Assembly: GCA_016124585.1 (NCBI GenBank)
Contig: WGNL01000019.1
Coordinates: 186,001-250,000 of the forward strand
Length of the DNA stretch: 64,000 nt
Reading direction: 5' to 3'
Source of the DNA: Bacteroidota bacterium
GTDB taxonomy: Bacteria; Bacteroidota; Bacteroidia; Chitinophagales; Saprospiraceae
The notes beneath the pieces were generated by a model. The model was given only the letters and a program-made list of their open reading frames with translations. It was not told the DNA's origin and made no database searches. Shown piece by piece: positions 1-64,000 of this stretch. Numbering within the stretch: position 1 is the stretch's first letter; each line of letters starts with the position of its first letter. A program made the position numbers and the translations under genes.

Positions 1-83
1 TTTTCATTTTGACCAAAAGCCTGCTGGCAGTACAGGCTAATCATACCCCATATTACTAGCCAAAAGTATCTCATAAATTCAAT

Positions 84-1133
84 TTACTTTATCTCCCAAG
101 TACTTCCTCCCGCCAGCAATTTATCCAAATCTCCTTCGCCCAAATTGCTGACAATTGTATCCAATTGCTGGTGCAATTGCTCCTCGTAGCAAGGCCGCTC
201 CGTTTGATAAAAAACACCAAATGGACGTGGCATTGCAGCCGGGTTCACCGAAGGATTATCGAAGAAGCGGGCTAGGATATTGGCCTTCAACTGGTCGGTT
301 TCGTCATGTACCCAGAGGTCATTTTTCGTAAACTCGCCAGAGGTTAAGCTGACCACACGTGGGGTAAAACCATCCAGTCGCACACCTTTTTCATTTTCAT
401 TGCCAAAAACCAAAGGTTGTCCCTGTTCCAGCATCAGTGCCGTATCGGGCTTGGAGGCTTTTTCCGTAAACACCTCAAATGCGCCATCGTTGAAGATATT
501 GCAGTTTTGGTAAATCTCCAGCAGAGACGTGCCTCGGTGCGCATCGGCACGGGCTAGCATGTCCTTCAAATGCTTCGGGTCACGGTCCATCGAGCGAGCA
601 ACGAAGGTGGCGTCCGAGCCGAGTGCCAGCGCAATCGGATTCACCGGGTGGTCAATCGAGCCAAAAGGTGTGGAAGGCGACTTTTTATGCTCCTCTGAAG
701 TGGGCGAATACTGTCCCTTCGTTAGGCCGTATATCTGGTTATTGAACAGCAGGAGGTTCACGTCGAAATTCCGGCGGAGCAGGTGCATGAAATGGTTGCC
801 GCCGATGGAAAGTCCATCGCCATCGCCAGTGATGACCCAGACGCTGAGGTTCGGATTCGCAATTTTCAAACCGGATGCAAACGCCGGGGCACGACCGTGG
901 ATGCTGTGCATCCCATAGGTTTCCATGTAATACGGGAAGCGGGACGAACAGCCAATGCCTGAAACGAACACCGTTTCGTGTGGCTGCTTGCCAAGGTCGG
1001 CCAGCACGGTCTGCACCTGTTTCAGGATGGAATAATCGCCACAGCCTGGGCACCAACGAACGTCCTGGTCGGTGGCAAAATCCTTGGCTTTGAGGGTGTA
1101 AGGCACTCCGTTTGGATTGGAATCTACGGCCAT
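84..1133 (-). CDS. korB: 2-oxoacid:ferredoxin oxidoreductase, beta subunit (KorB-like)
   Basis: TPP-binding subunit of a 2-oxoacid (probably 2-oxoglutarate):ferredoxin oxidoreductase, which decarboxylates the oxoacid and passes electrons to ferredoxin while making acyl-CoA. The 349-residue length is normal for the family. Visible hallmarks are [12 protein letters not shown] near residue 27, the [13 protein letters not shown] segment around 60, [10 protein letters not shown] near 80 and the TPP/Mg motif [12 protein letters not shown] followed by [16 protein letters not shown]. There is no added ferredoxin domain, as in the two-subunit Kor type. The gene follows korA with a 105-bp gap holding an inverted repeat, so the two are probably co-transcribed. 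Substrate choice among 2-oxoacids is inferred from family resemblance, not proven. Confidence 0.93.
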
Positions 1134-1140
1134 TTTTTAT

Positions 1141-1227
1141 GGTTTTAATAGGTTGATATCAGGTTGATGATAGTTGATAAAGACAGCAAATCGGACATTA
1201 TCAACTTTTTATAAACCTAATAAAACC
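1141..1227. repeat. Inverted repeat between korA and korB
   Basis: Outer arms at 1141-1154 (GGTTTTAATAGGTT) and 1214-1227 are complementary apart from one mismatch. An inner pair, AGTTGATAA and TTATCAACT, lies within them. The sequence could fold as a long hairpin in the korA-korB transcript, either as a processing or attenuation element or simply as an intergenic palindromic repeat. Confidence 0.6.
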
Positions 1228-1238
1228 TTTAATAAACA

Positions 1239-3083
1239 TCATTTCAAAAGATTTACTACAAAATCAAACAAGTCCTCGTGGGCAATCGGCGTTCCCTGAA
1301 TCTTGTTGAACGGAATGGCAGGCAGCAGGAATTTGTCCCGAATGACCTTCACAAGCTGTCCGTTGTTGATTTCAGGAATCACGATTTTATCAAAATGTTT
1401 CATCAATTCCTCTAAATTGCGGGGGAATGGGCGCAGGTAGCGCAGGTGGGCATGGCCAACTTTGTAGCCCAATTCCGTCAAGCTATGGGTCACCGCTTCG
1501 CAAACGCCGTAGGTGGAACCCCAACCCAGAATCAGTATATCGCCACTCTCGTGGCCCGACTCTATTTTTTGCACGGGGATATAATCGGCAATCATTTCCA
1601 CCTTCCGCTCACGGGTTTTTACCATGTGCTCGTGGTTGGCGGGGTCGTAACTGATGTTGCCCGTCACATCTTCCTTTTCGATGCCACCTACCCGGTGCAG
1701 CAAGCCCGGCGTACCGGGAACCGCCCATTGTCGTGCCAATTTCTCATCCCGTTGGTAAGGCATGAAATGGCTTCCATCTTCATGCTGCTTCGCAAAACTG
1801 ACCTTCATTTCCGGTATGTCCGATGCTTTCGGGAAGCGCCAAGGCTCTGCGCCGTTGGCAATATAGCCGTCGCTCAGCAGTACGACCGGAGTCATGTGTT
1901 GAACGGCAATCCGGCAGGCTTCCATCGCCACCTCGAAGCAGTCAGAGGGTTTACTGCACGAAACGACGGGCATAGGGCACTCCCCGTTGCGGCCGTAAAG
2001 TGCTTGTAACAGGTCGCTTTGCTCCGTTTTGGTGGGCAAACCAGTCGATGGGCCGCCCCGCTGCACATCAATGACCACCAGCGGAAGTTCCAGCATCACC
2101 GCCAAACCCATTGCCTCACCTTTCAGCGCCAAACCTGGCCCAGAGGTACCTGTGATACCAAGGCTACCGCCGTAGCTAGCACCGATGGCTGAGGAAACAG
2201 CAGCTATTTCATCCTCCGCTTGGAAAGTGCGCACCCCAAAGTTTTTCTGCTTTGACAAAGCATGCAAAATGCTGGACGCCGGGGTGATGGGGTAAGAACC
2301 ATAGAACAGTGGTAACCCCAATTTTTTTGAAGCAGTAATAAGTCCTAGCACCAATGCGTCATTGCCCATGATGCTGCGGTATTTGCCGGGAGCAAGCTCC
2401 GCAGGTTTTACCACGTATCGCTCACTCGACAATTCCATCGTATCGCCAAGGTGGTAGCCAGCCATCAGTGCCTTGTGGTTTGCGTCGAGGATTTCGGGCT
2501 TGCTTTTGAACTTGGCATTTAGAAACTTCAAGGTCGTGTCCATTGAGCGGCTGTAACGCCAGAGCAGGAAGCCCAGCACGAACATGTTCTTGCAGCGATC
2601 TTTTTCCTTGGTTCCCAAACTCGACTCACTGATGGCCTCACGGGTCAGCTTCGTCACGGGGATTTTAATCACTTCAAAACCCTCCAAGGTGTTATCTTCC
2701 AATGGGTTTTTGTCCTCGTCGTACTTGGCAAGTCGCAAATTTTTTGAATCAAAACCGTCTTCGCTGAGAATGATGGTTCCCCCCTTTTTCACGCTCTTGA
2801 TGTTCACCTTGAGGGCAGCAGCGTTCATGGCCACCAGCACATCAAAACGGTCGCCGGGCGTGTAAATCCGTTGGCTGCCGAAGTGGAGCTGAAACCCTGA
2901 AACCCCTGCGACAGTACCTATCGGGGCACGAATTTCAGCGGGAAAGTCGGGGAAAGTGGCGAGGTCACTACCGGAGATGGCAGTGTCATCGGTGAAAAGA
3001 CCGCCGGTAAGCTGCATTCCGTCGCCGGAGTCGCCAGCAAACTTGATGATGACGGCCTGTTTTTCTTGCGTTAATGTCTCCAT
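1239..3083 (-). CDS. korA: 2-oxoacid:ferredoxin oxidoreductase, fused gamma-alpha subunit (KorA-like)
   Basis: Partner of korB. The 614-residue protein has the gamma domain at the N-terminus (residues about 10-195, beginning FAGDSGDGMQLTGGLF). The pyrimidine-binding alpha domain follows from about residue 235 (GNDALVLG, YPITPASSILHAL, FQAEDEIAAVSSAIGASYGG, TGTSGPGLALKGEAMG, QRGGPSTGLPTKTEQSDLL). A C-terminal transketolase-C-like region contains ILGWGSTYGVCEA. Gamma-alpha fusion is usual for the bacterial two-gene form. It is first in the minus-strand korA-korB pair. It replaces or supplements the 2-oxoglutarate dehydrogenase step of the TCA cycle in many Bacteroidota; that role is inferred. 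Confidence 0.93.
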   Translation of the reverse strand: METLTQEKQAVIIKFAGDSGDGMQLTGGLFTDDTAISGSDLATFPDFPAEIRAPIGTVAGVSGFQLHFGSQRIYTPGDRFDVLVAMNAAALKVNIKSVKKGGTIILSEDGFDSKNLRLAKYDEDKNPLEDNTLEGFEVIKIPVTKLTREAISESSLGTKEKDRCKNMFVLGFLLWRYSRSMDTTLKFLNAKFKSKPEILDANHKALMAGYHLGDTMELSSERYVVKPAELAPGKYRSIMGNDALVLGLITASKKLGLPLFYGSYPITPASSILHALSKQKNFGVRTFQAEDEIAAVSSAIGASYGGSLGITGTSGPGLALKGEAMGLAVMLELPLVVIDVQRGGPSTGLPTKTEQSDLLQALYGRNGECPMPVVSCSKPSDCFEVAMEACRIAVQHMTPVVLLSDGYIANGAEPWRFPKASDIPEMKVSFAKQHEDGSHFMPYQRDEKLARQWAVPGTPGLLHRVGGIEKEDVTGNISYDPANHEHMVKTRERKVEMIADYIPVQKIESGHESGDILILGWGSTYGVCEAVTHSLTELGYKVGHAHLRYLRPFPRNLEELMKHFDKIVIPEINNGQLVKVIRDKFLLPAIPFNKIQGTPIAHEDLFDFVVNLLK

Positions 3084-3194
3084 AAAATCCTTGTCAAATA
3101 ATGATGGCGAGCATCCATTGGGTGCCTGTCATTTAGAAACCGGAAAATTAGAAAAGGTGGAGGTAAATCTTAACTGATTTTATGAAATGTGTAA

Positions 3195-3230
3195 AATAAA
3201 AAAACCTGTCAGGGATATCCTGACAGGTTT
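3195..3230 (-). terminator. Rho-independent terminator (minus strand)
   Basis: A 12-bp perfect stem pairs 3202-3213 with 3219-3230 around a 5-nt loop. On the minus strand it is followed by a run of T (A-run on the plus strand at about 3198-3204). It lies downstream of the small gene at 3335-3562 and insulates korA. Confidence 0.8.
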
Positions 3231-3265
3231 CGCAATTTGAAAATTTGTTACCAATCTTAAAAAGT

Positions 3266-3290
3266 AGCCCACACCGCAAGAAAGTGGGCT
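3266..3290 (-). terminator. Second hairpin after the small gene
   Basis: AGCCCAC (3266-3272) pairs with GTGGGCT (3284-3290). On the minus strand a short T run follows after two bases. With the hairpin at 3202-3230 it forms a tandem terminator pair. Confidence 0.55.
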
Positions 3291-3334
3291 TTGCAATTTG
3301 TAATCCTATGCTAAAAAATAAAATTCAGATTTGA

Positions 3335-3562
3335 TTACCCGGCCGCATAAGCATCCAGGTTAAGGAGACCAGCTACCCAGTGCGATTGCTCCTTGAGCAG
3401 GAACAATACAATCGCTATCGCCAGCATCATGGTAGCTTTGAAAATTCGGCGTTGATGACGGATAGCATCCGCTTTCTCGTTAGTAAGCCATTCAACAAAT
3501 TCAGGGGAAATCTCAGTGGAGTGGACAGGAGTGCTAAAGGCGATAGTGTTTGTTGCTTGCAT
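3335..3562 (-). CDS. Small single-pass membrane protein, unknown
   Basis: The 75-residue reading starts at the internal ATG at 3562 (MQATNTIAFSTP). The longer upstream extension is basic and aromatic and looks non-coding. The soluble N-terminal half contains a WLTNEKADAIRHQRR helix. One hydrophobic segment follows (MLAIAIVLFLL, residues about 47-57), then a short tail ending in DAYAAG. I do not recognise a family. It is monocistronic, with two hairpins downstream. The clean terminators and codon structure support a real gene, but the function is unknown. Confidence 0.5.
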   Translation of the reverse strand: MQATNTIAFSTPVHSTEISPEFVEWLTNEKADAIRHQRRIFKATMMLAIAIVLFLLKEQSHWVAGLLNLDAYAAG

Positions 3563-3707
3563 GTTAGTGTTTTTGTTTTTTTCTGCGAAAGAATAAGGGA
3601 AAAAACCGTGCCAAAAACTGAATTTTAAACTTTGAATTTTGATGGCTTTAAAAAATTTGCCAGTATCGAGCATCTAGCAACAGTTTCTGAAAGCAAACAA
3701 ATCAACA

Positions 3708-3715
3708 TACCTTTG
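3708..3715 (+). promoter_or_regulatory. Candidate -7 element for the FTCD gene
   Basis: TACCTTTG matches the Bacteroidota -7 consensus TAnnTTTG, about 100 bp before the formiminotransferase-cyclodeaminase start. No clear TTG sits 17-23 bp upstream, so the call rests on the -7 box alone. Confidence 0.4.
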
Positions 3716-3812
3716 CGAGCATGAAAATCAAACATCTTAAAAACACCAACACTCCTCTTTTTTCAAAAACACTTCATCAACTTATTTCAACAATCCTAAC
3801 CATACACTGATC

Positions 3813-5498
3813 GTGACCAATCAACTCATCGAATGCGTCCCCAATTTCTCCGAAGGCCGGGACATGTCCATCATCAAGCAAATCACCGACGAAATCGAAA
3901 GCGTGGAGGGCGTGAAGCTCCTCGACGTTGACCCGGGAAAAGCTACAAACCGCACCGTCGTGACCTTCGTGGGCGCACCGGAACCCGTCATTCAGGCAGC
4001 CTACCTAGCCATCAAAAAGGCTGGGGAAGTCATAGACATGAGCAAGCACAAGGGCGAACACCCACGCATGGGCGCTACCGATGTCTGTCCGCTCATTCCC
4101 ATCGCCAATATTTCTATGGAGGAAACGGCACAGTGGGCGCACAAACTCGCCGAGCAGGCAGGTGACGGACTCAGCATACCTTTTTATATGTACGAAGCAG
4201 CGGCTACAAAGCCAGAGCGCAGAAATCTCGCCACTATTCGTTCGGGAGAGTACGAAGCCTTACCAGAAAAACTGAAAAAACCGGAATGGAAGCCTGACTA
4301 CGGCCCTGCTGTTTTCAATGCAAAAGCAGGTGCCACGGTCATCGGTGCACGGGATTTTCTCGTGGCCTACAACGTGAACCTGAATACGACCAGCGAGCGC
4401 CGAGCTAACAGTGTGGCTTTCGATGTGCGGGAACAGGGGCGGGTGCTGCGAAAGGGCGACCCGATTGATGGAGAGATTGTGAGGGATGAAAACGGTGAAC
4501 CAATGCGGGAGCCCGGTGCTTGCAAGGCAGTTAAAGGTATCGGTTGGTATATCCCCGAGTACGGCGTGGCGCAGGTGAGCATGAACCTAACGAACATCAA
4601 CGTGACGCCGCTACACGTTGCCTTTGATGAATGTTGTAAAAGCGCAGATAGGAGGGGGTTGCGGGTTACTGGCTCGGAGCTTGTCGGTCTGGTGCCATTG
4701 AAGGTGATGACCGATGCAGGCCGCTATTTCCTCCAAAAACAAAACTGGAGCGCCGGCGTGTCGGAGGAGGAACTCATCCACATCGCTGTGAAATCGCTGG
4801 GGCTGGATGAACTGACGCCGTTTGACTCAAAGAAAAAAATCATTGAATACCAACTGGCAGATGAGCAGTCTTCCCCGCTTGTACACATGAGTTTGCGGGC
4901 CTTTGCCAACGAGACAGCAAAGGACTCCCCTGCCCCCGGCGGCGGTTCCATTTCGGCTTACGTTGGTGCGCTCGGCGCTTCGCTCGGCACGATGGTGGCC
5001 AACCTCAGTGCTGGCAAGCGTGGCTGGGACGAGCATTTGGAAAAATTCAGTGCTTGGGCGGAAAAAGGCCAAGCTATCAAGGACAAGCTGCTGAAATTGG
5101 TGGATGAGGACACGGCGGCTTTTAACCAAATCATGGCGGCTTTCCGTTTGCCGAAGGAAACTACGGAAGAAAAAGCGGCGAGAAAAACGGCCATCCAAGC
5201 AGCTACGAAATACGCCACGGAGACACCGCTGCGCACGATGCAGGCTGCTTTTGAGGTATTCGAGTTGGCAGAAGTGATGGTTGCCGAAGGTAATCCGAAC
5301 TCGGTGAGTGATGCAGGTGTTGGTGCGCTCTGCGCCCGTGCCGCCGTGATGGGCGCTTGGATGAACGTGAAAATCAACGCTGGCAGCCTCGCTGACAAGG
5401 AACTGGCGGCTGATTTTGTGAAACAAGCGGAGGCCATTGCGCAGCAAGCGAATATTTTGGAACAAAAAATCGTGAAAATGGTGGAGGGGAAGATGTGA
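3813..5498 (+). CDS. ftcD: Bifunctional glutamate formimidoyltransferase / formimidoyl-THF cyclodeaminase
   Basis: Predicted to move the formimino group from formiminoglutamate (histidine breakdown) to tetrahydrofolate, then cyclise and deaminate it to 5,10-methenyl-THF. The 561-residue protein has the transferase in the first ~300 residues, beginning LIECVPNFSEGRD, with the folate-site-like HKGEHPRMGATDVCPL around residue 75. A cyclodeaminase helical domain occupies about 345-561 (SPAPGGGSISAYVGALGASLG). The length matches the fused animal/Bacteroidota enzyme; many bacteria split these activities. The start is GTG at 3813. No other histidine-utilisation gene is present in the window. The next gene follows 74 bp later and is unrelated in function. 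Confidence 0.93.
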   Translation: MTNQLIECVPNFSEGRDMSIIKQITDEIESVEGVKLLDVDPGKATNRTVVTFVGAPEPVIQAAYLAIKKAGEVIDMSKHKGEHPRMGATDVCPLIPIANISMEETAQWAHKLAEQAGDGLSIPFYMYEAAATKPERRNLATIRSGEYEALPEKLKKPEWKPDYGPAVFNAKAGATVIGARDFLVAYNVNLNTTSERRANSVAFDVREQGRVLRKGDPIDGEIVRDENGEPMREPGACKAVKGIGWYIPEYGVAQVSMNLTNINVTPLHVAFDECCKSADRRGLRVTGSELVGLVPLKVMTDAGRYFLQKQNWSAGVSEEELIHIAVKSLGLDELTPFDSKKKIIEYQLADEQSSPLVHMSLRAFANETAKDSPAPGGGSISAYVGALGASLGTMVANLSAGKRGWDEHLEKFSAWAEKGQAIKDKLLKLVDEDTAAFNQIMAAFRLPKETTEEKAARKTAIQAATKYATETPLRTMQAAFEVFELAEVMVAEGNPNSVSDAGVGALCARAAVMGAWMNVKINAGSLADKELAADFVKQAEAIAQQANILEQKIVKMVEGKM

Positions 5499-5572
5499 GG
5501 GTAGCGGCATTTGAAACTCTTGCTTTGAACAATCCTAGCAACTTCCTTTTTTTAAAAGAAATTAAAGAACAC

Positions 5573-6439
5573 ATGCGATACCTGCTTTTACTGCTTTTTT
5601 TACCTAACCTCTTTGCTTGCACGCAGCAGGGAAAAGCACAACCAGAGCAAGTAAACCTCCAAGGGGGAAGTACTAAATTGCCGAAGGAAAAATATCAAAA
5701 AACAGTGGCAGACTCTGTGAAGCCAGTGGCAGTGAAAGACACTCCGGCACAACCAAAACCCAAACCGGAATTCAGCGTGGAGTACATCATGGGGAAATTC
5801 GACCCAGCACAGCATCCAGACTTCGTGCCTGTGGATAAAAAATACGCCGATGGCGAGGGCTATTACTTAAGGAAGGAAACGTATGCGAGCTTTGTGAAAA
5901 TGCACAATGCAGCTTTGGCTGATGGCATCACGTTAAGCATCATTTCTGCTACCCGCAATTTTGCGAAACAAAAATCCATCTGGGAAGCAAAGTGGACCGG
6001 CGCCCGTAAAATCGAGAACGGAGCGAACGCCGCCAAGAAATACCCCGATGCAAAAAACCGTGCGCTGAAGATTCTGGAGTACAGCTCCATGCCCGGCAGC
6101 AGCCGCCACCACTGGGGGACGGACATTGACTTGAACGACCTCGACAACTACACTTTCGAGCAAGGACCGGGTAAAAAAGTCTATGATTGGATGGTGAAAC
6201 ATGCTCACGAGTACGGCTTTTGCCAACCGTATTCCAAGAAATCAGAAGACGGTCGCAACACTGGCTACAATGAGGAAAAATGGCACTGGTCTTACATGCC
6301 CATTGCCAAAAAACTCACCGACCTCGCTGCCCGAACGATGACCGATGACATGATTGGGGGGTTCAAAGGCGCTGAAACGGCTGTAAAAATTGGCATTGTG
6401 GAAAAATATGTGCTGGGGGTAAACCCAGATTGCTTATAA
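5573..6439 (+). CDS. M15-family D-alanyl-D-alanine carboxypeptidase-like lipoprotein
   Basis: Peptidoglycan peptidase of the VanY/M15B type, 288 residues from the ATG at 5573. That start gives a proper lipoprotein signal (MRYLLLLLFLPNLFACTQQ, lipid Cys about residue 16). An upstream GTG at 5495 overlaps the previous stop and would bury the signal, so I reject it. After a Pro/Lys-rich linker the catalytic region shows SSRHHWGTDIDLND near residue 178 (zinc His and Asp) and WHWSYMP near 237 (zinc His). Expected location is the periplasmic face of a membrane. It probably trims stem peptides during cell-wall remodelling; the exact substrate is inferred. Confidence 0.85.
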   Translation: MRYLLLLLFLPNLFACTQQGKAQPEQVNLQGGSTKLPKEKYQKTVADSVKPVAVKDTPAQPKPKPEFSVEYIMGKFDPAQHPDFVPVDKKYADGEGYYLRKETYASFVKMHNAALADGITLSIISATRNFAKQKSIWEAKWTGARKIENGANAAKKYPDAKNRALKILEYSSMPGSSRHHWGTDIDLNDLDNYTFEQGPGKKVYDWMVKHAHEYGFCQPYSKKSEDGRNTGYNEEKWHWSYMPIAKKLTDLAARTMTDDMIGGFKGAETAVKIGIVEKYVLGVNPDCL

Positions 6440-6440
6440 T

Positions 6441-6475
6441 AAAAAAACGGGGCAAAGATATTCCCTGCCCCGTTT
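6441..6475 (-). terminator. Hairpin terminator serving the minus strand
   Basis: AAACGGGGCA (6445-6454) pairs with TGCCCCGTTT (6466-6475). The flanking A-run at 6441-6447 gives a strong U tract only on the minus strand. It therefore best terminates the T9SS remnant at 6504-6722, and may also stop the M15 gene from the other side. Confidence 0.7.
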
Positions 6476-6503
6476 AGGCGAACCTATTCGTTTACAAAAA
6501 AGC

Positions 6504-6722
6504 CTACCACGTCTTTTCTATTTTCTGTGTACTTGCTCCTTTTTTAGTTTGAATTTTTAGGAAGTACATTCCCACAGAAAAATCCTCCATAGGCAGTATC
6601 TCATAATTTAGACCTTGTGAGCGAAAGTCCTTATTAATCCAAAGGGTTTTGCCAGTTATATCCACCAAGCTGACTAGCAGCGACTGCATATGATTACCAT
6701 AATTTAATACAGAACAGGAAAA
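6504..6722 (-). pseudogene. Truncated T9SS type A C-terminal sorting domain (gene remnant)
   Basis: The open stretch reads as the end of a T9SS-sorted protein: LVDITGKTLW, then GMYFLKIQTKKG and a terminal KIEKTW, typical of the Por-secretion tail. Coding resemblance extends upstream of the ATG at 6689 (VLNYGNHMQSLL) to an in-frame stop at 6723-6725. No cargo domain, signal peptide or start precedes it. A good terminator follows it, so it appears to be the 3' end of a lost gene. I found nothing else recognisable in 6723-6975. Confidence 0.6.
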
Positions 6723-6975
6723 CTACTGGAGCTTTTCTTTGAAAAGGATGAGGATTTCAAATCAGTGGCACAATGTAGAAGAAATGTATGGCTAAAGCAA
6801 TAGGCTACAGTTTCTTTGAGGTCAATTAAAATTGAGGCAGTGGTAATAAACCTCCCTTCCATTTTTTGAACATTAATTTGAAAATGAAAAAGAAGTAGTT
6901 TTTATAAAATGAAAATATTTTTCTGGAAGCTACCCACTTTTACCCTACATTTCCCCCGAAAATCAAAATCAAGTT

Positions 6976-7866
6976 ATGGACAGGAGAGCCTTTCACAAAA
7001 CAATAACATCTGCCGCAGCCGTTTTCGCCATTGCGCCTCGTGCTTTTAATTTTGGAAAATTGGACAAAATGTCCCGTATCGCCATGTCCACTGTCACTTT
7101 TCGGGAACGGTTTGAGAGCACGAAATTAAAAGGTAAAAATGCTGCCACTAACGATTTGACGCTGTTGCAGATACCCGGTTATTTCGCTGACCGCTTCCGT
7201 TTGCACAATATGGAATTTTGGAGCAAGCACTTCGAATCCATTGAGCCTGCTTATTTGAAGGAGCTAAAAAATGCCATCAAGAAGCAAAAAAGCACGTTGG
7301 TCAACATTCAATTCGATGAGGACTACCAAATCGGATCACCCGATGAGCAGGTTCGGAAAAAAAGCCTTGAATTGGCTTTGCGCTGGGTGGATGCCGCCAA
7401 AACCCTTTGTTCCGGCGCTATTCGGGTGAACCCAGGCAAAGGCGAAGCTGGTTACGCAATCGATAGCTTAAAAATCATCAAAAAAGCTTGCCAGAAAAAT
7501 GGGTTGATTCTGATGGTGGAGAACCATTTCGGGATGGAAATGGATACGGGCATTCATTTGAGAATATTGAAGGAGGTGGGTAAAAATATTTACTCATTGC
7601 CCGATTATGGCAATTATCCCAATGAGACGAGGTATGAGGCTTTGGCTAAAATCATCCCGTATGCCTACCAGATTTCCGCCAAAACGATTGAGTTCGATGA
7701 ACACATGAACCACTTGTCTTTTGACTTCGATCGCTGTATGAAAATGGTGGTTGATAGTGGGTTCAAGGGTATTTATTCGGTAGAACAATGGAGCCCAACG
7801 CCGCTTAAAACCAGCGAGGAAGCAATTGCAGATTGGATGATTGAACGAGTAAAAACCTATTGTTAA
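6976..7866 (+). CDS. Sugar phosphate isomerase/epimerase-like TIM-barrel protein
   Basis: The 296-residue protein belongs to the xylose-isomerase/AP-endonuclease-2-like TIM-barrel superfamily. It opens with a Tat-like leader (MDRRAFHKTITSAAAVFAIA), suggesting export of a folded protein. Candidate metal ligands are the Glu in LMVENHFG (about residue 179), the Asp in PDYGNYPNE (about 212) and the Glu in YSVEQWSP near the end. It lies 21 bp before the PQQ dehydrogenase and is probably co-transcribed with it and with the FG-GAP protein. That suggests a secreted carbohydrate or polyol pathway, but the substrate cannot be read from sequence. Confidence 0.75.
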   Translation: MDRRAFHKTITSAAAVFAIAPRAFNFGKLDKMSRIAMSTVTFRERFESTKLKGKNAATNDLTLLQIPGYFADRFRLHNMEFWSKHFESIEPAYLKELKNAIKKQKSTLVNIQFDEDYQIGSPDEQVRKKSLELALRWVDAAKTLCSGAIRVNPGKGEAGYAIDSLKIIKKACQKNGLILMVENHFGMEMDTGIHLRILKEVGKNIYSLPDYGNYPNETRYEALAKIIPYAYQISAKTIEFDEHMNHLSFDFDRCMKMVVDSGFKGIYSVEQWSPTPLKTSEEAIADWMIERVKTYC

Positions 7867-7887
7867 ACGAATCAAAAGCCAACGCCT

Positions 7888-10164
7888 GTGCATTTCTTCA
7901 AATCCTGTTTAGCCTGTCTGATTTTATTGTTGTTTAGCTGTCAAAACGAAAACAATCCAACGCAGCAAAAATCATGGCCCGACTATGGTGGCGGACCTTC
8001 CAACTCAAAGTATTTTGTCCAAAACCAAATCACCAAGGAAAATGTGAGCCAACTGGAGGTCGCATGGACATACGAAATTGGCGATGAAAAGGCTTACCAA
8101 AACAACCCCGTCATCGTGGACAATGTCATGTATGTTTATGCCAAAAACAACTCACTCGTTGCCCTCGACCTAACAACAGGCAAAGAAATATGGATACACG
8201 CCAGCCTGAACGGCATTGCCCGGCGGGGTTTTACCTACTGGGAAAACAGTGACCGCTCTGACCAACGAATCATATTTACGCTCAACAATACCATGCAGGC
8301 CATCGACGCCCAAACCGGGAAATCCATTTTATCTTTTGGCAAAAACGGCATTGTTGATTTACGGCAAGGGCTGGGTCGTGACCCCAATAAAATCTTGCGG
8401 ACAGCATCCCTTACGCCTGGCAAAATCTATAAGGACATCATCGTCATTGGTTCCTCACCGGGCGAGGCATATATCTCCCCACCGGGACATATTCGAGCTT
8501 ACAACGTCATCACTGGTGAAATGCTATGGATATTCCATACCATTCCACAACCGGGCGAAGAAGGTTACGATACTTGGCCAACAGAGGCATACAAATACGC
8601 AGGCGGCGTCAATTGCTGGAGCGAAATAACGATTGATGAAAAAACGGGTATCGCCTACATCCCGCTGGGTTCGCCTACTTATGACTATTATGGAGCAGAT
8701 CGGATTGGCTCCAACCTATTCGGTAATTGCCTGATTGCACTGGATGTAAACACCGGAAAAAAAATATGGCATTATCAAACGGTGCATCATGATTTATGGG
8801 ACTATGATTTGGCGTCAGCCCCCCAATTAATTACTGTCAAGAAGGACGGAAAAAGCATTGATGCCGTTGCCATTGCCTGCAAACAAGGCTTTTTATTTGT
8901 GTTCAATCGTGCAACGGGCGAGCCAGTATGGCCCATTGAGGAGCGCCCAGTACCAGCCAGCAATATGCCGGGCGAACAAGCTTGGCCAACCCAGCCTTTT
9001 TCTACGTTGCCAGCATTCAATCGTCAGACAGTGACCGAAGACGATATAAGCGATATCTTTTTCACGGAAAAAGAATTAGCCGATTGGAAAGCAAGGATAA
9101 AAAGTGCGAAAAAAGGGTTGTTCACACCACCTGACACGACTGAGGTCGTAGCCATGCCCGGTGCTGTTGGTGGGGCAAATTGGGGCAACACGGCAGCCAA
9201 TCCAGAAAAAGGTTATGTCTATGTTTTGAGCCAGGATTATCCCTCCATCTATAAATTGGAGCGACGGCCTCCACCCTTGCCCATCTCCTATCGGGCAAGG
9301 GTGGAACAGCAACAAGCTATCCAGCGGGGACGAATTTCCTTTGCGGAACGCTGCCAATCCTGCCATGGGAAAGACCTGTCAGGAACACCACTTGCACCTT
9401 CCTTGCTGGCAATTGGCAATAAATTGGAGCCAAATTTTTTGCGGCAGACTATCCTGTATGGTGTGGGCAGGATGCCTCCCATCCAACATATTGAGGAGGA
9501 TGAAATCTTGAATATCTTGGCCTTCCTGAAAGATAAATCAACCGGAGATAGCGCACCCAAAAAGATAGAAGAATTGAAAATTGATGGCCCAGTAGTAGCT
9601 GCAGGCGGCGCTCCAGGTGAGGACGAGACAGTGTCCTTAGCCGTATATGACCAAGCTGGTGACATGTATCCCAGCAATGTGGAAGTCCCTTCTCAGCGCT
9701 ATTATACGGGGTATGGGCTTGGGTTTCCCTATTTGCTAAACCCACCTTGGTCATACATAACGGCTTATGATTTAAATACTGGCAAAATAATGTGGCGCAA
9801 CCCGTTAGGGGAAGACCCACATGCCCTTAAATTAAAAGGGGCAAAAAACACCGGAGTGCCTGAAGGCTCTCAACGCAACGGCATGATTGTCACCTCCAAC
9901 GGCATCGTTTTTTCCACCGTCACCAATGGTAAAATATATGCCTATGATGCTGATAATGGCAATATATTATGGACGGGCGAAACCCCGTTAGGCATTGCCA
10001 CGCTGCCTTCCATGTACGAATATGACGGCAGGGTTTATTTGGTAGTAAATGCAACTACGCCAAAGGTTCCCGGCTGGAATATCAGTGAAGAAGAGAAGCA
10101 GGCGATATCCAGCAAAGCTCCCCAAAAAGGGGCTTATATTGTGTTTTCATTGCCAAAAAAATAA
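7888..10164 (+). CDS. PQQ-dependent dehydrogenase with inserted cytochrome c domain
   Basis: Quinoprotein alcohol/sugar dehydrogenase of 758 residues, starting at GTG 7888. It has a lipoprotein-type leader (LLLFSCQNEN, Cys about 18). An eight-bladed PQQ propeller runs through most of the chain, with tryptophan-docking repeats such as ALDLTTGKEIW, AYNVITGEMLW, ALDVNTGKKIWHYQ and AYDLNTGKIMWRN. Between blades, at about residues 485-555, sits a cytochrome c domain with CQSCHGKDLSG and a candidate axial Met in GRMPP. Electrons would pass from PQQ to heme within one chain. It is probably anchored at the periplasmic side. It is co-oriented with the isomerase-like gene before and the FG-GAP gene 34 bp after. 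Substrate unknown. Confidence 0.9.
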   Translation: MHFFKSCLACLILLLFSCQNENNPTQQKSWPDYGGGPSNSKYFVQNQITKENVSQLEVAWTYEIGDEKAYQNNPVIVDNVMYVYAKNNSLVALDLTTGKEIWIHASLNGIARRGFTYWENSDRSDQRIIFTLNNTMQAIDAQTGKSILSFGKNGIVDLRQGLGRDPNKILRTASLTPGKIYKDIIVIGSSPGEAYISPPGHIRAYNVITGEMLWIFHTIPQPGEEGYDTWPTEAYKYAGGVNCWSEITIDEKTGIAYIPLGSPTYDYYGADRIGSNLFGNCLIALDVNTGKKIWHYQTVHHDLWDYDLASAPQLITVKKDGKSIDAVAIACKQGFLFVFNRATGEPVWPIEERPVPASNMPGEQAWPTQPFSTLPAFNRQTVTEDDISDIFFTEKELADWKARIKSAKKGLFTPPDTTEVVAMPGAVGGANWGNTAANPEKGYVYVLSQDYPSIYKLERRPPPLPISYRARVEQQQAIQRGRISFAERCQSCHGKDLSGTPLAPSLLAIGNKLEPNFLRQTILYGVGRMPPIQHIEEDEILNILAFLKDKSTGDSAPKKIEELKIDGPVVAAGGAPGEDETVSLAVYDQAGDMYPSNVEVPSQRYYTGYGLGFPYLLNPPWSYITAYDLNTGKIMWRNPLGEDPHALKLKGAKNTGVPEGSQRNGMIVTSNGIVFSTVTNGKIYAYDADNGNILWTGETPLGIATLPSMYEYDGRVYLVVNATTPKVPGWNISEEEKQAISSKAPQKGAYIVFSLPKK

Positions 10165-10198
10165 TCCAGTTAGCAGTTAATTCTTTCAAAAATTCATC

Positions 10199-11446
10199 AT
10201 GAAACTTACAACCATATTTCTACTTTTATTGCTTCCACTATTGGGCATTGCGCAACAAAAAATCAAGTTTAAAAAAATAGACATCGACAGCGCTTACGTC
10301 TCGGAAGGTGTGACAGTGGGAGATATAGACAAAGACGGGCTGGACGATATTGTTGCAGGAGACGTCTGGTATAAAGCACCTAATTGGGAGCGATATGAAA
10401 TCAGGCCATTGGGCAATTATTATGGCATGATGCCAGTACCTACTCGCCCAGTGGGTTCAGGGGCAAGTTATTATGCCCGTTGCATTGCCAATTATGTCAT
10501 TGATATTGACAAAGATGGCTGGTTGGATGTGGTGACCTTCAATACCCAAGGCGGCTCCTGCTATTGGTACAGAAACCCACAAAAAAACTACCAACAATCA
10601 TGGGAAGAATACCTCGCCATCGAATTGTTTCACAATGAAAGCCCACAAATGCTGGACTTATTCGGCGATGGTAAAATTGAGGTGTTGGCTGGAAACCATA
10701 TTGGCGATAATAAATACACGCTCAGTTGGTTTTCCATCCCCGAAGACCCAACTAAACTATGGGAGCCGCACATCATTGGCTATCCCGATAATTTTAAATA
10801 TTCTGCCACTTATCGGATTACCGAATATTTTGCACCCGGTGGACGTGGGCATGGTTTGGGCCTCGGCGACATCAATGGCGATGGCATCAAGGACATAATC
10901 ACGGCACAGGGATGGTATGAAACGCCCGCCAATGCAAAGGGATATGAAAACTGGACCTTTCATCATGTCCCTTTGGACAGCATGGCCGATACCAGCAAAA
11001 TCCACCTGTTGTTTGCACAGATGTTCGCTGATGATTTTGATGGCGACGGTGACAACGACATCATTGCCGGCTCAGCGCATGGCTATGGACTTTGGTGGTT
11101 TGAACAGGTAAAAAAAGGTGGCAAAATTGATTTCGTCAAACACGAAATTGCGATGAACATGTCCCAACTCCACGCCATGAACAAGGTAGATTTGGATGGT
11201 GACGGGAAAATGGAATATGTTTTCGGCAAACGGTACTTGGCCCATTTAGGCCGTGACCCCGGCGAATTCGACCCAGCCGTCATAGGATATGTGGGTCGGG
11301 GGAAAGACAACAAATTAACGGCTTATGTGATTGACAATAATTCCGCATCTGGTACCCAGATATGGATTACCGACCTTAACAAAGACGGAAAGCCGGACGT
11401 ACTGAGTTCCAACAAAAAGGGGACACATATTTTCCTGCAAGAATAG
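10199..11446 (+). CDS. Secreted FG-GAP/VCBS-repeat propeller protein
   Basis: The 415-residue protein has a signal peptide (MKLTTIFLLLLLPLLGIAQQ). Six calcium-type DxDxDG loops are visible: DIDKDGLDD, DIDKDGWLD, DINGDGIKD, DFDGDGDND, DLDGDGKME and DLNKDGKPD, spaced as in an integrin-like beta-propeller. No catalytic motif or T9SS tail is evident. Position 34 bp after the PQQ dehydrogenase suggests co-transcription and perhaps a binding or accessory role in the same periplasmic oxidation. This is inference. Confidence 0.82.
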   Translation: MKLTTIFLLLLLPLLGIAQQKIKFKKIDIDSAYVSEGVTVGDIDKDGLDDIVAGDVWYKAPNWERYEIRPLGNYYGMMPVPTRPVGSGASYYARCIANYVIDIDKDGWLDVVTFNTQGGSCYWYRNPQKNYQQSWEEYLAIELFHNESPQMLDLFGDGKIEVLAGNHIGDNKYTLSWFSIPEDPTKLWEPHIIGYPDNFKYSATYRITEYFAPGGRGHGLGLGDINGDGIKDIITAQGWYETPANAKGYENWTFHHVPLDSMADTSKIHLLFAQMFADDFDGDGDNDIIAGSAHGYGLWWFEQVKKGGKIDFVKHEIAMNMSQLHAMNKVDLDGDGKMEYVFGKRYLAHLGRDPGEFDPAVIGYVGRGKDNKLTAYVIDNNSASGTQIWITDLNKDGKPDVLSSNKKGTHIFLQE

Positions 11447-11576
11447 CCATGAGGGCATTGTCACAACCTCTCCGAAAGCGAAACTGGAACAGTCATCGCT
11501 AGCAAAAGAATAATTTGAAACCGTCCTGAGTACTGTTACTTTTGGGGCTTCAACATTCCAAAAGCAGCGAGGCCAG

Positions 11577-14500
11577 ATGATTTTTCAAAACCACATCCGT
11601 AAAAACTGCCGGTCTGTCACCGCTGAGTGTGTGGTCTTCATGCTCTTTTTTTTCCACCCGATTTTTTCACAATCCCAGACACCCGTCATCCGGCCCGGCA
11701 TCTCCATTCGAAAATTCGACGCCAGCGACGGCCTCGACTTCGCTGGCTTCAAATCCATCACAAAAGACAGCCTCGGCACCCTGTGGTTCATCGGCGAAGA
11801 CCTGCGCAATTTCACCGATCGGAAGTACCTGCGAATTGGCAACTTCGATGGGGTTAGGTTTCGGAGCTACCCACTCGACAGTTCGGAGTGGCTTACCAAT
11901 GGGTATAATTATGCGGGCATCTCCATGCTGGAAGAAAATAAGGTGTTGATTCATACGATGGACAACGACCATTTATATTATTATGATTTTGGTCAAAAAA
12001 AGACGGTGGAAATCCGCTACCAATCCAAGTCGCTGATAGGCTTGACGAGGGGGCAAATCTGGAAGGGCAAGTATTATTTTAGCTTCAAAAACCAGGGCGT
12101 CCCGACCATCGCCATGCTGGATGGGTTGACTGTAAAACCGCTATTTTCCGCTGAAAAACTGGCCGAAATAAATGCCGTATATCTGGGGGAGGAGGGCATT
12201 TGGGTTTGCAATACGGAGGAGTTTGTTTTATTCGATTTTAGTGGCAAAATCATCGAGCGCAAAACCTTTCCCCAGTCGTTGAGGCCGTTTTTTGTGAGCC
12301 AAAAAACGTCGAAGGGACTTGAGGTTTTACCCTTGAATGCTCCTGCGTTTTACCTTGATAATCGGACATATACGATGCACCCCATGCCCTACCTGCAGTT
12401 GGACAAACAGGGACTTGCATCGGGTATTTATGAGGACAAGCGGGGCAATTTGCTGTACATTTATTCCTACCCTTACAACTTGAAATACGTCCTTCTTTTG
12501 ACGAAGGAGGGAACGCTTTACGACCTCTCCGACATCAGCGAAACCATACCACAGGTAGCGGGTATTTATGGCGATGATTTTCTGCAATCCTTTTGGGTGG
12601 TCAATGCCTTCAATTTGTACAAAGTGCAGTTGAGCGGCATCTCGGTTTCCCAGCATTTATTGACCTCCGCCATGCGGAAAATCCAGTTGGGCAGTGACGG
12701 TAAGCTCTACGCCAGCACGGAAACGGGTGGCACTTTTGTGTCGGAATTGGGCAGGCAGTTGTCGTTCAAATCGGTGGACAACAACCTGTTTGTACGGTAT
12801 TTCGAAGTCACTAAAAACGGGGATATTTTCACCAATTCCAACACATTATTCAGGAGGGTAAAAAACGGCGTGGAGCATGAAGTCCCGCTGGATGGGTTCG
12901 CTTTTGACATCGTGCCGATTGGCGACTCCATGCTGTTTGCATCCTGTTTGGGAATAGCCGAAATCATCCAAAAATACCCGCTGAAAACGCAGCCGCTGAA
13001 AGGTGTCAGCTTTGAATCAACGCACCAGGTTCTGCCGATGGGCGGGCAAGGCGTCATGGTGGCGTACAAGGACGGCGTCGCCGCTTTCGACCTGAAAACC
13101 AAGCAGATACGACAGGTATTTGCTGGGGAACCCGTTACTTCCTTATGTCGGGATTCCGACGAAACTTGGTGGTTCGGAAGCGAGCAGGGCAAGTTTATTC
13201 ATTATTCGCCCATGAAAATGGACACTCTGCTGCAACTCGGAACGCCCATTGTCAGCATCACAAAAGATGGGGACGGGCGGCTCTGGCTGGGTACATTTAA
13301 GGGCGTATATGTTTATGAATTAAAGGGCAAAAATTTATTCAAAATAGATGACCAATTATTGTCGCATCCGGAGTGCAACCGCCTTTCCGCATTTTATGAT
13401 GCGAAATATAACCGTATGATGATTGGCACGGTGCGGGGGATGAACGTGATTGATATTGACAAGATTAATCTGAGCAAAACCGAATTAAACTTGCATTTAT
13501 CATTCCTCCATTATTTTAATAAAGAAACGGAAAAAACCGATACGCTTGATTTTCGGAACGAGACAAATTATAGCATTAAATTAGACGCCTATCACCGCAA
13601 TTTAACGGTCGGTTTTGCGCCGGGCGTCAGCGGGGAAAATAACTACGACTATTACTATGCGCTCGTACCTTCAGGCGGTAATATGCCCAAAAATATTGAT
13701 TGGCGCAACAACGGCAGCAACGCCGAAATCTCCCTCACCAACCTTGAAAGCGGCACCTACCGCTTGCTGGTAAAAGCCAAAACGGACTTATCCGAAACGG
13801 AATCAAACTTGCTGACTGTCAATATTTTAGTGGCCGATTATTTTTACAACCAATGGTGGTTTTATGGGCTTTTGACAGCGACATTGGCTGGGCTGGTATT
13901 ATGGTGGCAGCGGCATTTGCGTAGCGAAAACATCCGGCTGGAAAGCGAGGTGGAAAAGCGCACCGCCGAACTCCAAAAGGACAAAGAAACCATCCAACAT
14001 CAGGCTGAGGAACTGACCAAGCTGGATGAGATGAAGACTCAGTTTTACAACAATATATCGCATGAATTAAAGACGCCATTATCGCTCATTTTAGCACCAT
14101 TGGAGAGCATAAAACAAGGACATTATATTGCTGACAAAAAGGGTAATGCGTTCCTTGATTTAATTGATAGAAATGCCTCACTGTTGCAAGACCGGGTGGA
14201 GGAATTACTGGAACTGACCCGCCTCGAAAATCACAGAATATCCGTGCACAATAACCCCGTGGATATGACGGAATTTATGGACAATAATTGTAGGATATTC
14301 AGCCAGGAGGCTGAGCGTATTGGGATTGATTTAAAAATCGAGGCTAAAACAGCTTATGACCATTTGGTTTTCGATGAAAAAAAAGTGGGCAAAATCGTGC
14401 AGAACCTCATCGCCAATGCGCTGAAATATTGCCCGAAGGGCAGCCACGTCAACGTCTTAGTTGAAACGGAAGAACACCAACTCCGCCTCGTGGTCGAAGA

Positions 14501-15527
14501 CAATGGCCCCGGCATCCCCGCCGAGCACCAGCCCAGTATTTTTGAAAAATTCTACCAGGTGTCAAGCGAGCGGCAGCACAACCCCGGCTCTGGCATCGGC
14601 CTGAGTATCGTGAAGGAATACGTGGATTTAATGGGCGGGACGGTGACATTAACTTCTCCCCCTTTAGGGGGTCGGGGGGCTGGGACTGGGACGAAGTTTG
14701 AAATCACTATCCCTGTGAGCGTGGCCGTTGTTTCACCGAAAGTAGAAAGCGCTGAAAATGAGGCATTTGCAACTTCGACTCTCATCCCTCCAAAGGGAGA
14801 GCGCCCAGCCCACCTGCTTGTTGTTGAGGACAACGAAGACCTGCGGAAATTCCTGTCCCTACTACTGTCCGAGCGCTTCCAATTGACCTTGGCTACGAAC
14901 GGTGCCGAGGCTATTCGGCTGTTGGAAAACGGGCTGCCTGTTGACATCATCCTCTCCGACATCATGATGCCGCAAGTGGACGGCATGGGGCTTTTGAACC
15001 ATGTAAAACGGGACGAACGGCTCCGTAATTTGCCTTTCATCTTCCTCACCGCCAAGACGAACGAACTGACCAAACTCTCTGCCCTCCGGCTCGGCGTGGA
15101 TGATTATCTGACCAAACCGTTTTCCGAAAAAGAACTCCTGCTGCGCATCCATCGCTTGCTGCACAACTACGAAATCCGTAAAACGACGGCAGCGGAATTA
15201 GAGGTGGAAATATCGGAGCCCATCAACGACGGCACCATTTTCACCCTCCAAAACTTTGTACGGGAAAAGCTAACCGACCCAACTTTCAATGTGGAAAGCA
15301 TTGCGGAGCAGATGAACATGAGCGCCCGTAACCTTCAGCGTTTCATGCAGCGGGAGGTGGGCATGTCGCCCAAGGATTTCATCATCGAGGTACAGATGAA
15401 TTTGCTGCGGGAATTGCGCAGCGAAAACAAGAAATCCACCCTGCGGGAACTCGCCGCTCAGGTTGGCTACACTGACCACAAGTATATGTCTAAGCAGTTT
15501 TATGAGCGGTTTGGGTATCGACTGTAG
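11577..15527 (+). CDS. Hybrid two-component sensor: propeller, kinase, receiver and AraC output in one chain
   Basis: The 1316-residue one-protein signalling system has an N-terminal hydrophobic signal, then a periplasmic propeller (Reg_prop-like, about 40-640). A Y_Y_Y-type beta domain (about 650-750) and a membrane helix near 760 (WWFYGLLTATLAGLVLWW) follow. The HisKA domain has phospho-acceptor His about 829 in NISHELKTPLS. HATPase boxes include NLIANALKY, VEDNGPGIP and GSGIGLSIV. The receiver starts at about 1080, with Asp about 1128 in ILSDIMMPQ and a Lys in LTKPF. An AraC HTH occupies about 1225-1316. This is the layout of Bacteroides-type glycan-sensing hybrids. Two palindromic sequences are read in frame (see 14655-14800). 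Its ligand and targets are unknown; the adjacent surface-protein island is a plausible target. Confidence 0.92.
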   Translation: MIFQNHIRKNCRSVTAECVVFMLFFFHPIFSQSQTPVIRPGISIRKFDASDGLDFAGFKSITKDSLGTLWFIGEDLRNFTDRKYLRIGNFDGVRFRSYPLDSSEWLTNGYNYAGISMLEENKVLIHTMDNDHLYYYDFGQKKTVEIRYQSKSLIGLTRGQIWKGKYYFSFKNQGVPTIAMLDGLTVKPLFSAEKLAEINAVYLGEEGIWVCNTEEFVLFDFSGKIIERKTFPQSLRPFFVSQKTSKGLEVLPLNAPAFYLDNRTYTMHPMPYLQLDKQGLASGIYEDKRGNLLYIYSYPYNLKYVLLLTKEGTLYDLSDISETIPQVAGIYGDDFLQSFWVVNAFNLYKVQLSGISVSQHLLTSAMRKIQLGSDGKLYASTETGGTFVSELGRQLSFKSVDNNLFVRYFEVTKNGDIFTNSNTLFRRVKNGVEHEVPLDGFAFDIVPIGDSMLFASCLGIAEIIQKYPLKTQPLKGVSFESTHQVLPMGGQGVMVAYKDGVAAFDLKTKQIRQVFAGEPVTSLCRDSDETWWFGSEQGKFIHYSPMKMDTLLQLGTPIVSITKDGDGRLWLGTFKGVYVYELKGKNLFKIDDQLLSHPECNRLSAFYDAKYNRMMIGTVRGMNVIDIDKINLSKTELNLHLSFLHYFNKETEKTDTLDFRNETNYSIKLDAYHRNLTVGFAPGVSGENNYDYYYALVPSGGNMPKNIDWRNNGSNAEISLTNLESGTYRLLVKAKTDLSETESNLLTVNILVADYFYNQWWFYGLLTATLAGLVLWWQRHLRSENIRLESEVEKRTAELQKDKETIQHQAEELTKLDEMKTQFYNNISHELKTPLSLILAPLESIKQGHYIADKKGNAFLDLIDRNASLLQDRVEELLELTRLENHRISVHNNPVDMTEFMDNNCRIFSQEAERIGIDLKIEAKTAYDHLVFDEKKVGKIVQNLIANALKYCPKGSHVNVLVETEEHQLRLVVEDNGPGIPAEHQPSIFEKFYQVSSERQHNPGSGIGLSIVKEYVDLMGGTVTLTSPPLGGRGAGTGTKFEITIPVSVAVVSPKVESAENEAFATSTLIPPKGERPAHLLVVEDNEDLRKFLSLLLSERFQLTLATNGAEAIRLLENGLPVDIILSDIMMPQVDGMGLLNHVKRDERLRNLPFIFLTAKTNELTKLSALRLGVDDYLTKPFSEKELLLRIHRLLHNYEIRKTTAAELEVEISEPINDGTIFTLQNFVREKLTDPTFNVESIAEQMNMSARNLQRFMQREVGMSPKDFIIEVQMNLLRELRSENKKSTLRELAAQVGYTDHKYMSKQFYERFGYRL
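14655..14800 (+). repeat. Two in-frame palindromic sequences inside the hybrid kinase
   Basis: At 14655-14679 the coding sequence contains TCTCCCCCTTTAGGGGG plus a G-rich tail, translated SPPLGGRGA within the ATP-binding domain just before the last strand. At 14780-14800 a second palindrome (TCTC...CCCTCCAAAGGGAGA) is translated TLIPPKGE in the linker to the receiver. The first resembles palindromes I know as common intergenic sequences in Bacteroidota genomes, so they look like small repeat insertions tolerated in loops. Confidence 0.5.
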
Positions 15528-15566
15528 AGCCCACTTTGTTACTGATTTTCAAGCATTTACACCTCC

Positions 15567-15645
15567 TGTCCGATTTCTCCCCCACCCCTGTCCGATTCTT
15601 CGACCGCCAAAATTGGCATCTCCGCAGCCGCTGACCTCACCTTTG
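15567..15645 (+). promoter_or_regulatory. Promoter of cassette A with 22-bp-spaced tandem boxes
   Basis: Two direct repeats, TGTCCGATTTCTCC at 15567 and TGTCCGATTCTTCGACCG at 15589, are exactly 22 bp apart. A -33 TTG follows at 15613-15615 and a -7 box CACCTTTG at 15638-15645 (22-bp spacer). The same arrangement recurs at 18090 and 29190. Box spacing of about two helical turns suits a dimeric activator binding next to -33. Confidence 0.7.
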
Positions 15646-15685
15646 CTGCCATCAATTTTATTCTTAAACCAAATCCATTTTTATC

Positions 15686-16840
15686 ATGAAAAGCATCAGT
15701 CGTTGTATCGTGGCCTTCCTGGCCGTTGCATTTTTACAAAACACACAAGCCCAGACGGGCAGGGTCGGCATTGGTACTTCTGCACCAAACTACCCATTCG
15801 AAGTCTATACACCAGAAAGCGACGCAGTTTCTGCCTTTTTTGGAACTGGTGGAGGCTATGGCGAAATCAGGGTCGGTAACAGTATTTCCATGATGGACTT
15901 GGGCATAGTTGACTCAACAGCAGGCTACGTGGGCACCAAATTCGCCGCCGATTTTTTCCTGCGGACAAACAGTAGCCCCAGAATGACCATCAAAAACACA
16001 ACCGGCTATATCGGCATAGGCACATCGGCACCCCAAGCCCCGCTACACGTCACCGGCACCAGTGGCACAAACAGCGGCACAAACATCAAGTATTTCAGCC
16101 ACGGCACTACCAATATCGCTGGTGGGGCCAACTGGCAGGGGCAGACTGCCATCCTCGCCAATGGCAATATCTGCGCCACAGAGGCCTTCATCTCCGGCAC
16201 CAGCTTCAACTTCTCAGATGCCCGCATCAAAAACATCATCGGTCGCAGCGACGGGGCAGAAGACCTCGACCGCCTCAGCCAAATCGAGATTACCCGCTAC
16301 ACCCACAAGGACACCATCGGCAAGGGCAATGCCGTGCAGACCAAAGTCATTGCGCAGCAACTCGAACAGGTGATGCCGGAGGCGGTGAGCTACACCCATG
16401 AATTCATCCCCGATGTGATGCAGGTGGCCGAATGCATTGATTTTCAACAAAATGAAAACCTCTTGACAGTCACGCTGCCCAAGCCACACGGCCTCCAAGC
16501 TGGCGACCACATCAAGGGCATTGATGAAAAAGGACTGGAACTGTATGCTGATGTTTTGGCTGCGCCAAACGAAAACTGCCTCATTTTCAAAACTGACCGC
16601 CAACCCTCACAGCTTTACATTTATGGAAAACAGGTGGACGACTTCCACGTAGTGGATTACAACGCCATCGCCATGCTGAACGTGAGCGCCACGCAGGAGC
16701 AGCAGCGCCTGATTGAGGATTTGCAAAAGGAAAATGCAGCGCAACGGGCCGAACTCAACGACCTTTACAGCCGCCTCGGCAAGCTCGAAGCTGCCCTTTC
16801 TTCCAACCTACTATTTAACCAAAACACGGCCAGCAAATGA
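15686..16840 (+). CDS. Tail-fibre-like surface protein with S74 intramolecular chaperone domain (cassette A)
   Basis: The 384-residue protein has a signal peptide (MKSISRCIVAFLAVAFLQNTQAQ) and fibre-type repeats marked VGIGTSAPNYPFEV and IGIGTSAPQAPLHVTG. A C-terminal S74-type domain opens with FNFSDARIKNIIG, where the candidate Ser-Lys dyad is about Ser177/Lys182. The end is a short coiled coil (EEQQRLIEDLQKENAAQRAEL region). S74 domains help trimeric fibres fold and may cleave themselves off. The protein here is secreted and is not accompanied by phage genes, so it is probably a cell-surface fibre. Its stop overlaps the next start (ATGA), implying translational coupling to the T9SS protein. 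Confidence 0.82.
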   Translation: MKSISRCIVAFLAVAFLQNTQAQTGRVGIGTSAPNYPFEVYTPESDAVSAFFGTGGGYGEIRVGNSISMMDLGIVDSTAGYVGTKFAADFFLRTNSSPRMTIKNTTGYIGIGTSAPQAPLHVTGTSGTNSGTNIKYFSHGTTNIAGGANWQGQTAILANGNICATEAFISGTSFNFSDARIKNIIGRSDGAEDLDRLSQIEITRYTHKDTIGKGNAVQTKVIAQQLEQVMPEAVSYTHEFIPDVMQVAECIDFQQNENLLTVTLPKPHGLQAGDHIKGIDEKGLELYADVLAAPNENCLIFKTDRQPSQLYIYGKQVDDFHVVDYNAIAMLNVSATQEQQRLIEDLQKENAAQRAELNDLYSRLGKLEAALSSNLLFNQNTASK

Positions 16841-18039
16841 GAAATATCTTATTGAAAATCAGCCTCTTGTGCCTGCCGTGGCTGGCCAGTGCACAGCTTT
16901 ACAACGACGGCAGCATCATCGCCGTGAGTGATAGCAACGGCCAATTGTTTGTGGATGGGCCTTTGACGAACACAAACGCTGGCGAACTGACGAACAATGG
17001 CCAATTGACCATGAGCGACCTCAACAATGAAAGCGATGCCACGCTACAAGGTAACGGACTCTATGTCGTGAACGGAAATTGGAACAATGCTGCCCAATAT
17101 TTGGCTGGCACGTCCACGGTTTCGCTGAGTGGGACAGGCACCACCGAGGTCGCTACCCATGGCAATGGTTTTTATCGGGTTGAAATCAGCAAGCCGGATG
17201 GCAATGTCAAGTTGTTGAGCAATTTTGTGCTCTCATCAGTACTGGCCAATTTTTCCTCCAACACCAAAATTGACCTCAACGGCCATACGCTGCAGATGTT
17301 CAACGTGGCCATGCTACTTGGTTTTCATGAAAACTCCTACATCATGACCGGGGACAATGGTTGGATAGGAGCTCAGCTGGAAGCAAACACAACCACCTTA
17401 TTTCCAGTAGGTTACGATGAAACAAGCTATAATCCTATCGAAGTATCCACGAACGACACAGGGGTAGAATTGGGCGTCCACTGCCTTAAACACCTGTACG
17501 ATGGCGGCGACAATGGCGCCCCTTTCTCCACCGATGCAGTGGATGCCGCTTGGCAACTCGACTGTACGGATGGTGCCATACTCGACGTGAAAACCTTCTG
17601 GTCGGCAGCCGACGAACTTTCCTTCGACCGCAACGACTGCGCCATCGGCAACTGGGAGGGCGGCACTTGGCACTTCGATGGCAGCGGTGGCCCGGCGGCT
17701 GCGGATGGCAACCTGTTCTCACAAACCCGAAGCGGTGTTTCGGCCACGGGCATCATTGGCGTGCGTAGCGGCAGCGGCGTGACGGCGGCTGGGGAGCAGT
17801 TTTCGGATGCTTCGCAATTGTCCGTTTACCCGACGCCTGCGATGGACAAGCTGACGGTCAGCAATGCCTTCGGCGAGTTACGGTTGTTCGACCTGTCGGG
17901 TCGTGTGGTGCTGCTGCAAGCCGCAAGTGGGCCGACTGCCGAGCTTGACTTACAGGGTTTGCCTACTGGGGCTTATTTGCTGCAAGCCATTAGTGCAAAT
18001 GGGCAGATGGCGAGTTCGAAGGTTTTTAAAGTAGATTAA
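16837..18039 (+). CDS. T9SS-sorted surface protein (cassette A)
   Basis: The 400-residue protein has a signal peptide (MRNILLKISLLCLPWLASAQ) and a repetitive beta-rich body with NN/GNW-type turns (TLQGNGLYVVNGNWNN). The central motif FPVGYDETSYNPI is shared with the paralogue at 29350. A C-terminal type A sorting domain runs over about 325-400 (LSVYPTPAMDKLTV, then LQGLPTGAYLLQ and SSKVFKVD). T9SS exports such proteins across the outer membrane and removes or anchors the tail. It overlaps the S74 gene by four bases. Body function is not recognised; a beta-helix or adhesin-like role is only a guess. Confidence 0.85.
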   Translation: MRNILLKISLLCLPWLASAQLYNDGSIIAVSDSNGQLFVDGPLTNTNAGELTNNGQLTMSDLNNESDATLQGNGLYVVNGNWNNAAQYLAGTSTVSLSGTGTTEVATHGNGFYRVEISKPDGNVKLLSNFVLSSVLANFSSNTKIDLNGHTLQMFNVAMLLGFHENSYIMTGDNGWIGAQLEANTTTLFPVGYDETSYNPIEVSTNDTGVELGVHCLKHLYDGGDNGAPFSTDAVDAAWQLDCTDGAILDVKTFWSAADELSFDRNDCAIGNWEGGTWHFDGSGGPAAADGNLFSQTRSGVSATGIIGVRSGSGVTAAGEQFSDASQLSVYPTPAMDKLTVSNAFGELRLFDLSGRVVLLQAASGPTAELDLQGLPTGAYLLQAISANGQMASSKVFKVD

Positions 18040-18089
18040 AGCATATCCAATTTTTATAGCGAATTGATTTTTAAGGAGTTACATCCCAA

Positions 18090-18168
18090 TGGCCGAATTC
18101 TCTACCGCACTTGTCCGATTCTTCGACCGGGAAAATTGGACTTTCGGTTGGGAGTTCGGCCATCTTTG
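18090..18168 (+). promoter_or_regulatory. Promoter of cassette B with 22-bp-spaced tandem boxes
   Basis: A degenerate box TGGCCGAATTCTCT at 18090 and a full box TGTCCGATTCTTCGACCG at 18112 are 22 bp apart. A -33 TTG lies at 18136-18138 and CATCTTTG at 18161-18168 (22-bp spacer). Box-to-TTG distance (24 bp) is the same as in cassette A. Confidence 0.68.
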
Positions 18169-18257
18169 TCGTGTGCTTTTGGAACAACAAAAATCCCACC
18201 CTATCCCCTGAATAAGCCCCCGCTCTAAATTCCGTTTTTCACAAAAAAAGTTTTGTC

Positions 18258-20819
18258 ATGAAAACTATCAGCCGTTACCTGATGGCCCTGCTGGCCATTG
18301 CCTTTTTTCAAAAAAACATCCTCCATGCCCAGTCTGGAAACGTGGGCGTGAACCAAGACAACCCTGCCAGTGTGCTCGACGTGAATGGCAACCTGTCCAT
18401 TGGTGCAACTTATTCCGGCACTTCTAACGCCCCAACCAATGGGGCCATCATTGAAGGAAACGTGGGCATCGGAACGTACAACCCTCAAAAAAAACTCCAC
18501 CTGTCTGGAGGCGGGGATGTGGAATTGATGATTGAATCAACCAGCACCACAGGCAAAAAGTGGTCGTTGCAAAGCAACGCAATTAACCCCGCCGTAAAAA
18601 CCAGCTTCCAAATAATTGACCGGACAGCGGGTGCGTCAAGGTTAGGGATTGATACGCTCGGCAGGGTCGGCATTGGCACTGTTACCCCACTCAGCAAGCT
18701 CGCCGTTAACGGCAATCTCGCTATCGGGTCCAATTATTCAGGTACTATAGCTGCCCCAACCAACGGTGCCATCATAGAAGGCAACGTCGGCATCGGCATA
18801 ACATCACCATTAGCAAAATTGCATTCTTGGTCCAACAATGGACTACCTGGTAGTTTTGAGAGTGACTACCCTACAGGTAGTTTTTTATCACTTGGTAATG
18901 CCAGTACCGGGGGAAAGTGGTTTCAATTGATATCTACTGGAAGTAATCTGGGAGCAGATGCTGGGAAGTTGTTATTCAGTAGCGGCCCTCAATCCTATCA
19001 GGCCTCTACCATCATGATGACACTCGACCCGGAAACCTCGCACATTGGCATTGGCACATCATCGCCCGCCAACAAACTTGACGTGGAAGGGGGCATTGCG
19101 ATTGGGGAAAACTATTCTGGCACATCGACCGCCCCAACCAATGGGGCTATTATAGAGGGGCGAGTAGGGATCGGCACTGTAAATCCCAGTTCGAACCTAC
19201 AAGTCAGCTCTGCAACTGGTGCTACTCCGATAGCTTATTTCACGGCCCCAGATAACTGGGGAGAGATACGGGTAGGTTGCAATAACAAGTTCGTTGACTT
19301 AGGTTCCAATGAAAGTGGGTATGGTTACATCGGCACCAAATCCCCTGCGGATTTATTTCTGAGGACAAACGATGGTGTGAAATTGGCCATTCAGGATTCC
19401 ACTGGTAATGTGGGCATCGGTACAACCACACCCGTCAACAAGCTGGACGTGGAGGGCGGCCTTGCCATTGGCGGCACCTACTCCGGCATTTCTGCAGCCC
19501 CGACGGATGGTGCCATCATAGAAGGGAACGTCGGTATCGGTACTAACTCCACTTCCGCCAAATTGCATGTAAAATCCTCCTCTTTGGATATCGCAAAGAT
19601 GGAAGGCAGTAGTCCATTTGGAAGTTGGTTGGTCATAGGAAATACCCCGAACAGCAATTGGTTTCAAATGATTGCCACCGGTGATCAAAACGGGTACGGT
19701 ACAGATAAGTTGGTATTTGGGGGAGGCACTTCACCCTATGCCCCAAGCGGTATCATCATGACATTAGATAGGACAACTCGCAATGTAGGCATCGGCACCA
19801 CCTCCCCACAAGCCCCACTCCACGTCACTGGAGCCAGTGGTGTCAACAGCGGTACCGACATCAAGTATTTCAATTACACCGCCACCAATATCACCAGTGC
19901 GAGCAACTGGCAGGGCCAAACCGCCATCCTCGCCAACGGGAATATTTGCGCTACGGCAGCCTTTATCGCTGGTGCCAGCTTCAACTTCTCTGACGCCCGT
20001 ATCAAAAACATCATAGGTCGCAGCGACGGGGCCGAAGACCTCGCCCGATTGAACCAAATCGAAATCACCCGCTACACCCATATTGACACCATCAGCAAGG
20101 GCAATGCCGTGCAGACGAAGGTCATTGCGCAGCAACTCGAAACCGTGATGCCGGAGGCCGTGAGCTACACCCGTGAGTTCATCCCCGATGTGATGCAGGT
20201 GGCCGAACGCATTGATTTTCAAGAAAATACGCTCACAGCCAATTTGTCCAAACCGCATAGCCTCAAGGTGGGCGACCATGTGAAATGCATCGATGAAAAA
20301 GGGCAGGAACTGTTCGTGGATGTTTTGGCTGCGCCAAATGAAAACAGCGTGGTTTTCAAGACCGACCAAAACCCCTCCAAGCTTTTCATTTATGGCAAAC
20401 AGGTAGACGATTTCCACATCGTGGACTACGACGCCATCGCCATGCTGAACGTGAGCGCCACGCAGGAACTGGCCAAGCGGTTGGCTGCTTCGCAACAATC
20501 AATCGAGCAATTGCAGGCAGAGGTAGCTGCACTCAAATCCCAGCTTTTGGAGATGGAGGTTTTGAAAAAACAAGTGGCCCAGTTGGCTGCTGCCATGCAA
20601 TCACCTGATTTCACCACGCAAAATGCAAATGAAAATTATCAGCCGTATTCTGCCCCTTGCTGCCTACCGACACTTACTTTTTCACAACTGAAAAACGATG
20701 GTGGCAGATATTCGAAAGGAAGCTGCCGTGGGACAGCAAGGAGTGGAAATCCATTTAACAGGCATGGCGGCGTGGCCTTACCTCCTCAAAACCCGATGTG
20801 GAAATTTGACAAAAACTGA
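18258..20819 (+). CDS. Tail-fibre-like surface protein with S74 domain and tandem repeats (cassette B)
   Basis: The 853-residue paralogue of the cassette A fibre starts with MKTISRYLMALLAIAFFQK. The shaft has four long repeats of the form LDVxGxLAIGxxYSG...APTNGAIIEGNVGIGT, plus a fifth partial one. The S74-type domain starts with FNFSDARIKNIIG (Ser about 578, Lys about 583), and a coiled coil follows. The C-terminal ~330 residues closely match cassette A. The native protein probably ended near residue 790 (position about 20628). The last ~60 residues are read-through into a decayed T9SS gene, because the overlap stop seen in cassette A is now out of frame by one base. The tail (FSQLKNDGG...) is therefore an artefact of decay or a new fusion. 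Confidence 0.78.
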   Translation: MKTISRYLMALLAIAFFQKNILHAQSGNVGVNQDNPASVLDVNGNLSIGATYSGTSNAPTNGAIIEGNVGIGTYNPQKKLHLSGGGDVELMIESTSTTGKKWSLQSNAINPAVKTSFQIIDRTAGASRLGIDTLGRVGIGTVTPLSKLAVNGNLAIGSNYSGTIAAPTNGAIIEGNVGIGITSPLAKLHSWSNNGLPGSFESDYPTGSFLSLGNASTGGKWFQLISTGSNLGADAGKLLFSSGPQSYQASTIMMTLDPETSHIGIGTSSPANKLDVEGGIAIGENYSGTSTAPTNGAIIEGRVGIGTVNPSSNLQVSSATGATPIAYFTAPDNWGEIRVGCNNKFVDLGSNESGYGYIGTKSPADLFLRTNDGVKLAIQDSTGNVGIGTTTPVNKLDVEGGLAIGGTYSGISAAPTDGAIIEGNVGIGTNSTSAKLHVKSSSLDIAKMEGSSPFGSWLVIGNTPNSNWFQMIATGDQNGYGTDKLVFGGGTSPYAPSGIIMTLDRTTRNVGIGTTSPQAPLHVTGASGVNSGTDIKYFNYTATNITSASNWQGQTAILANGNICATAAFIAGASFNFSDARIKNIIGRSDGAEDLARLNQIEITRYTHIDTISKGNAVQTKVIAQQLETVMPEAVSYTREFIPDVMQVAERIDFQENTLTANLSKPHSLKVGDHVKCIDEKGQELFVDVLAAPNENSVVFKTDQNPSKLFIYGKQVDDFHIVDYDAIAMLNVSATQELAKRLAASQQSIEQLQAEVAALKSQLLEMEVLKKQVAQLAAAMQSPDFTTQNANENYQPYSAPCCLPTLTFSQLKNDGGRYSKGSCRGTARSGNPFNRHGGVALPPQNPMWKFDKN

Positions 20820-20838
20820 AAGACTAATCCTGCTATAA
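20629..20838 (+). pseudogene. Deleted remnant of a T9SS-sorted surface gene (cassette B)
   Basis: It begins ATGAAAATTATCAGCCGTAT, nearly the start of the gene at 29350. It carries a frameshifted signal peptide and FSQLKNDGG, then jumps directly to the C-terminus (IRKEA, EIHLTGMAA, PYLLKTRCGNLTKTER). The missing ~1.3 kb corresponds to the segment between GGCGGCAG (29422) and GGTGGCAG (30738) in the intact copy. The junction here retains GGTGGCAG at 20700-20707. That fits deletion between short direct repeats. The shared 3' flank and terminator continue past the stop. Confidence 0.8.
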
Positions 20839-20863
20839 TAGTGGAGTTTTTATCCTATTTGGC

Positions 20864-20898
20864 AATCCCGAATCCAGCGAATGGGTTCGGGATTTTTT
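20864..20898 (+). terminator. Terminator after cassette B
   Basis: AATCCCGAATCCA (20864-20876) pairs with TGGGTTCGGGATT (20882-20894) and is followed by a T run. The sequence is nearly identical to the terminator at 30903-30937, evidence that the 3' ends are duplicated. Confidence 0.85.
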
Positions 20899-20935
20899 GT
20901 TTTATTTGCCAATTGAATATAAACACCTTTTCCGA

Positions 20936-22957
20936 ATGGAACTAAAGATATCCTTTTCCAAAATCCACTGTTGGGCTATCCTCTTTTCTTTCCTTAATGC
21001 CATAGCAATTCAAGCTCAAAGCGGTAAGGCAGACAGCCTTTTGGATTTGGTGAAAAATGCTCCCAACGATACTAGCCGCTGGAATGCCCTGAAGGATTTG
21101 GCTATTTATTATCAGGAAACCCAACCAGAGTTGGGCCTGAAATATTCCTACCAAGAGTTGGAACTCGGAAAAAAGCTGGGCGAAGTACAGACCCTAAAGT
21201 CCATGATAGACCTGGCCAATTTTTATTCCCGCATGTCGAAGTTAGATTCCGTGAAAATATTGATGGAAGACGTCATAAAGCGTTCCGGGCACATTGAAGA
21301 TAAAACTTGGGAAGGCAAGGCCTTTATCACTTTGGGGGGCGTCTATGAAAAATATGGGGAGTTGGCCAAGGCCATAGAATCCTATCAGCGGGCCATGTCA
21401 CTGGTCAATACACGAAGGGACAGCATTATATTGATGAACAACCTTGGGTTGGCCTATTTCCGCTCTGGCCAGTTCGACCCAAGCCTTGCCATTTATTTAA
21501 AGGGCCTTGATTTGGCAAAAAAAGATAGCCTATATCGAATCCAAGCTGTCATATTGGGCAACATGAGCATGGATTATGAGGAAATGGGGAAATATGACGA
21601 AGGGATAAAACTCGTGGAAGAAGCCATCGAAATCAAAAAACGCATCAAGGACAAAAGGGGGCTGCTTTACAGCTACGACCGCTTGGGAAGTTTGCAGGTC
21701 AGGGAGGAAAAAAATTGGGAAAACGGCATCGCTACAATGACGCAACAATTTGAACTCAGCAGTGAGGCAAGAGACACTTATTTTATGGTGAGGTCGCAAA
21801 CCACCCTGGGGGAAATAAGGCTTAAACAAAAGAATATTGAGTCAGCCCAAAACTACCTGTTGACATCTCTCTCACTTAATCCGCCAGGAAGGGAAGATTT
21901 AATGGAAAGCCGCTCTAACACTTTGAACATGCTGGCGCAGATAGAAAACGAGGTGGGCAATTATGGAAAGGCTTTGGGCTATTTAAAAGAATCTTTGCGA
22001 ACCGTACCCCAAGAGCTGGGATTTTGGAACCCTTACAAGCAAAAGAACCTTGCAATCGCCTATATTGGCTTAGGAATGACGGAAGAAGCCATGGACGCTT
22101 TTCAGGAATACTCCAGCCTCATGGATAGTGTTTACCGTGCCGAGCGATTTGAAAAAGTGGCCGAGATAGACGCCAAATACCAGACTGCCGAAAAGGAAAA
22201 AGCCATTGCCTTGCTCGAAAAGGACAAGGCTGTAAAAGAGGCCGAAATAGAGCGAAGTAAGTCGCAGGTGGCCATTGTGTCCCTAGGCGCATTGCTTCTG
22301 CTGGTCTTTGGCGGTGCATTTTACTTCCGCTATCGCTACCAGCAACGCTTGAAACTGGAGCAAATGCGCACCCGCATCGCCAGCGACCTGCATGACGAGG
22401 TGGGCAGTTCGCTCTCCCACCTGAACCTGCTCATCGGCTCGTTCGATGTCGAAAATTCCCCAGACCGGACAGCCAAAGCCGCTGAAAAAACCAAGGAAAT
22501 CATGGCCCGAACGGCTTCCAATATCCGGGACGTGGTCTGGGCCATCGATGCCCGTAGGGACAAAGCTGGTGACCTTTTCGACCGAATGGAGGACTTTGCT
22601 TACGATATGCTGACGGCTCGCAATATCAGTTATCATTTCAATCGGGAAGGCGTTCGGCGGGAGTTGGTGATGAACCCTTTCGTTCGGCAAAATATCTATC
22701 TGATTTACAAGGAGAGCATCAACAATATTGCGAAGCACAGCAATGCCACCGAAGTGAATATCAGCCTACGACAAACGGATAGTCGACTCGAAATGACCAT
22801 CGCTGACAATGGCACGCCGACCAATGGCAGCAAGGTGAAAGGCCAAGGCTTAGACAATATGCGGTTGCGGGCAGAGCGTATTGGTGGGGAGGTGGACATT
22901 CAGCAGACTGAGCAAGGTTTTTTAGTAAAACTCAGCACTCCAATCACTGGCCGTTAA
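20936..22957 (+). CDS. TPR-containing sensor histidine kinase (NarX/DesK type)
   Basis: The 673-residue kinase is called from ATG 20936; an earlier TTG lies inside the terminator stem and is rejected. A signal peptide (MELKISF...AIQAQ) is followed by periplasmic TPR-like helices (about 35-410) and a coiled coil of EKEKAIALLEKDKA type. A membrane helix (VSLGALLLLVFGGAFYF) lies near 445. The HisKA_3 domain has His about 486 in ASDLHDEVGSSLSHL. The HATPase domain includes KESINNIAKHSNA and IADNGTP. It lies 73 bp before a NarL-type regulator, its evident partner. It sits inside the surface-protein island, so it may sense envelope or surface conditions; that is inference. Confidence 0.9.
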   Translation: MELKISFSKIHCWAILFSFLNAIAIQAQSGKADSLLDLVKNAPNDTSRWNALKDLAIYYQETQPELGLKYSYQELELGKKLGEVQTLKSMIDLANFYSRMSKLDSVKILMEDVIKRSGHIEDKTWEGKAFITLGGVYEKYGELAKAIESYQRAMSLVNTRRDSIILMNNLGLAYFRSGQFDPSLAIYLKGLDLAKKDSLYRIQAVILGNMSMDYEEMGKYDEGIKLVEEAIEIKKRIKDKRGLLYSYDRLGSLQVREEKNWENGIATMTQQFELSSEARDTYFMVRSQTTLGEIRLKQKNIESAQNYLLTSLSLNPPGREDLMESRSNTLNMLAQIENEVGNYGKALGYLKESLRTVPQELGFWNPYKQKNLAIAYIGLGMTEEAMDAFQEYSSLMDSVYRAERFEKVAEIDAKYQTAEKEKAIALLEKDKAVKEAEIERSKSQVAIVSLGALLLLVFGGAFYFRYRYQQRLKLEQMRTRIASDLHDEVGSSLSHLNLLIGSFDVENSPDRTAKAAEKTKEIMARTASNIRDVVWAIDARRDKAGDLFDRMEDFAYDMLTARNISYHFNREGVRRELVMNPFVRQNIYLIYKESINNIAKHSNATEVNISLRQTDSRLEMTIADNGTPTNGSKVKGQGLDNMRLRAERIGGEVDIQQTEQGFLVKLSTPITGR

Positions 22958-22958
22958 T

Positions 22959-23007
22959 GCCCCACATATTTTTGTGGGCAGGTCGGAACAACATCGAATT
23001 ACCTTTG
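22959..23007 (+). promoter_or_regulatory. Candidate operator and promoter of the NarL-type regulator
   Basis: TGCCCCACA...TTGTGGGCA forms an inverted repeat at about 22958-22980, followed by the -7 box TACCTTTG at 23000-23007, 24 bp before the ATG. The minus strand of 22959-22969 (ATATGTGGGGC) recurs exactly at 23738-23748 upstream of the PI-PLC-like gene. Autoregulation by the NarL-type protein is a reasonable guess. A hairpin role after the kinase gene is an alternative. Confidence 0.5.
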
Positions 23008-23030
23008 CGCAGAATATAAGTTGAACAAAC

Positions 23031-23654
23031 ATGGTAAAAGTAGCTTACGTTGAGGATGACCCCTATTTGAGGGATTTTATCACGGAGTGCATCCAGCACG
23101 ACAAGGAACTGGAATTGGTGGGCAGCGCAGGCTCCGTTGAAGAGTTTTTGGAGCAAGCACCCATATTGAAGAAACCTGACGTGATTTTACAGGACATTAG
23201 CCTGCCGGGTATGACGGGGCTGGAAGCCATCAGCCATTTGAAAAACATGTTTCCTGCCGCCGAAATCATCATGTTCACTATCCACGATGATTCAGAGCGC
23301 ATCTTCAAGGCATTTTGTGCTGGCGCAAATGGGTATCTGTTGAAAAACACCTCTTTTCCTAAAATAAAAGAAGGCATCCTGCAAGTGTACCGTGGCGAGG
23401 CCGCCATGACGCCCTCCATTGCCCGCAAAGTGATTGCCTATTTCAAACCGGAAAAAAAACCGAAGGAGGAACTCACGCCCCGTGAGTTACAAATCGTGCA
23501 GGGCATGGTGGATGGCCTGAGCTATAAAATGATTGCTGATAAACTCATGATGTCGGTAAATACGGTGTGTTACCATGTGAAGAATATCTATACCAAATTG
23601 CAGGTTAATTCAAAATCGGAAGTGGTGGCAAAGTCATTAAAAGGGAGTTTATAA
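23031..23654 (+). CDS. NarL/FixJ-family response regulator
   Basis: The 207-residue DNA-binding response regulator has a receiver domain (1-125): acidic pair in YVEDDPYLRD, phospho-acceptor Asp about 56 in LQDISLPGMTG, and a Lys in YLLKNTS. A C-terminal LuxR HTH spans about 140-207 (LTPRELQIVQGMVDGLSYKMIADKL, then VNTVCYHVKNIYTKL). It pairs with the TPR kinase upstream. An intrinsic terminator follows. It may control its own promoter and the 23864 gene through TGTGGG boxes. Confidence 0.93.
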   Translation: MVKVAYVEDDPYLRDFITECIQHDKELELVGSAGSVEEFLEQAPILKKPDVILQDISLPGMTGLEAISHLKNMFPAAEIIMFTIHDDSERIFKAFCAGANGYLLKNTSFPKIKEGILQVYRGEAAMTPSIARKVIAYFKPEKKPKEELTPRELQIVQGMVDGLSYKMIADKLMMSVNTVCYHVKNIYTKLQVNSKSEVVAKSLKGSL

Positions 23655-23675
23655 CTGAATAAATATCGACAAATA

Positions 23676-23712
23676 AAAAGGGCAAGTTCACAACAGAGCT
23701 TGCCCTTTTTTA
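23676..23712 (+). terminator. Terminator after the regulator gene
   Basis: GGGCAAG (23680-23686) pairs with CTTGCCC (23699-23705), with an A run before and a T run after. It works in either direction. Confidence 0.85.
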
Positions 23713-23737
23713 TTGCCCTCATTCACTGACTACATAA

Positions 23738-23798
23738 ATATGTGGGGCGTATCACATGATCTTGTGGGAAAATGGAGGGTTTGCTCGAAATAATTTTG
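23738..23798 (+). promoter_or_regulatory. Candidate operator and promoter of the PI-PLC/HYR gene
   Basis: ATATGTGGGGC (23738-23748) and TTGTGGGAA (23762-23770) place TGTGGG direct repeats exactly 22 bp apart, followed by a consensus -7 box TAATTTTG at 23791-23798. The first box is an exact 11-base copy of one upstream of the NarL-type regulator, suggesting common control. Confidence 0.5.
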
Positions 23799-23863
23799 CC
23801 ATCATAAAATCACAATCATTCCAGCACAGGCTGGGGTCAACTTAAATCCAAAATTCATTTCAG

Positions 23864-26800
23864 ATGAGCAACACTACCTTTTCCCAAGTCAAAGCGATGC
23901 TGAGTTGTTTTTTTATAAAACATTATAACAGCAGGTTTATCGCCATTTCGGCATTTATGCTATTCTCCGTTTTTATATATGGGCAAAACGACCGGAGTAT
24001 GCCCTTGAATGATGTGGAGACCATTATAAGCAGTATGGCCAATAAGGAACCAGAAGTATTAAAAGTAAATGGAACCACGCCACCGCTTAGTATTTTCAAT
24101 ATTTATAATGCAGCAGACGACCATATTCAAGGGGTTGCCAAGCTCAAAAATGGAAATTATGTCTTTAGCCATAGTGCAAAAAAAACTCAGACGGATGGCA
24201 TTATGGTATTTGCGAGGCAGGGTGAGCATGCCATATTCAAGACTTTTAATTTTAATGGAAATTCTACCACACATCCCAGTGCAATGCAGGCATGTGGGAA
24301 TATTGTCGCTGTAACTGCTTCTAACGACTGGAATTCCGTCCATTTTTATGATGCAAGCAATGAAGATAACCCTGTTTATTTGCCACATTTGGCATTTGAG
24401 ACTTTTTACGATGGTGACGCGGCTAATGGCGAATACCATGCAAGCGCCGTGGGATTGGTTTATAATGAGCAGGAGCATTGTCATTATTTAATCGTGGGAA
24501 GTATATTTGATGGCGGTGGTGTTAAATACATACATGCCTACAAATCCAATAATTTACCGCTTACTGACCCTGGGTGTTCTTTTTCATACATTGGAAAGGC
24601 TGATGGCTACAGTTCGGAGGCGGGTATGGCATTATTGTATCAGTCGGATGGTACGATGTATGTGGCATCAACTTATAGGGATAACCTCGGATTTGAAAAG
24701 ATCGCTTTGAGCAAAATGAACTTAGATATTAGTGGTGATCTGAGTAGTTTTGATTTGGTCGGTGATGTCACACTTTCTAGGACTGGGTCAGATGCCATCA
24801 ATCCAAATCCTGGTTTCCGCTGGGGCGGTACGGTCGTGCCAACCAGTCCAAATTCAGTGGAGGTAATCGGTGTGCGCAGGCTGCTAAGTGGGGGTGCTGG
24901 AGCTGATTTTACCAAAATAAAAATCTGGACATCTGGCGAAAAATTATTGAAGGATTGCCGCAAATTCTCTGAAACTTGTTGGCTAACAAGCCATAATTCA
25001 TATGCTACAAATGCTTACGATTATTCAATTATTTATCAAGGTAAACGCCTTTCAGGTCAGTTATCCGACGGTGTTAGGGCCTTTATGATTGACCCTTACC
25101 CAAAGTCGAAAATTGACCCCAACAAATCCCCCGGATTATATAATGCCCTTGAATCAAATGCACTGTACCTGCTGCATGACCCCACTGGAATCACGGCGGC
25201 TGGAACCAATTATCCATTAAATTTTTCCACACTTGACAGCCTGCGGGTACACTATTGGATAAACCAGATGGGGAAATGGTTAGTGGATAATCCAGATGAA
25301 ATTCTGACTATCTTTTTCGAAGGCGGTGCTTGGCCCGAATATAAAAATGAATTTGAACTCGTCGATTTGCAGTATCAGCAATTATTTGCCACAAAACAGG
25401 ATTATGACAATATCAATAATCTGACATTGGGAGATATTAGGGCTTCGGGTCGGCGGTTATTCATGATGACGCAGAACAGCAATAACGATCCAGACGGAAC
25501 AACTTTTTATGTGAATGGCAATCCAGTCTATTTGGAAAGGCAATTCAGGGTAACGGCGGAAAATGAGTATGATATTTTGCCAACAAATTACCATAGCTGT
25601 GATTCGAGACAGGGACAGCCATTGGAAAATTACAATAATTTATTGCTGGTGTACAACCATTTCAGTACCACTACCGAATACAACAATGAAGCCGTTGAGC
25701 GTTGGCTGCTCAATTGCCCTGGCGATGTGAGAATCCCGAATTATGTGGCATTTAATTATGCAGGAACTGGTGCCTTTAACGTAACACCGCTTGACAATGT
25801 GCGGGAATTCAACAGACGATATGACGTGGAAGCGGCTGGGGGAGTGGTAACTTATAAAATCAAGGCAGCAGATGAAGAGCGCTACCTCAGCCCTTCAATC
25901 ACTACTTCAGAAGGAGCTACTCTTATTCAAGGCAATGCTACCCAAACAGCCTATGAATTTATTTTGAACGACGATGAAACCTATAGCATTCGCCTAAAAG
26001 GAACCAATCGGTATTTGTATGCTCCGGGAGCTCCCGTACTGCCTGGTGATAATTTTTGTTTCTTGGCGCCTGAGAACTTCCCTGATGTAGATGCTAGACG
26101 CTGGTATGTCGAACCGCTTGGCGATGGTTCAGTCAGGCTATTTCCTAAGCAGAAATACCTTTCTGGCACCATATACCGAGCCATGAAAATCGACAACGTT
26201 GACAAATTCCTAAGGCTTTCCGACAATATTGATTACACGGACGTTGCTGAACAAAAACTGGTACTCGTCCCAGTACAGGAGGACTATACTGTAAGTTGCA
26301 AAAATGCTACGGTAGATTTAAATGAAAACGGTCTAGCCACGATTTCGGAAGAAGATGTTTTGAGCAGTTATTACACGAACCTATCCTGTAATGCTATTTT
26401 GGAGCTTTCTCAAAATGAGTTTTCTTGTGAAAATAGTGGTGAAAACATCGTCACCCTTATGCTGACAAGCGATGGCCAAAAGGTCACCTGCGAAGCCACC
26501 GTGACTGTCAATGCGCCGTCGCTTTCAATTACCTGTCCTGAAAGTTTTTCGAAGAACGTCACCAGCAACGTATGTGGATATCAATTGTCTGACGGGGTAC
26601 TTTTCCTTCCAAATGCTAATCAAGCCTGTGGCTTCACATTGACCAATGATTTCAATGGCACCAGCACAATGGCGGGCGAACTGATGCCTGTCGGGACAAC
26701 CACCATCACCTGGACTATCAGCAATGAATCGGGTGAAAATGCCGATTGCTCCTTTGACGTCACGGTAGTGGATAATGTGAAACCTACCATCAATTGCCCA

Positions 26801-29038
26801 AACAAAGTCAATCAAGTCACCAATGCGGAGTCCTGTACATTCCAGTCAACCACTGGCCAAGCGCTGATTGCGACTGCTTCTGACCATTGCGGAATAGCCT
26901 CGTTGACAAACGACTACAATGGTTTGGAAAATTTGGCACAGGAAACTTTCCCCTTAGGCACCACCACCATTGTCTGGACGGCCACGGATGTGAATGGCAA
27001 TACTTCCAATTGCTCCTTCAACCTGCAAGTGGTGGACAATGTCAAACCGGTCATTGATTGCCCTAGCAATATCACGGTGAACAACGACGCTGGGGAATGT
27101 GGTGCGATTGTGACGTACAACACGAGCGCAGCGGATAATTGCGGGGTCGCTTCCTTCGTAATGACGGCAGGCTCTGCAAGTGGCTCCGCTTTCCCGGTTG
27201 GCAATACGACAGTTTCGTGGTTGGCTACCGACAATTCAGGGAATACTGAAACATGCAATTTCACTGTCACTGTCAATGATGCTGAATCACCTGTTGTAAA
27301 TTGTGGTGACGTCACGGTGGTGAACGACCTCGACCAGTGCGGCGCTATCGTAATCTATCAGGTCGAAGTTGGTGACAATTGCGGGGTCGCCAGCACTTCC
27401 ACAGCGCTCGGCACCGCCAGCGGCGATTTCTTCCAAGTCGGAACCACGGCAGTCGCTTACACGGCAACTGATAATGCTGGCAATTCCAGCACTTGCCAAT
27501 TCAATGTGAGGGTAAACGATACGCAACTTCCAGTCATCACCTGCCCCGCCAATATCACAACGGGCAATGACCCAGCCGACTGTGCAGCCGTCGTCAGCTA
27601 TGAAGTCACCGCCTCCGACAACTGCGATTTCGTGATTGACCGATTGGCTGGCGCAATGAGCGGTGCTCAGTTCCCAGTGGGCGTTACCACCAATACATTC
27701 AAGGCGACCGACCCAGCAGGCAACGAGGCCACTTGTTCCTTCACCGTCACCGTTAATAAAACGGGCGACCCGGATTTGCTTTATGCATACACTGTCATCG
27801 GCATGGATGCTGTGAAATTGAAAAACAACAGCGTAGCCGCAGGCGGCGTCGGCGTAGTGAATGCTAGTAAAACTGTCCGCTTGGAAAGCAATACGGTCAT
27901 CAATGCAGCTAATGCGTTTTTCAAAGCGCCAAACCTTGCTTTGTTTTCTGGTAGTTCGGCCTCCGTTTACTACGAAGGTCAAGTGGATGCGAGCCTGCTC
28001 CCAGTCTTTGTGCCAAATGAAAATCCAATCGTCACAAACCAGACGATTCCAGACAATAGCGCACCGGTCACACTTGACCAAGCCGAATACGGCAATTTGA
28101 ATATCGGTAAAAACGTGGTCGTCACCTTTGCAGGCCAATCCTCAGTCATGCTACGTGACTTGACGGTGAAAGATGGCGCTACCATCGTTTTTGCTCAAAA
28201 TACCTCGCTGCACATCGACAAAAAACTGGATTTGGGTAAAAACGTGAGCTTCGACAAAAACGGCAACACGGTCTGGGTTTTTGTCGAAGATGATGTGCGG
28301 GTGGATGCTGGCAGCCATGTCTCCGTAAACATTTTCTCTGACAAAAACATGAAAGTGGAGCAAGCCACCGCCGCCAATCCTACTGAAATTACGGGGCTTT
28401 TCATCGCCCGTAACGTGGACGCCAACGACAATGTCCATTGGAATTGGGACGAAGCACAGTGCCCGTTCATGCCACTGCCGATGAACTTAGTTTCCAATGG
28501 CACCCTCGACCTGCAAGCCACTGCTCAGTATGAATCGACCAGCCTGCGCTATCTCTCCAATTTGGGTAGGCAAACGGAAAAAGTCGTGATTGAGCGCTCG
28601 GCAAACGGCATTGTGTTCGAGCCTATTTTTGAGGTGGAAACAAGTGGGACAGAAATCGCCACTCAGGTCAAGCGGTTCACCGATGAGCAGCCACTGCCGG
28701 GCATGAATTTCTATCGTGCTGCCGCAATACTGAATGATGGCAATGTGGGCTATAGCCCAGTGAAATTGGTGGAGTACTCGCTAAATGGGGTTTTGAACAT
28801 CTTCCCAAACCCAACCAGCGAACGCCTCAGTTTTTATTACAAAGATGGGGTTGGGAAAGCCACCCAAATCAGTGTGTTCAATGCTGTTGGAGTGCCTGTA
28901 TTCCATCAGGAATTCGACGAGCTTCCGGACGGCATTCTGACTTTCAATGTTTCAGAATACCAAAGCGGGCTTTATCAGTTTGTTGTGGAGTCAGCAGGAA
29001 AACGTCCTATGACAGCCAGCTTTTCCATCGTAAAATAA
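23864..29038 (+). CDS. Large secreted protein: PI-PLC-like, trefoil-like and five HYR domains with T9SS tail
   Basis: A 1724-residue secreted multidomain protein. An N-terminal propeller-like region (about 60-360) is followed by a PI-PLC X-like TIM barrel (about 365-640). Candidate catalytic His residues lie in LTSHNSYATN and LYLLHDPTG, and QLSDGVRAFMIDPYP resembles the family's QLDxGVRxxxxD motif. A beta-trefoil-like segment (about 660-800) has KAADEERYLSP. Five HYR domains (about 880-1300) repeat the CP...C...DNCG...PVGTTT...C.F pattern. A beta region (about 1310-1600) and a type A sorting tail (about 1640-1724, LNIFPNPTSERLSF) complete it. It may bind or cleave phosphoinositol or other phosphodiester lipids, possibly of host or prey; the activity is unproven. 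A terminator follows. Confidence 0.82.
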   Translation: MSNTTFSQVKAMLSCFFIKHYNSRFIAISAFMLFSVFIYGQNDRSMPLNDVETIISSMANKEPEVLKVNGTTPPLSIFNIYNAADDHIQGVAKLKNGNYVFSHSAKKTQTDGIMVFARQGEHAIFKTFNFNGNSTTHPSAMQACGNIVAVTASNDWNSVHFYDASNEDNPVYLPHLAFETFYDGDAANGEYHASAVGLVYNEQEHCHYLIVGSIFDGGGVKYIHAYKSNNLPLTDPGCSFSYIGKADGYSSEAGMALLYQSDGTMYVASTYRDNLGFEKIALSKMNLDISGDLSSFDLVGDVTLSRTGSDAINPNPGFRWGGTVVPTSPNSVEVIGVRRLLSGGAGADFTKIKIWTSGEKLLKDCRKFSETCWLTSHNSYATNAYDYSIIYQGKRLSGQLSDGVRAFMIDPYPKSKIDPNKSPGLYNALESNALYLLHDPTGITAAGTNYPLNFSTLDSLRVHYWINQMGKWLVDNPDEILTIFFEGGAWPEYKNEFELVDLQYQQLFATKQDYDNINNLTLGDIRASGRRLFMMTQNSNNDPDGTTFYVNGNPVYLERQFRVTAENEYDILPTNYHSCDSRQGQPLENYNNLLLVYNHFSTTTEYNNEAVERWLLNCPGDVRIPNYVAFNYAGTGAFNVTPLDNVREFNRRYDVEAAGGVVTYKIKAADEERYLSPSITTSEGATLIQGNATQTAYEFILNDDETYSIRLKGTNRYLYAPGAPVLPGDNFCFLAPENFPDVDARRWYVEPLGDGSVRLFPKQKYLSGTIYRAMKIDNVDKFLRLSDNIDYTDVAEQKLVLVPVQEDYTVSCKNATVDLNENGLATISEEDVLSSYYTNLSCNAILELSQNEFSCENSGENIVTLMLTSDGQKVTCEATVTVNAPSLSITCPESFSKNVTSNVCGYQLSDGVLFLPNANQACGFTLTNDFNGTSTMAGELMPVGTTTITWTISNESGENADCSFDVTVVDNVKPTINCPNKVNQVTNAESCTFQSTTGQALIATASDHCGIASLTNDYNGLENLAQETFPLGTTTIVWTATDVNGNTSNCSFNLQVVDNVKPVIDCPSNITVNNDAGECGAIVTYNTSAADNCGVASFVMTAGSASGSAFPVGNTTVSWLATDNSGNTETCNFTVTVNDAESPVVNCGDVTVVNDLDQCGAIVIYQVEVGDNCGVASTSTALGTASGDFFQVGTTAVAYTATDNAGNSSTCQFNVRVNDTQLPVITCPANITTGNDPADCAAVVSYEVTASDNCDFVIDRLAGAMSGAQFPVGVTTNTFKATDPAGNEATCSFTVTVNKTGDPDLLYAYTVIGMDAVKLKNNSVAAGGVGVVNASKTVRLESNTVINAANAFFKAPNLALFSGSSASVYYEGQVDASLLPVFVPNENPIVTNQTIPDNSAPVTLDQAEYGNLNIGKNVVVTFAGQSSVMLRDLTVKDGATIVFAQNTSLHIDKKLDLGKNVSFDKNGNTVWVFVEDDVRVDAGSHVSVNIFSDKNMKVEQATAANPTEITGLFIARNVDANDNVHWNWDEAQCPFMPLPMNLVSNGTLDLQATAQYESTSLRYLSNLGRQTEKVVIERSANGIVFEPIFEVETSGTEIATQVKRFTDEQPLPGMNFYRAAAILNDGNVGYSPVKLVEYSLNGVLNIFPNPTSERLSFYYKDGVGKATQISVFNAVGVPVFHQEFDELPDGILTFNVSEYQSGLYQFVVESAGKRPMTASFSIVK

Positions 29039-29057
29039 AATCTAGCTTTTGTAGAAT

Positions 29058-29090
29058 AAGGGCGCTCATTTGGGTGCCCTTTTTCTTTTT
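29058..29090 (+). terminator. Terminator after the PI-PLC/HYR gene
   Basis: AAGGGCGC pairs with GGTGCCCTT across a short loop and is followed by a long T-rich run. The rest of 29091-29189 shows no convincing gene. Confidence 0.75.
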
Positions 29091-29189
29091 ATGCCTGTTA
29101 GTTTTAGCCAAAAACCGAAGCGCTAGTTTTTTAAGCCTGCCAATTCACTTGTTTTATAAAAAACTGTTTTTCAGCAACTTACAGAAGCG

Positions 29190-29267
29190 TGTCCGATTTT
29201 TCCACCCTTCCTGTCCATTTCTTCTACCTTTCATTTTAGGTAAGAAAGCATGTATCTAGCAACTTTG
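29190..29267 (+). promoter_or_regulatory. Promoter of cassette C with 22-bp-spaced tandem boxes
   Basis: TGTCCGATTTTTCC at 29190 and TGTCCATTTCTTCTACC at 29212 are 22 bp apart. The -33 position carries TTA at 29236 and the -7 box is CAACTTTG at 29260-29267. Apart from one base less in the spacer, the geometry repeats cassettes A and B. Confidence 0.65.
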
Positions 29268-29349
29268 TTCCGGACGATTTTGAAGACAATAAAAATCATT
29301 TTCGCTCCCCTTTTTTATCTTATCAGCAAGCAGTCCAAAAACAGTTTTT

Positions 29350-30876
29350 ATGAAAATCATCAGCCGTATCCTCGTAATACTTTGCCTGCCAATCTTGGTT
29401 TTTGCTCAACTAAAAAATGACGGCGGCAGCCTCAAAATCACCGCAGGAAGTTCGCTGAAAGTCACTGGCGACTTCGTCAACGTGGCGGGCAGCAACCTGA
29501 CCAACGAGGGCACCTTGACCTCGACGGGCAACATCACCAACGAAGCCACTGCCACCCTGCAAGGCGACGGCCAATACACCCTCTCGGGTGATTGGACGAA
29601 TGCCGGAACATTTGCCGCAGGCAGCAGCACCGTTACTTTTGATGGTGGCACAAACAGTAGCGTCACTTCCGGCGGCGATGTTTTTTACAAACTAGAAATG
29701 GATAAAACCGCCGCCAACCTGCTCCTCGCCGACGGCCTCATGGTGGACGAACTCCTCGAATTTTTATCAAATGAAAACAGAATCATCCTGACGGATAACC
29801 ACCTGACGCTCAGTCCTGCCGCTGATATTTTGGGCTACGACGAGACCAACTACATCGTCACCGATGGCACGGGCGAGCTACACAAATCGGCGCTTGGGGC
29901 AACCCCTTTCACTTTCCCCGTCGGCTTCGACGAAATGACTTATAATCCTGTGATTTTGACACAAAACGGAACGGCTGATGAGCTGGGTGTCCGCTGTTTG
30001 GAGCACCATTTTGAGAATGGGGCAGGCGGCGCCCAGTTCGCTGCTGAGGCCGTGGATGCTTCCTGGGAAATCACGGAGACAGTACCAGGTGGAAGTGACT
30101 TGACGGTCACCGTACAGTGGGTGGCTTCCGACGAGCTTTCCTTCAATCGAAATAACTCCGCCATAGGTTTTTGGAATGGCTCGAAATGGGATTATGGCAC
30201 CGTCCCCGGCAGTGCAGCCTTAGGTAGCGACCCTTTTATCCAAAACCGAATGAGCATTGGCGGCGTGGGTGTCATCGGAGTTCGAAGCGGGGCAGCATTT
30301 CCCGTTGAATTGATTGATTTTCAGGCAGTTGCACTCAACACAACAGATGCCTTGCTGACTTGGAAAACGGCTTCTGAAATCAATGCTTCCCACTTCGAAA
30401 TCGAGCGCAGTGTGGACGGGGTTGATTGGTTTTTTGTTGGAAAAACTACTGCCGCTGGCCAGAGCAGCGCTGAACAAAATTATTCCTTGGTGGATGAAAA
30501 AGTCTATGACGGCAGTCCGATTTCCCTGTTCTACTATCGCCTGAAAATGGTGGATTTTGACGGTAGTTTTGAATATTCGCCGATGCGTTCCGTCCAATTT
30601 GGCAACGAGGGAAAAGGAGCCATCGGACAGGCATTTCCCAATCCAGCCAACCTGTGGAATGCCTCAGTGCGTGTCCCCATTTTTACCCAAGAAGCCGCTG
30701 ATGTGGAGGTCGCAGTTTACGATGGCTTGGGTAGGTTGGTGGCAGCTATTAGAAAGGAAGCCGTCTTGGGGCAGCAAGAGTTGGAAATCCATTTAACAGG
30801 CATGGCAGCGGGGCCTTACCTCCTGAAAACCCGATGTGGAAATTTGACAAAAACAGAAAGAATAATCCTGCAATAA
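29350..30876 (+). CDS. T9SS-sorted surface protein (cassette C)
   Basis: The 508-residue protein starts MKIISRILVILCLPILVFAQ. Its body resembles the cassette A T9SS protein: TATLQGDGQYTLSGDWTN, FPVGFDEMTYNPVIL, ASDELSFNRNNSAIG and GVIGVRSG. A fibronectin-like or linker segment (LIDFQAVALNTTDALLTWKT) and a C-terminal sorting domain (AFPNPANLW, then PYLLKTRCG and TERIILQ) follow. No S74 gene accompanies this copy. Its ends are almost identical to the remnant at 20629-20838, so the two were copies of one gene. Surface display is likely; the biological role is unknown. Confidence 0.85.
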   Translation: MKIISRILVILCLPILVFAQLKNDGGSLKITAGSSLKVTGDFVNVAGSNLTNEGTLTSTGNITNEATATLQGDGQYTLSGDWTNAGTFAAGSSTVTFDGGTNSSVTSGGDVFYKLEMDKTAANLLLADGLMVDELLEFLSNENRIILTDNHLTLSPAADILGYDETNYIVTDGTGELHKSALGATPFTFPVGFDEMTYNPVILTQNGTADELGVRCLEHHFENGAGGAQFAAEAVDASWEITETVPGGSDLTVTVQWVASDELSFNRNNSAIGFWNGSKWDYGTVPGSAALGSDPFIQNRMSIGGVGVIGVRSGAAFPVELIDFQAVALNTTDALLTWKTASEINASHFEIERSVDGVDWFFVGKTTAAGQSSAEQNYSLVDEKVYDGSPISLFYYRLKMVDFDGSFEYSPMRSVQFGNEGKGAIGQAFPNPANLWNASVRVPIFTQEAADVEVAVYDGLGRLVAAIRKEAVLGQQELEIHLTGMAAGPYLLKTRCGNLTKTERIILQ

Positions 30877-30902
30877 TAGTGGAGTTTTTTATCCTATTTG
30901 GC

Positions 30903-30937
30903 AATCCCGAATCCAGTTACTGGGTTCGGGATTTTTT
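30903..30937 (+). terminator. Terminator after cassette C
   Basis: AATCCCGAATCCA (30903-30915) pairs with TGGGTTCGGGATT (30921-30933) and is followed by Ts. It is a near copy of 20864-20898. The remaining 257 bp before the next gene hold only a possible -7 box TATTTTTG at 31062-31069. Confidence 0.85.
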
Positions 30938-31194
30938 GTATTAGCGCCAAAATGGGCAGCGACTTGAGGTCACCACCCAACTCTAAATTCACTATAGAAA
31001 TTGGTGCCTATGACCAGATTTTTGGGCGAATACGCAATTCATCGTATTGATGCGCCAGCGTTATTTTTGCTATTTGCGGCTCCTTATTTTCCCTTCGTCA
31101 AATGAAAATATTAATCCCATCCAACCATTCCGTGGCACCGTGCCCAATGCCGGATTGAAGCCTTCCGGCAATTTTTTCCAACAAAACTCAATTT

Positions 31195-32436
31195 ATGAAA
31201 TCCATTTACCTGCTCTTCCCTGCCTGCCTATTCCTGACAGGATGCTTCAAATTTGGGGGTGACGATTGCGGAGCGCCCAACACCAAAAACGACCCTACCG
31301 TTTTCATCAACATGATCGGCAACGACCAGTTTTGCCCCGAAGTGTCGGAGGGCTTCACCCTGCGGCTCGATTGGCCCTACATAACGGGTGATGATGGTGG
31401 CGATCGCACCTTCAATTTCGAGGGAACGGAAGGTTTCCTCGTGGAGGGCGGCGAGACCACCAATCTGAACACCGCCCGCATCACCCTCATCGCCACGGAA
31501 GATTCGCCCGAAGAGGCGACCATCGAAGTGTATGCCCACAACGCTTGCGGTGAAAGCAACCGGGGCATCGCACAAGTGAAAGTTCGCAAAACGCCGCCCT
31601 ATCTCTTCCTGACGGGGGTGGAACTGCCGCAGCCTATCACCCAGGCGGCCACCTTTGTTTATCAGGGAAAAGGTTACGTGGCAGGCGGCCTACGGGGCAG
31701 CACGGCTGGCACGGACGGGGTCTGGGAAATTGACCCCAGCAACCGAAGCCTGGAAGTGAAATCCCCGGTTTTGTATGGTGCTGAGGAAGCCGCCGCTGTG
31801 GTCGGCGACACGGCTTATATCTCAAGGAACGGGGGCAGGTTGTTCCAAGTGTACCATATTCCCACCAACACCAGGGTGCGGGAAATGCACAAGGAAAATG
31901 TCAATTCCGATATTTTCTTCAACCAGATCAGCATGTTCGCCAAGGGCGACAAAATCTACATCGGGCCAATTTCGCCTTTTGCCAAAATCATGTCCTACAA
32001 CGTCTCGACTGGCGAGTTCAAGGACGAAAAACTGTTTGACCAGTTGAGCGGCATAGTTTGCAAAACGGCATTTTACCACGACAACAGAATCTATTATTTC
32101 TTCGAAAATGGGGCTGGCGTAAGTTATAACCCAACCCTTAACTCGGTCGCATACTTCAATACACCATTCAACGTAAACGAAACGGCAGTCACCTCTTTTT
32201 CCCTTGGCGGCAAAGCCTATGTCGTGTCGGAGGATGCAGTTTATCTATTCGACCCGGCCATCAATTCCATGACAAAACTGAATGTGTTCAACGGAAATAT
32301 CTGCTTCACCAGCGGCTGGAACGGCCACAAGTGGTCCACTAACAATTTTGTTTTGGGTGAAAAAGTCTATTTCGTCGGCGGTCAGGATGTCAAGCAGGGC
32401 GCTGCCAAAATGGATTTCTTTGGGGTGAAACTATGA
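31195..32436 (+). CDS. Lipoprotein with PKD-like and kelch/propeller regions
   Basis: The 413-residue lipoprotein has a strong lipobox (FLTGC, Cys about 17). A PKD-like or Ig-like segment spans about 30-130, including YAHNACGESNRGIAQVKVR. A propeller of kelch-like or galactose-oxidase-like repeats follows (ATFVYQGKGYVAGGLRG, EAAAVVGDTAYISRNGG, FSLGGKAYVVSEDAVYLFD, NFVLGEKVYFVGGQD). No enzyme motif or T9SS tail is visible. It is probably a surface or periplasmic binding protein. It reads toward the T9SS/PKD gene 76 bp downstream. Confidence 0.7.
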   Translation: MKSIYLLFPACLFLTGCFKFGGDDCGAPNTKNDPTVFINMIGNDQFCPEVSEGFTLRLDWPYITGDDGGDRTFNFEGTEGFLVEGGETTNLNTARITLIATEDSPEEATIEVYAHNACGESNRGIAQVKVRKTPPYLFLTGVELPQPITQAATFVYQGKGYVAGGLRGSTAGTDGVWEIDPSNRSLEVKSPVLYGAEEAAAVVGDTAYISRNGGRLFQVYHIPTNTRVREMHKENVNSDIFFNQISMFAKGDKIYIGPISPFAKIMSYNVSTGEFKDEKLFDQLSGIVCKTAFYHDNRIYYFFENGAGVSYNPTLNSVAYFNTPFNVNETAVTSFSLGGKAYVVSEDAVYLFDPAINSMTKLNVFNGNICFTSGWNGHKWSTNNFVLGEKVYFVGGQDVKQGAAKMDFFGVKL

Positions 32437-32444
32437 CCCAGGTA

Positions 32445-32466
32445 CTCCCGAACTCCCGTTCGGGAG
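32445..32466. repeat. Short hairpin between two surface genes
   Basis: CTCCCGAAC pairs perfectly with GTTCGGGAG across TCCC. There is no T tract on either side, so it is more likely an RNA-structure or repeat element than a terminator. Confidence 0.45.
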
Positions 32467-32512
32467 CCATGACGAAGAGGCTTTCAGCGCTACGTTTACC
32501 AAAAAATATTAC

Positions 32513-34228
32513 ATGAAAAAATCAATCCTACTACTGCTTTTCGCTTCCATCGGTTGGCCAATTTTAAACGCACAAATCCCCTTCACCCGCTATGCCCCGA
32601 CCGTGGAGCACCACGTTGGTAACGGCCAACTGCTCGACATGGCCATTCATCCCGATGGCTCGATGGCGTTCCTCTCGCTCGGCGACCCGATTTTCGGGAA
32701 TGTGCTGTTCCGGGAGCCAGACGGCACGACGATGGGCAGCGGGCTGTACAAATGCGGCGCAGATATTCCACCTGTCAAGCAGCTTTTGCCCCACCCCGAC
32801 GGCGGCTACTACATCGTGGGCATCCACCAGCATTTCTTGAACGATACGCTCTGCCCCAATTTCCATTTCGACACCTTGATGCAATTGGCGCACCCCGATA
32901 TCTGGGTGCTGCGGATTGATGCAGCGGGCGAGGTGCTGTGGTCGCAAAGCGTCGGCGGTTCCAAGCCGGAAGGAGTGGACAATGCCATCGTCACGCAAGC
33001 CGGCGACCTGTTGGTTTTTGGCCATACCAATTCCAACGATGGGGACGTCTCCTACCCTGACAATCCGCCCAATGGCTTTTTCAATGCCCCTTGGATGGTC
33101 AAGATTTCAGCACAAGGACAGGTGCTTTGGGATTTTCAAGCGCCTTGGTCGCTGGCCAGTTCCAATTATTTCTTCAATGGCGTGGAAATGCCGGACGGCA
33201 ACGTCATGGTTTTCAACGTGGAGGACAATGAATTTGTGGAACTGTATCGCCTGTCGGCAAACGGCGAGGAACTAGCACATCACACAGTTCCGCTGCCTGA
33301 AAACGTTCAGGGCTTCCACACGATTTTACCCTACCAAAACGACAAAGTGCTACTCGGTGGCACAGGCGAAATGGTGGCTGGCTCGTTCAGTCGGGCTGCA
33401 TACCTGCTGCTCGTGGATACGACGGGGGTCAAGCTGGCCGAGCGTTTTTTGAAAAACAACCAACAAGACCATTATTTCGAATCCATGTTCATCCAAGGTG
33501 ATGAGGCGGTGGTGGCTGGCTCTTACTACGACTACGACGGGATGTCGCTGGCGAGCCTGGAGCTGCCGACTTTGTTTCAAAACAGCTACCAGCGGTTCGA
33601 GTCGAGCAACGTGCCCTTCGTGCATCGGATGCTCCCGCTGGATGAAAACCGGGTCGCCGTGATGACCGATATCCAGCCTGACCAAGACTTTCAATGGACG
33701 CAAAGTGGCATATTTTACAAGGGTTTCGTGGAATTTGAGCGGTGCAATTTGGGGCCAAGTTTCAGCTACCAAAATTCAGGGGCCAACACCGTTCAATTCA
33801 CCAATACCTCCACTGGCGGCGCCATAGATTTCGCTTGGGATTTTGGCGGGTTGGGCAGTTCTTTTTCCGAAAATCCCAGTTTCACGTTCCCAGCCATGGG
33901 CGAATACACTGTGTGCCTGAACGTGGTGGACGAGAAGATTTGTGGCAACAAAATCTGCCAGCAAGTCACCGTGGGCATAAACGGCACGGGAGAAGAGGCG
34001 CTCGCTTCCATTCAATGGTATTTAAACGACAACCAATTGATTTTCAGCCATTTACTATCTAAAACCACAGCTAGGGTTTTTGCCCCAGATGGGCGATTTA
34101 TCATGGAAAAAAACCTTAGCGCCAGCGGTGAATCCATTTCTTTGGAAAGGCTGGGTACGGGTGTTTTTTTGCTGGTTTTGAAAAATGAAAATGGTAGTGT
34201 GACGGAGCGCTTCGCAAAGTTTGATTAA
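32513..34228 (+). CDS. T9SS-sorted protein with propeller and PKD domain
   Basis: The 571-residue protein has a signal peptide (MKKSILLLLFASIGWPILNAQ). A long propeller-like region (about 30-390) carries repeated IVTQAGDLLVFGHTNSND and VEMPDGNVMVFN-type blades. A PKD domain (about 405-480) contains VQFTNTSTGGAIDFAWDFGG and GEYTVCLNVVD. A type A sorting tail (about 490-571) ends VTERFAKFD. These are typical of surface proteins delivered by T9SS. No catalytic residues are recognised. A 33-bp palindrome follows the stop closely. Confidence 0.82.
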   Translation: MKKSILLLLFASIGWPILNAQIPFTRYAPTVEHHVGNGQLLDMAIHPDGSMAFLSLGDPIFGNVLFREPDGTTMGSGLYKCGADIPPVKQLLPHPDGGYYIVGIHQHFLNDTLCPNFHFDTLMQLAHPDIWVLRIDAAGEVLWSQSVGGSKPEGVDNAIVTQAGDLLVFGHTNSNDGDVSYPDNPPNGFFNAPWMVKISAQGQVLWDFQAPWSLASSNYFFNGVEMPDGNVMVFNVEDNEFVELYRLSANGEELAHHTVPLPENVQGFHTILPYQNDKVLLGGTGEMVAGSFSRAAYLLLVDTTGVKLAERFLKNNQQDHYFESMFIQGDEAVVAGSYYDYDGMSLASLELPTLFQNSYQRFESSNVPFVHRMLPLDENRVAVMTDIQPDQDFQWTQSGIFYKGFVEFERCNLGPSFSYQNSGANTVQFTNTSTGGAIDFAWDFGGLGSSFSENPSFTFPAMGEYTVCLNVVDEKICGNKICQQVTVGINGTGEEALASIQWYLNDNQLIFSHLLSKTTARVFAPDGRFIMEKNLSASGESISLERLGTGVFLLVLKNENGSVTERFAKFD

Positions 34229-34233
34229 CCTCA

Positions 34234-34266
34234 AACGTCGGCGAGGTTTTGAACCTCGCCGACGTT
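34234..34266. repeat. 33-bp palindromic repeat, copy 1
   Basis: AACGTCGGCGAGGTT and its exact reverse complement flank a 3-nt loop. The same arms recur at 45085-45117. The element sits directly behind a stop codon and may act as a transcript-end hairpin, but no T tract follows. Confidence 0.8.
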
Positions 34267-34413
34267 GTGAAAAGGCCATCTGTGCTTTTCTCCTAGACAT
34301 TTTTCCATACTCATCCGCCGCTCTACAATTCGCCTCATCGCCATTTTTACCCGGTTGTTTTCGATTCCCACCCGCCTCATTTCAATAAAATTTCTTCCTA
34401 GAGGTTCGCCACC

Positions 34414-34421
34414 TACATTTG
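34414..34421 (+). promoter_or_regulatory. Candidate -7 element for the 34454 operon
   Basis: TACATTTG matches TAnnTTTG and lies 32 bp before the first gene of the unknown cluster. A clear -33 TTG is not seen. Confidence 0.45.
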
Positions 34422-34453
34422 CCTAAAATTCATCATTAAATTCCAAAACTCGA

Positions 34454-34765
34454 ATGAAGGCAAGCATCATTTTCTACATCGGACTGCTCTTGGACGGGCT
34501 TCTGTTGGCCACCACAGTTTCCAATATTTTACTTTCGCTACCCTATCTTCAAGACACTTCAAGCGGCCTAACCCCCTATGGAAGACTGGCTTCTTGGGCA
34601 ATTCCGTTGATGGTGGCAGCCCTGATGCTCACTGCATTTTTATTAAAAAGAGGAGGGAAGATGCTTCCTGCAAATATCCTGATTTGGATACCCGCCTTGC
34701 CCATGTTGGTGGGCCTCCTGATTTGGGGCGGCATGGCAGCTTTGTTCATTCTTGCTGGCAAATGA
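34454..34765 (+). CDS. Small integral membrane protein, unknown
   Basis: The 103-residue protein has three predicted membrane helices: IIFYIGLLLDGLLLATTV, ASWAIPLMVAALMLTAFLL and ILIWIPALPMLVGLLIW through to the C-terminus. Short charged loops (KRGGK) separate them. I do not recognise a family. It is first of a tight same-strand run (34454-38391) whose members are separated by at most 24 bp, so it is probably part of one operon of unknown purpose. Confidence 0.65.
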   Translation: MKASIIFYIGLLLDGLLLATTVSNILLSLPYLQDTSSGLTPYGRLASWAIPLMVAALMLTAFLLKRGGKMLPANILIWIPALPMLVGLLIWGGMAALFILAGK

Positions 34766-34789
34766 TGCTTAAATCAACTTGATTGAGCC

Positions 34790-35242
34790 ATGGAAATCAA
34801 AGACAAAATAAGCCTCGTTGTTAGTTTGATGATTGCCCTCGGCGGGACGCTCTTCGCCACCATTGCCATTCGGGAACACAACAAAACGGGGCATATCCTT
34901 CAAGCTGGTGTACAAACGCAGGGCATGGTCGTTGAAATGGGACGGCGCCCACGGAAGGTCGGAGAGCGGGTCACGCCGAATTCCTTTGCACCTGTCGTGC
35001 AGTTCACCACTGACAAAGGCGAGCAGCGCAAATATTACAGCACACTTTATTCTGGCCTTGATATGTACAAAATCGGCCAAATGGTGGATATTTGGTACTT
35101 GCCAAACGAGCCTGAAAAAGCGACGATGGCGGGCGGCGATGCTTGGATTTTATCGCTGGCTTTTAGCATTTTTGGTCTGGTCATGTGCCTGATAGGGTAT
35201 CCTTGGCTTTTCAAAATCATCTTCCGAAAACTCCGTGCCTAA
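34790..35242 (+). CDS. DUF3592-like two-helix membrane protein
   Basis: The 150-residue protein has N-terminal and C-terminal membrane helices (LVVSLMIALGGTLFATIA and SLAFSIFGLVMCLIGYPWLF). Between them lies a beta-rich domain with APVVQFTTDKGEQRKYYS and GQMVDIWYLPNEPEKA. This order (helix, beta domain that requests a valid XY-type path, helix) is that of DUF3592 proteins, whose function is unknown. The stop abuts the next ATG with no gap, suggesting coupled translation with the 477-residue protein. Confidence 0.75.
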   Translation: MEIKDKISLVVSLMIALGGTLFATIAIREHNKTGHILQAGVQTQGMVVEMGRRPRKVGERVTPNSFAPVVQFTTDKGEQRKYYSTLYSGLDMYKIGQMVDIWYLPNEPEKATMAGGDAWILSLAFSIFGLVMCLIGYPWLFKIIFRKLRA

Positions 35243-36676
35243 ATGCTGCTTTTCAAAACAAACACCATCCACCAAAAGCTTGATTACCAAGAAAAAGAAT
35301 GGACGCTGGAAGAATTGTTCACCAGCTACGAACCACTGTCGAGCGAGCCATTGGCCGTTCGGGTAGGAGCGATGCAGCAGGCCGTTTTCATGGCGGAGGA
35401 ATATTTCAGTGAGCTTTCGGAGGTGGCGCAACTGCGCTACGATTTTTGGAAACAATTGCGCACCAACCGCATCGAAGAACGCCAATACAAGTATTCAGTG
35501 ACAGGTAGGGACACGTACCAATGGGAACTGACGGTCAATTCCCAAGGGCTTTTTTACAAGGATTTGAACCCGATGTACGGTGAAATGGCGGGGCGGGTAC
35601 ATGAGCAATTGTTCAGTGATTTCTGGTTTTACGGCCCGCTGATGCCGATGCCCAACCTCAATGACCGTAAATGGGCGGTGTCGCAAATCAGAAATGCTTT
35701 CCTTCAAATTGGCCCCGTTTCTCAAAAGCATTTTGAGCTTTTTGAGTACCCGAAGCCGTCCGCCGTCCGCAATTGGGAGGAGGGCGACCACGTGGCGAAG
35801 GATTACTTGGATATGCAGCAGTACGGCCTCGAATATACCCGCTGGAACTGGCACGACGGGCCTACTTACACCAGTTTCATTGCCTTCGAGCGGCTGTTGG
35901 CCGACCCTGCGGGGCTGGAGTGGGCCGTCACGCCAGCAATTCGGGCGGAAATCATGCGCCACCTCCAGTCTGAAATTTATGCTCAAAAAAGCCAAGACAC
36001 TGGTGGCCCAATCTGGGACGAGCATGGCTCAGACCCAAACCCCACCAATGCCCGCTCGAAGCAGCTTTTCATGGAAAATGGCGGGCAAGTACACCAGATT
36101 TACCGGGACGGTTTCGGCGATGAGTACAAGGCGTCGCCAGCCGAGGAAAATGCATGGCGGCAGGAGTTGGTGGAAAATTACAAATACCGGCTCACACAGG
36201 AAAATAACGGCGTCGTGTTGACGCAGATAGTTCGCAGCCTGCAGCACAATTATGTCAAAAATGTGGACGAAATGCTGCTCGAAGCGGCAGCCACTACGAC
36301 TTCTTTGGCAAACAAACAGGCGATTTCGCAGACATTGTACGAGGTTTTCAACCACGAAAAAACCTTGGACGTGCTGCTCTCCCTGCTCCAGTTCGAGCAT
36401 GAGGAGAGCTACTGGCGGGACTATGTTTTCAGTTCCTTTGGCCGAATGCGGGACAACCGTGCGGTGCAGGGTTTTATCATAAAATGCCTGAAAGGTGACA
36501 ACGAAACCCATTTCAAAAAAGCCGTGGATGTGATTGCGTCTTGGGGGATGAAAGGCGATACTACCCTGATGAACAGGGACTTATGGCTCAGCCTCAATTG
36601 GGAGGACGCCTGCGCCGCCGACCCGCACTTCAATCATGCGCTTGAAAAAGCGATTAAAATAATTGAAAACAATTGA
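35243..36676 (+). CDS. Unrecognised 477-residue cytosolic protein; paralogue at 39257
   Basis: No signal peptide or membrane helix. The first ~240 residues match the whole 249-residue protein at 39257-40006: LEELFTSYEPL, RYDFWKQL, EQLFSDFWFYGP, KHFELFEYP and NWHDGPTYTSF all have counterparts. The second half (about 300-477) is helical with repeat-like HEAT character (SLANKQAISQTLYEV, YVFSSFGRMRDNRAVQGFI). A family is not recognised. It lies between a DUF3592 protein and a lipoprotein, whose TTG start overlaps its stop (TTGA). The duplication of the N-terminal module is the main clue to a shared, unknown activity. Confidence 0.7.
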   Translation: MLLFKTNTIHQKLDYQEKEWTLEELFTSYEPLSSEPLAVRVGAMQQAVFMAEEYFSELSEVAQLRYDFWKQLRTNRIEERQYKYSVTGRDTYQWELTVNSQGLFYKDLNPMYGEMAGRVHEQLFSDFWFYGPLMPMPNLNDRKWAVSQIRNAFLQIGPVSQKHFELFEYPKPSAVRNWEEGDHVAKDYLDMQQYGLEYTRWNWHDGPTYTSFIAFERLLADPAGLEWAVTPAIRAEIMRHLQSEIYAQKSQDTGGPIWDEHGSDPNPTNARSKQLFMENGGQVHQIYRDGFGDEYKASPAEENAWRQELVENYKYRLTQENNGVVLTQIVRSLQHNYVKNVDEMLLEAAATTTSLANKQAISQTLYEVFNHEKTLDVLLSLLQFEHEESYWRDYVFSSFGRMRDNRAVQGFIIKCLKGDNETHFKKAVDVIASWGMKGDTTLMNRDLWLSLNWEDACAADPHFNHALEKAIKIIENN

Positions 36677-37614
36677 TACGTCGAATCTTAAAACTGGCAA
36701 TTTTGGGCTTATCGCTTTTGGCTTTTTGGGGCTGTTTTCGAAAAAAAGCAGCCATCAGCAACTTGCAGGATTGGCTGGACAAGCACTATCCCAATCGCTT
36801 TGAGGTGCTGTCCACTGGCCCTGATGATGCCATCCGTAATATGAGCTTCAAGGTGAAGAGGTCGTTGGTGGCTGAAAAAGCGAACCCGTTGGTGCAAGCA
36901 GAATTGAAATGGGACAAGCGCCAGCCTGATTTCGACCTCACCACAGGCAGGGTGGACACGGTTTTTGCGCAAGCACAAACCTATTTTCAGGATGCGCAAG
37001 ATTTGCTTCGCATATTGAAATCACAAGGCTTTGATAAACCGTGTGTGAGCTTGAAGGACGGCATAGCGACCGTCATATTGTTTCATGAAGCTACTGAGGA
37101 ATATCGTCGGGAATGCGTGTTAAAACTGGAAAAAGCATTTAAATCATGGCCTAAATCCGAAGAATATGGCAAGGAAATATTGTTGATGGGAACTGATGCA
37201 TATACCAATATGCCCGGTGAAATATTGCCGATTGATTATTTCGTTGGCAGGGCATATTTAAAACAAGTGACCTATCGTTTTCAATTGTCTTACAATGATG
37301 AATTTGATGGGGAAAATTTAATGGACAATTGGATATTCAATACGGCGAGTGACCAATTTAATGCAGCATTTGAAAAAGCAAGAACAGAAGTGGAAAATTG
37401 GGCAAAAACCAATTATAAGCCTTATTTTTTCATGGAAAATTCGGAATTTGAACAAGTGAGTGAAAAGCCGTTGCGCTATCAATTCAAGTTCGCTTTCACC
37501 CATAAAAAACAAGCCGAAGACAGCACGGAATATGTGGAAGCCGACGGCTATTTTGTCGTGGATTTCGACATGGATAAAAATGAGGTTTTAAAAATAAAAA
37601 TAGAATTAAACTAA
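36673..37614 (+). CDS. Lipoprotein of unknown function
   Basis: The 313-residue protein starts at TTG 36673, overlapping the previous stop by four bases. The lipobox FWGC (Cys about 17) supports this start. The rest is mixed alpha/beta without membrane helices (NLQDWLDKHYPNRFEVLS; YFVVDFDMDKNEVLKIKIELN at the end). The middle is rich in AT and Lys codons compared with its neighbours. I recognise no family. Overlap with the 477-residue protein argues for joint expression. Confidence 0.65.
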   Translation: MIRRILKLAILGLSLLAFWGCFRKKAAISNLQDWLDKHYPNRFEVLSTGPDDAIRNMSFKVKRSLVAEKANPLVQAELKWDKRQPDFDLTTGRVDTVFAQAQTYFQDAQDLLRILKSQGFDKPCVSLKDGIATVILFHEATEEYRRECVLKLEKAFKSWPKSEEYGKEILLMGTDAYTNMPGEILPIDYFVGRAYLKQVTYRFQLSYNDEFDGENLMDNWIFNTASDQFNAAFEKARTEVENWAKTNYKPYFFMENSEFEQVSEKPLRYQFKFAFTHKKQAEDSTEYVEADGYFVVDFDMDKNEVLKIKIELN

Positions 37615-37620
37615 CGCCAT

Positions 37621-37983
37621 ATGCGATATTTAATAGGGCCGGAACTACTGTGGATGTTGGCGTTTGGCGCAGCCAAATTAATTGCAAACGCTAATGTGCC
37701 TCCCACAAAAGGCATGGACGATTTCATCGAAAAATGCTATTTCTATGTGCCGCTATTGGTCATATTTTGCTTCGCCATGTGGTGGCTGCCCTCAGTTGAA
37801 AAAAAATACTTGCTCCCAAGGGTTTGGGTGGCGAGCTTAATGGGCGGGCATTTCGTTTTGGAAAAAATATTGGCAGCCTACAGCAACCAAGGGCCGGGCA
37901 TCAGCATGGGTTATTTAGTGGGACTCATATTCTTAGGCTTTTGGTTGACAGTCGGCACCATCATCGTTTTAATAAAATTCTAA
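37621..37983 (+). CDS. Small four-helix membrane protein, unknown
   Basis: The 120-residue protein is almost entirely hydrophobic, with helices around ELLWMLAFGAAKLIA, FYVPLLVIFCFAMWWL, VWVASLMGGHFVLEKIL and YLVGLIFLGFWLTVGTIIVL. It lies 6 bp after the lipoprotein gene. No family is recognised; an integral inner-membrane partner of the operon products is plausible. Confidence 0.6.
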   Translation: MRYLIGPELLWMLAFGAAKLIANANVPPTKGMDDFIEKCYFYVPLLVIFCFAMWWLPSVEKKYLLPRVWVASLMGGHFVLEKILAAYSNQGPGISMGYLVGLIFLGFWLTVGTIIVLIKF

Positions 37984-37995
37984 AATCAGAAAACA

Positions 37996-38391
37996 ATGAC
38001 ATCAGGATTCATGGGCATTGCCTTCAATTTTATCAAAAGCGCCATGAGGTCGAGCGCTAACAATCAAGGCCATCAACCGTTTAAGCCAAAGCCAAGTACG
38101 GTTCCAAATCCCAACGGCTACAAAGTTGGGTACGAAACAACAGGTCGGGAAGGCAAGGTAATTTTCGAGGGCGAAGGCCAACGATTTGCCATGTATTGGG
38201 AGTTTGGGGGTGGCGATGTCATCACCATCGTTTACGTTCCACCAGTGGAAAAATGGGTGGAGCATACCCATATTCCATTGGAAAAACGACAGGAAGTCTT
38301 GGACTTTATAGGTCGGGAAACGGTGCGGCTGAAGATTTCCTCGAATGGGAGTTATAAATTGGAGAATAATACGCTGCTGTTTTATGCTTAA
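37996..38391 (+). CDS. Unrecognised 131-residue protein
   Basis: Basic, glycine-containing N-terminus (GFMGIAFNFIKSAMRSSANNQGH) and a beta-rich body (YETTGREGKVIFEGEGQRFAMYWEFGGGDVITIVYVPP) ending in LENNTLLFYA. It may be a small beta-barrel or immunity-like fold, but no family is recognised. It is 12 bp after the four-helix gene and last in the operon. A large palindromic element follows. Confidence 0.6.
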   Translation: MTSGFMGIAFNFIKSAMRSSANNQGHQPFKPKPSTVPNPNGYKVGYETTGREGKVIFEGEGQRFAMYWEFGGGDVITIVYVPPVEKWVEHTHIPLEKRQEVLDFIGRETVRLKISSNGSYKLENNTLLFYA

Positions 38392-38436
38392 TAATAATTC
38401 ATGCCTGCATTGATAAATTACAGTCTGATATGCTTT

Positions 38437-38592
38437 GTTCTTTTCCTTGATGAAAAGAACCAAAAATCAAGGCTGTATTTCTTTTTTAACGCTGAAGGGC
38501 CACCCAAAACCCTAAACTAAACCAAACTCGCTGCGCTCGGACAGGGTTTAGTTTTTAACGGGTTTTGGATGGCCCTTCAGCTAAAAGAAATA
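38437..38592. repeat. Compound palindromic repeat
   Basis: The left part (38437-38472) has GTTCTTTT...AAAAGAAC and CCTTGAT...ATCAAGG in overlapping pairs. The main part (38476-38592) pairs 38491-38511 with 38561-38581 at 20 of 21 positions, with outer TATTTCTTTT/AAAAGAAATA and inner AAACTAAACC/GGTTTAGTTT arms. The apex holds CTCGCTGCGCTCGG. It resembles dispersed repeats of Bacteroidota; a small non-autonomous element is possible. Confidence 0.65.
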
Positions 38593-38662
38593 AGGCCGAA
38601 TAAAGGTCTGGGATAATTTGAAAATTAATTTCAATTACGACAATTACTAAATCAAAAAAACT

Positions 38663-39226
38663 ATGAGTTTTCTTTATGATTTAAAACGGAGTATTTTTCC
38701 AAAAAAGGAAGAATATGCGATACCACAAGTGCCGTTTACCTTCCCTTATTCCGAGGATAAAAACACCCGCAAAGCGCAGATAATCAGCAATTTGCAAAAC
38801 AGCATATTATTCGAAGACACGGGTATTTTTTTACCTCGGAACACACCTTATGGCGCATTGGATAAAATAGCGGAACATAAGCGGGAAATGGGCGACCGCA
38901 TTATTTGGTATCTCGGCCATCGTACCATATTGGGCGGGTATAGATGCCACGCTACCGTCATGATGTGGCGAACTGGGCCGCTTTCCAGTCCAATTCGCCA
39001 AATTGAGGAAACGCTGGGGCATGACCATGAGGGCCACCAAAACCTTTTGGCTGCACGGGCTGCCATCACCGCTACATTTGGGGAACTAAAAGGCGATGAT
39101 GTGGGTAGTGGCAATGATTTATATCTGGGCAGCCTGAATTGGGCACTTGGGGATTGCCACGTCACCCTCGTTGGCATTGAGCAATTTGCTTACAAATATT
39201 TTCTCCATGTCGGCTTGTCGGATTAA
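38663..39226 (+). CDS. Unrecognised 187-residue protein
   Basis: Soluble, no signal peptide. Distinctive stretches include IFLPRNTPYGALDKIAEHKREMGDRIIWY, shown here as three parts: IFLPRNTPYG, ALDKIAEHKREM and GDRIIWYLGHR. A His-rich segment, TLGHDHEGHQNL, follows. No family is recognised. It is 30 bp before the 39257 gene and on the same strand, so it is likely co-transcribed. Low GC and Lys-rich composition distinguish this pair from the surface-protein genes. Confidence 0.6.
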   Translation: MSFLYDLKRSIFPKKEEYAIPQVPFTFPYSEDKNTRKAQIISNLQNSILFEDTGIFLPRNTPYGALDKIAEHKREMGDRIIWYLGHRTILGGYRCHATVMMWRTGPLSSPIRQIEETLGHDHEGHQNLLAARAAITATFGELKGDDVGSGNDLYLGSLNWALGDCHVTLVGIEQFAYKYFLHVGLSD

Positions 39227-39256
39227 TTTCAACCATTCATTCAATGCAATCGCCAA

Positions 39257-40006
39257 ATGATAGAAATAAAAGAAGGTGACGTCATTATTAAAGTAGATAG
39301 GTACAAGCGCAAATGCAGTTTGAAAGACTTGTTTGAAAAATTTGAGCCTTTGGTGCTGGAGCCTTTAGCAACGCAACATGAAACCATGGTAAACATCCTA
39401 CCGCTGGCAGCACCTGTTTATGAAATGCTTTCTGAAAATGGGCGACTGTGCTATGATTTTTGGAAACAATTGGAACCGAAGCGGATTAAACAAAAGAAAT
39501 TCAGTTATTCCAAGAAGGTGATGGATAACTTTAAATGGGAAGTCAAACTTACGCCGAAAGGCATTTTATACAAAGACATCACAGGCGAATATTTAAAAAC
39601 AGGAAAAATATACGAACAGCTTTTGAGCGATTTTTGGCTATATGGGCCTCGAATGCCCATTTCTGAGTTGGCCATACGGGAAGAAATGGTAGAAGGTATC
39701 CGCAACGCTTTAAAACAAGAGGGGCCAGTTACGAACAGACATTTTGACTTGTTTGAGTACCCATCCACCTACAGCAGGCTGAGTTGGACAGTAGGTGACC
39801 GAACTGTGGAGGATTTCGTTATTGTCCGAGACTATGGCATTGATATTGGCGAGACTAACTGGCACGATGGCACTGTTTTTTTGGATTTTGTGTCCTTCGA
39901 AAGATTCTTGAAAGGTCATGGATTGGATGAGCAATATTTTAGACCAAAAGTCAAGACAGCTATCCTTAAGCACTTAAAAAATGCTTTGCAAGCTAGTAAT
40001 CCATGA
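39257..40006 (+). CDS. Unrecognised 249-residue protein; paralogue of the 35243 gene
   Basis: Closely matches the N-terminal half of the 477-residue protein at 35243-36676: LKDLFEKFEPL, CYDFWKQLEPKRI, EQLLSDFWLYGPRMP, RHFDLFEYPS and NWHDGTVFLDFVSFERFL. It lacks the helical second half. No membrane segment. Two loci with the same module around unknown membrane proteins suggest a duplicated functional unit, for instance a specificity or binding component. Function unknown. Confidence 0.65.
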   Translation: MIEIKEGDVIIKVDRYKRKCSLKDLFEKFEPLVLEPLATQHETMVNILPLAAPVYEMLSENGRLCYDFWKQLEPKRIKQKKFSYSKKVMDNFKWEVKLTPKGILYKDITGEYLKTGKIYEQLLSDFWLYGPRMPISELAIREEMVEGIRNALKQEGPVTNRHFDLFEYPSTYSRLSWTVGDRTVEDFVIVRDYGIDIGETNWHDGTVFLDFVSFERFLKGHGLDEQYFRPKVKTAILKHLKNALQASNP

Positions 40007-40112
40007 TTATTTTCACCAAGCGGTGCACCTCTAATTTAACCTAAATCACTCCAATCGGAACAAATCAAAAGCAACTTGGTGTTTGGGATAAACTTCAACC
40101 AGTTAAAACAAC

Positions 40113-40583
40113 ATGGAATCAAGAACAAAACATACCTACCGCACCGAACTTTCCGAATTTGCAAAGGAAGTGCTCGTGGAATGCCCAAACTGTCAGCACC
40201 AAGCGCTCGTAAACACCTTCGGCGAAACGGTTTACAAGGCCGAAAAAGTGAAAGTCCGGGTCGTCTGCGGGTATTGTGGATTCAACAAAGACCTCGAACG
40301 CATCTGGGTCAGGAGCAAGCACCTGATTCTTGGCGAGGCAATTGACCCGTTTTTCCACCTGCCGCTCTGGCTGAAAATAGAAGTAAACGGCAACTTGCTT
40401 TGGGCATACAGCTTTGAACACCTGCGATTTATCGAAGAGCATATCGCCGCCAAATTGCGGGAGCGAAACGGCTTTGAGCATTTCAAAACCCGGAGCGTCG
40501 GTGCCCGCCTTCCCCGCTGGATGACGGCTGCCAATCGGCGGGAGGATATGCTTCGGGCAATAGAAAAACTGCGCTCAAAGTAA
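40113..40583 (+). CDS. Small zinc-ribbon protein, unknown
   Basis: The 156-residue protein has a two-knuckle zinc ribbon: CPNC at residue about 28 and CGYC at about 55. Downstream is an alpha/beta segment (FFHLPLWLKIEVNGN, LRFIEEHIAAKLRERNGFEHF) and a basic C-terminus (LPRWMTAANRREDMLRAIEKL). Nucleic-acid binding is plausible, but no family is secure. It is not obviously linked to its neighbours. Confidence 0.65.
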   Translation: MESRTKHTYRTELSEFAKEVLVECPNCQHQALVNTFGETVYKAEKVKVRVVCGYCGFNKDLERIWVRSKHLILGEAIDPFFHLPLWLKIEVNGNLLWAYSFEHLRFIEEHIAAKLRERNGFEHFKTRSVGARLPRWMTAANRREDMLRAIEKLRSK

Positions 40584-40592
40584 TAGTTTGAT

Positions 40593-40703
40593 TTGATTTA
40601 AGATATAAGGTTGCTGAATTAAGATTTTAGATTGGAATAGCTCGGAACCCCATCAAATCTTACATCTGAAATCGTAAATCGTAAATCTTATATCTTAAAT
40701 CAA
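40593..40703. repeat. 17-bp inverted repeat before the GRAS promoter
   Basis: TTGATTTAAGATATAAG at 40593-40609 is perfectly complementary to 40687-40703, with 77 AT-rich bases between. Smaller AAATCTTA-type motifs repeat inside. It resembles dispersed intergenic repeats and may end transcription of the zinc-ribbon gene. Confidence 0.6.
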
Positions 40704-40755
40704 AAAAAACAACTCCCTAGCTTTATCCATCTATTTTCCCGGCCGACGCTTCGTC

Positions 40756-40838
40756 CCCCATTTCCCCCCGTTTAATTCAAATCCAAGTCGGGTCATCCCC
40801 AAAAAATTGGTGGTCGGCGCATGCTTTCACCATCTTTG
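40756..40838 (+). promoter_or_regulatory. Shared 39-bp element plus promoter of the GRAS gene
   Basis: The 39 bp at 40756-40794, including CCCCATTTCCCCCCG and ATTCAAATCCAAGTCGGGTC, are identical to 43735-43773 before the aminotransferase gene. Then come AAAAAATTG (-33 TTG 40807-40809) and CATCTTTG (40831-40838; 21-bp spacer), 66 bp before the ATG. The identity directly upstream of -33 looks like an activator site. Confidence 0.75.
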
Positions 40839-40904
40839 GCTCATCAATTAAAAACGAGGTGTCGCAACCTCCAATTCATTCAAATTTTAAACAAGTTTTT
40901 CATC

Positions 40905-41978
40905 ATGAGCCAGACAACCCAATGTGCAATCTATCAGACCCTGAGCGACTTCATGAAAATGGCCCCGAACTTCGACGGCCAGACCAAACAAGAAATCGAG
41001 TCTTTCTTCGCCTACTGCAAGGAGGACATGGACAACGACTCCGAAAAGCTACTCGCCACGCTGTTCGTCAAAGCCCTGAACAAGAAAATCAACTCAGAAT
41101 TCATTGGTGAGAACATCTATCTCGGCAAGTACGAGACCTCGCAAATCCAGTTGTTCAACATTCTGATTGAGAAATTCCCATTCGTAAAATTCAGCCAGCA
41201 GATTACCAACAGCGCCATAGTGGAGGAAATGCAGGGCTGCGACGAAGTAACACTCATGGACATCGGCATCGGTCAAGGCACACAGGTGTTGAACATCATC
41301 AGCCTTGCCACCAAATTGCCGGAACTGAAAAAACTGCACGTCGTCGGCATCGAGCCATTCGCCGAAGCGCTTTACAAAGCCGAAGTGGACATTCTGAGCT
41401 TGAACGGCAAAATGCCATTCGAAATCACGTTCACAGGCATCCATGATTCCGTTGAAAACGTGGATTTCTCTACCATCGAAAACATGGGCGGCAAGGTGAT
41501 AGTGAACGCTTCCTTGGCACTGCACCACATCCAGTCCGACCTGCTTCGCAAGGACACCATCGCAAAAGTGAAGGCCATGAACCCCAGCGCTTTCATTTTA
41601 ATTGAGCCAAATGTGAACCACTACGAGCCGGATTTCCACGCCCGGTTCGTCAATTGCTACAAGCATTTCTACCATATTTTCCAGGTCATTGACCGCATTG
41701 AGAACATTGGCAACATGGACAAAAACGCTCTGAAGCTGTTTTTCGGACGGGAAATCGAGGACATCATCGGCAAGGATGAAAAAGACCGTTTCGAGAAGCA
41801 CGAACTGGCCACCAGTTGGATTGACAGGCTGAACGAGTGCAATTTTTCCATCAAAAACAACATCCTGAAATCGCCTGTCGAGGCAGGCTGCGGCGTGGAA
41901 ATCAATTTCCATGAGGAAGGCTTTCTCGGCTTTACCCATGGCGATGAGACGGTGCTGGCGGTGATTTACGCCAATTGA
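40905..41978 (+). CDS. Bacterial GRAS-family protein (putative SAM-dependent methyltransferase)
   Basis: The 357-residue protein, called from ATG 40905, carries a full GRAS-like order. FPFVKFSQQITNSAIVEEM (91-109) matches the plant P-x-x-K-F-A-x-x-T-A-N-Q-A-I-x-E motif. VTLMDIGIGQGTQ (115-127) matches VHIID, a Rossmann-type SAM-site glycine loop. ASLALHHI (202-209), LIEPNVNHYEPDFHARF (232-248), GREIEDII (281-288) and a SAW-like end (LGFTHGDETVLAVIYAN) follow. GRAS domains in plants regulate gibberellin signalling; bacterial members were proposed from structure comparison to be small-molecule methyltransferases. It shares its promoter module with an aminotransferase, suggesting a common pathway. 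A terminator follows. The substrate is unknown. Confidence 0.78.
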   Translation: MSQTTQCAIYQTLSDFMKMAPNFDGQTKQEIESFFAYCKEDMDNDSEKLLATLFVKALNKKINSEFIGENIYLGKYETSQIQLFNILIEKFPFVKFSQQITNSAIVEEMQGCDEVTLMDIGIGQGTQVLNIISLATKLPELKKLHVVGIEPFAEALYKAEVDILSLNGKMPFEITFTGIHDSVENVDFSTIENMGGKVIVNASLALHHIQSDLLRKDTIAKVKAMNPSAFILIEPNVNHYEPDFHARFVNCYKHFYHIFQVIDRIENIGNMDKNALKLFFGREIEDIIGKDEKDRFEKHELATSWIDRLNECNFSIKNNILKSPVEAGCGVEINFHEEGFLGFTHGDETVLAVIYAN

Positions 41979-42011
41979 GAACATGGTAGAGAATTAGAGA
42001 TTTTCCGAGGT

Positions 42012-42055
42012 AAAAGACCTGTAAGCAGCAAAGCTTATGGGTCTTTTGCTTTTTT
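42012..42055 (+). terminator. Terminator after the GRAS gene
   Basis: AAAAGACCTGTAAGC (42012-42026) pairs with GCTTATGGGTCTTTT with two mismatches and is followed by GCTTTTTT. Confidence 0.75.
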
Positions 42056-42166
42056 AGAATTATCAGGTTTTATAATCCAAATTCCTGGGAAAAACATTGC
42101 TGCTCGTCCAACCTTGGCTCAATTTCTGATATGTCAATTTTACAGAATATCAGAAACTCCTCCCAC

Positions 42167-42997
42167 ATGAAACAACTCTGCTTTTTATTACTTGCTTTTT
42201 CCCCAATCGTCGGATATGCCCAGAACGGCTATTCTGCGGGTTTTTCGCTGATAACTGAGTACAGCTACAGCAGTTTCGATACGAAGGGCATGAACGGTTT
42301 TGTGAATACCTTCAATGAATTTTGGGGGCAAAAACTTTCCAAACCTTACAGCGAATTTTCAGGCCACGAGTTTTCGCATCCCAAGTTCGGTATTGGGTTT
42401 CGTTTCCTCACCCAAGGCAACGCAGGTTTCACGGCCAGCACCGCTTTTTTGTATGGCCGAAAGAAGTATCAGCACTCCGCCACCTGGGCCAATGATGTGC
42501 AGAATGAGTTGGATTTTAAAGTGCGGGATTTGTCGTGGACAGTGACCACGGGTATGCACATCCGGAACGCCATTTTTTTAGAAGTTTTTTTCGATGCCAA
42601 TGGCCGGAAACTGGAAATGGCTCACGCCACCATTTACCAAGATGGCTCGAAGAGTTTGTCATCCGAATACAAGCTCAACGGACTTTACACGGGGAAAATC
42701 GCTTCTTCGGATATTGGGTTGCAGCTTGGTTTTCGTCTCGGGCCGATACTGCTGTATTGCAAGCCGACCTGGGCGCTGAAAAATTTCCCGCCGGGCAAGG
42801 ACCTCGTGACCTTGGACGACTATACCAACGTGAATTACCCACCCACTGATTTTCCTTCCGATTACCGGAAATACACCACCGACCCACTGGGCTACGTGGA
42901 GCAAAATCTCGGCGTTAAAACAGATGACTTTGAGGGTTTCCGGCTAGCTTTTGGGGCTGAATTAATCTTCGGAGGGAAAAACAAAAAGAAGGATTGA
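42167..42997 (+). CDS. Outer-membrane beta-barrel-like protein, unknown
   Basis: The 276-residue protein from ATG 42167 begins with a clean signal peptide (MKQLCFLLLAFSPIVGYAQ). The earlier ATG at 42131 would add 12 polar residues before it. The body alternates aromatic and small residues in beta-strand pattern (YSAGFSLITEYSYSSF, IGFRFLTQGNAGFTASTAFLYG, GLQLGFRLGPILLYCKPTWAL) and ends in GAELIFGGKNKKKD. This resembles OmpA/porin-like small barrels of Bacteroidota. The ligand is unknown. It lies 48 bp before a lipoprotein gene. Confidence 0.65.
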   Translation: MKQLCFLLLAFSPIVGYAQNGYSAGFSLITEYSYSSFDTKGMNGFVNTFNEFWGQKLSKPYSEFSGHEFSHPKFGIGFRFLTQGNAGFTASTAFLYGRKKYQHSATWANDVQNELDFKVRDLSWTVTTGMHIRNAIFLEVFFDANGRKLEMAHATIYQDGSKSLSSEYKLNGLYTGKIASSDIGLQLGFRLGPILLYCKPTWALKNFPPGKDLVTLDDYTNVNYPPTDFPSDYRKYTTDPLGYVEQNLGVKTDDFEGFRLAFGAELIFGGKNKKKD

Positions 42998-43045
42998 TTG
43001 AAACTGAAAATGGCATCATCCTTCATTTTTCAAATGCAAAATATC

Positions 43046-43552
43046 ATGAAAAACATATTCGCACTGCTGCTTTTATCTGCAAGCCTGACGCTTATTTTAA
43101 CCAGCTGCCAACCCGATGAAATCAAATATCCGGATGCCCTGATAGGAACCTGGACCATCACAAAGTCTGAGCGTATGGGCATCCTATCTGATGGTTCGGT
43201 GGACAAGTTTGAGGATATAGAAAATGCGGGCACCTTGGATATTTTCGAAGCCACTCCTCCTGCCGAAACTTTCAAGGAATTCGTGTTTAACTATACCAAT
43301 TTTCAGGGCGACAAAGTGACATTGAACAGTTTGATTTACACGGACGAAGACAAGCGCCGGGTATCATTTTCAAAGGTTTTGTGCGGATCTCCTTTCGAGT
43401 GCGATATCGTCTGGACGGTGGAGGAAAACAAGAAAAACAAACAGGTGTGGTCTACCTATGGCAATGAAGAGGCGTTTTTCTATCCAAACGACAGGTACGA
43501 CCCCACGGATGACGACCTGCACCTCAAGTGGCGCATCACTTTGGAAAAATAG
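43046..43552 (+). CDS. Small lipoprotein, lipocalin-like
   Basis: The 168-residue protein called from ATG 43046 has an SPII signal (FALLLLSASLTLILTSC, Cys about 20). An upstream TTG at 42998 would place 16 extra residues before it and is rejected. LIGTWTITKSERMG near the start resembles the first strand of lipocalin-like domains (GxWxxxx), and the rest is beta-rich. It probably belongs with the upstream barrel protein as an operon. Function unknown. Confidence 0.62.
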   Translation: MKNIFALLLLSASLTLILTSCQPDEIKYPDALIGTWTITKSERMGILSDGSVDKFEDIENAGTLDIFEATPPAETFKEFVFNYTNFQGDKVTLNSLIYTDEDKRRVSFSKVLCGSPFECDIVWTVEENKKNKQVWSTYGNEEAFFYPNDRYDPTDDDLHLKWRITLEK

Positions 43553-43734
43553 GGTTCATTCGAATGAATGAAAAACGGTTGCAATTCCCAGCCTGAACTT
43601 GGCTGACCTATCACTGCTTTTAAGGCTGTTGCTTTTATTTTGCCGGAGGCAAATCAGTTAAGATACTGCAAATACCTGGCTGCATCGTTTTGCCCATCTC
43701 CAGCCAACGGCCAATCCCCCTTCCCCGGTTCATT

Positions 43735-43816
43735 CCCCATTTCCCCCCGTTTAATTCAAATCCAAGTCGGGTCGTTTTCAAAAAATTGTATCCCCCTCCC
43801 CCTGCCCCCATCTTTG
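43735..43816 (+). promoter_or_regulatory. Shared 39-bp element plus promoter of the aminotransferase gene
   Basis: 43735-43773 is identical to the element before the GRAS gene. The -33 TTG is 43786-43788 and the -7 box CATCTTTG is 43809-43816 (20-bp spacer), 80 bp before the ATG. C-rich sequence flanks the element and fills the spacer. I see no gene in 43553-43896. Confidence 0.75.
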
Positions 43817-43896
43817 TTTCATCAAACGAAAAAACAGGGCGGCAATCAGCCCGGATTCGTGAACCACATTCAAATAACAACCTAATCCAACATCCA

Positions 43897-45069
43897 ATGA
43901 CTAACCTATTTTTTAGCGATACTCTGCGTAGTACCCCAAGTCGTATTAATTCTGCGCAATGCTCTTCCCGACTGCTCCTCGACAAGAACGAGCAGTCGGA
44001 AGACGTGGCTTCTTCTATCAAGCAGCAAGTGTTGGAAACCCTGATGAACACTGACTGGAACCGCTACCCAAGCGCTGATTTGAAAGATATAGAAAATGCA
44101 GTTGCCAATTATTGCGGATTAAATCCTGACAATATTGTTTTAAGCCCAGGCTCTGCGAATATCATCACCACATTGCTCAATTATTTCGCTTTAAATAATA
44201 AACATATTGTGATTGCGCAGCCAACTTATACGCTGTTCGATTACCATTGCAAAACATATAACATCCAATATGAGCCTTGGATGCTGACTACTGATTTGGA
44301 ATATGATTATAACAATATGCCGGAATTGAAACCCGGTTCGGTGCTCATCGTCACTACACCGAACAACCCGGTCGGCAATTCCATGAAGCGGGAAAAATTG
44401 GAAGAAATATTGACCATCAACCCCGAATCATTTGTATTGGTGGATGCGGTGTATGCCGAGTTTGCCGATGAGGATTTCACGCCGCTTATCGCCAAGTATG
44501 GCAACCTGATGGTATTGCGCTCCTTCTCCAAAGCCTTTCCAGTAGCGGGTCTGCGCTTCGGCTACCTTTGCGCAGCACCACAAACAGCGGCCATCGTGCG
44601 CAAGCTAATGCTTCAGTTTTCCATCAACCACTTGACTCAGGTATTTGCACGGGAAGTGCTTTTCACTCCTGCGTTTTTGGCAGATTCCCGCAAGCGGGTA
44701 AAGGCCATCATTGCGGAGCGTGAAAGTATGTATCGCCTGCTGAAATTCCGTTTTGATGACCAAGCACTGAAAGTATACAAGTCACAGGGCAACTTCCTGC
44801 TGATGCGCATCCACGACGATGCTGCCTTCGGCAAACTCATGGCGGATTTGGATAAAAGCGGCATCAAAGTATTGAACACCTCTCCATTTCCATTACTCCG
44901 CAACACGTTCCGAGTGTCAATCGGCACGAAGGAAGAAAACAACAGCTTCCTACGCTGTATCACCGAGAGCCTCGGCCAAAAGAGCTTGCGCAAACAAGCA
45001 CAAATGCGGTTGGTGGAAAATCACACTGCCGAAAGAATGAGCCAGTTCTTGCTGGCAAGTAATTTCTGA
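43897..45069 (+). CDS. PLP-dependent class I/II aminotransferase, HisC/CobD-like
   Basis: Fold-type I aminotransferase of 390 residues from ATG 43897. An in-frame reading from 43690 would include the promoter and is rejected. Hallmarks are RYPSADLKDIENAVANYCG (57-75), SPGSANIITTLLNYF, VTTPNNPVGN (Asn about 157), DAVYAEF (Asp 183 and Tyr 186) and the PLP lysine in SFSKAFPVAGLRFGY (Lys 212). It resembles histidinol-phosphate aminotransferases, but GSANII replaces the usual GSDE. With no his genes nearby, a different amino substrate is likely. The promoter element is identical to that of the GRAS gene, which suggests joint regulation. Pathway unknown. Confidence 0.85.
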   Translation: MTNLFFSDTLRSTPSRINSAQCSSRLLLDKNEQSEDVASSIKQQVLETLMNTDWNRYPSADLKDIENAVANYCGLNPDNIVLSPGSANIITTLLNYFALNNKHIVIAQPTYTLFDYHCKTYNIQYEPWMLTTDLEYDYNNMPELKPGSVLIVTTPNNPVGNSMKREKLEEILTINPESFVLVDAVYAEFADEDFTPLIAKYGNLMVLRSFSKAFPVAGLRFGYLCAAPQTAAIVRKLMLQFSINHLTQVFAREVLFTPAFLADSRKRVKAIIAERESMYRLLKFRFDDQALKVYKSQGNFLLMRIHDDAAFGKLMADLDKSGIKVLNTSPFPLLRNTFRVSIGTKEENNSFLRCITESLGQKSLRKQAQMRLVENHTAERMSQFLLASNF

Positions 45070-45084
45070 TAACTTTCTGACTCA

Positions 45085-45117
45085 AACGTCGGCGAGGTTT
45101 CGAACCTCGCCGACGTT
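45085..45117. repeat. 33-bp palindromic repeat, copy 2
   Basis: The arms are the same as at 34234-34266, with loop TCG in place of TTG. It lies 15 bp after the aminotransferase stop. No T tract follows. Confidence 0.8.
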
Positions 45118-45142
45118 CCGTAATTTTTTAAACAAAAATCAA

Positions 45143-45523
45143 ATGTCAAACATCAAGACCAAGATTGACGAGTGGGAGGTCACTGACCTCGAAGACAACG
45201 GCGTGCTGCGCATTTACGTCGAACACAACACAGAAATGGGCAACCGGGGCGTGCCGGGCATACAGGTTTGGTACACCGTGGCGGGAGGTACTTCCATCGT
45301 GAATTATGAGCCCGTCCATGTGGAGCGCTGGGCCTATCAAGCGCAAAAAGCAGGCGAAACTGACTACCTGCTCACCGATTATTCCTGGATATATCATGAG
45401 GATACCTACGTTAAAAACAGCCTCATAATCAGCGATAAATTAAAAGCCAAAGTATCTGTGAAAGTGCGCAGCAAAAAGGAGCCGATTACCAAGGAATACG
45501 AACTGCCTTTTACGATTGAATAA
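45143..45523 (+). CDS. Unrecognised 126-residue beta-rich protein
   Basis: No signal peptide. The sequence is beta-strand-rich and acidic at the N-terminus (DEWEVTDLEDNGVLRIYVEHN, shown as DEWEVTDLEDNG and VLRIYVEHN), with GIQVWYTVAGGTSIVNY and a C-terminal VKVRSKKEPITKEYELPFTIE. An Ig-like or jelly-roll small fold is possible. It is 73 bp after the aminotransferase, separated by the palindrome. Whether it belongs to that pathway is unclear. Confidence 0.6.
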   Translation: MSNIKTKIDEWEVTDLEDNGVLRIYVEHNTEMGNRGVPGIQVWYTVAGGTSIVNYEPVHVERWAYQAQKAGETDYLLTDYSWIYHEDTYVKNSLIISDKLKAKVSVKVRSKKEPITKEYELPFTIE

Positions 45524-45548
45524 AATCATGGGGATTTGACTTGTGTAT

Positions 45549-45645
45549 TTTTTTCCCGCAGATTAACACAGATTTTATTCGCAGATTGACGCAGATTTAA
45601 TCAGCGATATCTGCGGAAGAATCAGCGAATATCTGCGGGAAAAAC
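45549..45645. repeat. CGCAGATT/ATCTGCG repeat element
   Basis: TTTTTCCCGCAGATT at the left pairs with AATATCTGCGGGAAAAA at the right. Between them GCAGATT recurs, alternating with ACGCAGATTT and AGCGATATCTGCGG. Such repeats are common in Bacteroidota intergenic DNA; a mobile or selfish palindrome is likely. Confidence 0.7.
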
Positions 45646-45676
45646 TCTAATCAATAAACCTTTATCAACCCAGGAA

Positions 45677-46720
45677 ATGATTGTCCTCGGAAATTTCTTC
45701 CTCGCTGTAGCTGCCATAGTTTTCCTGCTCATCTGCAATTTGATTTATTTCAAGACCCCGCCCGGGGGGGATGCAGTGGTAGGTTATGCATGGTCCATCA
45801 TCTTTGGTATTCTGGCATTTTCCATTTGCATGGCGATTGTCACGGCAATTATCGGGTGGCAAGGTGGCTTCGGTTGGGTCGGCACCTCGACAGGCCAGCG
45901 GGTTGCACTTGTTTTGCTTGGCTTTTTGTTGATTTTGGTAGGAAATGGCTTTTTCATGGCCAACGAATACCCTCGGGACCTCTCCCCTGCCATGCGGAAG
46001 ATAGTCCGGATGATTCCCGCCGTACTGCCCGTTCTGTTGCTGATTGGCGCAGCCCTTTTGCTTAATTTCAAATACACGGCGCTCGCCGGGCCAGTTTACA
46101 AAATCCCCGTTTTCAGCAGCTTGTTTCTCAGTTCTTTAGGCTTTGCAATTATTCTTTTTGGCCAAGCACAGCGCTCCGCCGCTAGAGTAAAAGCTGATGA
46201 AGATTTCAGGGACAGAACCCACCAAAACCACTTGAACACCATCGACAGTACCGATGTGATGAAAAACGGGGTATTCCTCTATGTTTTCACCGATGCAAAC
46301 CACAAAGCAGATGTACGGGAAAAGGCGTTGGCTAAAATAAAATCCCGCCCCGATTGGCAGGAAGAACTTGTGCGCCGCTTGCAAAATGACTGGGCGCCGG
46401 AGGCTTTTACTTTTCTCGCTTCCAATGAGGTGGATAACAAAACGCTATTCCCTGAAGCTGTGCGGCAGGGCATTATAATTCAGGCAAGACTTATTCGGGA
46501 ATCAATTCGCAAGTGCCGTGACAAGTACGACCTCTACGAGGGCAGGTTCACTTGGGAAATCGACCGGGTGATACGCACAGTGGATAAGTTCGATAGCATA
46601 GGCGTGGATTTCAAACCAGTCATGCAGGAACTCCGCAATGCGCTGGACGAAAAAACGGATTTTGAAAAACCTCGGCTCCCAGCCAAAGGGCTGCTGGATA
46701 ATTGGCAGAAAAAGCATTGA
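45677..46720 (+). CDS. Membrane protein with cytosolic C-terminal domain, unknown
   Basis: The 347-residue protein has about five N-terminal membrane helices (LGNFFLAVAAIVFLLICN, SIIFGILAFSICMAIVTAI, VALVLLGFLLILVGNGF, IPAVLPVLLLIGAALLL, LFLSSLGFAIILFG). Its hydrophilic C-terminal half (about 170-347) contains VLFTDANHKADVREKAL-like helical repeats (ALAKIKSRPDWQEELVRRLQ). Helices like HEAT repeats are possible. It is 6 bp before a small membrane protein gene. No family recognised. Confidence 0.6.
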   Translation: MIVLGNFFLAVAAIVFLLICNLIYFKTPPGGDAVVGYAWSIIFGILAFSICMAIVTAIIGWQGGFGWVGTSTGQRVALVLLGFLLILVGNGFFMANEYPRDLSPAMRKIVRMIPAVLPVLLLIGAALLLNFKYTALAGPVYKIPVFSSLFLSSLGFAIILFGQAQRSAARVKADEDFRDRTHQNHLNTIDSTDVMKNGVFLYVFTDANHKADVREKALAKIKSRPDWQEELVRRLQNDWAPEAFTFLASNEVDNKTLFPEAVRQGIIIQARLIRESIRKCRDKYDLYEGRFTWEIDRVIRTVDKFDSIGVDFKPVMQELRNALDEKTDFEKPRLPAKGLLDNWQKKH

Positions 46721-46726
46721 CAAGCA

Positions 46727-46984
46727 ATGACCATTCTATTCTGGTTATGCTGGACAATTGACCTGTTGCTTTGCGCCATTGCCATCATCAGCAAGGGCTT
46801 CGCTGATAGTTTTCACAAAGGCAGTTCAGTGCCGTGGCTGGCCATTTTACTGATAGGATGCACAGTGACTGGGCTTTTGCTGCAAGTTGTTTTCAAAAAA
46901 CCTACATGGGCGTTGGGCATCGCAACGACGCCGCTTTTGGTCATGCTTGGGATGTATGTTTTTGAGAAAATCACAGGTGAATGA
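46727..46984 (+). CDS. Small membrane protein
   Basis: The 85-residue protein has helices at about 4-20 (LFWLCWTIDLLLCAIAII), 33-50 (VPWLAILLIGCTVTGLLL) and 58-75. It is 6 bp after the previous gene and probably expressed with it. Unknown function. Confidence 0.55.
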   Translation: MTILFWLCWTIDLLLCAIAIISKGFADSFHKGSSVPWLAILLIGCTVTGLLLQVVFKKPTWALGIATTPLLVMLGMYVFEKITGE

Positions 46985-47102
46985 TCACCTGCTAGTCCCT
47001 CCAAATTCTGCTTGGGTTGCTTTCGTAACGCTTCATTTCAATTCCACCACACTTCAAGTAGAAAAACTCCCCTACCTCTTTCCTACTCCCTACCTTCGCC
47101 CC

Positions 47103-50100
47103 ATGCGCAAGCTATGCCACATATTATTCCTGTACGGCGGCCTATTGGTATGGTCGGCCACGGGTTTTGCCCAAGAAAAGCAACTCCTTTCTGTGGAGCG
47201 GTTTGATGAAAACAAAGGGCTGAACCTCAACGGCATTGACGATATTTTCCAAGACCGGGAAGGCTTCCTTTGGCTGGCAACGCCGGAGGGGCTGGTGCGT
47301 TTTGATGGCCATGATTTCCGGTATTTCCGCCATGTACCGGGTGACTCGACTACCATCGGAGGGAACCACGTTTTATGCGTCACTGAGGATGCAGATGGCA
47401 ATATCTGGGCGGGCCTGACCCGGGGTGGGGTTTGCCGCTATGACCGAAAGACGGGTCGGTTCAGGAACTATGAATTTACCGAAAAATTGAAAATCAAGAC
47501 CACCCCTGTCATCCGCACTTTTATTGACCGGAAGGGGGAGGTCTGGTTGGGTGTTAACAACTATGGCCTTGTCCATTTGGACAAAGAAACCGGGGATTTC
47601 AAAACCTACGACATCGTGACGGCCCAAAGCGCTCCCCACCTGACCAAAGAGGAAGTGCCCAACTACAACACCGTCCAAAATTTTTGGGAGGACGAAAATG
47701 GCCTACTCTACTGCGCCACTTCCGACGACCTCTACACCTTCGACCCGAAAACTGAAAAGGTTACTTCACTTCGATACGATAAACGTGCACCCAATGGCGT
47801 GCGGCTCAACCAAGCCTATGCCCTCCTGCCCGAAGGTGACTGGCTGTGGGTGGGCGGCTGGGCCAGCGGGCTGCGGCGATTTAACCGCAAAACGGGGGAA
47901 TGGAGGCAGTACATGATGGAGGAAAACCCGCTCATACCGGATGCCGTCAACATCATCAGTAAGATGGTACCGAAAAGCAGCAACGAGTTTTGGGTGACAA
48001 GTACGGACAAGGGTTTTGGCGTTTTCAACAAAACAACCGAACAGTTCTATTTTTTTGGGCAGGACACCTTGAACTACCCCGAAATTCCGCCCGCTGCCTT
48101 GGGCGGCCTCTGCATTGACAAGCAGGGCGATATTTGGCTGATACATGGGGCGGCCCTACTTCGTATCCAATTGAAAAACAGACAGTTCCACCTCCATCCA
48201 GTCAAATCGTCAAAACCCGTCACGAAGGAAGGGAGCTACCTCACCAAAGTGTTCGAGGATAGGGAAGGTCGTTTCCGTTTCTACGGTTTTGCCATGGGGG
48301 ATGGCTTGCAGGTGTTGGATAAAAAAACGGGCAAAACGACCGCCCCCGAGTTTAAAATCCAGCCTGGCGTGGACGAAAGCAACCAGCAGGTCAGGGACAT
48401 CCTGCAAGCCCACGATGGCACTATTTGGGTGCTGGGACGGCATATTCTCTACCGCTTCAATCCTCAGACCCTGCGCTTGGAAGTGCCTCCGCAACCTCCC
48501 GTATTTTCCCCGGAATTTGGCACCAATTATTTCAACATGATGGCCGAGGACGGACAGGGGAATATCTGGATGGGCACGGCGATAGTCGGGCTGTTCCGCT
48601 ACAACCCCACGACGGGCGAAACCACCCATTTCATGCCCGATGAAAACAAGCCGGGGGCCGTTCCTGCCAGCGTGGTGGGAGTCGTCTGCGCCGACGGCTC
48701 GGGGCGGCTTTGGTACGCCAGCCGTGACAAGCAGGCTTATGGTTACTACCACTCCGTCGAGGGCCGCTTTGTGTACCTAGATGCCAACGGCGAGGTGACG
48801 ACAGAATTGGCCTCGCTGCGCATGAACAATTATTTTTCGGATAGAAAAGGCGATATGTGGGCTTTTACAGAGCAGGGGGTGATGCATTTCGATGCCACGT
48901 CGGAGCCACCCTGCCTAATCAAAAAATACACGATGGCCGATGGGCTGCCCTCCGACTACACCCTCTGGGGAACGGAAGACGGCAACGGAAATATTTGGCT
49001 CATCTCCGGCCACAACATCGTGAGGCTGGAGCCAACGACAGGAAAAATCAACACCTTCACCAACCAAGACGGCTATCCCACTTCCCACACTGGCATCGGG
49101 ACGCAGATGGACGGCGATATTTTCCTGCCTACTTACAAGGGCTACATCACCTTCAACCCCGATTCGCTGCGCACAACCATGACCAAAGCTCCACTTGTCC
49201 TGACCTCTTTCAAGGTAAACGACGAAGAGCAATACCACGGCAGCTCAAGGGCCTTTGAAAAACCGCTCGTAGTGCCGACCGACGGGCGTTATTTCTCCCT
49301 GGAATTCGCCTCGCTGGAATTCGCTCACCCAGAATTGAGCCGCTTTGAGTATCAGCTTGAGGGGCTTGACAAACAATGGGTTAAGGCGGGAAATCGACGA
49401 TTGGTCAACTATACGAATGTGCCCGCAGGCCATTATATTTTTTTGGTAAAACTGGAGGGGCAGCCCGATTCTGAAGCCTTCGCTGTGCCGCTCGTGGTGA
49501 AGGTCGCTTTTTATAAAACCAACTGGTTTTGGGCGCTCATTACAATGATTTTGGCGGGTGTGGTGTTTGCTTATTTCCGCAACCGCCAATTGCAACGGCA
49601 GAAGATGTCCGAGCTTTTGGGCAAGGCCCAATTGCTGGAAAAAGAAAAGGCGCTGGTGCAGTACGAAAGCCTCAAACAACAGCTGAACCCACACTTCCTT
49701 TTCAACTCGCTGACCTCGCTCGGCAGCTTGATTTCCATTGACCCAAAGGGAGCCGCAACCTTTCTTGACAGCCTGAGCAAGACCTACCGCTACATCCTGA
49801 AAAGCAGCGAGCGGGAGACTGTGCCGCTGGCAGAGGAACTGAAGTTTGGGGAGACGTTTGTGAAGCTGCAAAAAACGAGGTTCGGTGAAGGCTTGCGGGT
49901 AAACTTGAACGTAGACGAAGCCGATTTCCATCGGAAAATAGTTCCCGTCACCCTGCAAAACCTCATCGAGAACGCGATCAAGCACAACATCATCGACGAG
50001 GAAGAACCGCTAGAAATTGACGTGACGGTGGAGGGTGGTTATCTCGTGGTTCGCAATAATTTACAGAAGAAAAAATTCGTGGAAACGAGCAACAAGCGTG

Positions 50101-50201
50101 GCTTGTCGAATCTCCAATCCTTCTACAATTACTTGTCTGACAAGCCGATTGTGGTGGAGGAAGACGAGCAGTTTTTCACGATAAAAATACCCTTGATATA
50201 A
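47103..50201 (+). CDS. Propeller sensor with LytS-type histidine kinase
   Basis: The 1032-residue sensor is called from ATG 47103, which gives a signal peptide (MRKLCHILFLYGGLLVWSATGFAQ). An upstream in-frame ATG at 46887 overlaps the previous gene and is rejected. A Reg_prop-type periplasmic double propeller (about 30-680) has repeats such as DREGFLWLATPEGLVRFDG and DADGNIWAGLTRGGVCRYD. A Y_Y_Y-like domain lies near 730-800 and a membrane helix near 810 (FWALITMILAGVVFAYF). The His_kinase region has LKQQLNPHFLFNSLTSLG and the HATPase domain NLIENAIKHN. It pairs with the LytTR regulator 73 bp later. Signal unknown; propellers of this kind often sense glycans or other envelope ligands. Confidence 0.9.
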   Translation: MRKLCHILFLYGGLLVWSATGFAQEKQLLSVERFDENKGLNLNGIDDIFQDREGFLWLATPEGLVRFDGHDFRYFRHVPGDSTTIGGNHVLCVTEDADGNIWAGLTRGGVCRYDRKTGRFRNYEFTEKLKIKTTPVIRTFIDRKGEVWLGVNNYGLVHLDKETGDFKTYDIVTAQSAPHLTKEEVPNYNTVQNFWEDENGLLYCATSDDLYTFDPKTEKVTSLRYDKRAPNGVRLNQAYALLPEGDWLWVGGWASGLRRFNRKTGEWRQYMMEENPLIPDAVNIISKMVPKSSNEFWVTSTDKGFGVFNKTTEQFYFFGQDTLNYPEIPPAALGGLCIDKQGDIWLIHGAALLRIQLKNRQFHLHPVKSSKPVTKEGSYLTKVFEDREGRFRFYGFAMGDGLQVLDKKTGKTTAPEFKIQPGVDESNQQVRDILQAHDGTIWVLGRHILYRFNPQTLRLEVPPQPPVFSPEFGTNYFNMMAEDGQGNIWMGTAIVGLFRYNPTTGETTHFMPDENKPGAVPASVVGVVCADGSGRLWYASRDKQAYGYYHSVEGRFVYLDANGEVTTELASLRMNNYFSDRKGDMWAFTEQGVMHFDATSEPPCLIKKYTMADGLPSDYTLWGTEDGNGNIWLISGHNIVRLEPTTGKINTFTNQDGYPTSHTGIGTQMDGDIFLPTYKGYITFNPDSLRTTMTKAPLVLTSFKVNDEEQYHGSSRAFEKPLVVPTDGRYFSLEFASLEFAHPELSRFEYQLEGLDKQWVKAGNRRLVNYTNVPAGHYIFLVKLEGQPDSEAFAVPLVVKVAFYKTNWFWALITMILAGVVFAYFRNRQLQRQKMSELLGKAQLLEKEKALVQYESLKQQLNPHFLFNSLTSLGSLISIDPKGAATFLDSLSKTYRYILKSSERETVPLAEELKFGETFVKLQKTRFGEGLRVNLNVDEADFHRKIVPVTLQNLIENAIKHNIIDEEEPLEIDVTVEGGYLVVRNNLQKKKFVETSNKRGLSNLQSFYNYLSDKPIVVEEDEQFFTIKIPLI

Positions 50202-50260
50202 TTGAGAATTGAAAATGGATAATTGATAATTAACCTGAATTCCATTTTCAATTCTCAATT
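50200..50260. repeat. 19-bp inverted repeat between kinase and regulator
   Basis: AATTGAGAATTGAAAATGG (50200-50218) is perfectly complementary to 50242-50260. A third partial copy, TTCAATTCTCAATTATG, continues into the regulator start. It could form a hairpin over the regulator's translation start region. Confidence 0.65.
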
Positions 50261-50274
50261 TTCAATTCTCAATT

Positions 50275-51048
50275 ATGATACGTGCCGTCATCATCGAAGA
50301 CGAATCCCTCATCGCCCGTGAGTTGCAGGCGAAAATTGCCAATGTGACCGACGACGTGAAAATTGTGGAGGTGTTACCGAGTTTGAAAACCGCCAAAAAA
50401 TGGTTTTTGCAGAATGCAGAACCCGACCTGCTGTTCATGGACATCCAACTCAGCGATGGGGTCAGCTTTGAGCTGTTCGAGCATTTCGATTTGAGCTGTC
50501 CGGTCATTTTCACCACTGCCTACGACGAGTATGCGCTGCGGGCCTTCAAGGTGAACGGCATTGATTATTTGCTCAAACCCATCGACATGGACGAGTTGGC
50601 GAGCGCCATCGAGAAATTCCGGAAAAAGGCAGATAGCCAGCCAAAACCACCCACTGATTTCCAGGAACTGCTCAGAGCCATGCAGACGCCTGCCGCCGAC
50701 CGGGCAGTTTTCAAGGAAAAATTCGTCGTCAGCGTGCGCAACACCTGGGTGCCTGTGAACACCAAGGACATCGCCTGCTTCATGCGGGACAACCTCAACT
50801 ACCTGCACACCTTCGGTGGAGAGAAGTATATCCTTGACTACAATACCCTTGAAGAAGTGGAGGAACTGCTCGACCCGAAGATTTTTTACCGAGCCAACCG
50901 TCAGAGCATCGTGAACATTGAGGCCATCCAAAGCGTAAAACCCCACGAAAACCAGAAACTGACTTTGACCTTGAAAGCACCAGCGAAAACAGAAGTGGAC
51001 GTGAGCCGGGAAAAGGCGCCGGCGTTTAAGAAATGGTTTGATAGGTAA
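50275..51048 (+). CDS. LytTR-family response regulator
   Basis: The 257-residue protein has a receiver domain (1-118): IIEDESLIARE, phospho-acceptor Asp about 56 in LFMDIQLSDG, and a Lys in YLLKPIDMDE. A LytTR DNA-binding domain (about 150-257) has VSVRNTWVPVNTKDIACFM, NTLEEVEELLDPKIFYRAN and RQSIVNIEAIQ. It is the partner of the LytS-type kinase. LytTR proteins bind direct repeats about two helical turns apart, the geometry seen at the surface-cassette promoters, so it is one candidate regulator of them (inference). Confidence 0.93.
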   Translation: MIRAVIIEDESLIARELQAKIANVTDDVKIVEVLPSLKTAKKWFLQNAEPDLLFMDIQLSDGVSFELFEHFDLSCPVIFTTAYDEYALRAFKVNGIDYLLKPIDMDELASAIEKFRKKADSQPKPPTDFQELLRAMQTPAADRAVFKEKFVVSVRNTWVPVNTKDIACFMRDNLNYLHTFGGEKYILDYNTLEEVEELLDPKIFYRANRQSIVNIEAIQSVKPHENQKLTLTLKAPAKTEVDVSREKAPAFKKWFDR

Positions 51049-51068
51049 TGATGAATGATAAATGGTGA

Positions 51069-51473
51069 ATGATGAATCAGACTCAAATAAATTTGGTGAA
51101 AAAAAGCTGGCGTATCGTTCGCCAACTGCCGCCTAGTTTGGTGGCCGATACTTTTTACAGCAAGTTGTTTCTCGACCACTCGGAATTGCGGAAAATGTTT
51201 CCAAAAAACATGGATGAGCAGTACCGAAAACTGATGGATATGTTGTCGGCAGTGGTCGCCAGACTGGACAATTTGGATGTTTTGCAACAGGATATTGCAG
51301 ATATGGCCAAGCGGCATGTCGGTTATGGTGTACAAGCTAAGCACTATGCGATGGTCGGCTCTGCACTGCTTTGGACGCTCGAAAAAGGCCTCGGTTCTGA
51401 TTGGAACGAGGATACTGCCAAGGCTTGGACTACCTGCTACGGAATTTTAGCGGACAGCATGATGACCGCATGA
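51069..51473 (+). CDS. Single-domain globin
   Basis: The 134-residue globin lacks a reductase domain. LVKKSWRIVRQLPPSLVADTFYSKLFLDHSELRKMFP fits helices A-C, shown in parts as KKSWRIVRQLPP and FYSKLFLDHSELRKMFP. The proximal His is probably in KRHVGYGVQAKHY (about residue 83), and LLWTLEKGLG with W in AKAWTTCYG are family features. It probably binds O2 or NO. It is 20 bp after the LytTR gene, so the system could be coupled to gas or redox status, though this is only context. Confidence 0.85.
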   Translation: MMNQTQINLVKKSWRIVRQLPPSLVADTFYSKLFLDHSELRKMFPKNMDEQYRKLMDMLSAVVARLDNLDVLQQDIADMAKRHVGYGVQAKHYAMVGSALLWTLEKGLGSDWNEDTAKAWTTCYGILADSMMTA

Positions 51474-51488
51474 CGCAAATTTTATCGC

Positions 51489-52364
51489 TTATTTTTTCTT
51501 TGGCAACAATTTGATGTAATCGTTCACGATGTCATTCGCCACCGCCACGGCGAGGTCATAATGCTTGATTTTCCAGCCATCCGGTGTTTTCACCAACACG
51601 CCGCTTCCTCGGCACGGCCCCATCCAAGTATCCAGCAGTTCCTCGAACCAAGCCGTTTGCCCATTCTCCGAAAAATAAACATGGCGGTCGTGCGGCGTGA
51701 AAGCCCAAGCAGTTTCCCGTTCGAAATACTTTTTTGACCATTCCTTCATCTCATCCCGCAGCCAACGTTCACTGGCATCGGTGCCGAGGTAGATGCCATC
51801 GGCAGTCATGCTTCCAAAAAAAGTGTCTTCGTCCGCTACGGCAGCGGCATGGTGCCAGTCGTCCATTAATTTGTTGATGGCAGCGAGGTCAACATCGGGG
51901 TCGGTCTGGCAGCCATCCTTCCGGCGGGTATCGGTGATTTGGGTGATTTTCCAGCCATTTTCACCCTTGAAAAGATGAAATGCATTGACACCACAGTGGA
52001 GCATTTTATCATCCAAAAAAAACGTGTAATCCGTCCACACCGTAGCAAGGCGGCCATCAATCCGCACGTCGTAGCTCCAGATACGCTCATCCCAAACCTC
52101 TTCATGTGGGGTACCCACCGCTCCGGCGAACTCATCGATTGATTCGTCATGAAGCACAGGCTTTCCCTCCTTGTTAGTGAAAGCCGATTGAAGCCTAGCA
52201 GTTTTATCAAAGGTAGTGCGAAGCATCGTGCTGTCACCTGCCCGCATGGCATCGAACATGCGCTGGATAGTAACGATGACAGCAGCTTGTTCGTCCGGAT
52301 TGTTTTGGGTGCTGGCGCAAAAAGGAAGTAGAAACAGGGTAGGTAGCAGGATATTTTTCAGCAT
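51489..52364 (-). CDS. Secreted protein with two NTF2-like domains
   Basis: The 291-residue protein has a signal peptide (MLKNILLPTLFLLPFCAST). Two SnoaL/NTF2-like cone folds follow. The first (about 25-150) has IQRMFDAMRAGDSTMLRTTF and GENGWKITQITDTRR; the second (about 160-285) has MDDWHHAAAVADEDTFFGSM and TPDGWKIKHYDLAV. Such domains bind small hydrophobic ligands or act as enzymes; no catalytic set is evident. It converges on the globin gene 15 bp apart and is divergent from the permease. Confidence 0.8.
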   Translation of the reverse strand: MLKNILLPTLFLLPFCASTQNNPDEQAAVIVTIQRMFDAMRAGDSTMLRTTFDKTARLQSAFTNKEGKPVLHDESIDEFAGAVGTPHEEVWDERIWSYDVRIDGRLATVWTDYTFFLDDKMLHCGVNAFHLFKGENGWKITQITDTRRKDGCQTDPDVDLAAINKLMDDWHHAAAVADEDTFFGSMTADGIYLGTDASERWLRDEMKEWSKKYFERETAWAFTPHDRHVYFSENGQTAWFEELLDTWMGPCRGSGVLVKTPDGWKIKHYDLAVAVANDIVNDYIKLLPKKK

Positions 52365-52461
52365 GTCAAAATTAGTTTTTGTTCAAAATTGATTCAAAAA
52401 GACAGGCATACCACCTGCTTGTTGCTTCGCTGGTAAAGATTCAATCCTGTAAAAGTAAAAT

Positions 52462-52489
52462 TTGTCGGCAGCATTTTTTGATACCTTTG
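52462..52489 (+). promoter_or_regulatory. Promoter of the SLC13 permease gene
   Basis: -33 TTG at 52462-52464 and -7 TACCTTTG at 52482-52489, spacer 17 bp, 26 bp before the ATG. Within the accepted 17-23 bp range for Bacteroidota. Confidence 0.6.
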
Positions 52490-52514
52490 CTAGCAACTCA
52501 CAACACCCAGCCGA

Positions 52515-54275
52515 ATGCAAATAGCACTTGTTTTAGGTCTCCTATTTCTTGCCATTGTTTTATTCGCCACTGAAAAGTGGTCGGTTGACCTAATCACCAT
52601 TGGGCTGCTCATCCTTATGACCACCTTGGGCATCCTCACCCCTGCAGAGGCATTTTCGGGTTTTGGCAGTGACTTCATCATCATGCTCGCCTCCATTTTC
52701 GTAGTGGGCGCCGCCATGCAAAAAGCAGGGATTCTAGAAATTATCAGCGGAAAACTTTATACACTCACTCGAAAACGGGTTAGATCTTTACCGACCATAT
52801 TGATGACCGTTGTAAGTTTCACCTCGGCTTTCATGAACAATACCACCGTCACGGCCATGTTTGTAGCGCCAGTAGTGGGGTTGGCTCGCAAGCTCAATAT
52901 CAGCCCATCCAAGCTACTGATGCCGATGGCCTACGCATCTATTCTGGGTGGCACCTGTACCGTCATCGGCACCTCTACCAACATCGCCGTCAACGCCTAT
53001 CTCGCCAAAAAAGGATTGCCCACTTTTGACATGTTTGATTTTGTTTTGATAGGCATCGTGCTTTGTGCTATTGGTATTGCATTTTTAGCAACCATTGGCA
53101 TGAAAATACTGCCAGATTACAAGGAAGTGGACATGATGCAGGACCTCCAGGAGGCGAATTATTTTTCGGAAATATTGGTAAAGAAAAGCTCGAAATTGGT
53201 TGGGCACAAAATTAAGGATACGGTCATCGGTAAATTAGACCTCAGAGTACTGAACATCATCCGGGACAAGCACAACACCATTGCCGACTCCAACTCGGTG
53301 GTAGAGGCCAATGACATCCTGTTGGTAGAGGGCAGTTTGAAAGAGTTGATGAGGGTGAAAAACACGAATGGAATTGACATTCTTGCCGACACCATGGTTG
53401 CCAAAGACCTCGTTTCCGATGACATTCAAGTAGCCGAAATCCTAATTATGCCTACCAACGATTTTGTGGGCCAAACCATCAAAGAATCAAATTTCAGGCG
53501 GCGTTTCGGCCTCACCGTGATGGCCATCAACCGGGAAGGGCAAACCCTTTCTGAAAAAATCGGCAGCACCGAAATCAAGTCTGGTGACCGTTTGCTGGTA
53601 CAAGGTCACGCCGATGTCATCCGTTTCCGCAAATCATTTAGCGATTTCATCGTGCTGCAAGAACACAGCTTCGAACCAGACCGCAGTACCCGGAATGCTG
53701 CATTGTCAGGCAGTTTTTTCATCGGTGCAATTTTGCTGGGCTCGTTGAACGTCATTCCACTTTCCATCGCATTTATGTTGGCAGCTTTCCTCTGCGTGTT
53801 TTTTAAATGCATCAAACCGGAAGAGGCTTATGAAAAAATCGAGTGGAAACTGCTGGTGTTGATTGGGGGTATGACTTCCTACGGTATTGCTCTTCAGAAA
53901 TCTGGAGCAGCGGCATTTTTGGCCCATAATATCAATGATTTGGTAGGTGGAATGGGGCCGATGGCCGTGCTAGCAGCTTACGTATTACTCACCATTATCC
54001 TTACACAGCCGATGTCCAATGCGGCGGCGGCACTCGTAATGCTGCCCGTTGCTCTCGAATCCGCTGAGAACCTGCATGCCAACCCGCTCACCTTTGCGTT
54101 GGGTATCATGCTTGGCGCCTCTGTTTCGTTGGTAACCCCATTTGAGCCGAGTTGTATTTTGGTGTACGGGCCCGGACGCTACAAGGTCTTCGACTATATA
54201 AAAGTGGGTTTCATAGTAACCATACTACTTTATGTGGCTATTTTGATCATGGTACCCATGTTGTACCCACTGTAA
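52515..54275 (+). CDS. SLC13/DASS-family permease with two TrkA_C domains
   Basis: The 586-residue transporter has N-terminal membrane helices over about 1-190 (FTSAFMNNTTVTAMFVAPVV and GGTCTVIGTSTNIAVNAYL, typical SLC13 hairpins). Two soluble RCK_C/TrkA_C domains follow (about 205-290 and 300-385; KSSKLVGHKIKDTVIGKLDL and TNDFVGQTIKESNFRRRFG). The C-terminal membrane half (about 395-586) has TQPMSNAAAALVMLPVA and GASVSLVTPFEPSCILVYG. SLC13 members import di- or tricarboxylates or sulfate with sodium. The inserted TrkA_C domains may gate transport by binding a nucleotide or ion. Substrate not readable. Confidence 0.88.
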   Translation: MQIALVLGLLFLAIVLFATEKWSVDLITIGLLILMTTLGILTPAEAFSGFGSDFIIMLASIFVVGAAMQKAGILEIISGKLYTLTRKRVRSLPTILMTVVSFTSAFMNNTTVTAMFVAPVVGLARKLNISPSKLLMPMAYASILGGTCTVIGTSTNIAVNAYLAKKGLPTFDMFDFVLIGIVLCAIGIAFLATIGMKILPDYKEVDMMQDLQEANYFSEILVKKSSKLVGHKIKDTVIGKLDLRVLNIIRDKHNTIADSNSVVEANDILLVEGSLKELMRVKNTNGIDILADTMVAKDLVSDDIQVAEILIMPTNDFVGQTIKESNFRRRFGLTVMAINREGQTLSEKIGSTEIKSGDRLLVQGHADVIRFRKSFSDFIVLQEHSFEPDRSTRNAALSGSFFIGAILLGSLNVIPLSIAFMLAAFLCVFFKCIKPEEAYEKIEWKLLVLIGGMTSYGIALQKSGAAAFLAHNINDLVGGMGPMAVLAAYVLLTIILTQPMSNAAAALVMLPVALESAENLHANPLTFALGIMLGASVSLVTPFEPSCILVYGPGRYKVFDYIKVGFIVTILLYVAILIMVPMLYPL

Positions 54276-54323
54276 ACCGAACAATTCTGGAAGTCAAATC
54301 GAATACGGATAACTTATTTTAAC

Positions 54324-56660
54324 ATGAAAAAACTGTTTTTGCCCTGTATTTTCCTACTCATTTTCTTCGCTTGCAAAAATGAAGGGGTTAGTACTGAAAA
54401 TATTGCTGATGCTCCAAACGGATTAGCTCGTTATCATATCATTCCGCAACCCATTAGCCTCGTCGAAATGCAAGGCGAATTCAAAGTCACCGGAGACACC
54501 AAAATCCTGCTGGCCAGCACCGATGAAGGCCTGAAAACCGCTGCGGCTCACCTCGCATCTATTTTGATAAAAGCGACGGGCACCACGATTGCCCCAGCAG
54601 AAGGTGACGAAGGCAAGGACGCTTTCATTTTTGAAATAGATCCAAAAATCACGAACGATGAAGGCTACTCGCTCATCGTGACACCTTACGAAGTGACCAT
54701 CAAAGCCAAAACCGGTGCGGGTGCATTCTATGCGGTGCAAACATTGCGACAGCTCATGCCTACCGATGCCGAAAATGGCCCAATGCCCTCATTGTCAATC
54801 CCTTGCGTGGAAATCACCGACTCCCCCCGCTACGCCTACCGGGGCATGCACTTGGACGTAGGGCGGCATTTTTTTGGGGTGAACGATGTGAAAAAATACA
54901 TCGACCTGATGGCCCTGCACAAAATGAACCGCTTCCACTGGCACCTAACAGAAGACCAAGGCTGGCGAATCGAAATCAAAAAATACCCTAAGCTCCAATC
55001 TGTTGCGGCTTGCCGCAAAGAAACACTCGTCGGACATTACAACGATAACCCACAGACCTACGACGGCAAGCAGTACTGTGGCTTTTACACTCAAGATGAA
55101 GCCCGTGAAATTGTGAAATATGCTGCCGAACGCTTCATTACCGTCATTCCAGAAATTGAGATGCCAGGACATGCCTTGGCTGCCATTGCAGCCTATCCTG
55201 AGCTTGGGTGCAGTGGCCAACCCGCTGAAGTTGGCATGAGATGGGGTGTGTACGACAATGTTTTTTGCCCAAAGGAAGTCACGTTCCAGTTTCTGGAGGA
55301 CGTACTGACAGAGGTGATGGATATTTTTCCTTCTGAATACATCCACATCGGCGGCGATGAGTGCCCAAAGACTGCCTGGGAACATAGCAAATATTGTTCG
55401 GACCTCATTGCGGAGCAAAAACTGAAGGACGAGCACGAGCTTCAGAGCTATTTTATCCAGCGAATGGAGAAATTCCTGAACTCAAAAGGTCGCAGCATCA
55501 TTGGTTGGGACGAAATTTTGGAAGGTGGGCTTGCGCCAAATGCCACCGTGATGAGCTGGCGGGGCACTGACGGCGGCATTGCAGCAGCTAAACAGGGCCA
55601 CGATGTCATCATGACCCCAACCGATTTTTGTTACTTCGATTATTACCAATCGCAAGACCCCGGCGAGCCGCTGGCCATCGGCGGCTACTTGCCCCTCGAC
55701 AAAGTTTATAGCTACAACCCCGACCCTACCGACCTGACCTTGGAACAGCACCAGCACATCCTCGGCGTGCAGTGCAATCTCTGGACGGAGTACATCACGG
55801 ACATGGCCAAACTAGAGTACATGGCTTATCCCCGAGCTTGTGCCCTCGCCGAAATTGCTTGGTCACCGCAGGCCACCAGAAATTACGATGATTTCGTTGA
55901 TCGCCTAACCTACCACCTAAAGCGCTTGGAGGCTATGGGTGTGAACGCTGCTAAGAAGATTTACGATGTAAAAACCAGCATAAAATCTGGTGATGGGATG
56001 GGAGTAGAACTGAGCCTATCCCCCAAGATGGACGGTCTCGACCTACGTTACACACAGGACGGCACCCTGCCCACAGTTACCAGTATTGCGTACACTTCCC
56101 CATTTCACATTGATAAAAGTTGCGAAGTACAGGCGCAGGGATTCAAAGATGGCCAGCCTATTGGGAGCCCAGCTAGTGTGAAGTTTAACTTACACAAAGC
56201 CACCAATAAAGTCATCAAACTTGCTGAGCAGCCTGCTGAAAAATACAGTGGGAATGGCCCCGGCAGCGTCATCAATGGCGTGATGGGCAGCGATGAACGC
56301 TATGGCGGCCCTGAATGGTTGGGTTTTGAGGGCAAAGATTTTGAAGCCACCTTGCATTATGGCGAACCTTGGGAATTTTCAAAGCTTAGGCTTCGCTTTT
56401 ACAACGGCAAAGGCCAGTGGGTTTATCCTCCGAAAGAGGTCATCATTTCAGTCTCTGACGATGGCAAGACTTTCAAAGAAGCGGGTAGGGCTTCGGTTCC
56501 CGATGGCGACGCAAAGGTCATCGAAGTAGCAGTGCCATTGAACATACACAAAGGATTGGATATGAAGGTAGAAGTGAAGCGATTCGGTGTAATTCCTACC
56601 GGTCAGCAAGGGGCAGGACATGAGGCTTGGCTGTTTGTGGATGAAATCGTTGTTGAATAG
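54324..56660 (+). CDS. Beta-N-acetylhexosaminidase, GH20 lipoprotein
   Basis: The 778-residue glycoside hydrolase has an SPII lipobox (IFLLIFFAC, Cys about 15). GH20b domain runs from about 30 to 155 (PQPISLVEMQGEF, GAFYAVQTLRQLM). The GH20 barrel (about 165-510) has AYRGMHLDVGRHF, FHWHLTEDQGWR and the catalytic HIGGDECPK (Asp about 345, Glu 346); SWRGTDGG and LWTEYI follow. The C-terminus holds a CHB_HEX_C-like and an F5/8-type carbohydrate-binding domain. It removes terminal GlcNAc/GalNAc from chitin, glycans or peptidoglycan fragments. It is on the same strand as the DUF2279 gene. Confidence 0.92.
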   Translation: MKKLFLPCIFLLIFFACKNEGVSTENIADAPNGLARYHIIPQPISLVEMQGEFKVTGDTKILLASTDEGLKTAAAHLASILIKATGTTIAPAEGDEGKDAFIFEIDPKITNDEGYSLIVTPYEVTIKAKTGAGAFYAVQTLRQLMPTDAENGPMPSLSIPCVEITDSPRYAYRGMHLDVGRHFFGVNDVKKYIDLMALHKMNRFHWHLTEDQGWRIEIKKYPKLQSVAACRKETLVGHYNDNPQTYDGKQYCGFYTQDEAREIVKYAAERFITVIPEIEMPGHALAAIAAYPELGCSGQPAEVGMRWGVYDNVFCPKEVTFQFLEDVLTEVMDIFPSEYIHIGGDECPKTAWEHSKYCSDLIAEQKLKDEHELQSYFIQRMEKFLNSKGRSIIGWDEILEGGLAPNATVMSWRGTDGGIAAAKQGHDVIMTPTDFCYFDYYQSQDPGEPLAIGGYLPLDKVYSYNPDPTDLTLEQHQHILGVQCNLWTEYITDMAKLEYMAYPRACALAEIAWSPQATRNYDDFVDRLTYHLKRLEAMGVNAAKKIYDVKTSIKSGDGMGVELSLSPKMDGLDLRYTQDGTLPTVTSIAYTSPFHIDKSCEVQAQGFKDGQPIGSPASVKFNLHKATNKVIKLAEQPAEKYSGNGPGSVINGVMGSDERYGGPEWLGFEGKDFEATLHYGEPWEFSKLRLRFYNGKGQWVYPPKEVIISVSDDGKTFKEAGRASVPDGDAKVIEVAVPLNIHKGLDMKVEVKRFGVIPTGQQGAGHEAWLFVDEIVVE

Positions 56661-56735
56661 TTACGGTTGGAAGTGTTCAGTCATCATTGCCATACCAATA
56701 TTTTGAACAATAAACAATCGAGAGATTCCATTAAA

Positions 56736-57770
56736 ATGAATACCCAAATCAGATTTTGTATCGCGTTGGTTTTCTTGCTGGCCTGTTGTATTCCTGAACT
56801 TGCCAAAGCACAAAGAACCACCGTTGATTCCATTTCACAATCGGTCAAATTCCTCTCGCTCGAACCTGCCCCACATTTTGACAAAAAGCGATTCTGGGCA
56901 GTGACTGGTACCGGGGCAGTCGTTTACAGCGGCCTGTCCATCGCCCTCTGGCAAGCTTGGTACAAGGACTATCCCCTCACCAAGTTCCATACCTTCAACG
57001 ACTGGGGCGAATGGGAGCACATGGACAAATCCGGGCATTTCTTCTCCACTTGGACGGGTTGCAACTATGCCTTTGAGGGCGCTCGCTGGACGGGCATGAG
57101 CCGCCGCCATGCTATGTGGGCCAGCGTGGGAGTGGGTATCGGTATCATGTCCACGATTGAATTGATGGACGGGTTTTCAGAAGAATGGGGCTTCTCCCTT
57201 CCGGACATGGCCTTCAACACGGCAGGTGCTGGGCTCTTCGTTGGGCAAGAATTGCTGTGGCAAGAACAGCGAATCCAAATGAAAGTCTCTGGCATCAGAC
57301 CTAACTACCCTCAGCAGCCACTGTATTCCACCGATGGGAGCCTCATCACTACCCTTGATGAACGGGCGGCTGGGCTTTACGGCACGACTTTTTTCCATGT
57401 TTTATTAAAAGATTACAACGCCTTGACGACTTGGGCATCTGTGAATGTACGCTCATTCTTACCCAATAAAACCGAATCAAGAATGCCTGCATGGCTAAAC
57501 ATCGCCGTTGGCTATGGTGCTGGCAATCTTTACGGGGGCTATGAAAACAAATGGGAAACTGAAGATGGCGTTGTTTTTGAACTCGACCCCAGTCGCTATC
57601 CACGATACAGGCAGTTCTACCTATCGCTTGATGTGGATTGGACACGAATACCGACCAAAAAACGCTGGCTAAAACTCTCACTCAGGGCCCTGAATTTCCT
57701 GAAAGTACCAGCACCAGCATTAGAGTTAAACACTTTGGGCAAAACTGATTTTCATTTTCTGCACTGGTAA
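56736..57770 (+). CDS. DUF2279 (YfiM-like) envelope protein
   Basis: The 344-residue protein called from ATG 56736 has a signal peptide (FCIALVFLLACCIPELAKAQ). An earlier TTG at 56667 is rejected. The DUF2279 region contains FHTFNDWGEWEHMDKSGHF, TGMSRRHAMWASVGVGI and MDGFSEEWGFSLPDMAFNT, and C-terminal strands follow (YPRYRQFYLSLDVDW). The family is of unknown function and found in periplasm or outer membrane. It is 75 bp after the hexosaminidase. Confidence 0.8.
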   Translation: MNTQIRFCIALVFLLACCIPELAKAQRTTVDSISQSVKFLSLEPAPHFDKKRFWAVTGTGAVVYSGLSIALWQAWYKDYPLTKFHTFNDWGEWEHMDKSGHFFSTWTGCNYAFEGARWTGMSRRHAMWASVGVGIGIMSTIELMDGFSEEWGFSLPDMAFNTAGAGLFVGQELLWQEQRIQMKVSGIRPNYPQQPLYSTDGSLITTLDERAAGLYGTTFFHVLLKDYNALTTWASVNVRSFLPNKTESRMPAWLNIAVGYGAGNLYGGYENKWETEDGVVFELDPSRYPRYRQFYLSLDVDWTRIPTKKRWLKLSLRALNFLKVPAPALELNTLGKTDFHFLHW

Positions 57771-57995
57771 AATCTGCAAAAAGAAGCTGCGTTATAGCAT
57801 TGGCTTGAAAAACCATGTGAAATGGATTATTTTTAAGCCGCTTTTGAACAAAAGACCAAGCTGTGACTTATTGCTAAACTTACGTTTAAAACGAAATCCT
57901 AACCGAGGGGCTCAGATGCAGTTTTTTTTGAAACCATTTCAGGAATTTGCATTTATTTTGCGCCCCTATTTACCGAAAACGAATTTTTATCAAAA

Positions 57996-58709
57996 ATGGA
58001 AGCACAAAAAGTGAATACAACTGCCCGCTACAACGATGCCGACTTGGAGGAGTTCCGGGTGCTTATTGCAAAAAAACTGGAAACTGCGGTGCAGGAACTA
58101 TCCTACCTGCAAGAGCAGATTCTTGAAATTACTGAAAATAGCGGTGACGACCACGGCGGCGACTGGATGGATGATTCCAGCACCAATAATGATATCGAGT
58201 TTTTGAACAACATGGCCATCCGCCAGCGCAAGTACATCCAAGACCTGGAAAATGCGCTTATCCGAATCAAAAACAAGACCTACGGCATCTGTATGGTGAC
58301 AGGTCATCTGATTGAAAAACGCCGTTTGATTGCAGTGCCTACTGCTACCAAAAGTGTTGAAGCAAAAGCTGCAGAAGCAGTGGAAACACCCAAGAAGCCT
58401 GCGGAGAAACCGACATTGTCGCTTGAGCAAGCTGAAAAGAAAGAAAAACTGCCACCAGCAGCTCCGAAAATCATCACAAAAGTTATCCGCAAACCAACGA
58501 AGCCTGTCAAGCCTGTCAACGTGGATGACGACGACGATCTCGACTTCGACTTTGACAAGGAATATTCTTACGATGGCGGGGGTTCCAATGATGACTCCTC
58601 TGACGACGACTTTGACAAAAACGATAATGTCGAACAGTCTGATGCTTTCGATGACGGCAGCAGCTACAACGACATCCCAGACGATAGTGGTTCTGACGAC
58701 GACTATTAG
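57996..58709 (+). CDS. DksA/TraR-like protein with acidic C-terminal tail
   Basis: The 237-residue protein has an N-terminal coiled coil with DksA-type acidic tip (RYNDADLEEFRVLIAKKLE, residues about 10-28). A globular end with YGICMVTGHLIEKRRLIAVPTAT (about 93-115) carries only one cysteine where the classical zinc finger has four. The remaining ~120 residues are low complexity: a Lys/Pro/Ala part, then a run of Asp/Ser (VDDDDDLDFDFDKE...SGSDDDY). DksA modulates RNA polymerase with ppGpp, and zinc-free variants exist in Bacteroidota. The acidic tail is unusual in length. A bidirectional terminator follows. Confidence 0.8.
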   Translation: MEAQKVNTTARYNDADLEEFRVLIAKKLETAVQELSYLQEQILEITENSGDDHGGDWMDDSSTNNDIEFLNNMAIRQRKYIQDLENALIRIKNKTYGICMVTGHLIEKRRLIAVPTATKSVEAKAAEAVETPKKPAEKPTLSLEQAEKKEKLPPAAPKIITKVIRKPTKPVKPVNVDDDDDLDFDFDKEYSYDGGGSNDDSSDDDFDKNDNVEQSDAFDDGSSYNDIPDDSGSDDDY

Positions 58710-58730
58710 TCTCCGATAATTTTTTTGGGT

Positions 58731-58780
58731 AAAAAGAGAGGCGGCATTCGAACTAAAGTTCAAATGCCGCCTCTCTTTTT
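58731..58780. terminator. Bidirectional terminator
   Basis: A long stem pairs AAAAAGAGAGGCGGCATT (58731-58748) with AATGCCGCCTCTCTTTTT (58763-58780) and includes the inner GAAC/GTTC. It lies between convergent genes and has A and T runs suitable for both strands. Confidence 0.92.
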
Positions 58781-58794
58781 GGATGTGGTGATTT

Positions 58795-60036
58795 TTATTT
58801 TCTCAAAAATGCCCGCAACCAAAAAAGGGGGTTCAGCGCCTTTTTCCGCACCTCCAAATCAGTGTACATTTCTGCAATTATGTAAATAAGATTGGGGTTT
58901 CTAGCTATCTGATTTGTGGTAAAATTGACCAACCATGAACGTGTCAGCAGCCGCTGCAACCGGTAGCTCATCTCCATCTCCTTACCTAGTACCCGAGCCA
59001 CCCGAATGTCGTATGCTTTCATTTTTTCAGCGGAAAAATCATGCTGCAAAAGACACTGCTGAGCCTGTTCAGCAGCAATAAATCCACTGTAAATCGCATT
59101 GCCAATGCCTTCGCCGCTAAGCGGGTCAATCAAATGACCAGCGTCGCCCACCAACATGAAGTTATCACCTGATAGTTGACGTTTTTTGGAGCCAAGCGGT
59201 AAGCCATAGCCCGTTATTTTGCCAAGCAGCTCTGCATTTTTAAAGCGCTCCACAAACAGCGGATGCTGGTTGATAATGTTCAACATGCCCTTCGTCAAAT
59301 TGTAGCGACGCTGGCTCACAAAGTCGCTGCGCATGCCCAGCCCCACATTGGCATGGCCATTCGGCAAACTAAAAATCCAGAGGTAACCAGGATTTATTTC
59401 CTTCAAAAAATGCAGTTCGATGAAGCCATCAGGATGTAGTCCGGCCACGTTTCGATAATAAGCACGAACTGCCCCAGCGTGGTGTTTTTCATCTTTTTCC
59501 AAGCCAACATGGTGGCGGGAAAAGGCAGAATGTGCACCGTTGGCAACGATGAGCAATTTGGCTTGCATCTGAAAACTTCCGTCACTGCTGGAAACCAAGT
59601 AGCCGTCTGGCGTCTGCTCGTATTTTTCGATAGTAATACCCTGGTGTAATTCTATGTTGCTCCGCAATTTCACCTCTTCCACCAATCGGTTGTCGAAATC
59701 CATTCGCTTGGAGACGAAACCTTGTTTGTGGTCATTGATGGGGTCATAATTCGGGCGGAACGGCACGTCAATGCGTTTTCCGTTGGGTGCCCCAAAGCGG
59801 ATACCCCACATACTGGATTGCTCGGTAGTTGCAGCCTCGAAGCGCTCAACGATGCCGGGGTCAATGCGCCGAAGAATGGTGACTGCTTTTCCACTGATGG
59901 CATCACCACAGATTTTATCCCGGGGGAAGGTTGCTTTGTCCACCATTACGGAAGGGATGCCAAGCTGGCTGAGTTTCAGGGCAGCAGCACAACCGCCAGG
60001 ACCTGCGCCAATAATGAGTATGTCGGTTTTTAGCAT
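58795..60036 (-). CDS. Geranylgeranyl-reductase-family FAD oxidoreductase
   Basis: The 413-residue flavoprotein has an N-terminal dinucleotide motif (DILIIGAGPGGCAAALKLS). DKATFPRDKICGDAISG is typical of the family, and the FAD motif LVGDAGHLIDPLSGEGIGNAI lies around residue 285. It reduces isoprenoid double bonds or related substrates; menaquinone or lipid side chains are possible in Bacteroidota. It is on the same strand as bamA and uppS, the latter an isoprenoid enzyme, so an isoprenoid-lipid role is attractive. There are 98 bp and a terminator between this gene and bamA. Confidence 0.88.
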   Translation of the reverse strand: MLKTDILIIGAGPGGCAAALKLSQLGIPSVMVDKATFPRDKICGDAISGKAVTILRRIDPGIVERFEAATTEQSSMWGIRFGAPNGKRIDVPFRPNYDPINDHKQGFVSKRMDFDNRLVEEVKLRSNIELHQGITIEKYEQTPDGYLVSSSDGSFQMQAKLLIVANGAHSAFSRHHVGLEKDEKHHAGAVRAYYRNVAGLHPDGFIELHFLKEINPGYLWIFSLPNGHANVGLGMRSDFVSQRRYNLTKGMLNIINQHPLFVERFKNAELLGKITGYGLPLGSKKRQLSGDNFMLVGDAGHLIDPLSGEGIGNAIYSGFIAAEQAQQCLLQHDFSAEKMKAYDIRVARVLGKEMEMSYRLQRLLTRSWLVNFTTNQIARNPNLIYIIAEMYTDLEVRKKALNPLFWLRAFLRK

Positions 60037-60076
60037 GTGAGTTCTTGTGGGAATTCAATTTCAGAGCGAAGATAAA

Positions 60077-60114
60077 AAAACGGGGAAGCGGCAGCAGCAC
60101 CACTTCCCCGTTTT
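60077..60114 (-). terminator. Terminator after bamA
   Basis: AAAACGGGGAAG (60077-60088) pairs perfectly with CTTCCCCGTTTT (60103-60114). The plus-strand A run before it is a U tract on the minus strand, ending the bamA transcript. Confidence 0.85.
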
Positions 60115-60134
60115 CATTGCAGAGCAAAAAAGAT

Positions 60135-62711
60135 TTACTCTGGTTCGAAACCGAGCACGATATTGAACGTGGCAAGGCTCGACAACTTGTTGGTAGTACT
60201 AAACTTATCGAAGCCGATACCGTAGTCGAAGCCAAGCACACCAAACATCGGCAGGAATACCCGAAGACCCGCACCTACCGAACGTTTCATATCGAATGGA
60301 TTGTAGTCACGGGCTTTTTTCCAAGCGTTGCTGCCCTGAGCAAACGTGTGCACATAAATGGTAGAACTTGGGTTCAAGGATAGCGGGTAGCGTAATTCTA
60401 GGGTGATTTTTTGGTAAAGCGGCGTGGCGTTGATGTCGCTCGTGCTGCCTTTGTATTGATTGTTTTCATAATCGCCAGGCTTGTAGCCCCGACTACTGAT
60501 TATTTCTGTGCCGGTGAAATACCCGAACTGCTGATTGTTCAGACCATCGCCTCCCAATTGGAAACGCTCGAAAGGTGCAATGCCGATGTCCTTGTTGTAG
60601 GTGCCGAGGAAGCCAAATTTAGCATCGGCTTTGATGACCAGCTTGCCCACCAAGGTCTGATACCATTCTGCGGACACTTTCCATTTGTGATATTCAAGGT
60701 ATTTGAAACGCTCACTTGGAGCTAGCTCGGCGTAGTCTTTTTTGCTAAAAAGTGAGTATGGCGGGGTAAGTTGCACGGAGACTTGCACCCGAGAGCCATC
60801 CTGCGGAAAGATAGGGTTGTTGATGGTAGTACGTGCAATGGTTTGGGTAATACTGAAGTTTCGGAAATTACCTTCAGATACGACTTCGCCTAAGTCAGTG
60901 CGGAAAAGGCCCCGGCTGCTGAACACATAATTCTGTAGCTTGATGACTTGTAGATTGAGTGCAGTGGAAGAAACAAAGTTGTCGTCCGGTTTTTTCAAAC
61001 GGGTACCGAGGCTGACAGTGACACCACCGTTGGTCAATTTGCCATAAAACTCGCTGTTACGATTGTAGCCGTTGGAGAGGATGGATACAAAGCCAGCCAC
61101 AGTGAGCGAGTTAGGTTTCTTTCCACCCAGCCAAGGCTCTGTGAACGAAACGTTGTATGACTGGAAGAAGCGTCCGTTGGTTTGTGCCCGAAGGGAAAGG
61201 CGTTGTCCATCACCCTGCGGGAGCGGGCTCCAAGTTTCTTTGTGGAATATATTACGAGCAGAAAAGTTGTTGAAGGCCACCCCGAGCGTACCGATGACAC
61301 CCCGGCCTTTGCCGCCCCAACCTGCCGAAAGCTCCAATTGGTCAGAGGGTTTTTCTTCCACTGTGTACTCAATGTCCACCGTGCCACGCTGTGGGTTCAC
61401 AGGCGTATTGATACCCAAATTTTCTGGATTGAAATAACCAAGGTTGATGATTTGGCGCTGCGAACGGATGATATCAGAACGGCTGAATTTTTCACCTGGC
61501 ACGGTGAATAGCTCCCGCCGAATGACGTGCTCGTTGGTGCGGTCATTGCCTTTGATGATGACCTTGTCAATGGTCGCTTGCGGCCCTTCAAAAATACGCA
61601 GTTCCAAGTCTATGGAGTCGCTGGCCACAGCTACTTCGATAGGTTCCACGTTGAAAAACAAATAACCATTGTCCATGTAGAGGGAGCTGACGTCCCTACC
61701 ATCTTGACTAAACCGCAGGCGGGTTTCAAGCATTTCAGCGTTGTAGACATCTCCTTTTTTGATGCCCAACACATTGTCCAAATCTTTGGTCGCATAGATG
61801 GAGTTCCCTTTCCAGATGATGTTGCGGAAGTAGTAGCGGTTGCCTTCGGCAATGTCGAGGTGAATGCGCAGGTTGCCCTTTGTTCCGTCTTTTTTAGTAA
61901 CCCTCCAGATACTGTCTGCCACAATCTGTGCATCTCGAAAGCCCACTTTGTTATAGTAGGTGATGATTTTTTTCTTATCGCCTTCGTATTCTGCACGGAT
62001 AAGTTTAGAACCTGCGAAGAGGCGTTTTTTGCGTCGGGTTTCCTTCATCAAATTGCGCAACTTGCGATCCTTCACGTTGGTATTTCCCGAAAAAGTGATG
62101 TCGTCAATTTTAACCTTAGCCCCTTTGTCGATGTTGAAAACCAACTTCACAGAGTTGATGCGGGAAGTATCCGGCAATTCGTCCACTTTCACTTTCACAT
62201 CGTAGTAGCCTTTGTCAATGTAATATTGCTCAATCCCAAAAGCCGCACTTGCCTTGATGGCTTCGGTGACAATTCCACCTTTGATGAGGTATTTGTTGAC
62301 TTCCTCGTTAAGGTCGTCGTGGTTTCCTTTTTTTACGCCTTTGTAGGAGTGGGTGGTTAGGCGTGGGCGCTCCACTACTGAGATTTCCAAGAAAATCACA
62401 TCTCCAATTGTTTTTTCCTTGAAAATTTGGACATCAGTGAAAAGGCTCAATTTGTAGAGCGCTTTGATGGCCCTCGGAATATCGCCACCTGGGATTCTGA
62501 TCCGGTCGCCCACTCGAAACCCAGCGATAGAAATGATGGCAGTAGGATCACTAAAATTGGCTCCAGTTACACGTACACCGCCAATTTCATAATCCTTGGC
62601 TTTTGAATAGTCCATTACCGGAGGCAAGGTGTCGGTGCTGCTTTGCGCAATAATATTGCCCGTAAAAATGAGTGCAAATAATAGAAGTAGAAAACCTGAT
62701 ATTTTTTTCAT
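60135..62711 (-). CDS. bamA: Outer-membrane protein assembly factor BamA
   Basis: The 858-residue Omp85 protein has a signal peptide (ISGFLLLLFALIFTGNIIAQ). Five POTRA domains span about 40-440 (ISIAGFRVGDRIRIPGGDIPRAIKALYK, shown as GFRVGDRIRIPG and RAIKALYKL; GFRDAQIVADSIW; VIIKGNDRTNEHVIRREL). The C-terminal 16-strand barrel runs from about 450 with LSAGWGGKGRGVIGTLG and ends in FNIVLGFEPE. It inserts beta-barrel proteins into the outer membrane. The last barrel residue is not the usual Phe. It is on the same strand as uppS, which is 191 bp upstream. The gap shows no gene. Confidence 0.95.
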   Translation of the reverse strand: MKKISGFLLLLFALIFTGNIIAQSSTDTLPPVMDYSKAKDYEIGGVRVTGANFSDPTAIISIAGFRVGDRIRIPGGDIPRAIKALYKLSLFTDVQIFKEKTIGDVIFLEISVVERPRLTTHSYKGVKKGNHDDLNEEVNKYLIKGGIVTEAIKASAAFGIEQYYIDKGYYDVKVKVDELPDTSRINSVKLVFNIDKGAKVKIDDITFSGNTNVKDRKLRNLMKETRRKKRLFAGSKLIRAEYEGDKKKIITYYNKVGFRDAQIVADSIWRVTKKDGTKGNLRIHLDIAEGNRYYFRNIIWKGNSIYATKDLDNVLGIKKGDVYNAEMLETRLRFSQDGRDVSSLYMDNGYLFFNVEPIEVAVASDSIDLELRIFEGPQATIDKVIIKGNDRTNEHVIRRELFTVPGEKFSRSDIIRSQRQIINLGYFNPENLGINTPVNPQRGTVDIEYTVEEKPSDQLELSAGWGGKGRGVIGTLGVAFNNFSARNIFHKETWSPLPQGDGQRLSLRAQTNGRFFQSYNVSFTEPWLGGKKPNSLTVAGFVSILSNGYNRNSEFYGKLTNGGVTVSLGTRLKKPDDNFVSSTALNLQVIKLQNYVFSSRGLFRTDLGEVVSEGNFRNFSITQTIARTTINNPIFPQDGSRVQVSVQLTPPYSLFSKKDYAELAPSERFKYLEYHKWKVSAEWYQTLVGKLVIKADAKFGFLGTYNKDIGIAPFERFQLGGDGLNNQQFGYFTGTEIISSRGYKPGDYENNQYKGSTSDINATPLYQKITLELRYPLSLNPSSTIYVHTFAQGSNAWKKARDYNPFDMKRSVGAGLRVFLPMFGVLGFDYGIGFDKFSTTNKLSSLATFNIVLGFEPE

Positions 62712-62902
62712 GCAAAAGGGTATGCTTTTTCAAAAGGATTGCAAAGAAACGCAGCTTTGCTTAAACTCTTGTAGTTGGTGCGATAAAATGTCCCATGCGA
62801 TAGGAAGGTGCGATTAGAACGGGCGGAGGTTGTATTCATATTGGCAGTTAGTCAGTTGGCAGGGTGAAGTCAGGGTCTGTTGGTAAGATATTCACTGAAA
62901 GC

Positions 62903-63643
62903 CTACAAAAGCTGTTCACTGGTTTTGCCAAAACGGCGCTCTCTATTCTGGAAATCAATGATGGCTTGGTAAAGATGCTCCCTTCGGAAATCAGGCCAGA
63001 GTGTAGGTGTGAAATACAGCTCTGCGTAAGCAATTTGCCAAAGCAAAAAATTGCTGATCCGATTTTCCCCACTAGTTCGGATGAGCAGTTCTGGATCAGG
63101 TATTCCACTGGTGGAAAGCGCATTAGCGAAAGCGTCTTCGTCAATGGCTGTCGCTTCAATTTCCCCAGACTTTGTGGCCAATGCAAGCTTTCTGGCAGCT
63201 TCTACAATTTCCCATTTGGCACTGTAATTCAAGGCTAAAACCAGTGTCATACGGGTATTCCCGCTGGTATTCTCCATTGCTTGTAGCAAGGTATTCCGGC
63301 TTTTTTCAGGCAATCGGCTGATGTCCCCAATGGCACGAAGGCGCACCCCATTCTCATTCAAGGTATTGATTTCATTCTTGATGGTTTCCACCAAAAGGGT
63401 CATCAAGGCATTGACTTCTGACTCTGGCCGCTTCCAATTTTCTGTGGAGAATGCGTAGAGCGTCAGGTATTCCACACCAAGTTCAGTGCATGCCTCGGTT
63501 GTTTCCCGCACTGCCTTCACGCCATTGCGATGTCCAAAAACCCGTGCCATGCCTTGTTCTTTCGCCCAGCGACCATTACCATCCATGATGACGGCGATGT
63601 GCCTAGGCAGTTTTTCCAAATTTATTTTTGACTTTAAATCCAT
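62903..63643 (-). CDS. uppS: Undecaprenyl diphosphate synthase
   Basis: The 246-residue cis-prenyltransferase makes C55-PP, the lipid carrier for peptidoglycan and surface polysaccharide. Hallmarks are AVIMDGNGRWAKEQG near residue 17 (catalytic Asp), FGHRNGVKAVRE, LTLYAFSTENWKRP and the C-terminal RTSGENRISNFLLWQ region. Length is normal. It is located upstream of bamA in the same direction, an arrangement common in bacteria. It also sits beside the start of a WecA/MraY-type transferase that would use its product. Confidence 0.95.
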   Translation of the reverse strand: MDLKSKINLEKLPRHIAVIMDGNGRWAKEQGMARVFGHRNGVKAVRETTEACTELGVEYLTLYAFSTENWKRPESEVNALMTLLVETIKNEINTLNENGVRLRAIGDISRLPEKSRNTLLQAMENTSGNTRMTLVLALNYSAKWEIVEAARKLALATKSGEIEATAIDEDAFANALSTSGIPDPELLIRTSGENRISNFLLWQIAYAELYFTPTLWPDFRREHLYQAIIDFQNRERRFGKTSEQLL

Positions 63644-63816
63644 GGTTGGATATACCGGCTAACTATTTTTGGAGGGCAAAATTAAGAAAAGCTAGCAGTT
63701 GAACGGTTCGATTTTGCCGACAAGGTGACTAGCCGTCTGGCAATTGAAGAAATATAATATTGTTGAACTTACTATTAAATCTACTTATCTTAGATTTTAT
63801 AGGTACGTTTTTATCC

Positions 63817-63824
63817 TATATTTG
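63817..63824 (+). promoter_or_regulatory. Candidate -7 element of the WecA-like gene
   Basis: TATATTTG matches TAnnTTTG, 34 bp before the ATG at 63858. No clear TTG lies 17-23 bp upstream. Confidence 0.5.
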
Positions 63825-63857
63825 CAAAGGTTTCTCACTAAAACCAAAACACCCAAC

Positions 63858-64000
63858 ATGTACGATTACGATGTCATTATCAGTTTCATCACAGCTTTTA
63901 CGCTGACTTACTTTGTGATTCCACCAGTTATTCGAGTGGCAGTCGCAAAAAAATTGTACGATGAGCCGGGTGAGCGGCGAAGTCATGTGATTAGTACTCC
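63858..64000 (+). CDS. WecA/MraY-family glycosyl-phosphate transferase, partial
   Basis: Only the first 47 codons are present. The peptide MYDYDVIISFITAFTLTYFV begins a membrane helix, followed by IPPVIRVAVAKKLYDEPGERRSHVIST. The DEPGERRSH segment is the conserved first cytosolic loop of undecaprenyl-phosphate GlcNAc-1-phosphate transferases (DxPxxRKxH). It would start O-antigen or capsule assembly on the carrier lipid made by UppS. The gene continues beyond the window. Confidence 0.85.
   Translation, partial: MYDYDVIISFITAFTLTYFVIPPVIRVAVAKKLYDEPGERRSHVIST

Follow-up and report, generated by a model that had tools for sequence, protein, structure and literature searches.

A repeat shared by the promoters of a bacterial GRAS gene and an aminotransferase gene is probably a duplicated LytTR operator

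Why do two promoters in one Saprospiraceae genome carry the same 39 bases, one ahead of a GRAS-domain gene and the other ahead of an aminotransferase gene? The locus is in Bacteroidota bacterium GCA_016124585.1 (Saprospiraceae), contig WGNL01000019.1, positions 186,001 to 250,000 of the forward strand. This whole stretch of 64,000 nt is referred to as the window, and its positions are used throughout. In plants, GRAS proteins have a central part in hormone responses; their relatives in bacteria are regarded as methylases that act on small molecules. A preliminary description of the window proposed a shared promoter module, a common regulator, and one pathway for the two enzymes, proposals that found support, but also export or binding of the product by the two proteins encoded between them, which did not. 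The genes concerned are as follows.

40905..41978, + strand: GRAS-domain protein, predicted SAM-dependent small-molecule methyltransferase (PF03514)
42167..42997, + strand: barrel-like outer-membrane-type protein, between the pair in the window only (no Pfam match)
43046..43552, + strand: lipoprotein-like protein, between the pair in the window only (no Pfam match)
43897..45069, + strand: HisC-like PLP aminotransferase, partner of the GRAS protein (PF00155)
45143..46720, + strand: two cluster genes, encoding 126 aa (45143-45523) and a 347-aa membrane-type protein (45677-46720), both found in loci L010 and L031 of related genomes, the second also in L032

Direct sequence comparison confirmed that all 39 bases at 40756-40794 are the same as those at 43735-43773. 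Both copies are followed, as previously described, by AAAAAATTG (40801-40809; 43780-43788), a spacer of 21 or 20 bp, and then CATCTTTG (40831-40838; 43809-43816). Without gaps, the similarity around the repeat reaches 63 nt at 89%. When the whole genome (6.63 Mb, 45 contigs) was searched with the 63-nt query, 2 sites were found; a 25-nt core allowing up to 3 mismatches returned the same 2 sites, and its reversed control returned 0. No third copy of the 39 bp was found across the 6.63-Mb genome. Because it occurs in 2 places genome-wide, with none in the reversed control, the repeat is neither chance nor a dispersed repeat; the latter reading, which would have placed it at dozens of unrelated sites, is ruled out by the 2 copies.

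The identity of the two stretches stood, but their length was not that of the real element. The 39 bp are the larger part of a 51-bp operator consisting of three 9-bp direct repeats at a spacing of 21 bp (12 bp between). Repeat 1 lies directly 5' of the identical stretch (40747-40755; 43726-43734), and repeat 3 ends just 3' of it, 9 bp ahead of the -33 TTG at both genes. The two operator copies are 90% alike over 51 nt, whereas outside the operator their sequences are not alike. The -33/-7 promoter consensus was taken from the available text of PMC7366714.

40747..40797, + strand: operator before the GRAS gene, repeats at 40747, 40768, and 40789 (CGCTTCGTC, CCGTTTAAT, CGGGTCATC), score 32.6
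40801..40838, + strand: GRAS promoter, -33 region AAAAAATTG, -7 box CATCTTTG at 40831-40838
43726..43776, + strand: operator before the aminotransferase gene, repeats at 43726, 43747, and 43768 (CGGTTCATT, CCGTTTAAT, CGGGTCGTT), score 35.7
43780..43816, + strand: aminotransferase promoter, AAAAAATTG, -7 box CATCTTTG at 43809-43816

The 21-bp period was also found in related genomes. Scored over 10 upstream regions, a set without the GRAS copy of the window, the triple repeat reached 161 at spacing 21 versus at most 144 at 20 other spacings. None of 300 dinucleotide shuffles reached 161 at any spacing, a count that overstates independence because the upstream regions have a common ancestry. With the period test run unsupervised, the top triple fell at the operator in 7 of the 10 regions and elsewhere in L009 and L035. 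Repeat 1 was 83 to 84 bp from the -7 box in all 11 operators measured. Repeat 3 is degenerate in L031 and L036, and L039 has a weak operator site only, though its regulator is 51% identical. Outside its operator, the window's aminotransferase promoter most resembles those of the GRAS operons in L032, L031, and L010.

A model built from 8 operators of other genomes scored 35.7, 32.6, 30.0, and 25.7 at four gene starts in the window, and the next match scored 16.2; controls reached at most 23.2 with other spacings or offsets and at most 20.0 when reversed. The rule for the -7 box in these operator scans was fixed after the sites had been seen. The four promoters of this type precede the GRAS gene, the aminotransferase gene, a gene group starting at 34454, and a sensor kinase-LytTR operon (47103). 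The proposal of a common regulator for the two enzyme promoters is thus supported by the score at spacing 21, the 83- to 84-bp geometry, and the four promoters.

34331..34381, + strand: third operator, repeats at 34331, 34352, and 34373, -7 box TACATTTG at 34414-34421, score 30.0
34454..40583, + strand: gene group behind the third operator (34454, 34790, 35243, 36673, 37621, 37996, 38663, 39257, 40113), presumably one transcript
47029..47098, + strand: operator and promoter of the sensor gene, repeats at 47029 and 47050, -7-like box TACCTTCG at 47091-47098, score 25.7
47103..50201, + strand: sensor histidine kinase with two-component propeller and Y_Y_Y domains, 1032 aa (PF06580, PF07494, PF07495)
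50275..51048, + strand: response regulator with receiver (PF00072, 3.9e-13) and LytTR DNA-binding (PF04397, 2.3e-17) domains, candidate common regulator

The three-repeat structure, the two additional promoters of the same design, and the adjoining LytTR two-component system were absent from the preliminary description.

The third operator is weak in a plain sequence model (E 0.96), and the position in a sister genome equivalent to that before 34454 holds a site at noise level (15.6). The operator alignment was a 52-nt version without the 34331 site, an earlier one that included promoters having been misgapped by the 34331 row and by L011 and L035. Homologues of 34790, 35243, 36673, 37621, 37996, and 40113 lie in the same order upstream of the GRAS gene in L031, and 34454 has a homologue in L092. 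Before the sensor gene, the last repeat is 41 bp from TAnnTTCG in 5 of the 7 loci examined (window, L010, L031, L032, and L072); the sensors of L009, L039, and L041 have no preceding operator scoring 20 or more. Scores of 20 to 22 are noise in the DNA of the 28 fetched loci because such matches also fall at places without clear meaning (L031 at 11084, L037 at 529, L075 at 16304, L084, and L018). Within the genome of the window, the sequence-only model R1 gave 13 matches at E of 10 or less, the best beyond the two building sites reaching 19.4 bits (E 0.0076). In the same genome, the triple pattern with up to 3 mismatches returned the 2 known sites plus two matches with 3 mismatches, one of them overlapping a reading frame. 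No Rfam match over the gathering score was found in a search for riboswitches in 34000-51500.

The enzyme assignments of the preliminary description agree with the domain matches. The GRAS protein matches PF03514 at 2.2e-37 (129.3 bits versus a gathering cut-off of 27), and residues D119, G121, G123, G125, and E150 are invariant in 4/4 sequences. We take these to be the glycine-rich SAM motif I and the acidic residue after strand 2; on these features, the protein is predicted to be a SAM-dependent methyltransferase. Among solved structures, its relatives are the DELLA and Scarecrow-like proteins of plants. A structure prediction from 2 sequences was set aside (mean pLDDT 44). Bacterial GRAS proteins have been linked to Rossmann methyltransferases (Zhang, Iyer and Aravind 2012, as cited in the available text of PMC4279901), and the window protein resembles them in its PF03514 match and in keeping the SAM motif residues. 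The partner is a class I/II aminotransferase (PF00155, 1.3e-44) in which K212 and R339 are invariant in 4/4. K212 is presumably the PLP lysine, and both residues presumably have functional roles. Although its best NCBIfam and solved-structure relatives are HisC, its 233.7 bits (233.5 in a repeat search) fall short of the cut-off of 276.55 for the hisC equivalog (TIGR01141), which a different gene in the genome clears with 338.1. It also differs from HisC in having a non-arginine, by alignment and with numbering by count, at the position of E. coli Arg322, which we take to have a known role.

The GRAS protein and aminotransferase were found in the same 14 of the 398 family genomes sampled (G1027, which scored under the GRAS cut-off, was excluded from the counts). 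They are adjacent in 13/13 of the other family genomes, with gaps of 10 to 119 bp. Synteny in related genomes therefore agrees with the functional pair that had been proposed, and the two enzymes likely make one small molecule in a common pathway, presumably an undescribed one. An apparent aminotransferase-GRAS fusion in G331 resolved into adjacent genes, since the matches were in different frames. L074 has the operator, sensor, and regulator, with no aminotransferase within 18 kb. For each of the two enzymes, a tree of 15 proteins has weakly supported forks near the window, and both trees place L031 nearest. The window alone has the pair split, by the barrel-like protein and the lipoprotein. 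These two proteins had no match (E 1e-6) in the 17 related loci compared, and the barrel protein was found in 0/13 other genus genomes searched, some of them incomplete; the idea that they export or bind the pathway's product is unsupported.

Which regulator might bind the operator? According to the available text of PMC6193735, LytTR sites consist of direct repeats of 9 bp, in most cases separated by 12 bp, immediately ahead of -35, and are autoregulatory. A three-repeat type of LytTR operator exists, and LytTR regulators are mostly activators, according to the available text of PMC11347149. The window's operator, with 9-bp repeats and 12 bp between, falls within the LytTR pattern of approximately 9 bp with 10 to 13 bp between and, at the GRAS and aminotransferase genes, lies directly upstream of the -33 region. 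The protein at 50275-51048 combines a receiver and a LytTR domain; as a BtsR or LytR equivalog it was rejected, with NCBIfam scores of 92.3 of 246 and 87.5 of 375 bits. Because the geometry agrees with that of published LytTR operators, the cluster's own LytTR regulator appears to be the best candidate for the common regulator. The sites of HdrRM/BrsRM of Streptococcus mutans are likewise 9-bp direct repeats with 12 bp between, upstream of -35 and also before the regulator operon (PMC6193735, available text). However, the window's enzyme promoters have three repeats and are of the Bacteroidota -33/-7 type, and where those systems have a membrane inhibitor protein, the window has a response regulator and a propeller histidine kinase. 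RcoM, with 12 to 13 bp between its three direct repeats, and CoxC, also with three repeats, are similar in number (PMC11347149, available text), but their repeat sequence is unlike the window's. According to the same text, CoxC has a built-in sensor domain and acts as a repressor at a site that overlaps -35; repeat 3 in the window, by contrast, ends 9 bp before the -33 TTG.

The repeats, their geometry and conservation, and the co-occurrence and adjacency of the genes can be read directly from the DNA. In the interpretation that we consider probable, the repeat is a duplicated LytTR operator through which the local LytTR system activates the GRAS gene, the aminotransferase gene, the 34454 group, and its own operon, and the two enzymes act on one molecule. 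The propeller histidine kinase (47103-50201) would detect a cue and phosphorylate the LytTR regulator (50275-51048). The regulator would then bind the three 9-bp direct repeats, which at 21-bp spacing share one DNA face, and from this position just ahead of the -33 region would bring RNA polymerase to the weak -7 boxes. The GRAS gene, the aminotransferase gene, the 34454 group, and the regulator's own operon would be switched on jointly, the last as positive feedback; the regulator is probably self-activating. Methylation by the GRAS protein and transamination by the aminotransferase would modify a common small molecule. In the ancestor, a single operator would have preceded one operon with both enzyme genes; the barrel/lipoprotein pair would have come to lie between them in this lineage, with an operator copy at each enzyme gene. 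We infer which regulator binds, that it activates instead of repressing, and that the two enzymes have a pathway in common.

It is possible, although unlikely, that one or more other LytTR regulators of this genome bind the operator and that the neighboring sensor pair is a fellow target rather than the controller. The genome has 25 LytTR matches, and immediately downstream of a different LytTR gene (regulator 28% identical) is a related site with two repeats. However, 10 of 13 other family loci have, in the DNA fetched around the pair, a near-full-length match to the window regulator; its own operon has the operator in 5 of the 7 loci examined; and loci with another type of regulator have a different, 20-bp repeat. 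Agreement of the 9-bp repeats, the 12-bp intervals, the site upstream of -33, and the LytTR gene behind the same element makes it improbable that the regulator belongs to another family, or that this is a structural promoter element whose LytTR-like spacing is coincidental, even though binding by a LytTR protein is a prediction, repeat 3 is degenerate in two loci, and the repeat sequence departs from the LytTR repeats in the available text of PMC6193735.

The closeness of the two operator copies and their occurrence in the genome here only might suggest that a promoter was recently duplicated on the spot and that the identity is no more than its trace, without shared regulation of interest. 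This is very improbable because the operator geometry is conserved: the same element precedes the GRAS gene in other genera, at a fixed geometry, and beyond the operator the two copies are unlike each other. A tblastn search with 30 proteins for remnants of a second GRAS or aminotransferase gene within 41979-43735 yielded nothing better than E 0.043; duplication followed by loss of such a second gene may have occurred all the same.

Both LytTR operators and GRAS proteins of bacteria have precedents. In the open-licence literature, judged by title and start of abstract, we found no paper on a GRAS-aminotransferase-LytTR regulon or a bacterial GRAS-aminotransferase pair. More speculatively, and on balance doubtfully, the cluster may be a self-contained small-molecule signalling circuit with an autoinduction loop: the enzymes would produce a diffusible signal, the co-regulated propeller kinase would detect it, and the LytTR regulator would activate itself as well as the enzymes. 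Comparable loops are agr and lqs.

The steady partner enzyme, the nearby sensor, and the precise operator provide a concrete handle. The aminotransferase partner would restrict the chemistry to keto or amino acids, and when the pathway is on would be set by the four operator-bearing promoters. For Bacteroidota, the locus also offers a well-conserved case of LytTR-type operator anatomy, and it is an example of a split operon whose genes kept the same operator. The autoinduction loop, if true, would have at its base a bacterial relative of proteins that serve hormone responses in plants.

The preliminary description reported two identical 39-bp elements in the window and proposed that they mark a common regulator. 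The two copies are real and alike at every base, and whole-genome searches for a dispersed repeat, the second version with a 25-nt core and up to 3 mismatches allowed, found no third copy in the 6.63-Mb genome. Behind the first copy lies a gene for a GRAS-domain protein (40905-41978; PF03514, 2.2e-37) and behind the second a gene for a class I/II aminotransferase (43897-45069; PF00155, 1.3e-44). Comparison of GRAS upstream regions found the 39-bp block in other genera. The element is part of a predicted operator comprised of three 9-bp direct repeats at a spacing of 21 bp. The shared module is a longer unit than first described, and its first repeat lies just outside the 39 bp.

Spacing 21 gave the highest triple-repeat score (161) across 10 upstream regions; for the remaining 20 spacings between 12 and 32, the score never exceeded 144. 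At no spacing did any of 300 shuffles attain 161, a significance inflated by the shared ancestry of the regions. The best triple was at the operator in 7 of the 10 regions; among the loci fetched from other genomes (L-numbers), L009 and L035 had theirs elsewhere and L039 had only a weak site. When the scored genome was omitted from the model, 10 of 11 regions had their best site where it was expected, L039 being the one failure. This result is supportive rather than independent, because the seed sites were chosen by eye and two of the loci, L011 and L035, belong to a single genus. The invariant columns of a gapless 52-nt alignment of 10 rows (C1, T5, C22, T26, T36, and T47) recur every 21, T36 excepted.

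Bacteroidota promoters are described as having TAnnTTTG at -7 and TTTG near -33 (PMC7366714), the -7 element likewise in PMC9723704. The CATCTTTG boxes of the operator promoters differ from this consensus at the first base. In all 11 operators measured, a set that does not include L039 and L033, the distance from the start of the first repeat to the -7 box is 83 or 84 bp. L033 has a two-repeat operator before its GRAS gene (score, 26.1) and, by eye, a long inverted repeat in the GRAS leader, between operator and start codon (~6830-7100). An inverted repeat also occupies 40586-40710 in the window, flanked by 40583 and the GRAS operator, with 47-nt arms that are 81% complementary and 31 nt between them. 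Blastn of this stretch against L031 gave only chance-size matches; the inverted repeat may be REP-like or a small mobile element.

For the scan of the window, a model was built from 8 operators from other genomes and a fixed distance to a -7-like box, a box rule fixed only after the sites had been seen. Four sites stood out, all before genes.

Predicted operator sites in the window
43768, plus strand, aminotransferase operator site, score 35.7
40789, plus strand, GRAS operator site, score 32.6
34373, plus strand, operator site of the gene group from 34454, score 30.0
47050, plus strand, sensor kinase operator site, score 25.7

The fifth-ranked site on either strand scored 16.2, reversed sequence up to 20.0, and other spacings (17-20, 22-25) and distances (35-40, 43-49) 23.2 at most. 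An earlier model from all 10 operators returned the identical four sites, with 5 block-shuffled windows reaching 19.6. Among seven sensor genes examined, two or three repeats precede those of the window, L010, L031, L032, and L072, and the distance between the last repeat and TAnnTTCG is exactly 41 bp in each; the L036 sensor has repeats and a poorer box, and the L009 sensor has no repeats upstream. Scans of L039 and L041 gave no site of at least 20 before their sensors. L032 has an additional operator (27.6) before a 207-aa gene with a homologue in the L031 cluster, judged by opening residues. At the 34454 position, the sister genome has a correctly placed site that scores 15.6, the noise level. 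In the five sensor genes with the 41-bp distance, the -7-like TAnnTTCG box ends 4 bp before the ATG (47091-47105 in the window), which points to a transcript with little or no leader. The products of 35243-36676 and 39257-40006, which matched no Pfam family, both match the N-terminal part of one L031 protein and look like partial paralogues.

Downstream of the operator at 47029 are a propeller/Y_Y_Y/histidine kinase sensor (47103-50201) and then a receiver-LytTR response regulator (50275-51048). The fetched DNA of 10 of the 13 other family loci has a near-full-length match to this regulator, 51-87% identical in L009, L010, L011/L041, L031, L032, L036, and L039 and 30-32% in L034, L038, and L040; the domain scan among these ten covered L009's regulator. 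The three loci without a match (L033, L035, and L037) are short or cut contigs. At 25 LytTR matches in the 6.63-Mb genome, a randomly chosen position would be expected to have about 0.1 such matches within 15 kb. Geometry and neighborhood make the cluster's LytTR protein a candidate regulator of the operator. LytTR operators described in PMC6193735 consist of direct repeats of 9 bp, in most cases with 12 bp between them, just upstream of -35, and serve positive autoregulation; three-repeat LytTR operators are known (PMC11347149). Upstream of GRAS in L034, L038, L040, L067/L073, and L037, the triple-repeat operator was not seen; these regions favor a direct repeat with a spacing of 20 (summed score, 49; runner-up of 17 spacings, 43), with repeat sequences that vary among the five and are poor in L040. 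The regulator is about 30% identical to the window's in all of these except L037, where none was found. These five related regions fit an operator and regulator changing together. Elsewhere in the genome, a CCATTCATT-N12-CCACTCGTT repeat lies 3' of another LytTR regulator gene (L081, G000:C14 near 7818), a hint that other LytTR systems of the genome use related operators. Behind the LytTR regulator, the window (51069-51473), L010, L031, and L032 carry a globin gene, which in L036 stands behind the aminotransferase.

GRAS was found in 14 of 398 genomes sampled from the family, and the aminotransferase (E <= 1e-60) in exactly those 14. In all 13 besides the window's the two genes are close neighbors, with 10-119 bp from GRAS stop to aminotransferase start, as the proposed association of the two enzymes would predict. 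GRAS itself is rare (in the phylum sample, 4 of 395 genomes; in the class sample, 8 of 395, counting one under the cut-off). Outside the family, eight further genomes exceed the Pfam cut-off (3 from the phylum sample and 6 from the class sample, one common to both), and in five (G405, G887, G928, G1001, and G1097) an aminotransferase of 42-63% identity lies directly 3' of GRAS, the G1001 match covering part of the protein only. G331 has a distant aminotransferase (24%) just upstream of GRAS, and none was near GRAS in the DNA read from G872 (18 kb) or G383 (16 kb). L074 (7472-12569) has a GRAS gene with a triple-repeat operator, a sensor, and a LytTR regulator; no aminotransferase was found in the 18 kb read.

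The window is alone among the loci read in having the pair split, by a 1918-bp gap that holds a barrel-like protein and a lipoprotein. Their proposed role in exporting or binding the pathway's small molecule is not borne out: neither was matched in the 17 related loci compared (E 1e-6), and the barrel protein is missing from the 13 other genomes of the genus searched, some of them incomplete. The two operators share 46 of 51 bases (90%). In the sequence 3' of the operator, the aminotransferase copy is closer to the GRAS-operon promoters of L032, L031 (46 nt at 80%), and L010 than to the window's GRAS copy. On this likeness, it seems to be the aminotransferase that has the older operon promoter, the operator cores having been kept or made alike.

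The solved-structure relatives of the GRAS protein are plant DELLA and Scarecrow-like proteins, and its SAM motif residues are kept in all 4 aligned sequences. The aminotransferase is HisC-like, yet under the hisC cut-off, which a separate gene elsewhere in the genome exceeds. Pairs of keto-acid methyltransferases and aminotransferases make beta-methyl amino acids. By analogy with these, and given the kept SAM motif and the sub-cut-off HisC likeness, the natural reading is that the two enzymes would act on the same small molecule, one by methylation and the other by transamination.
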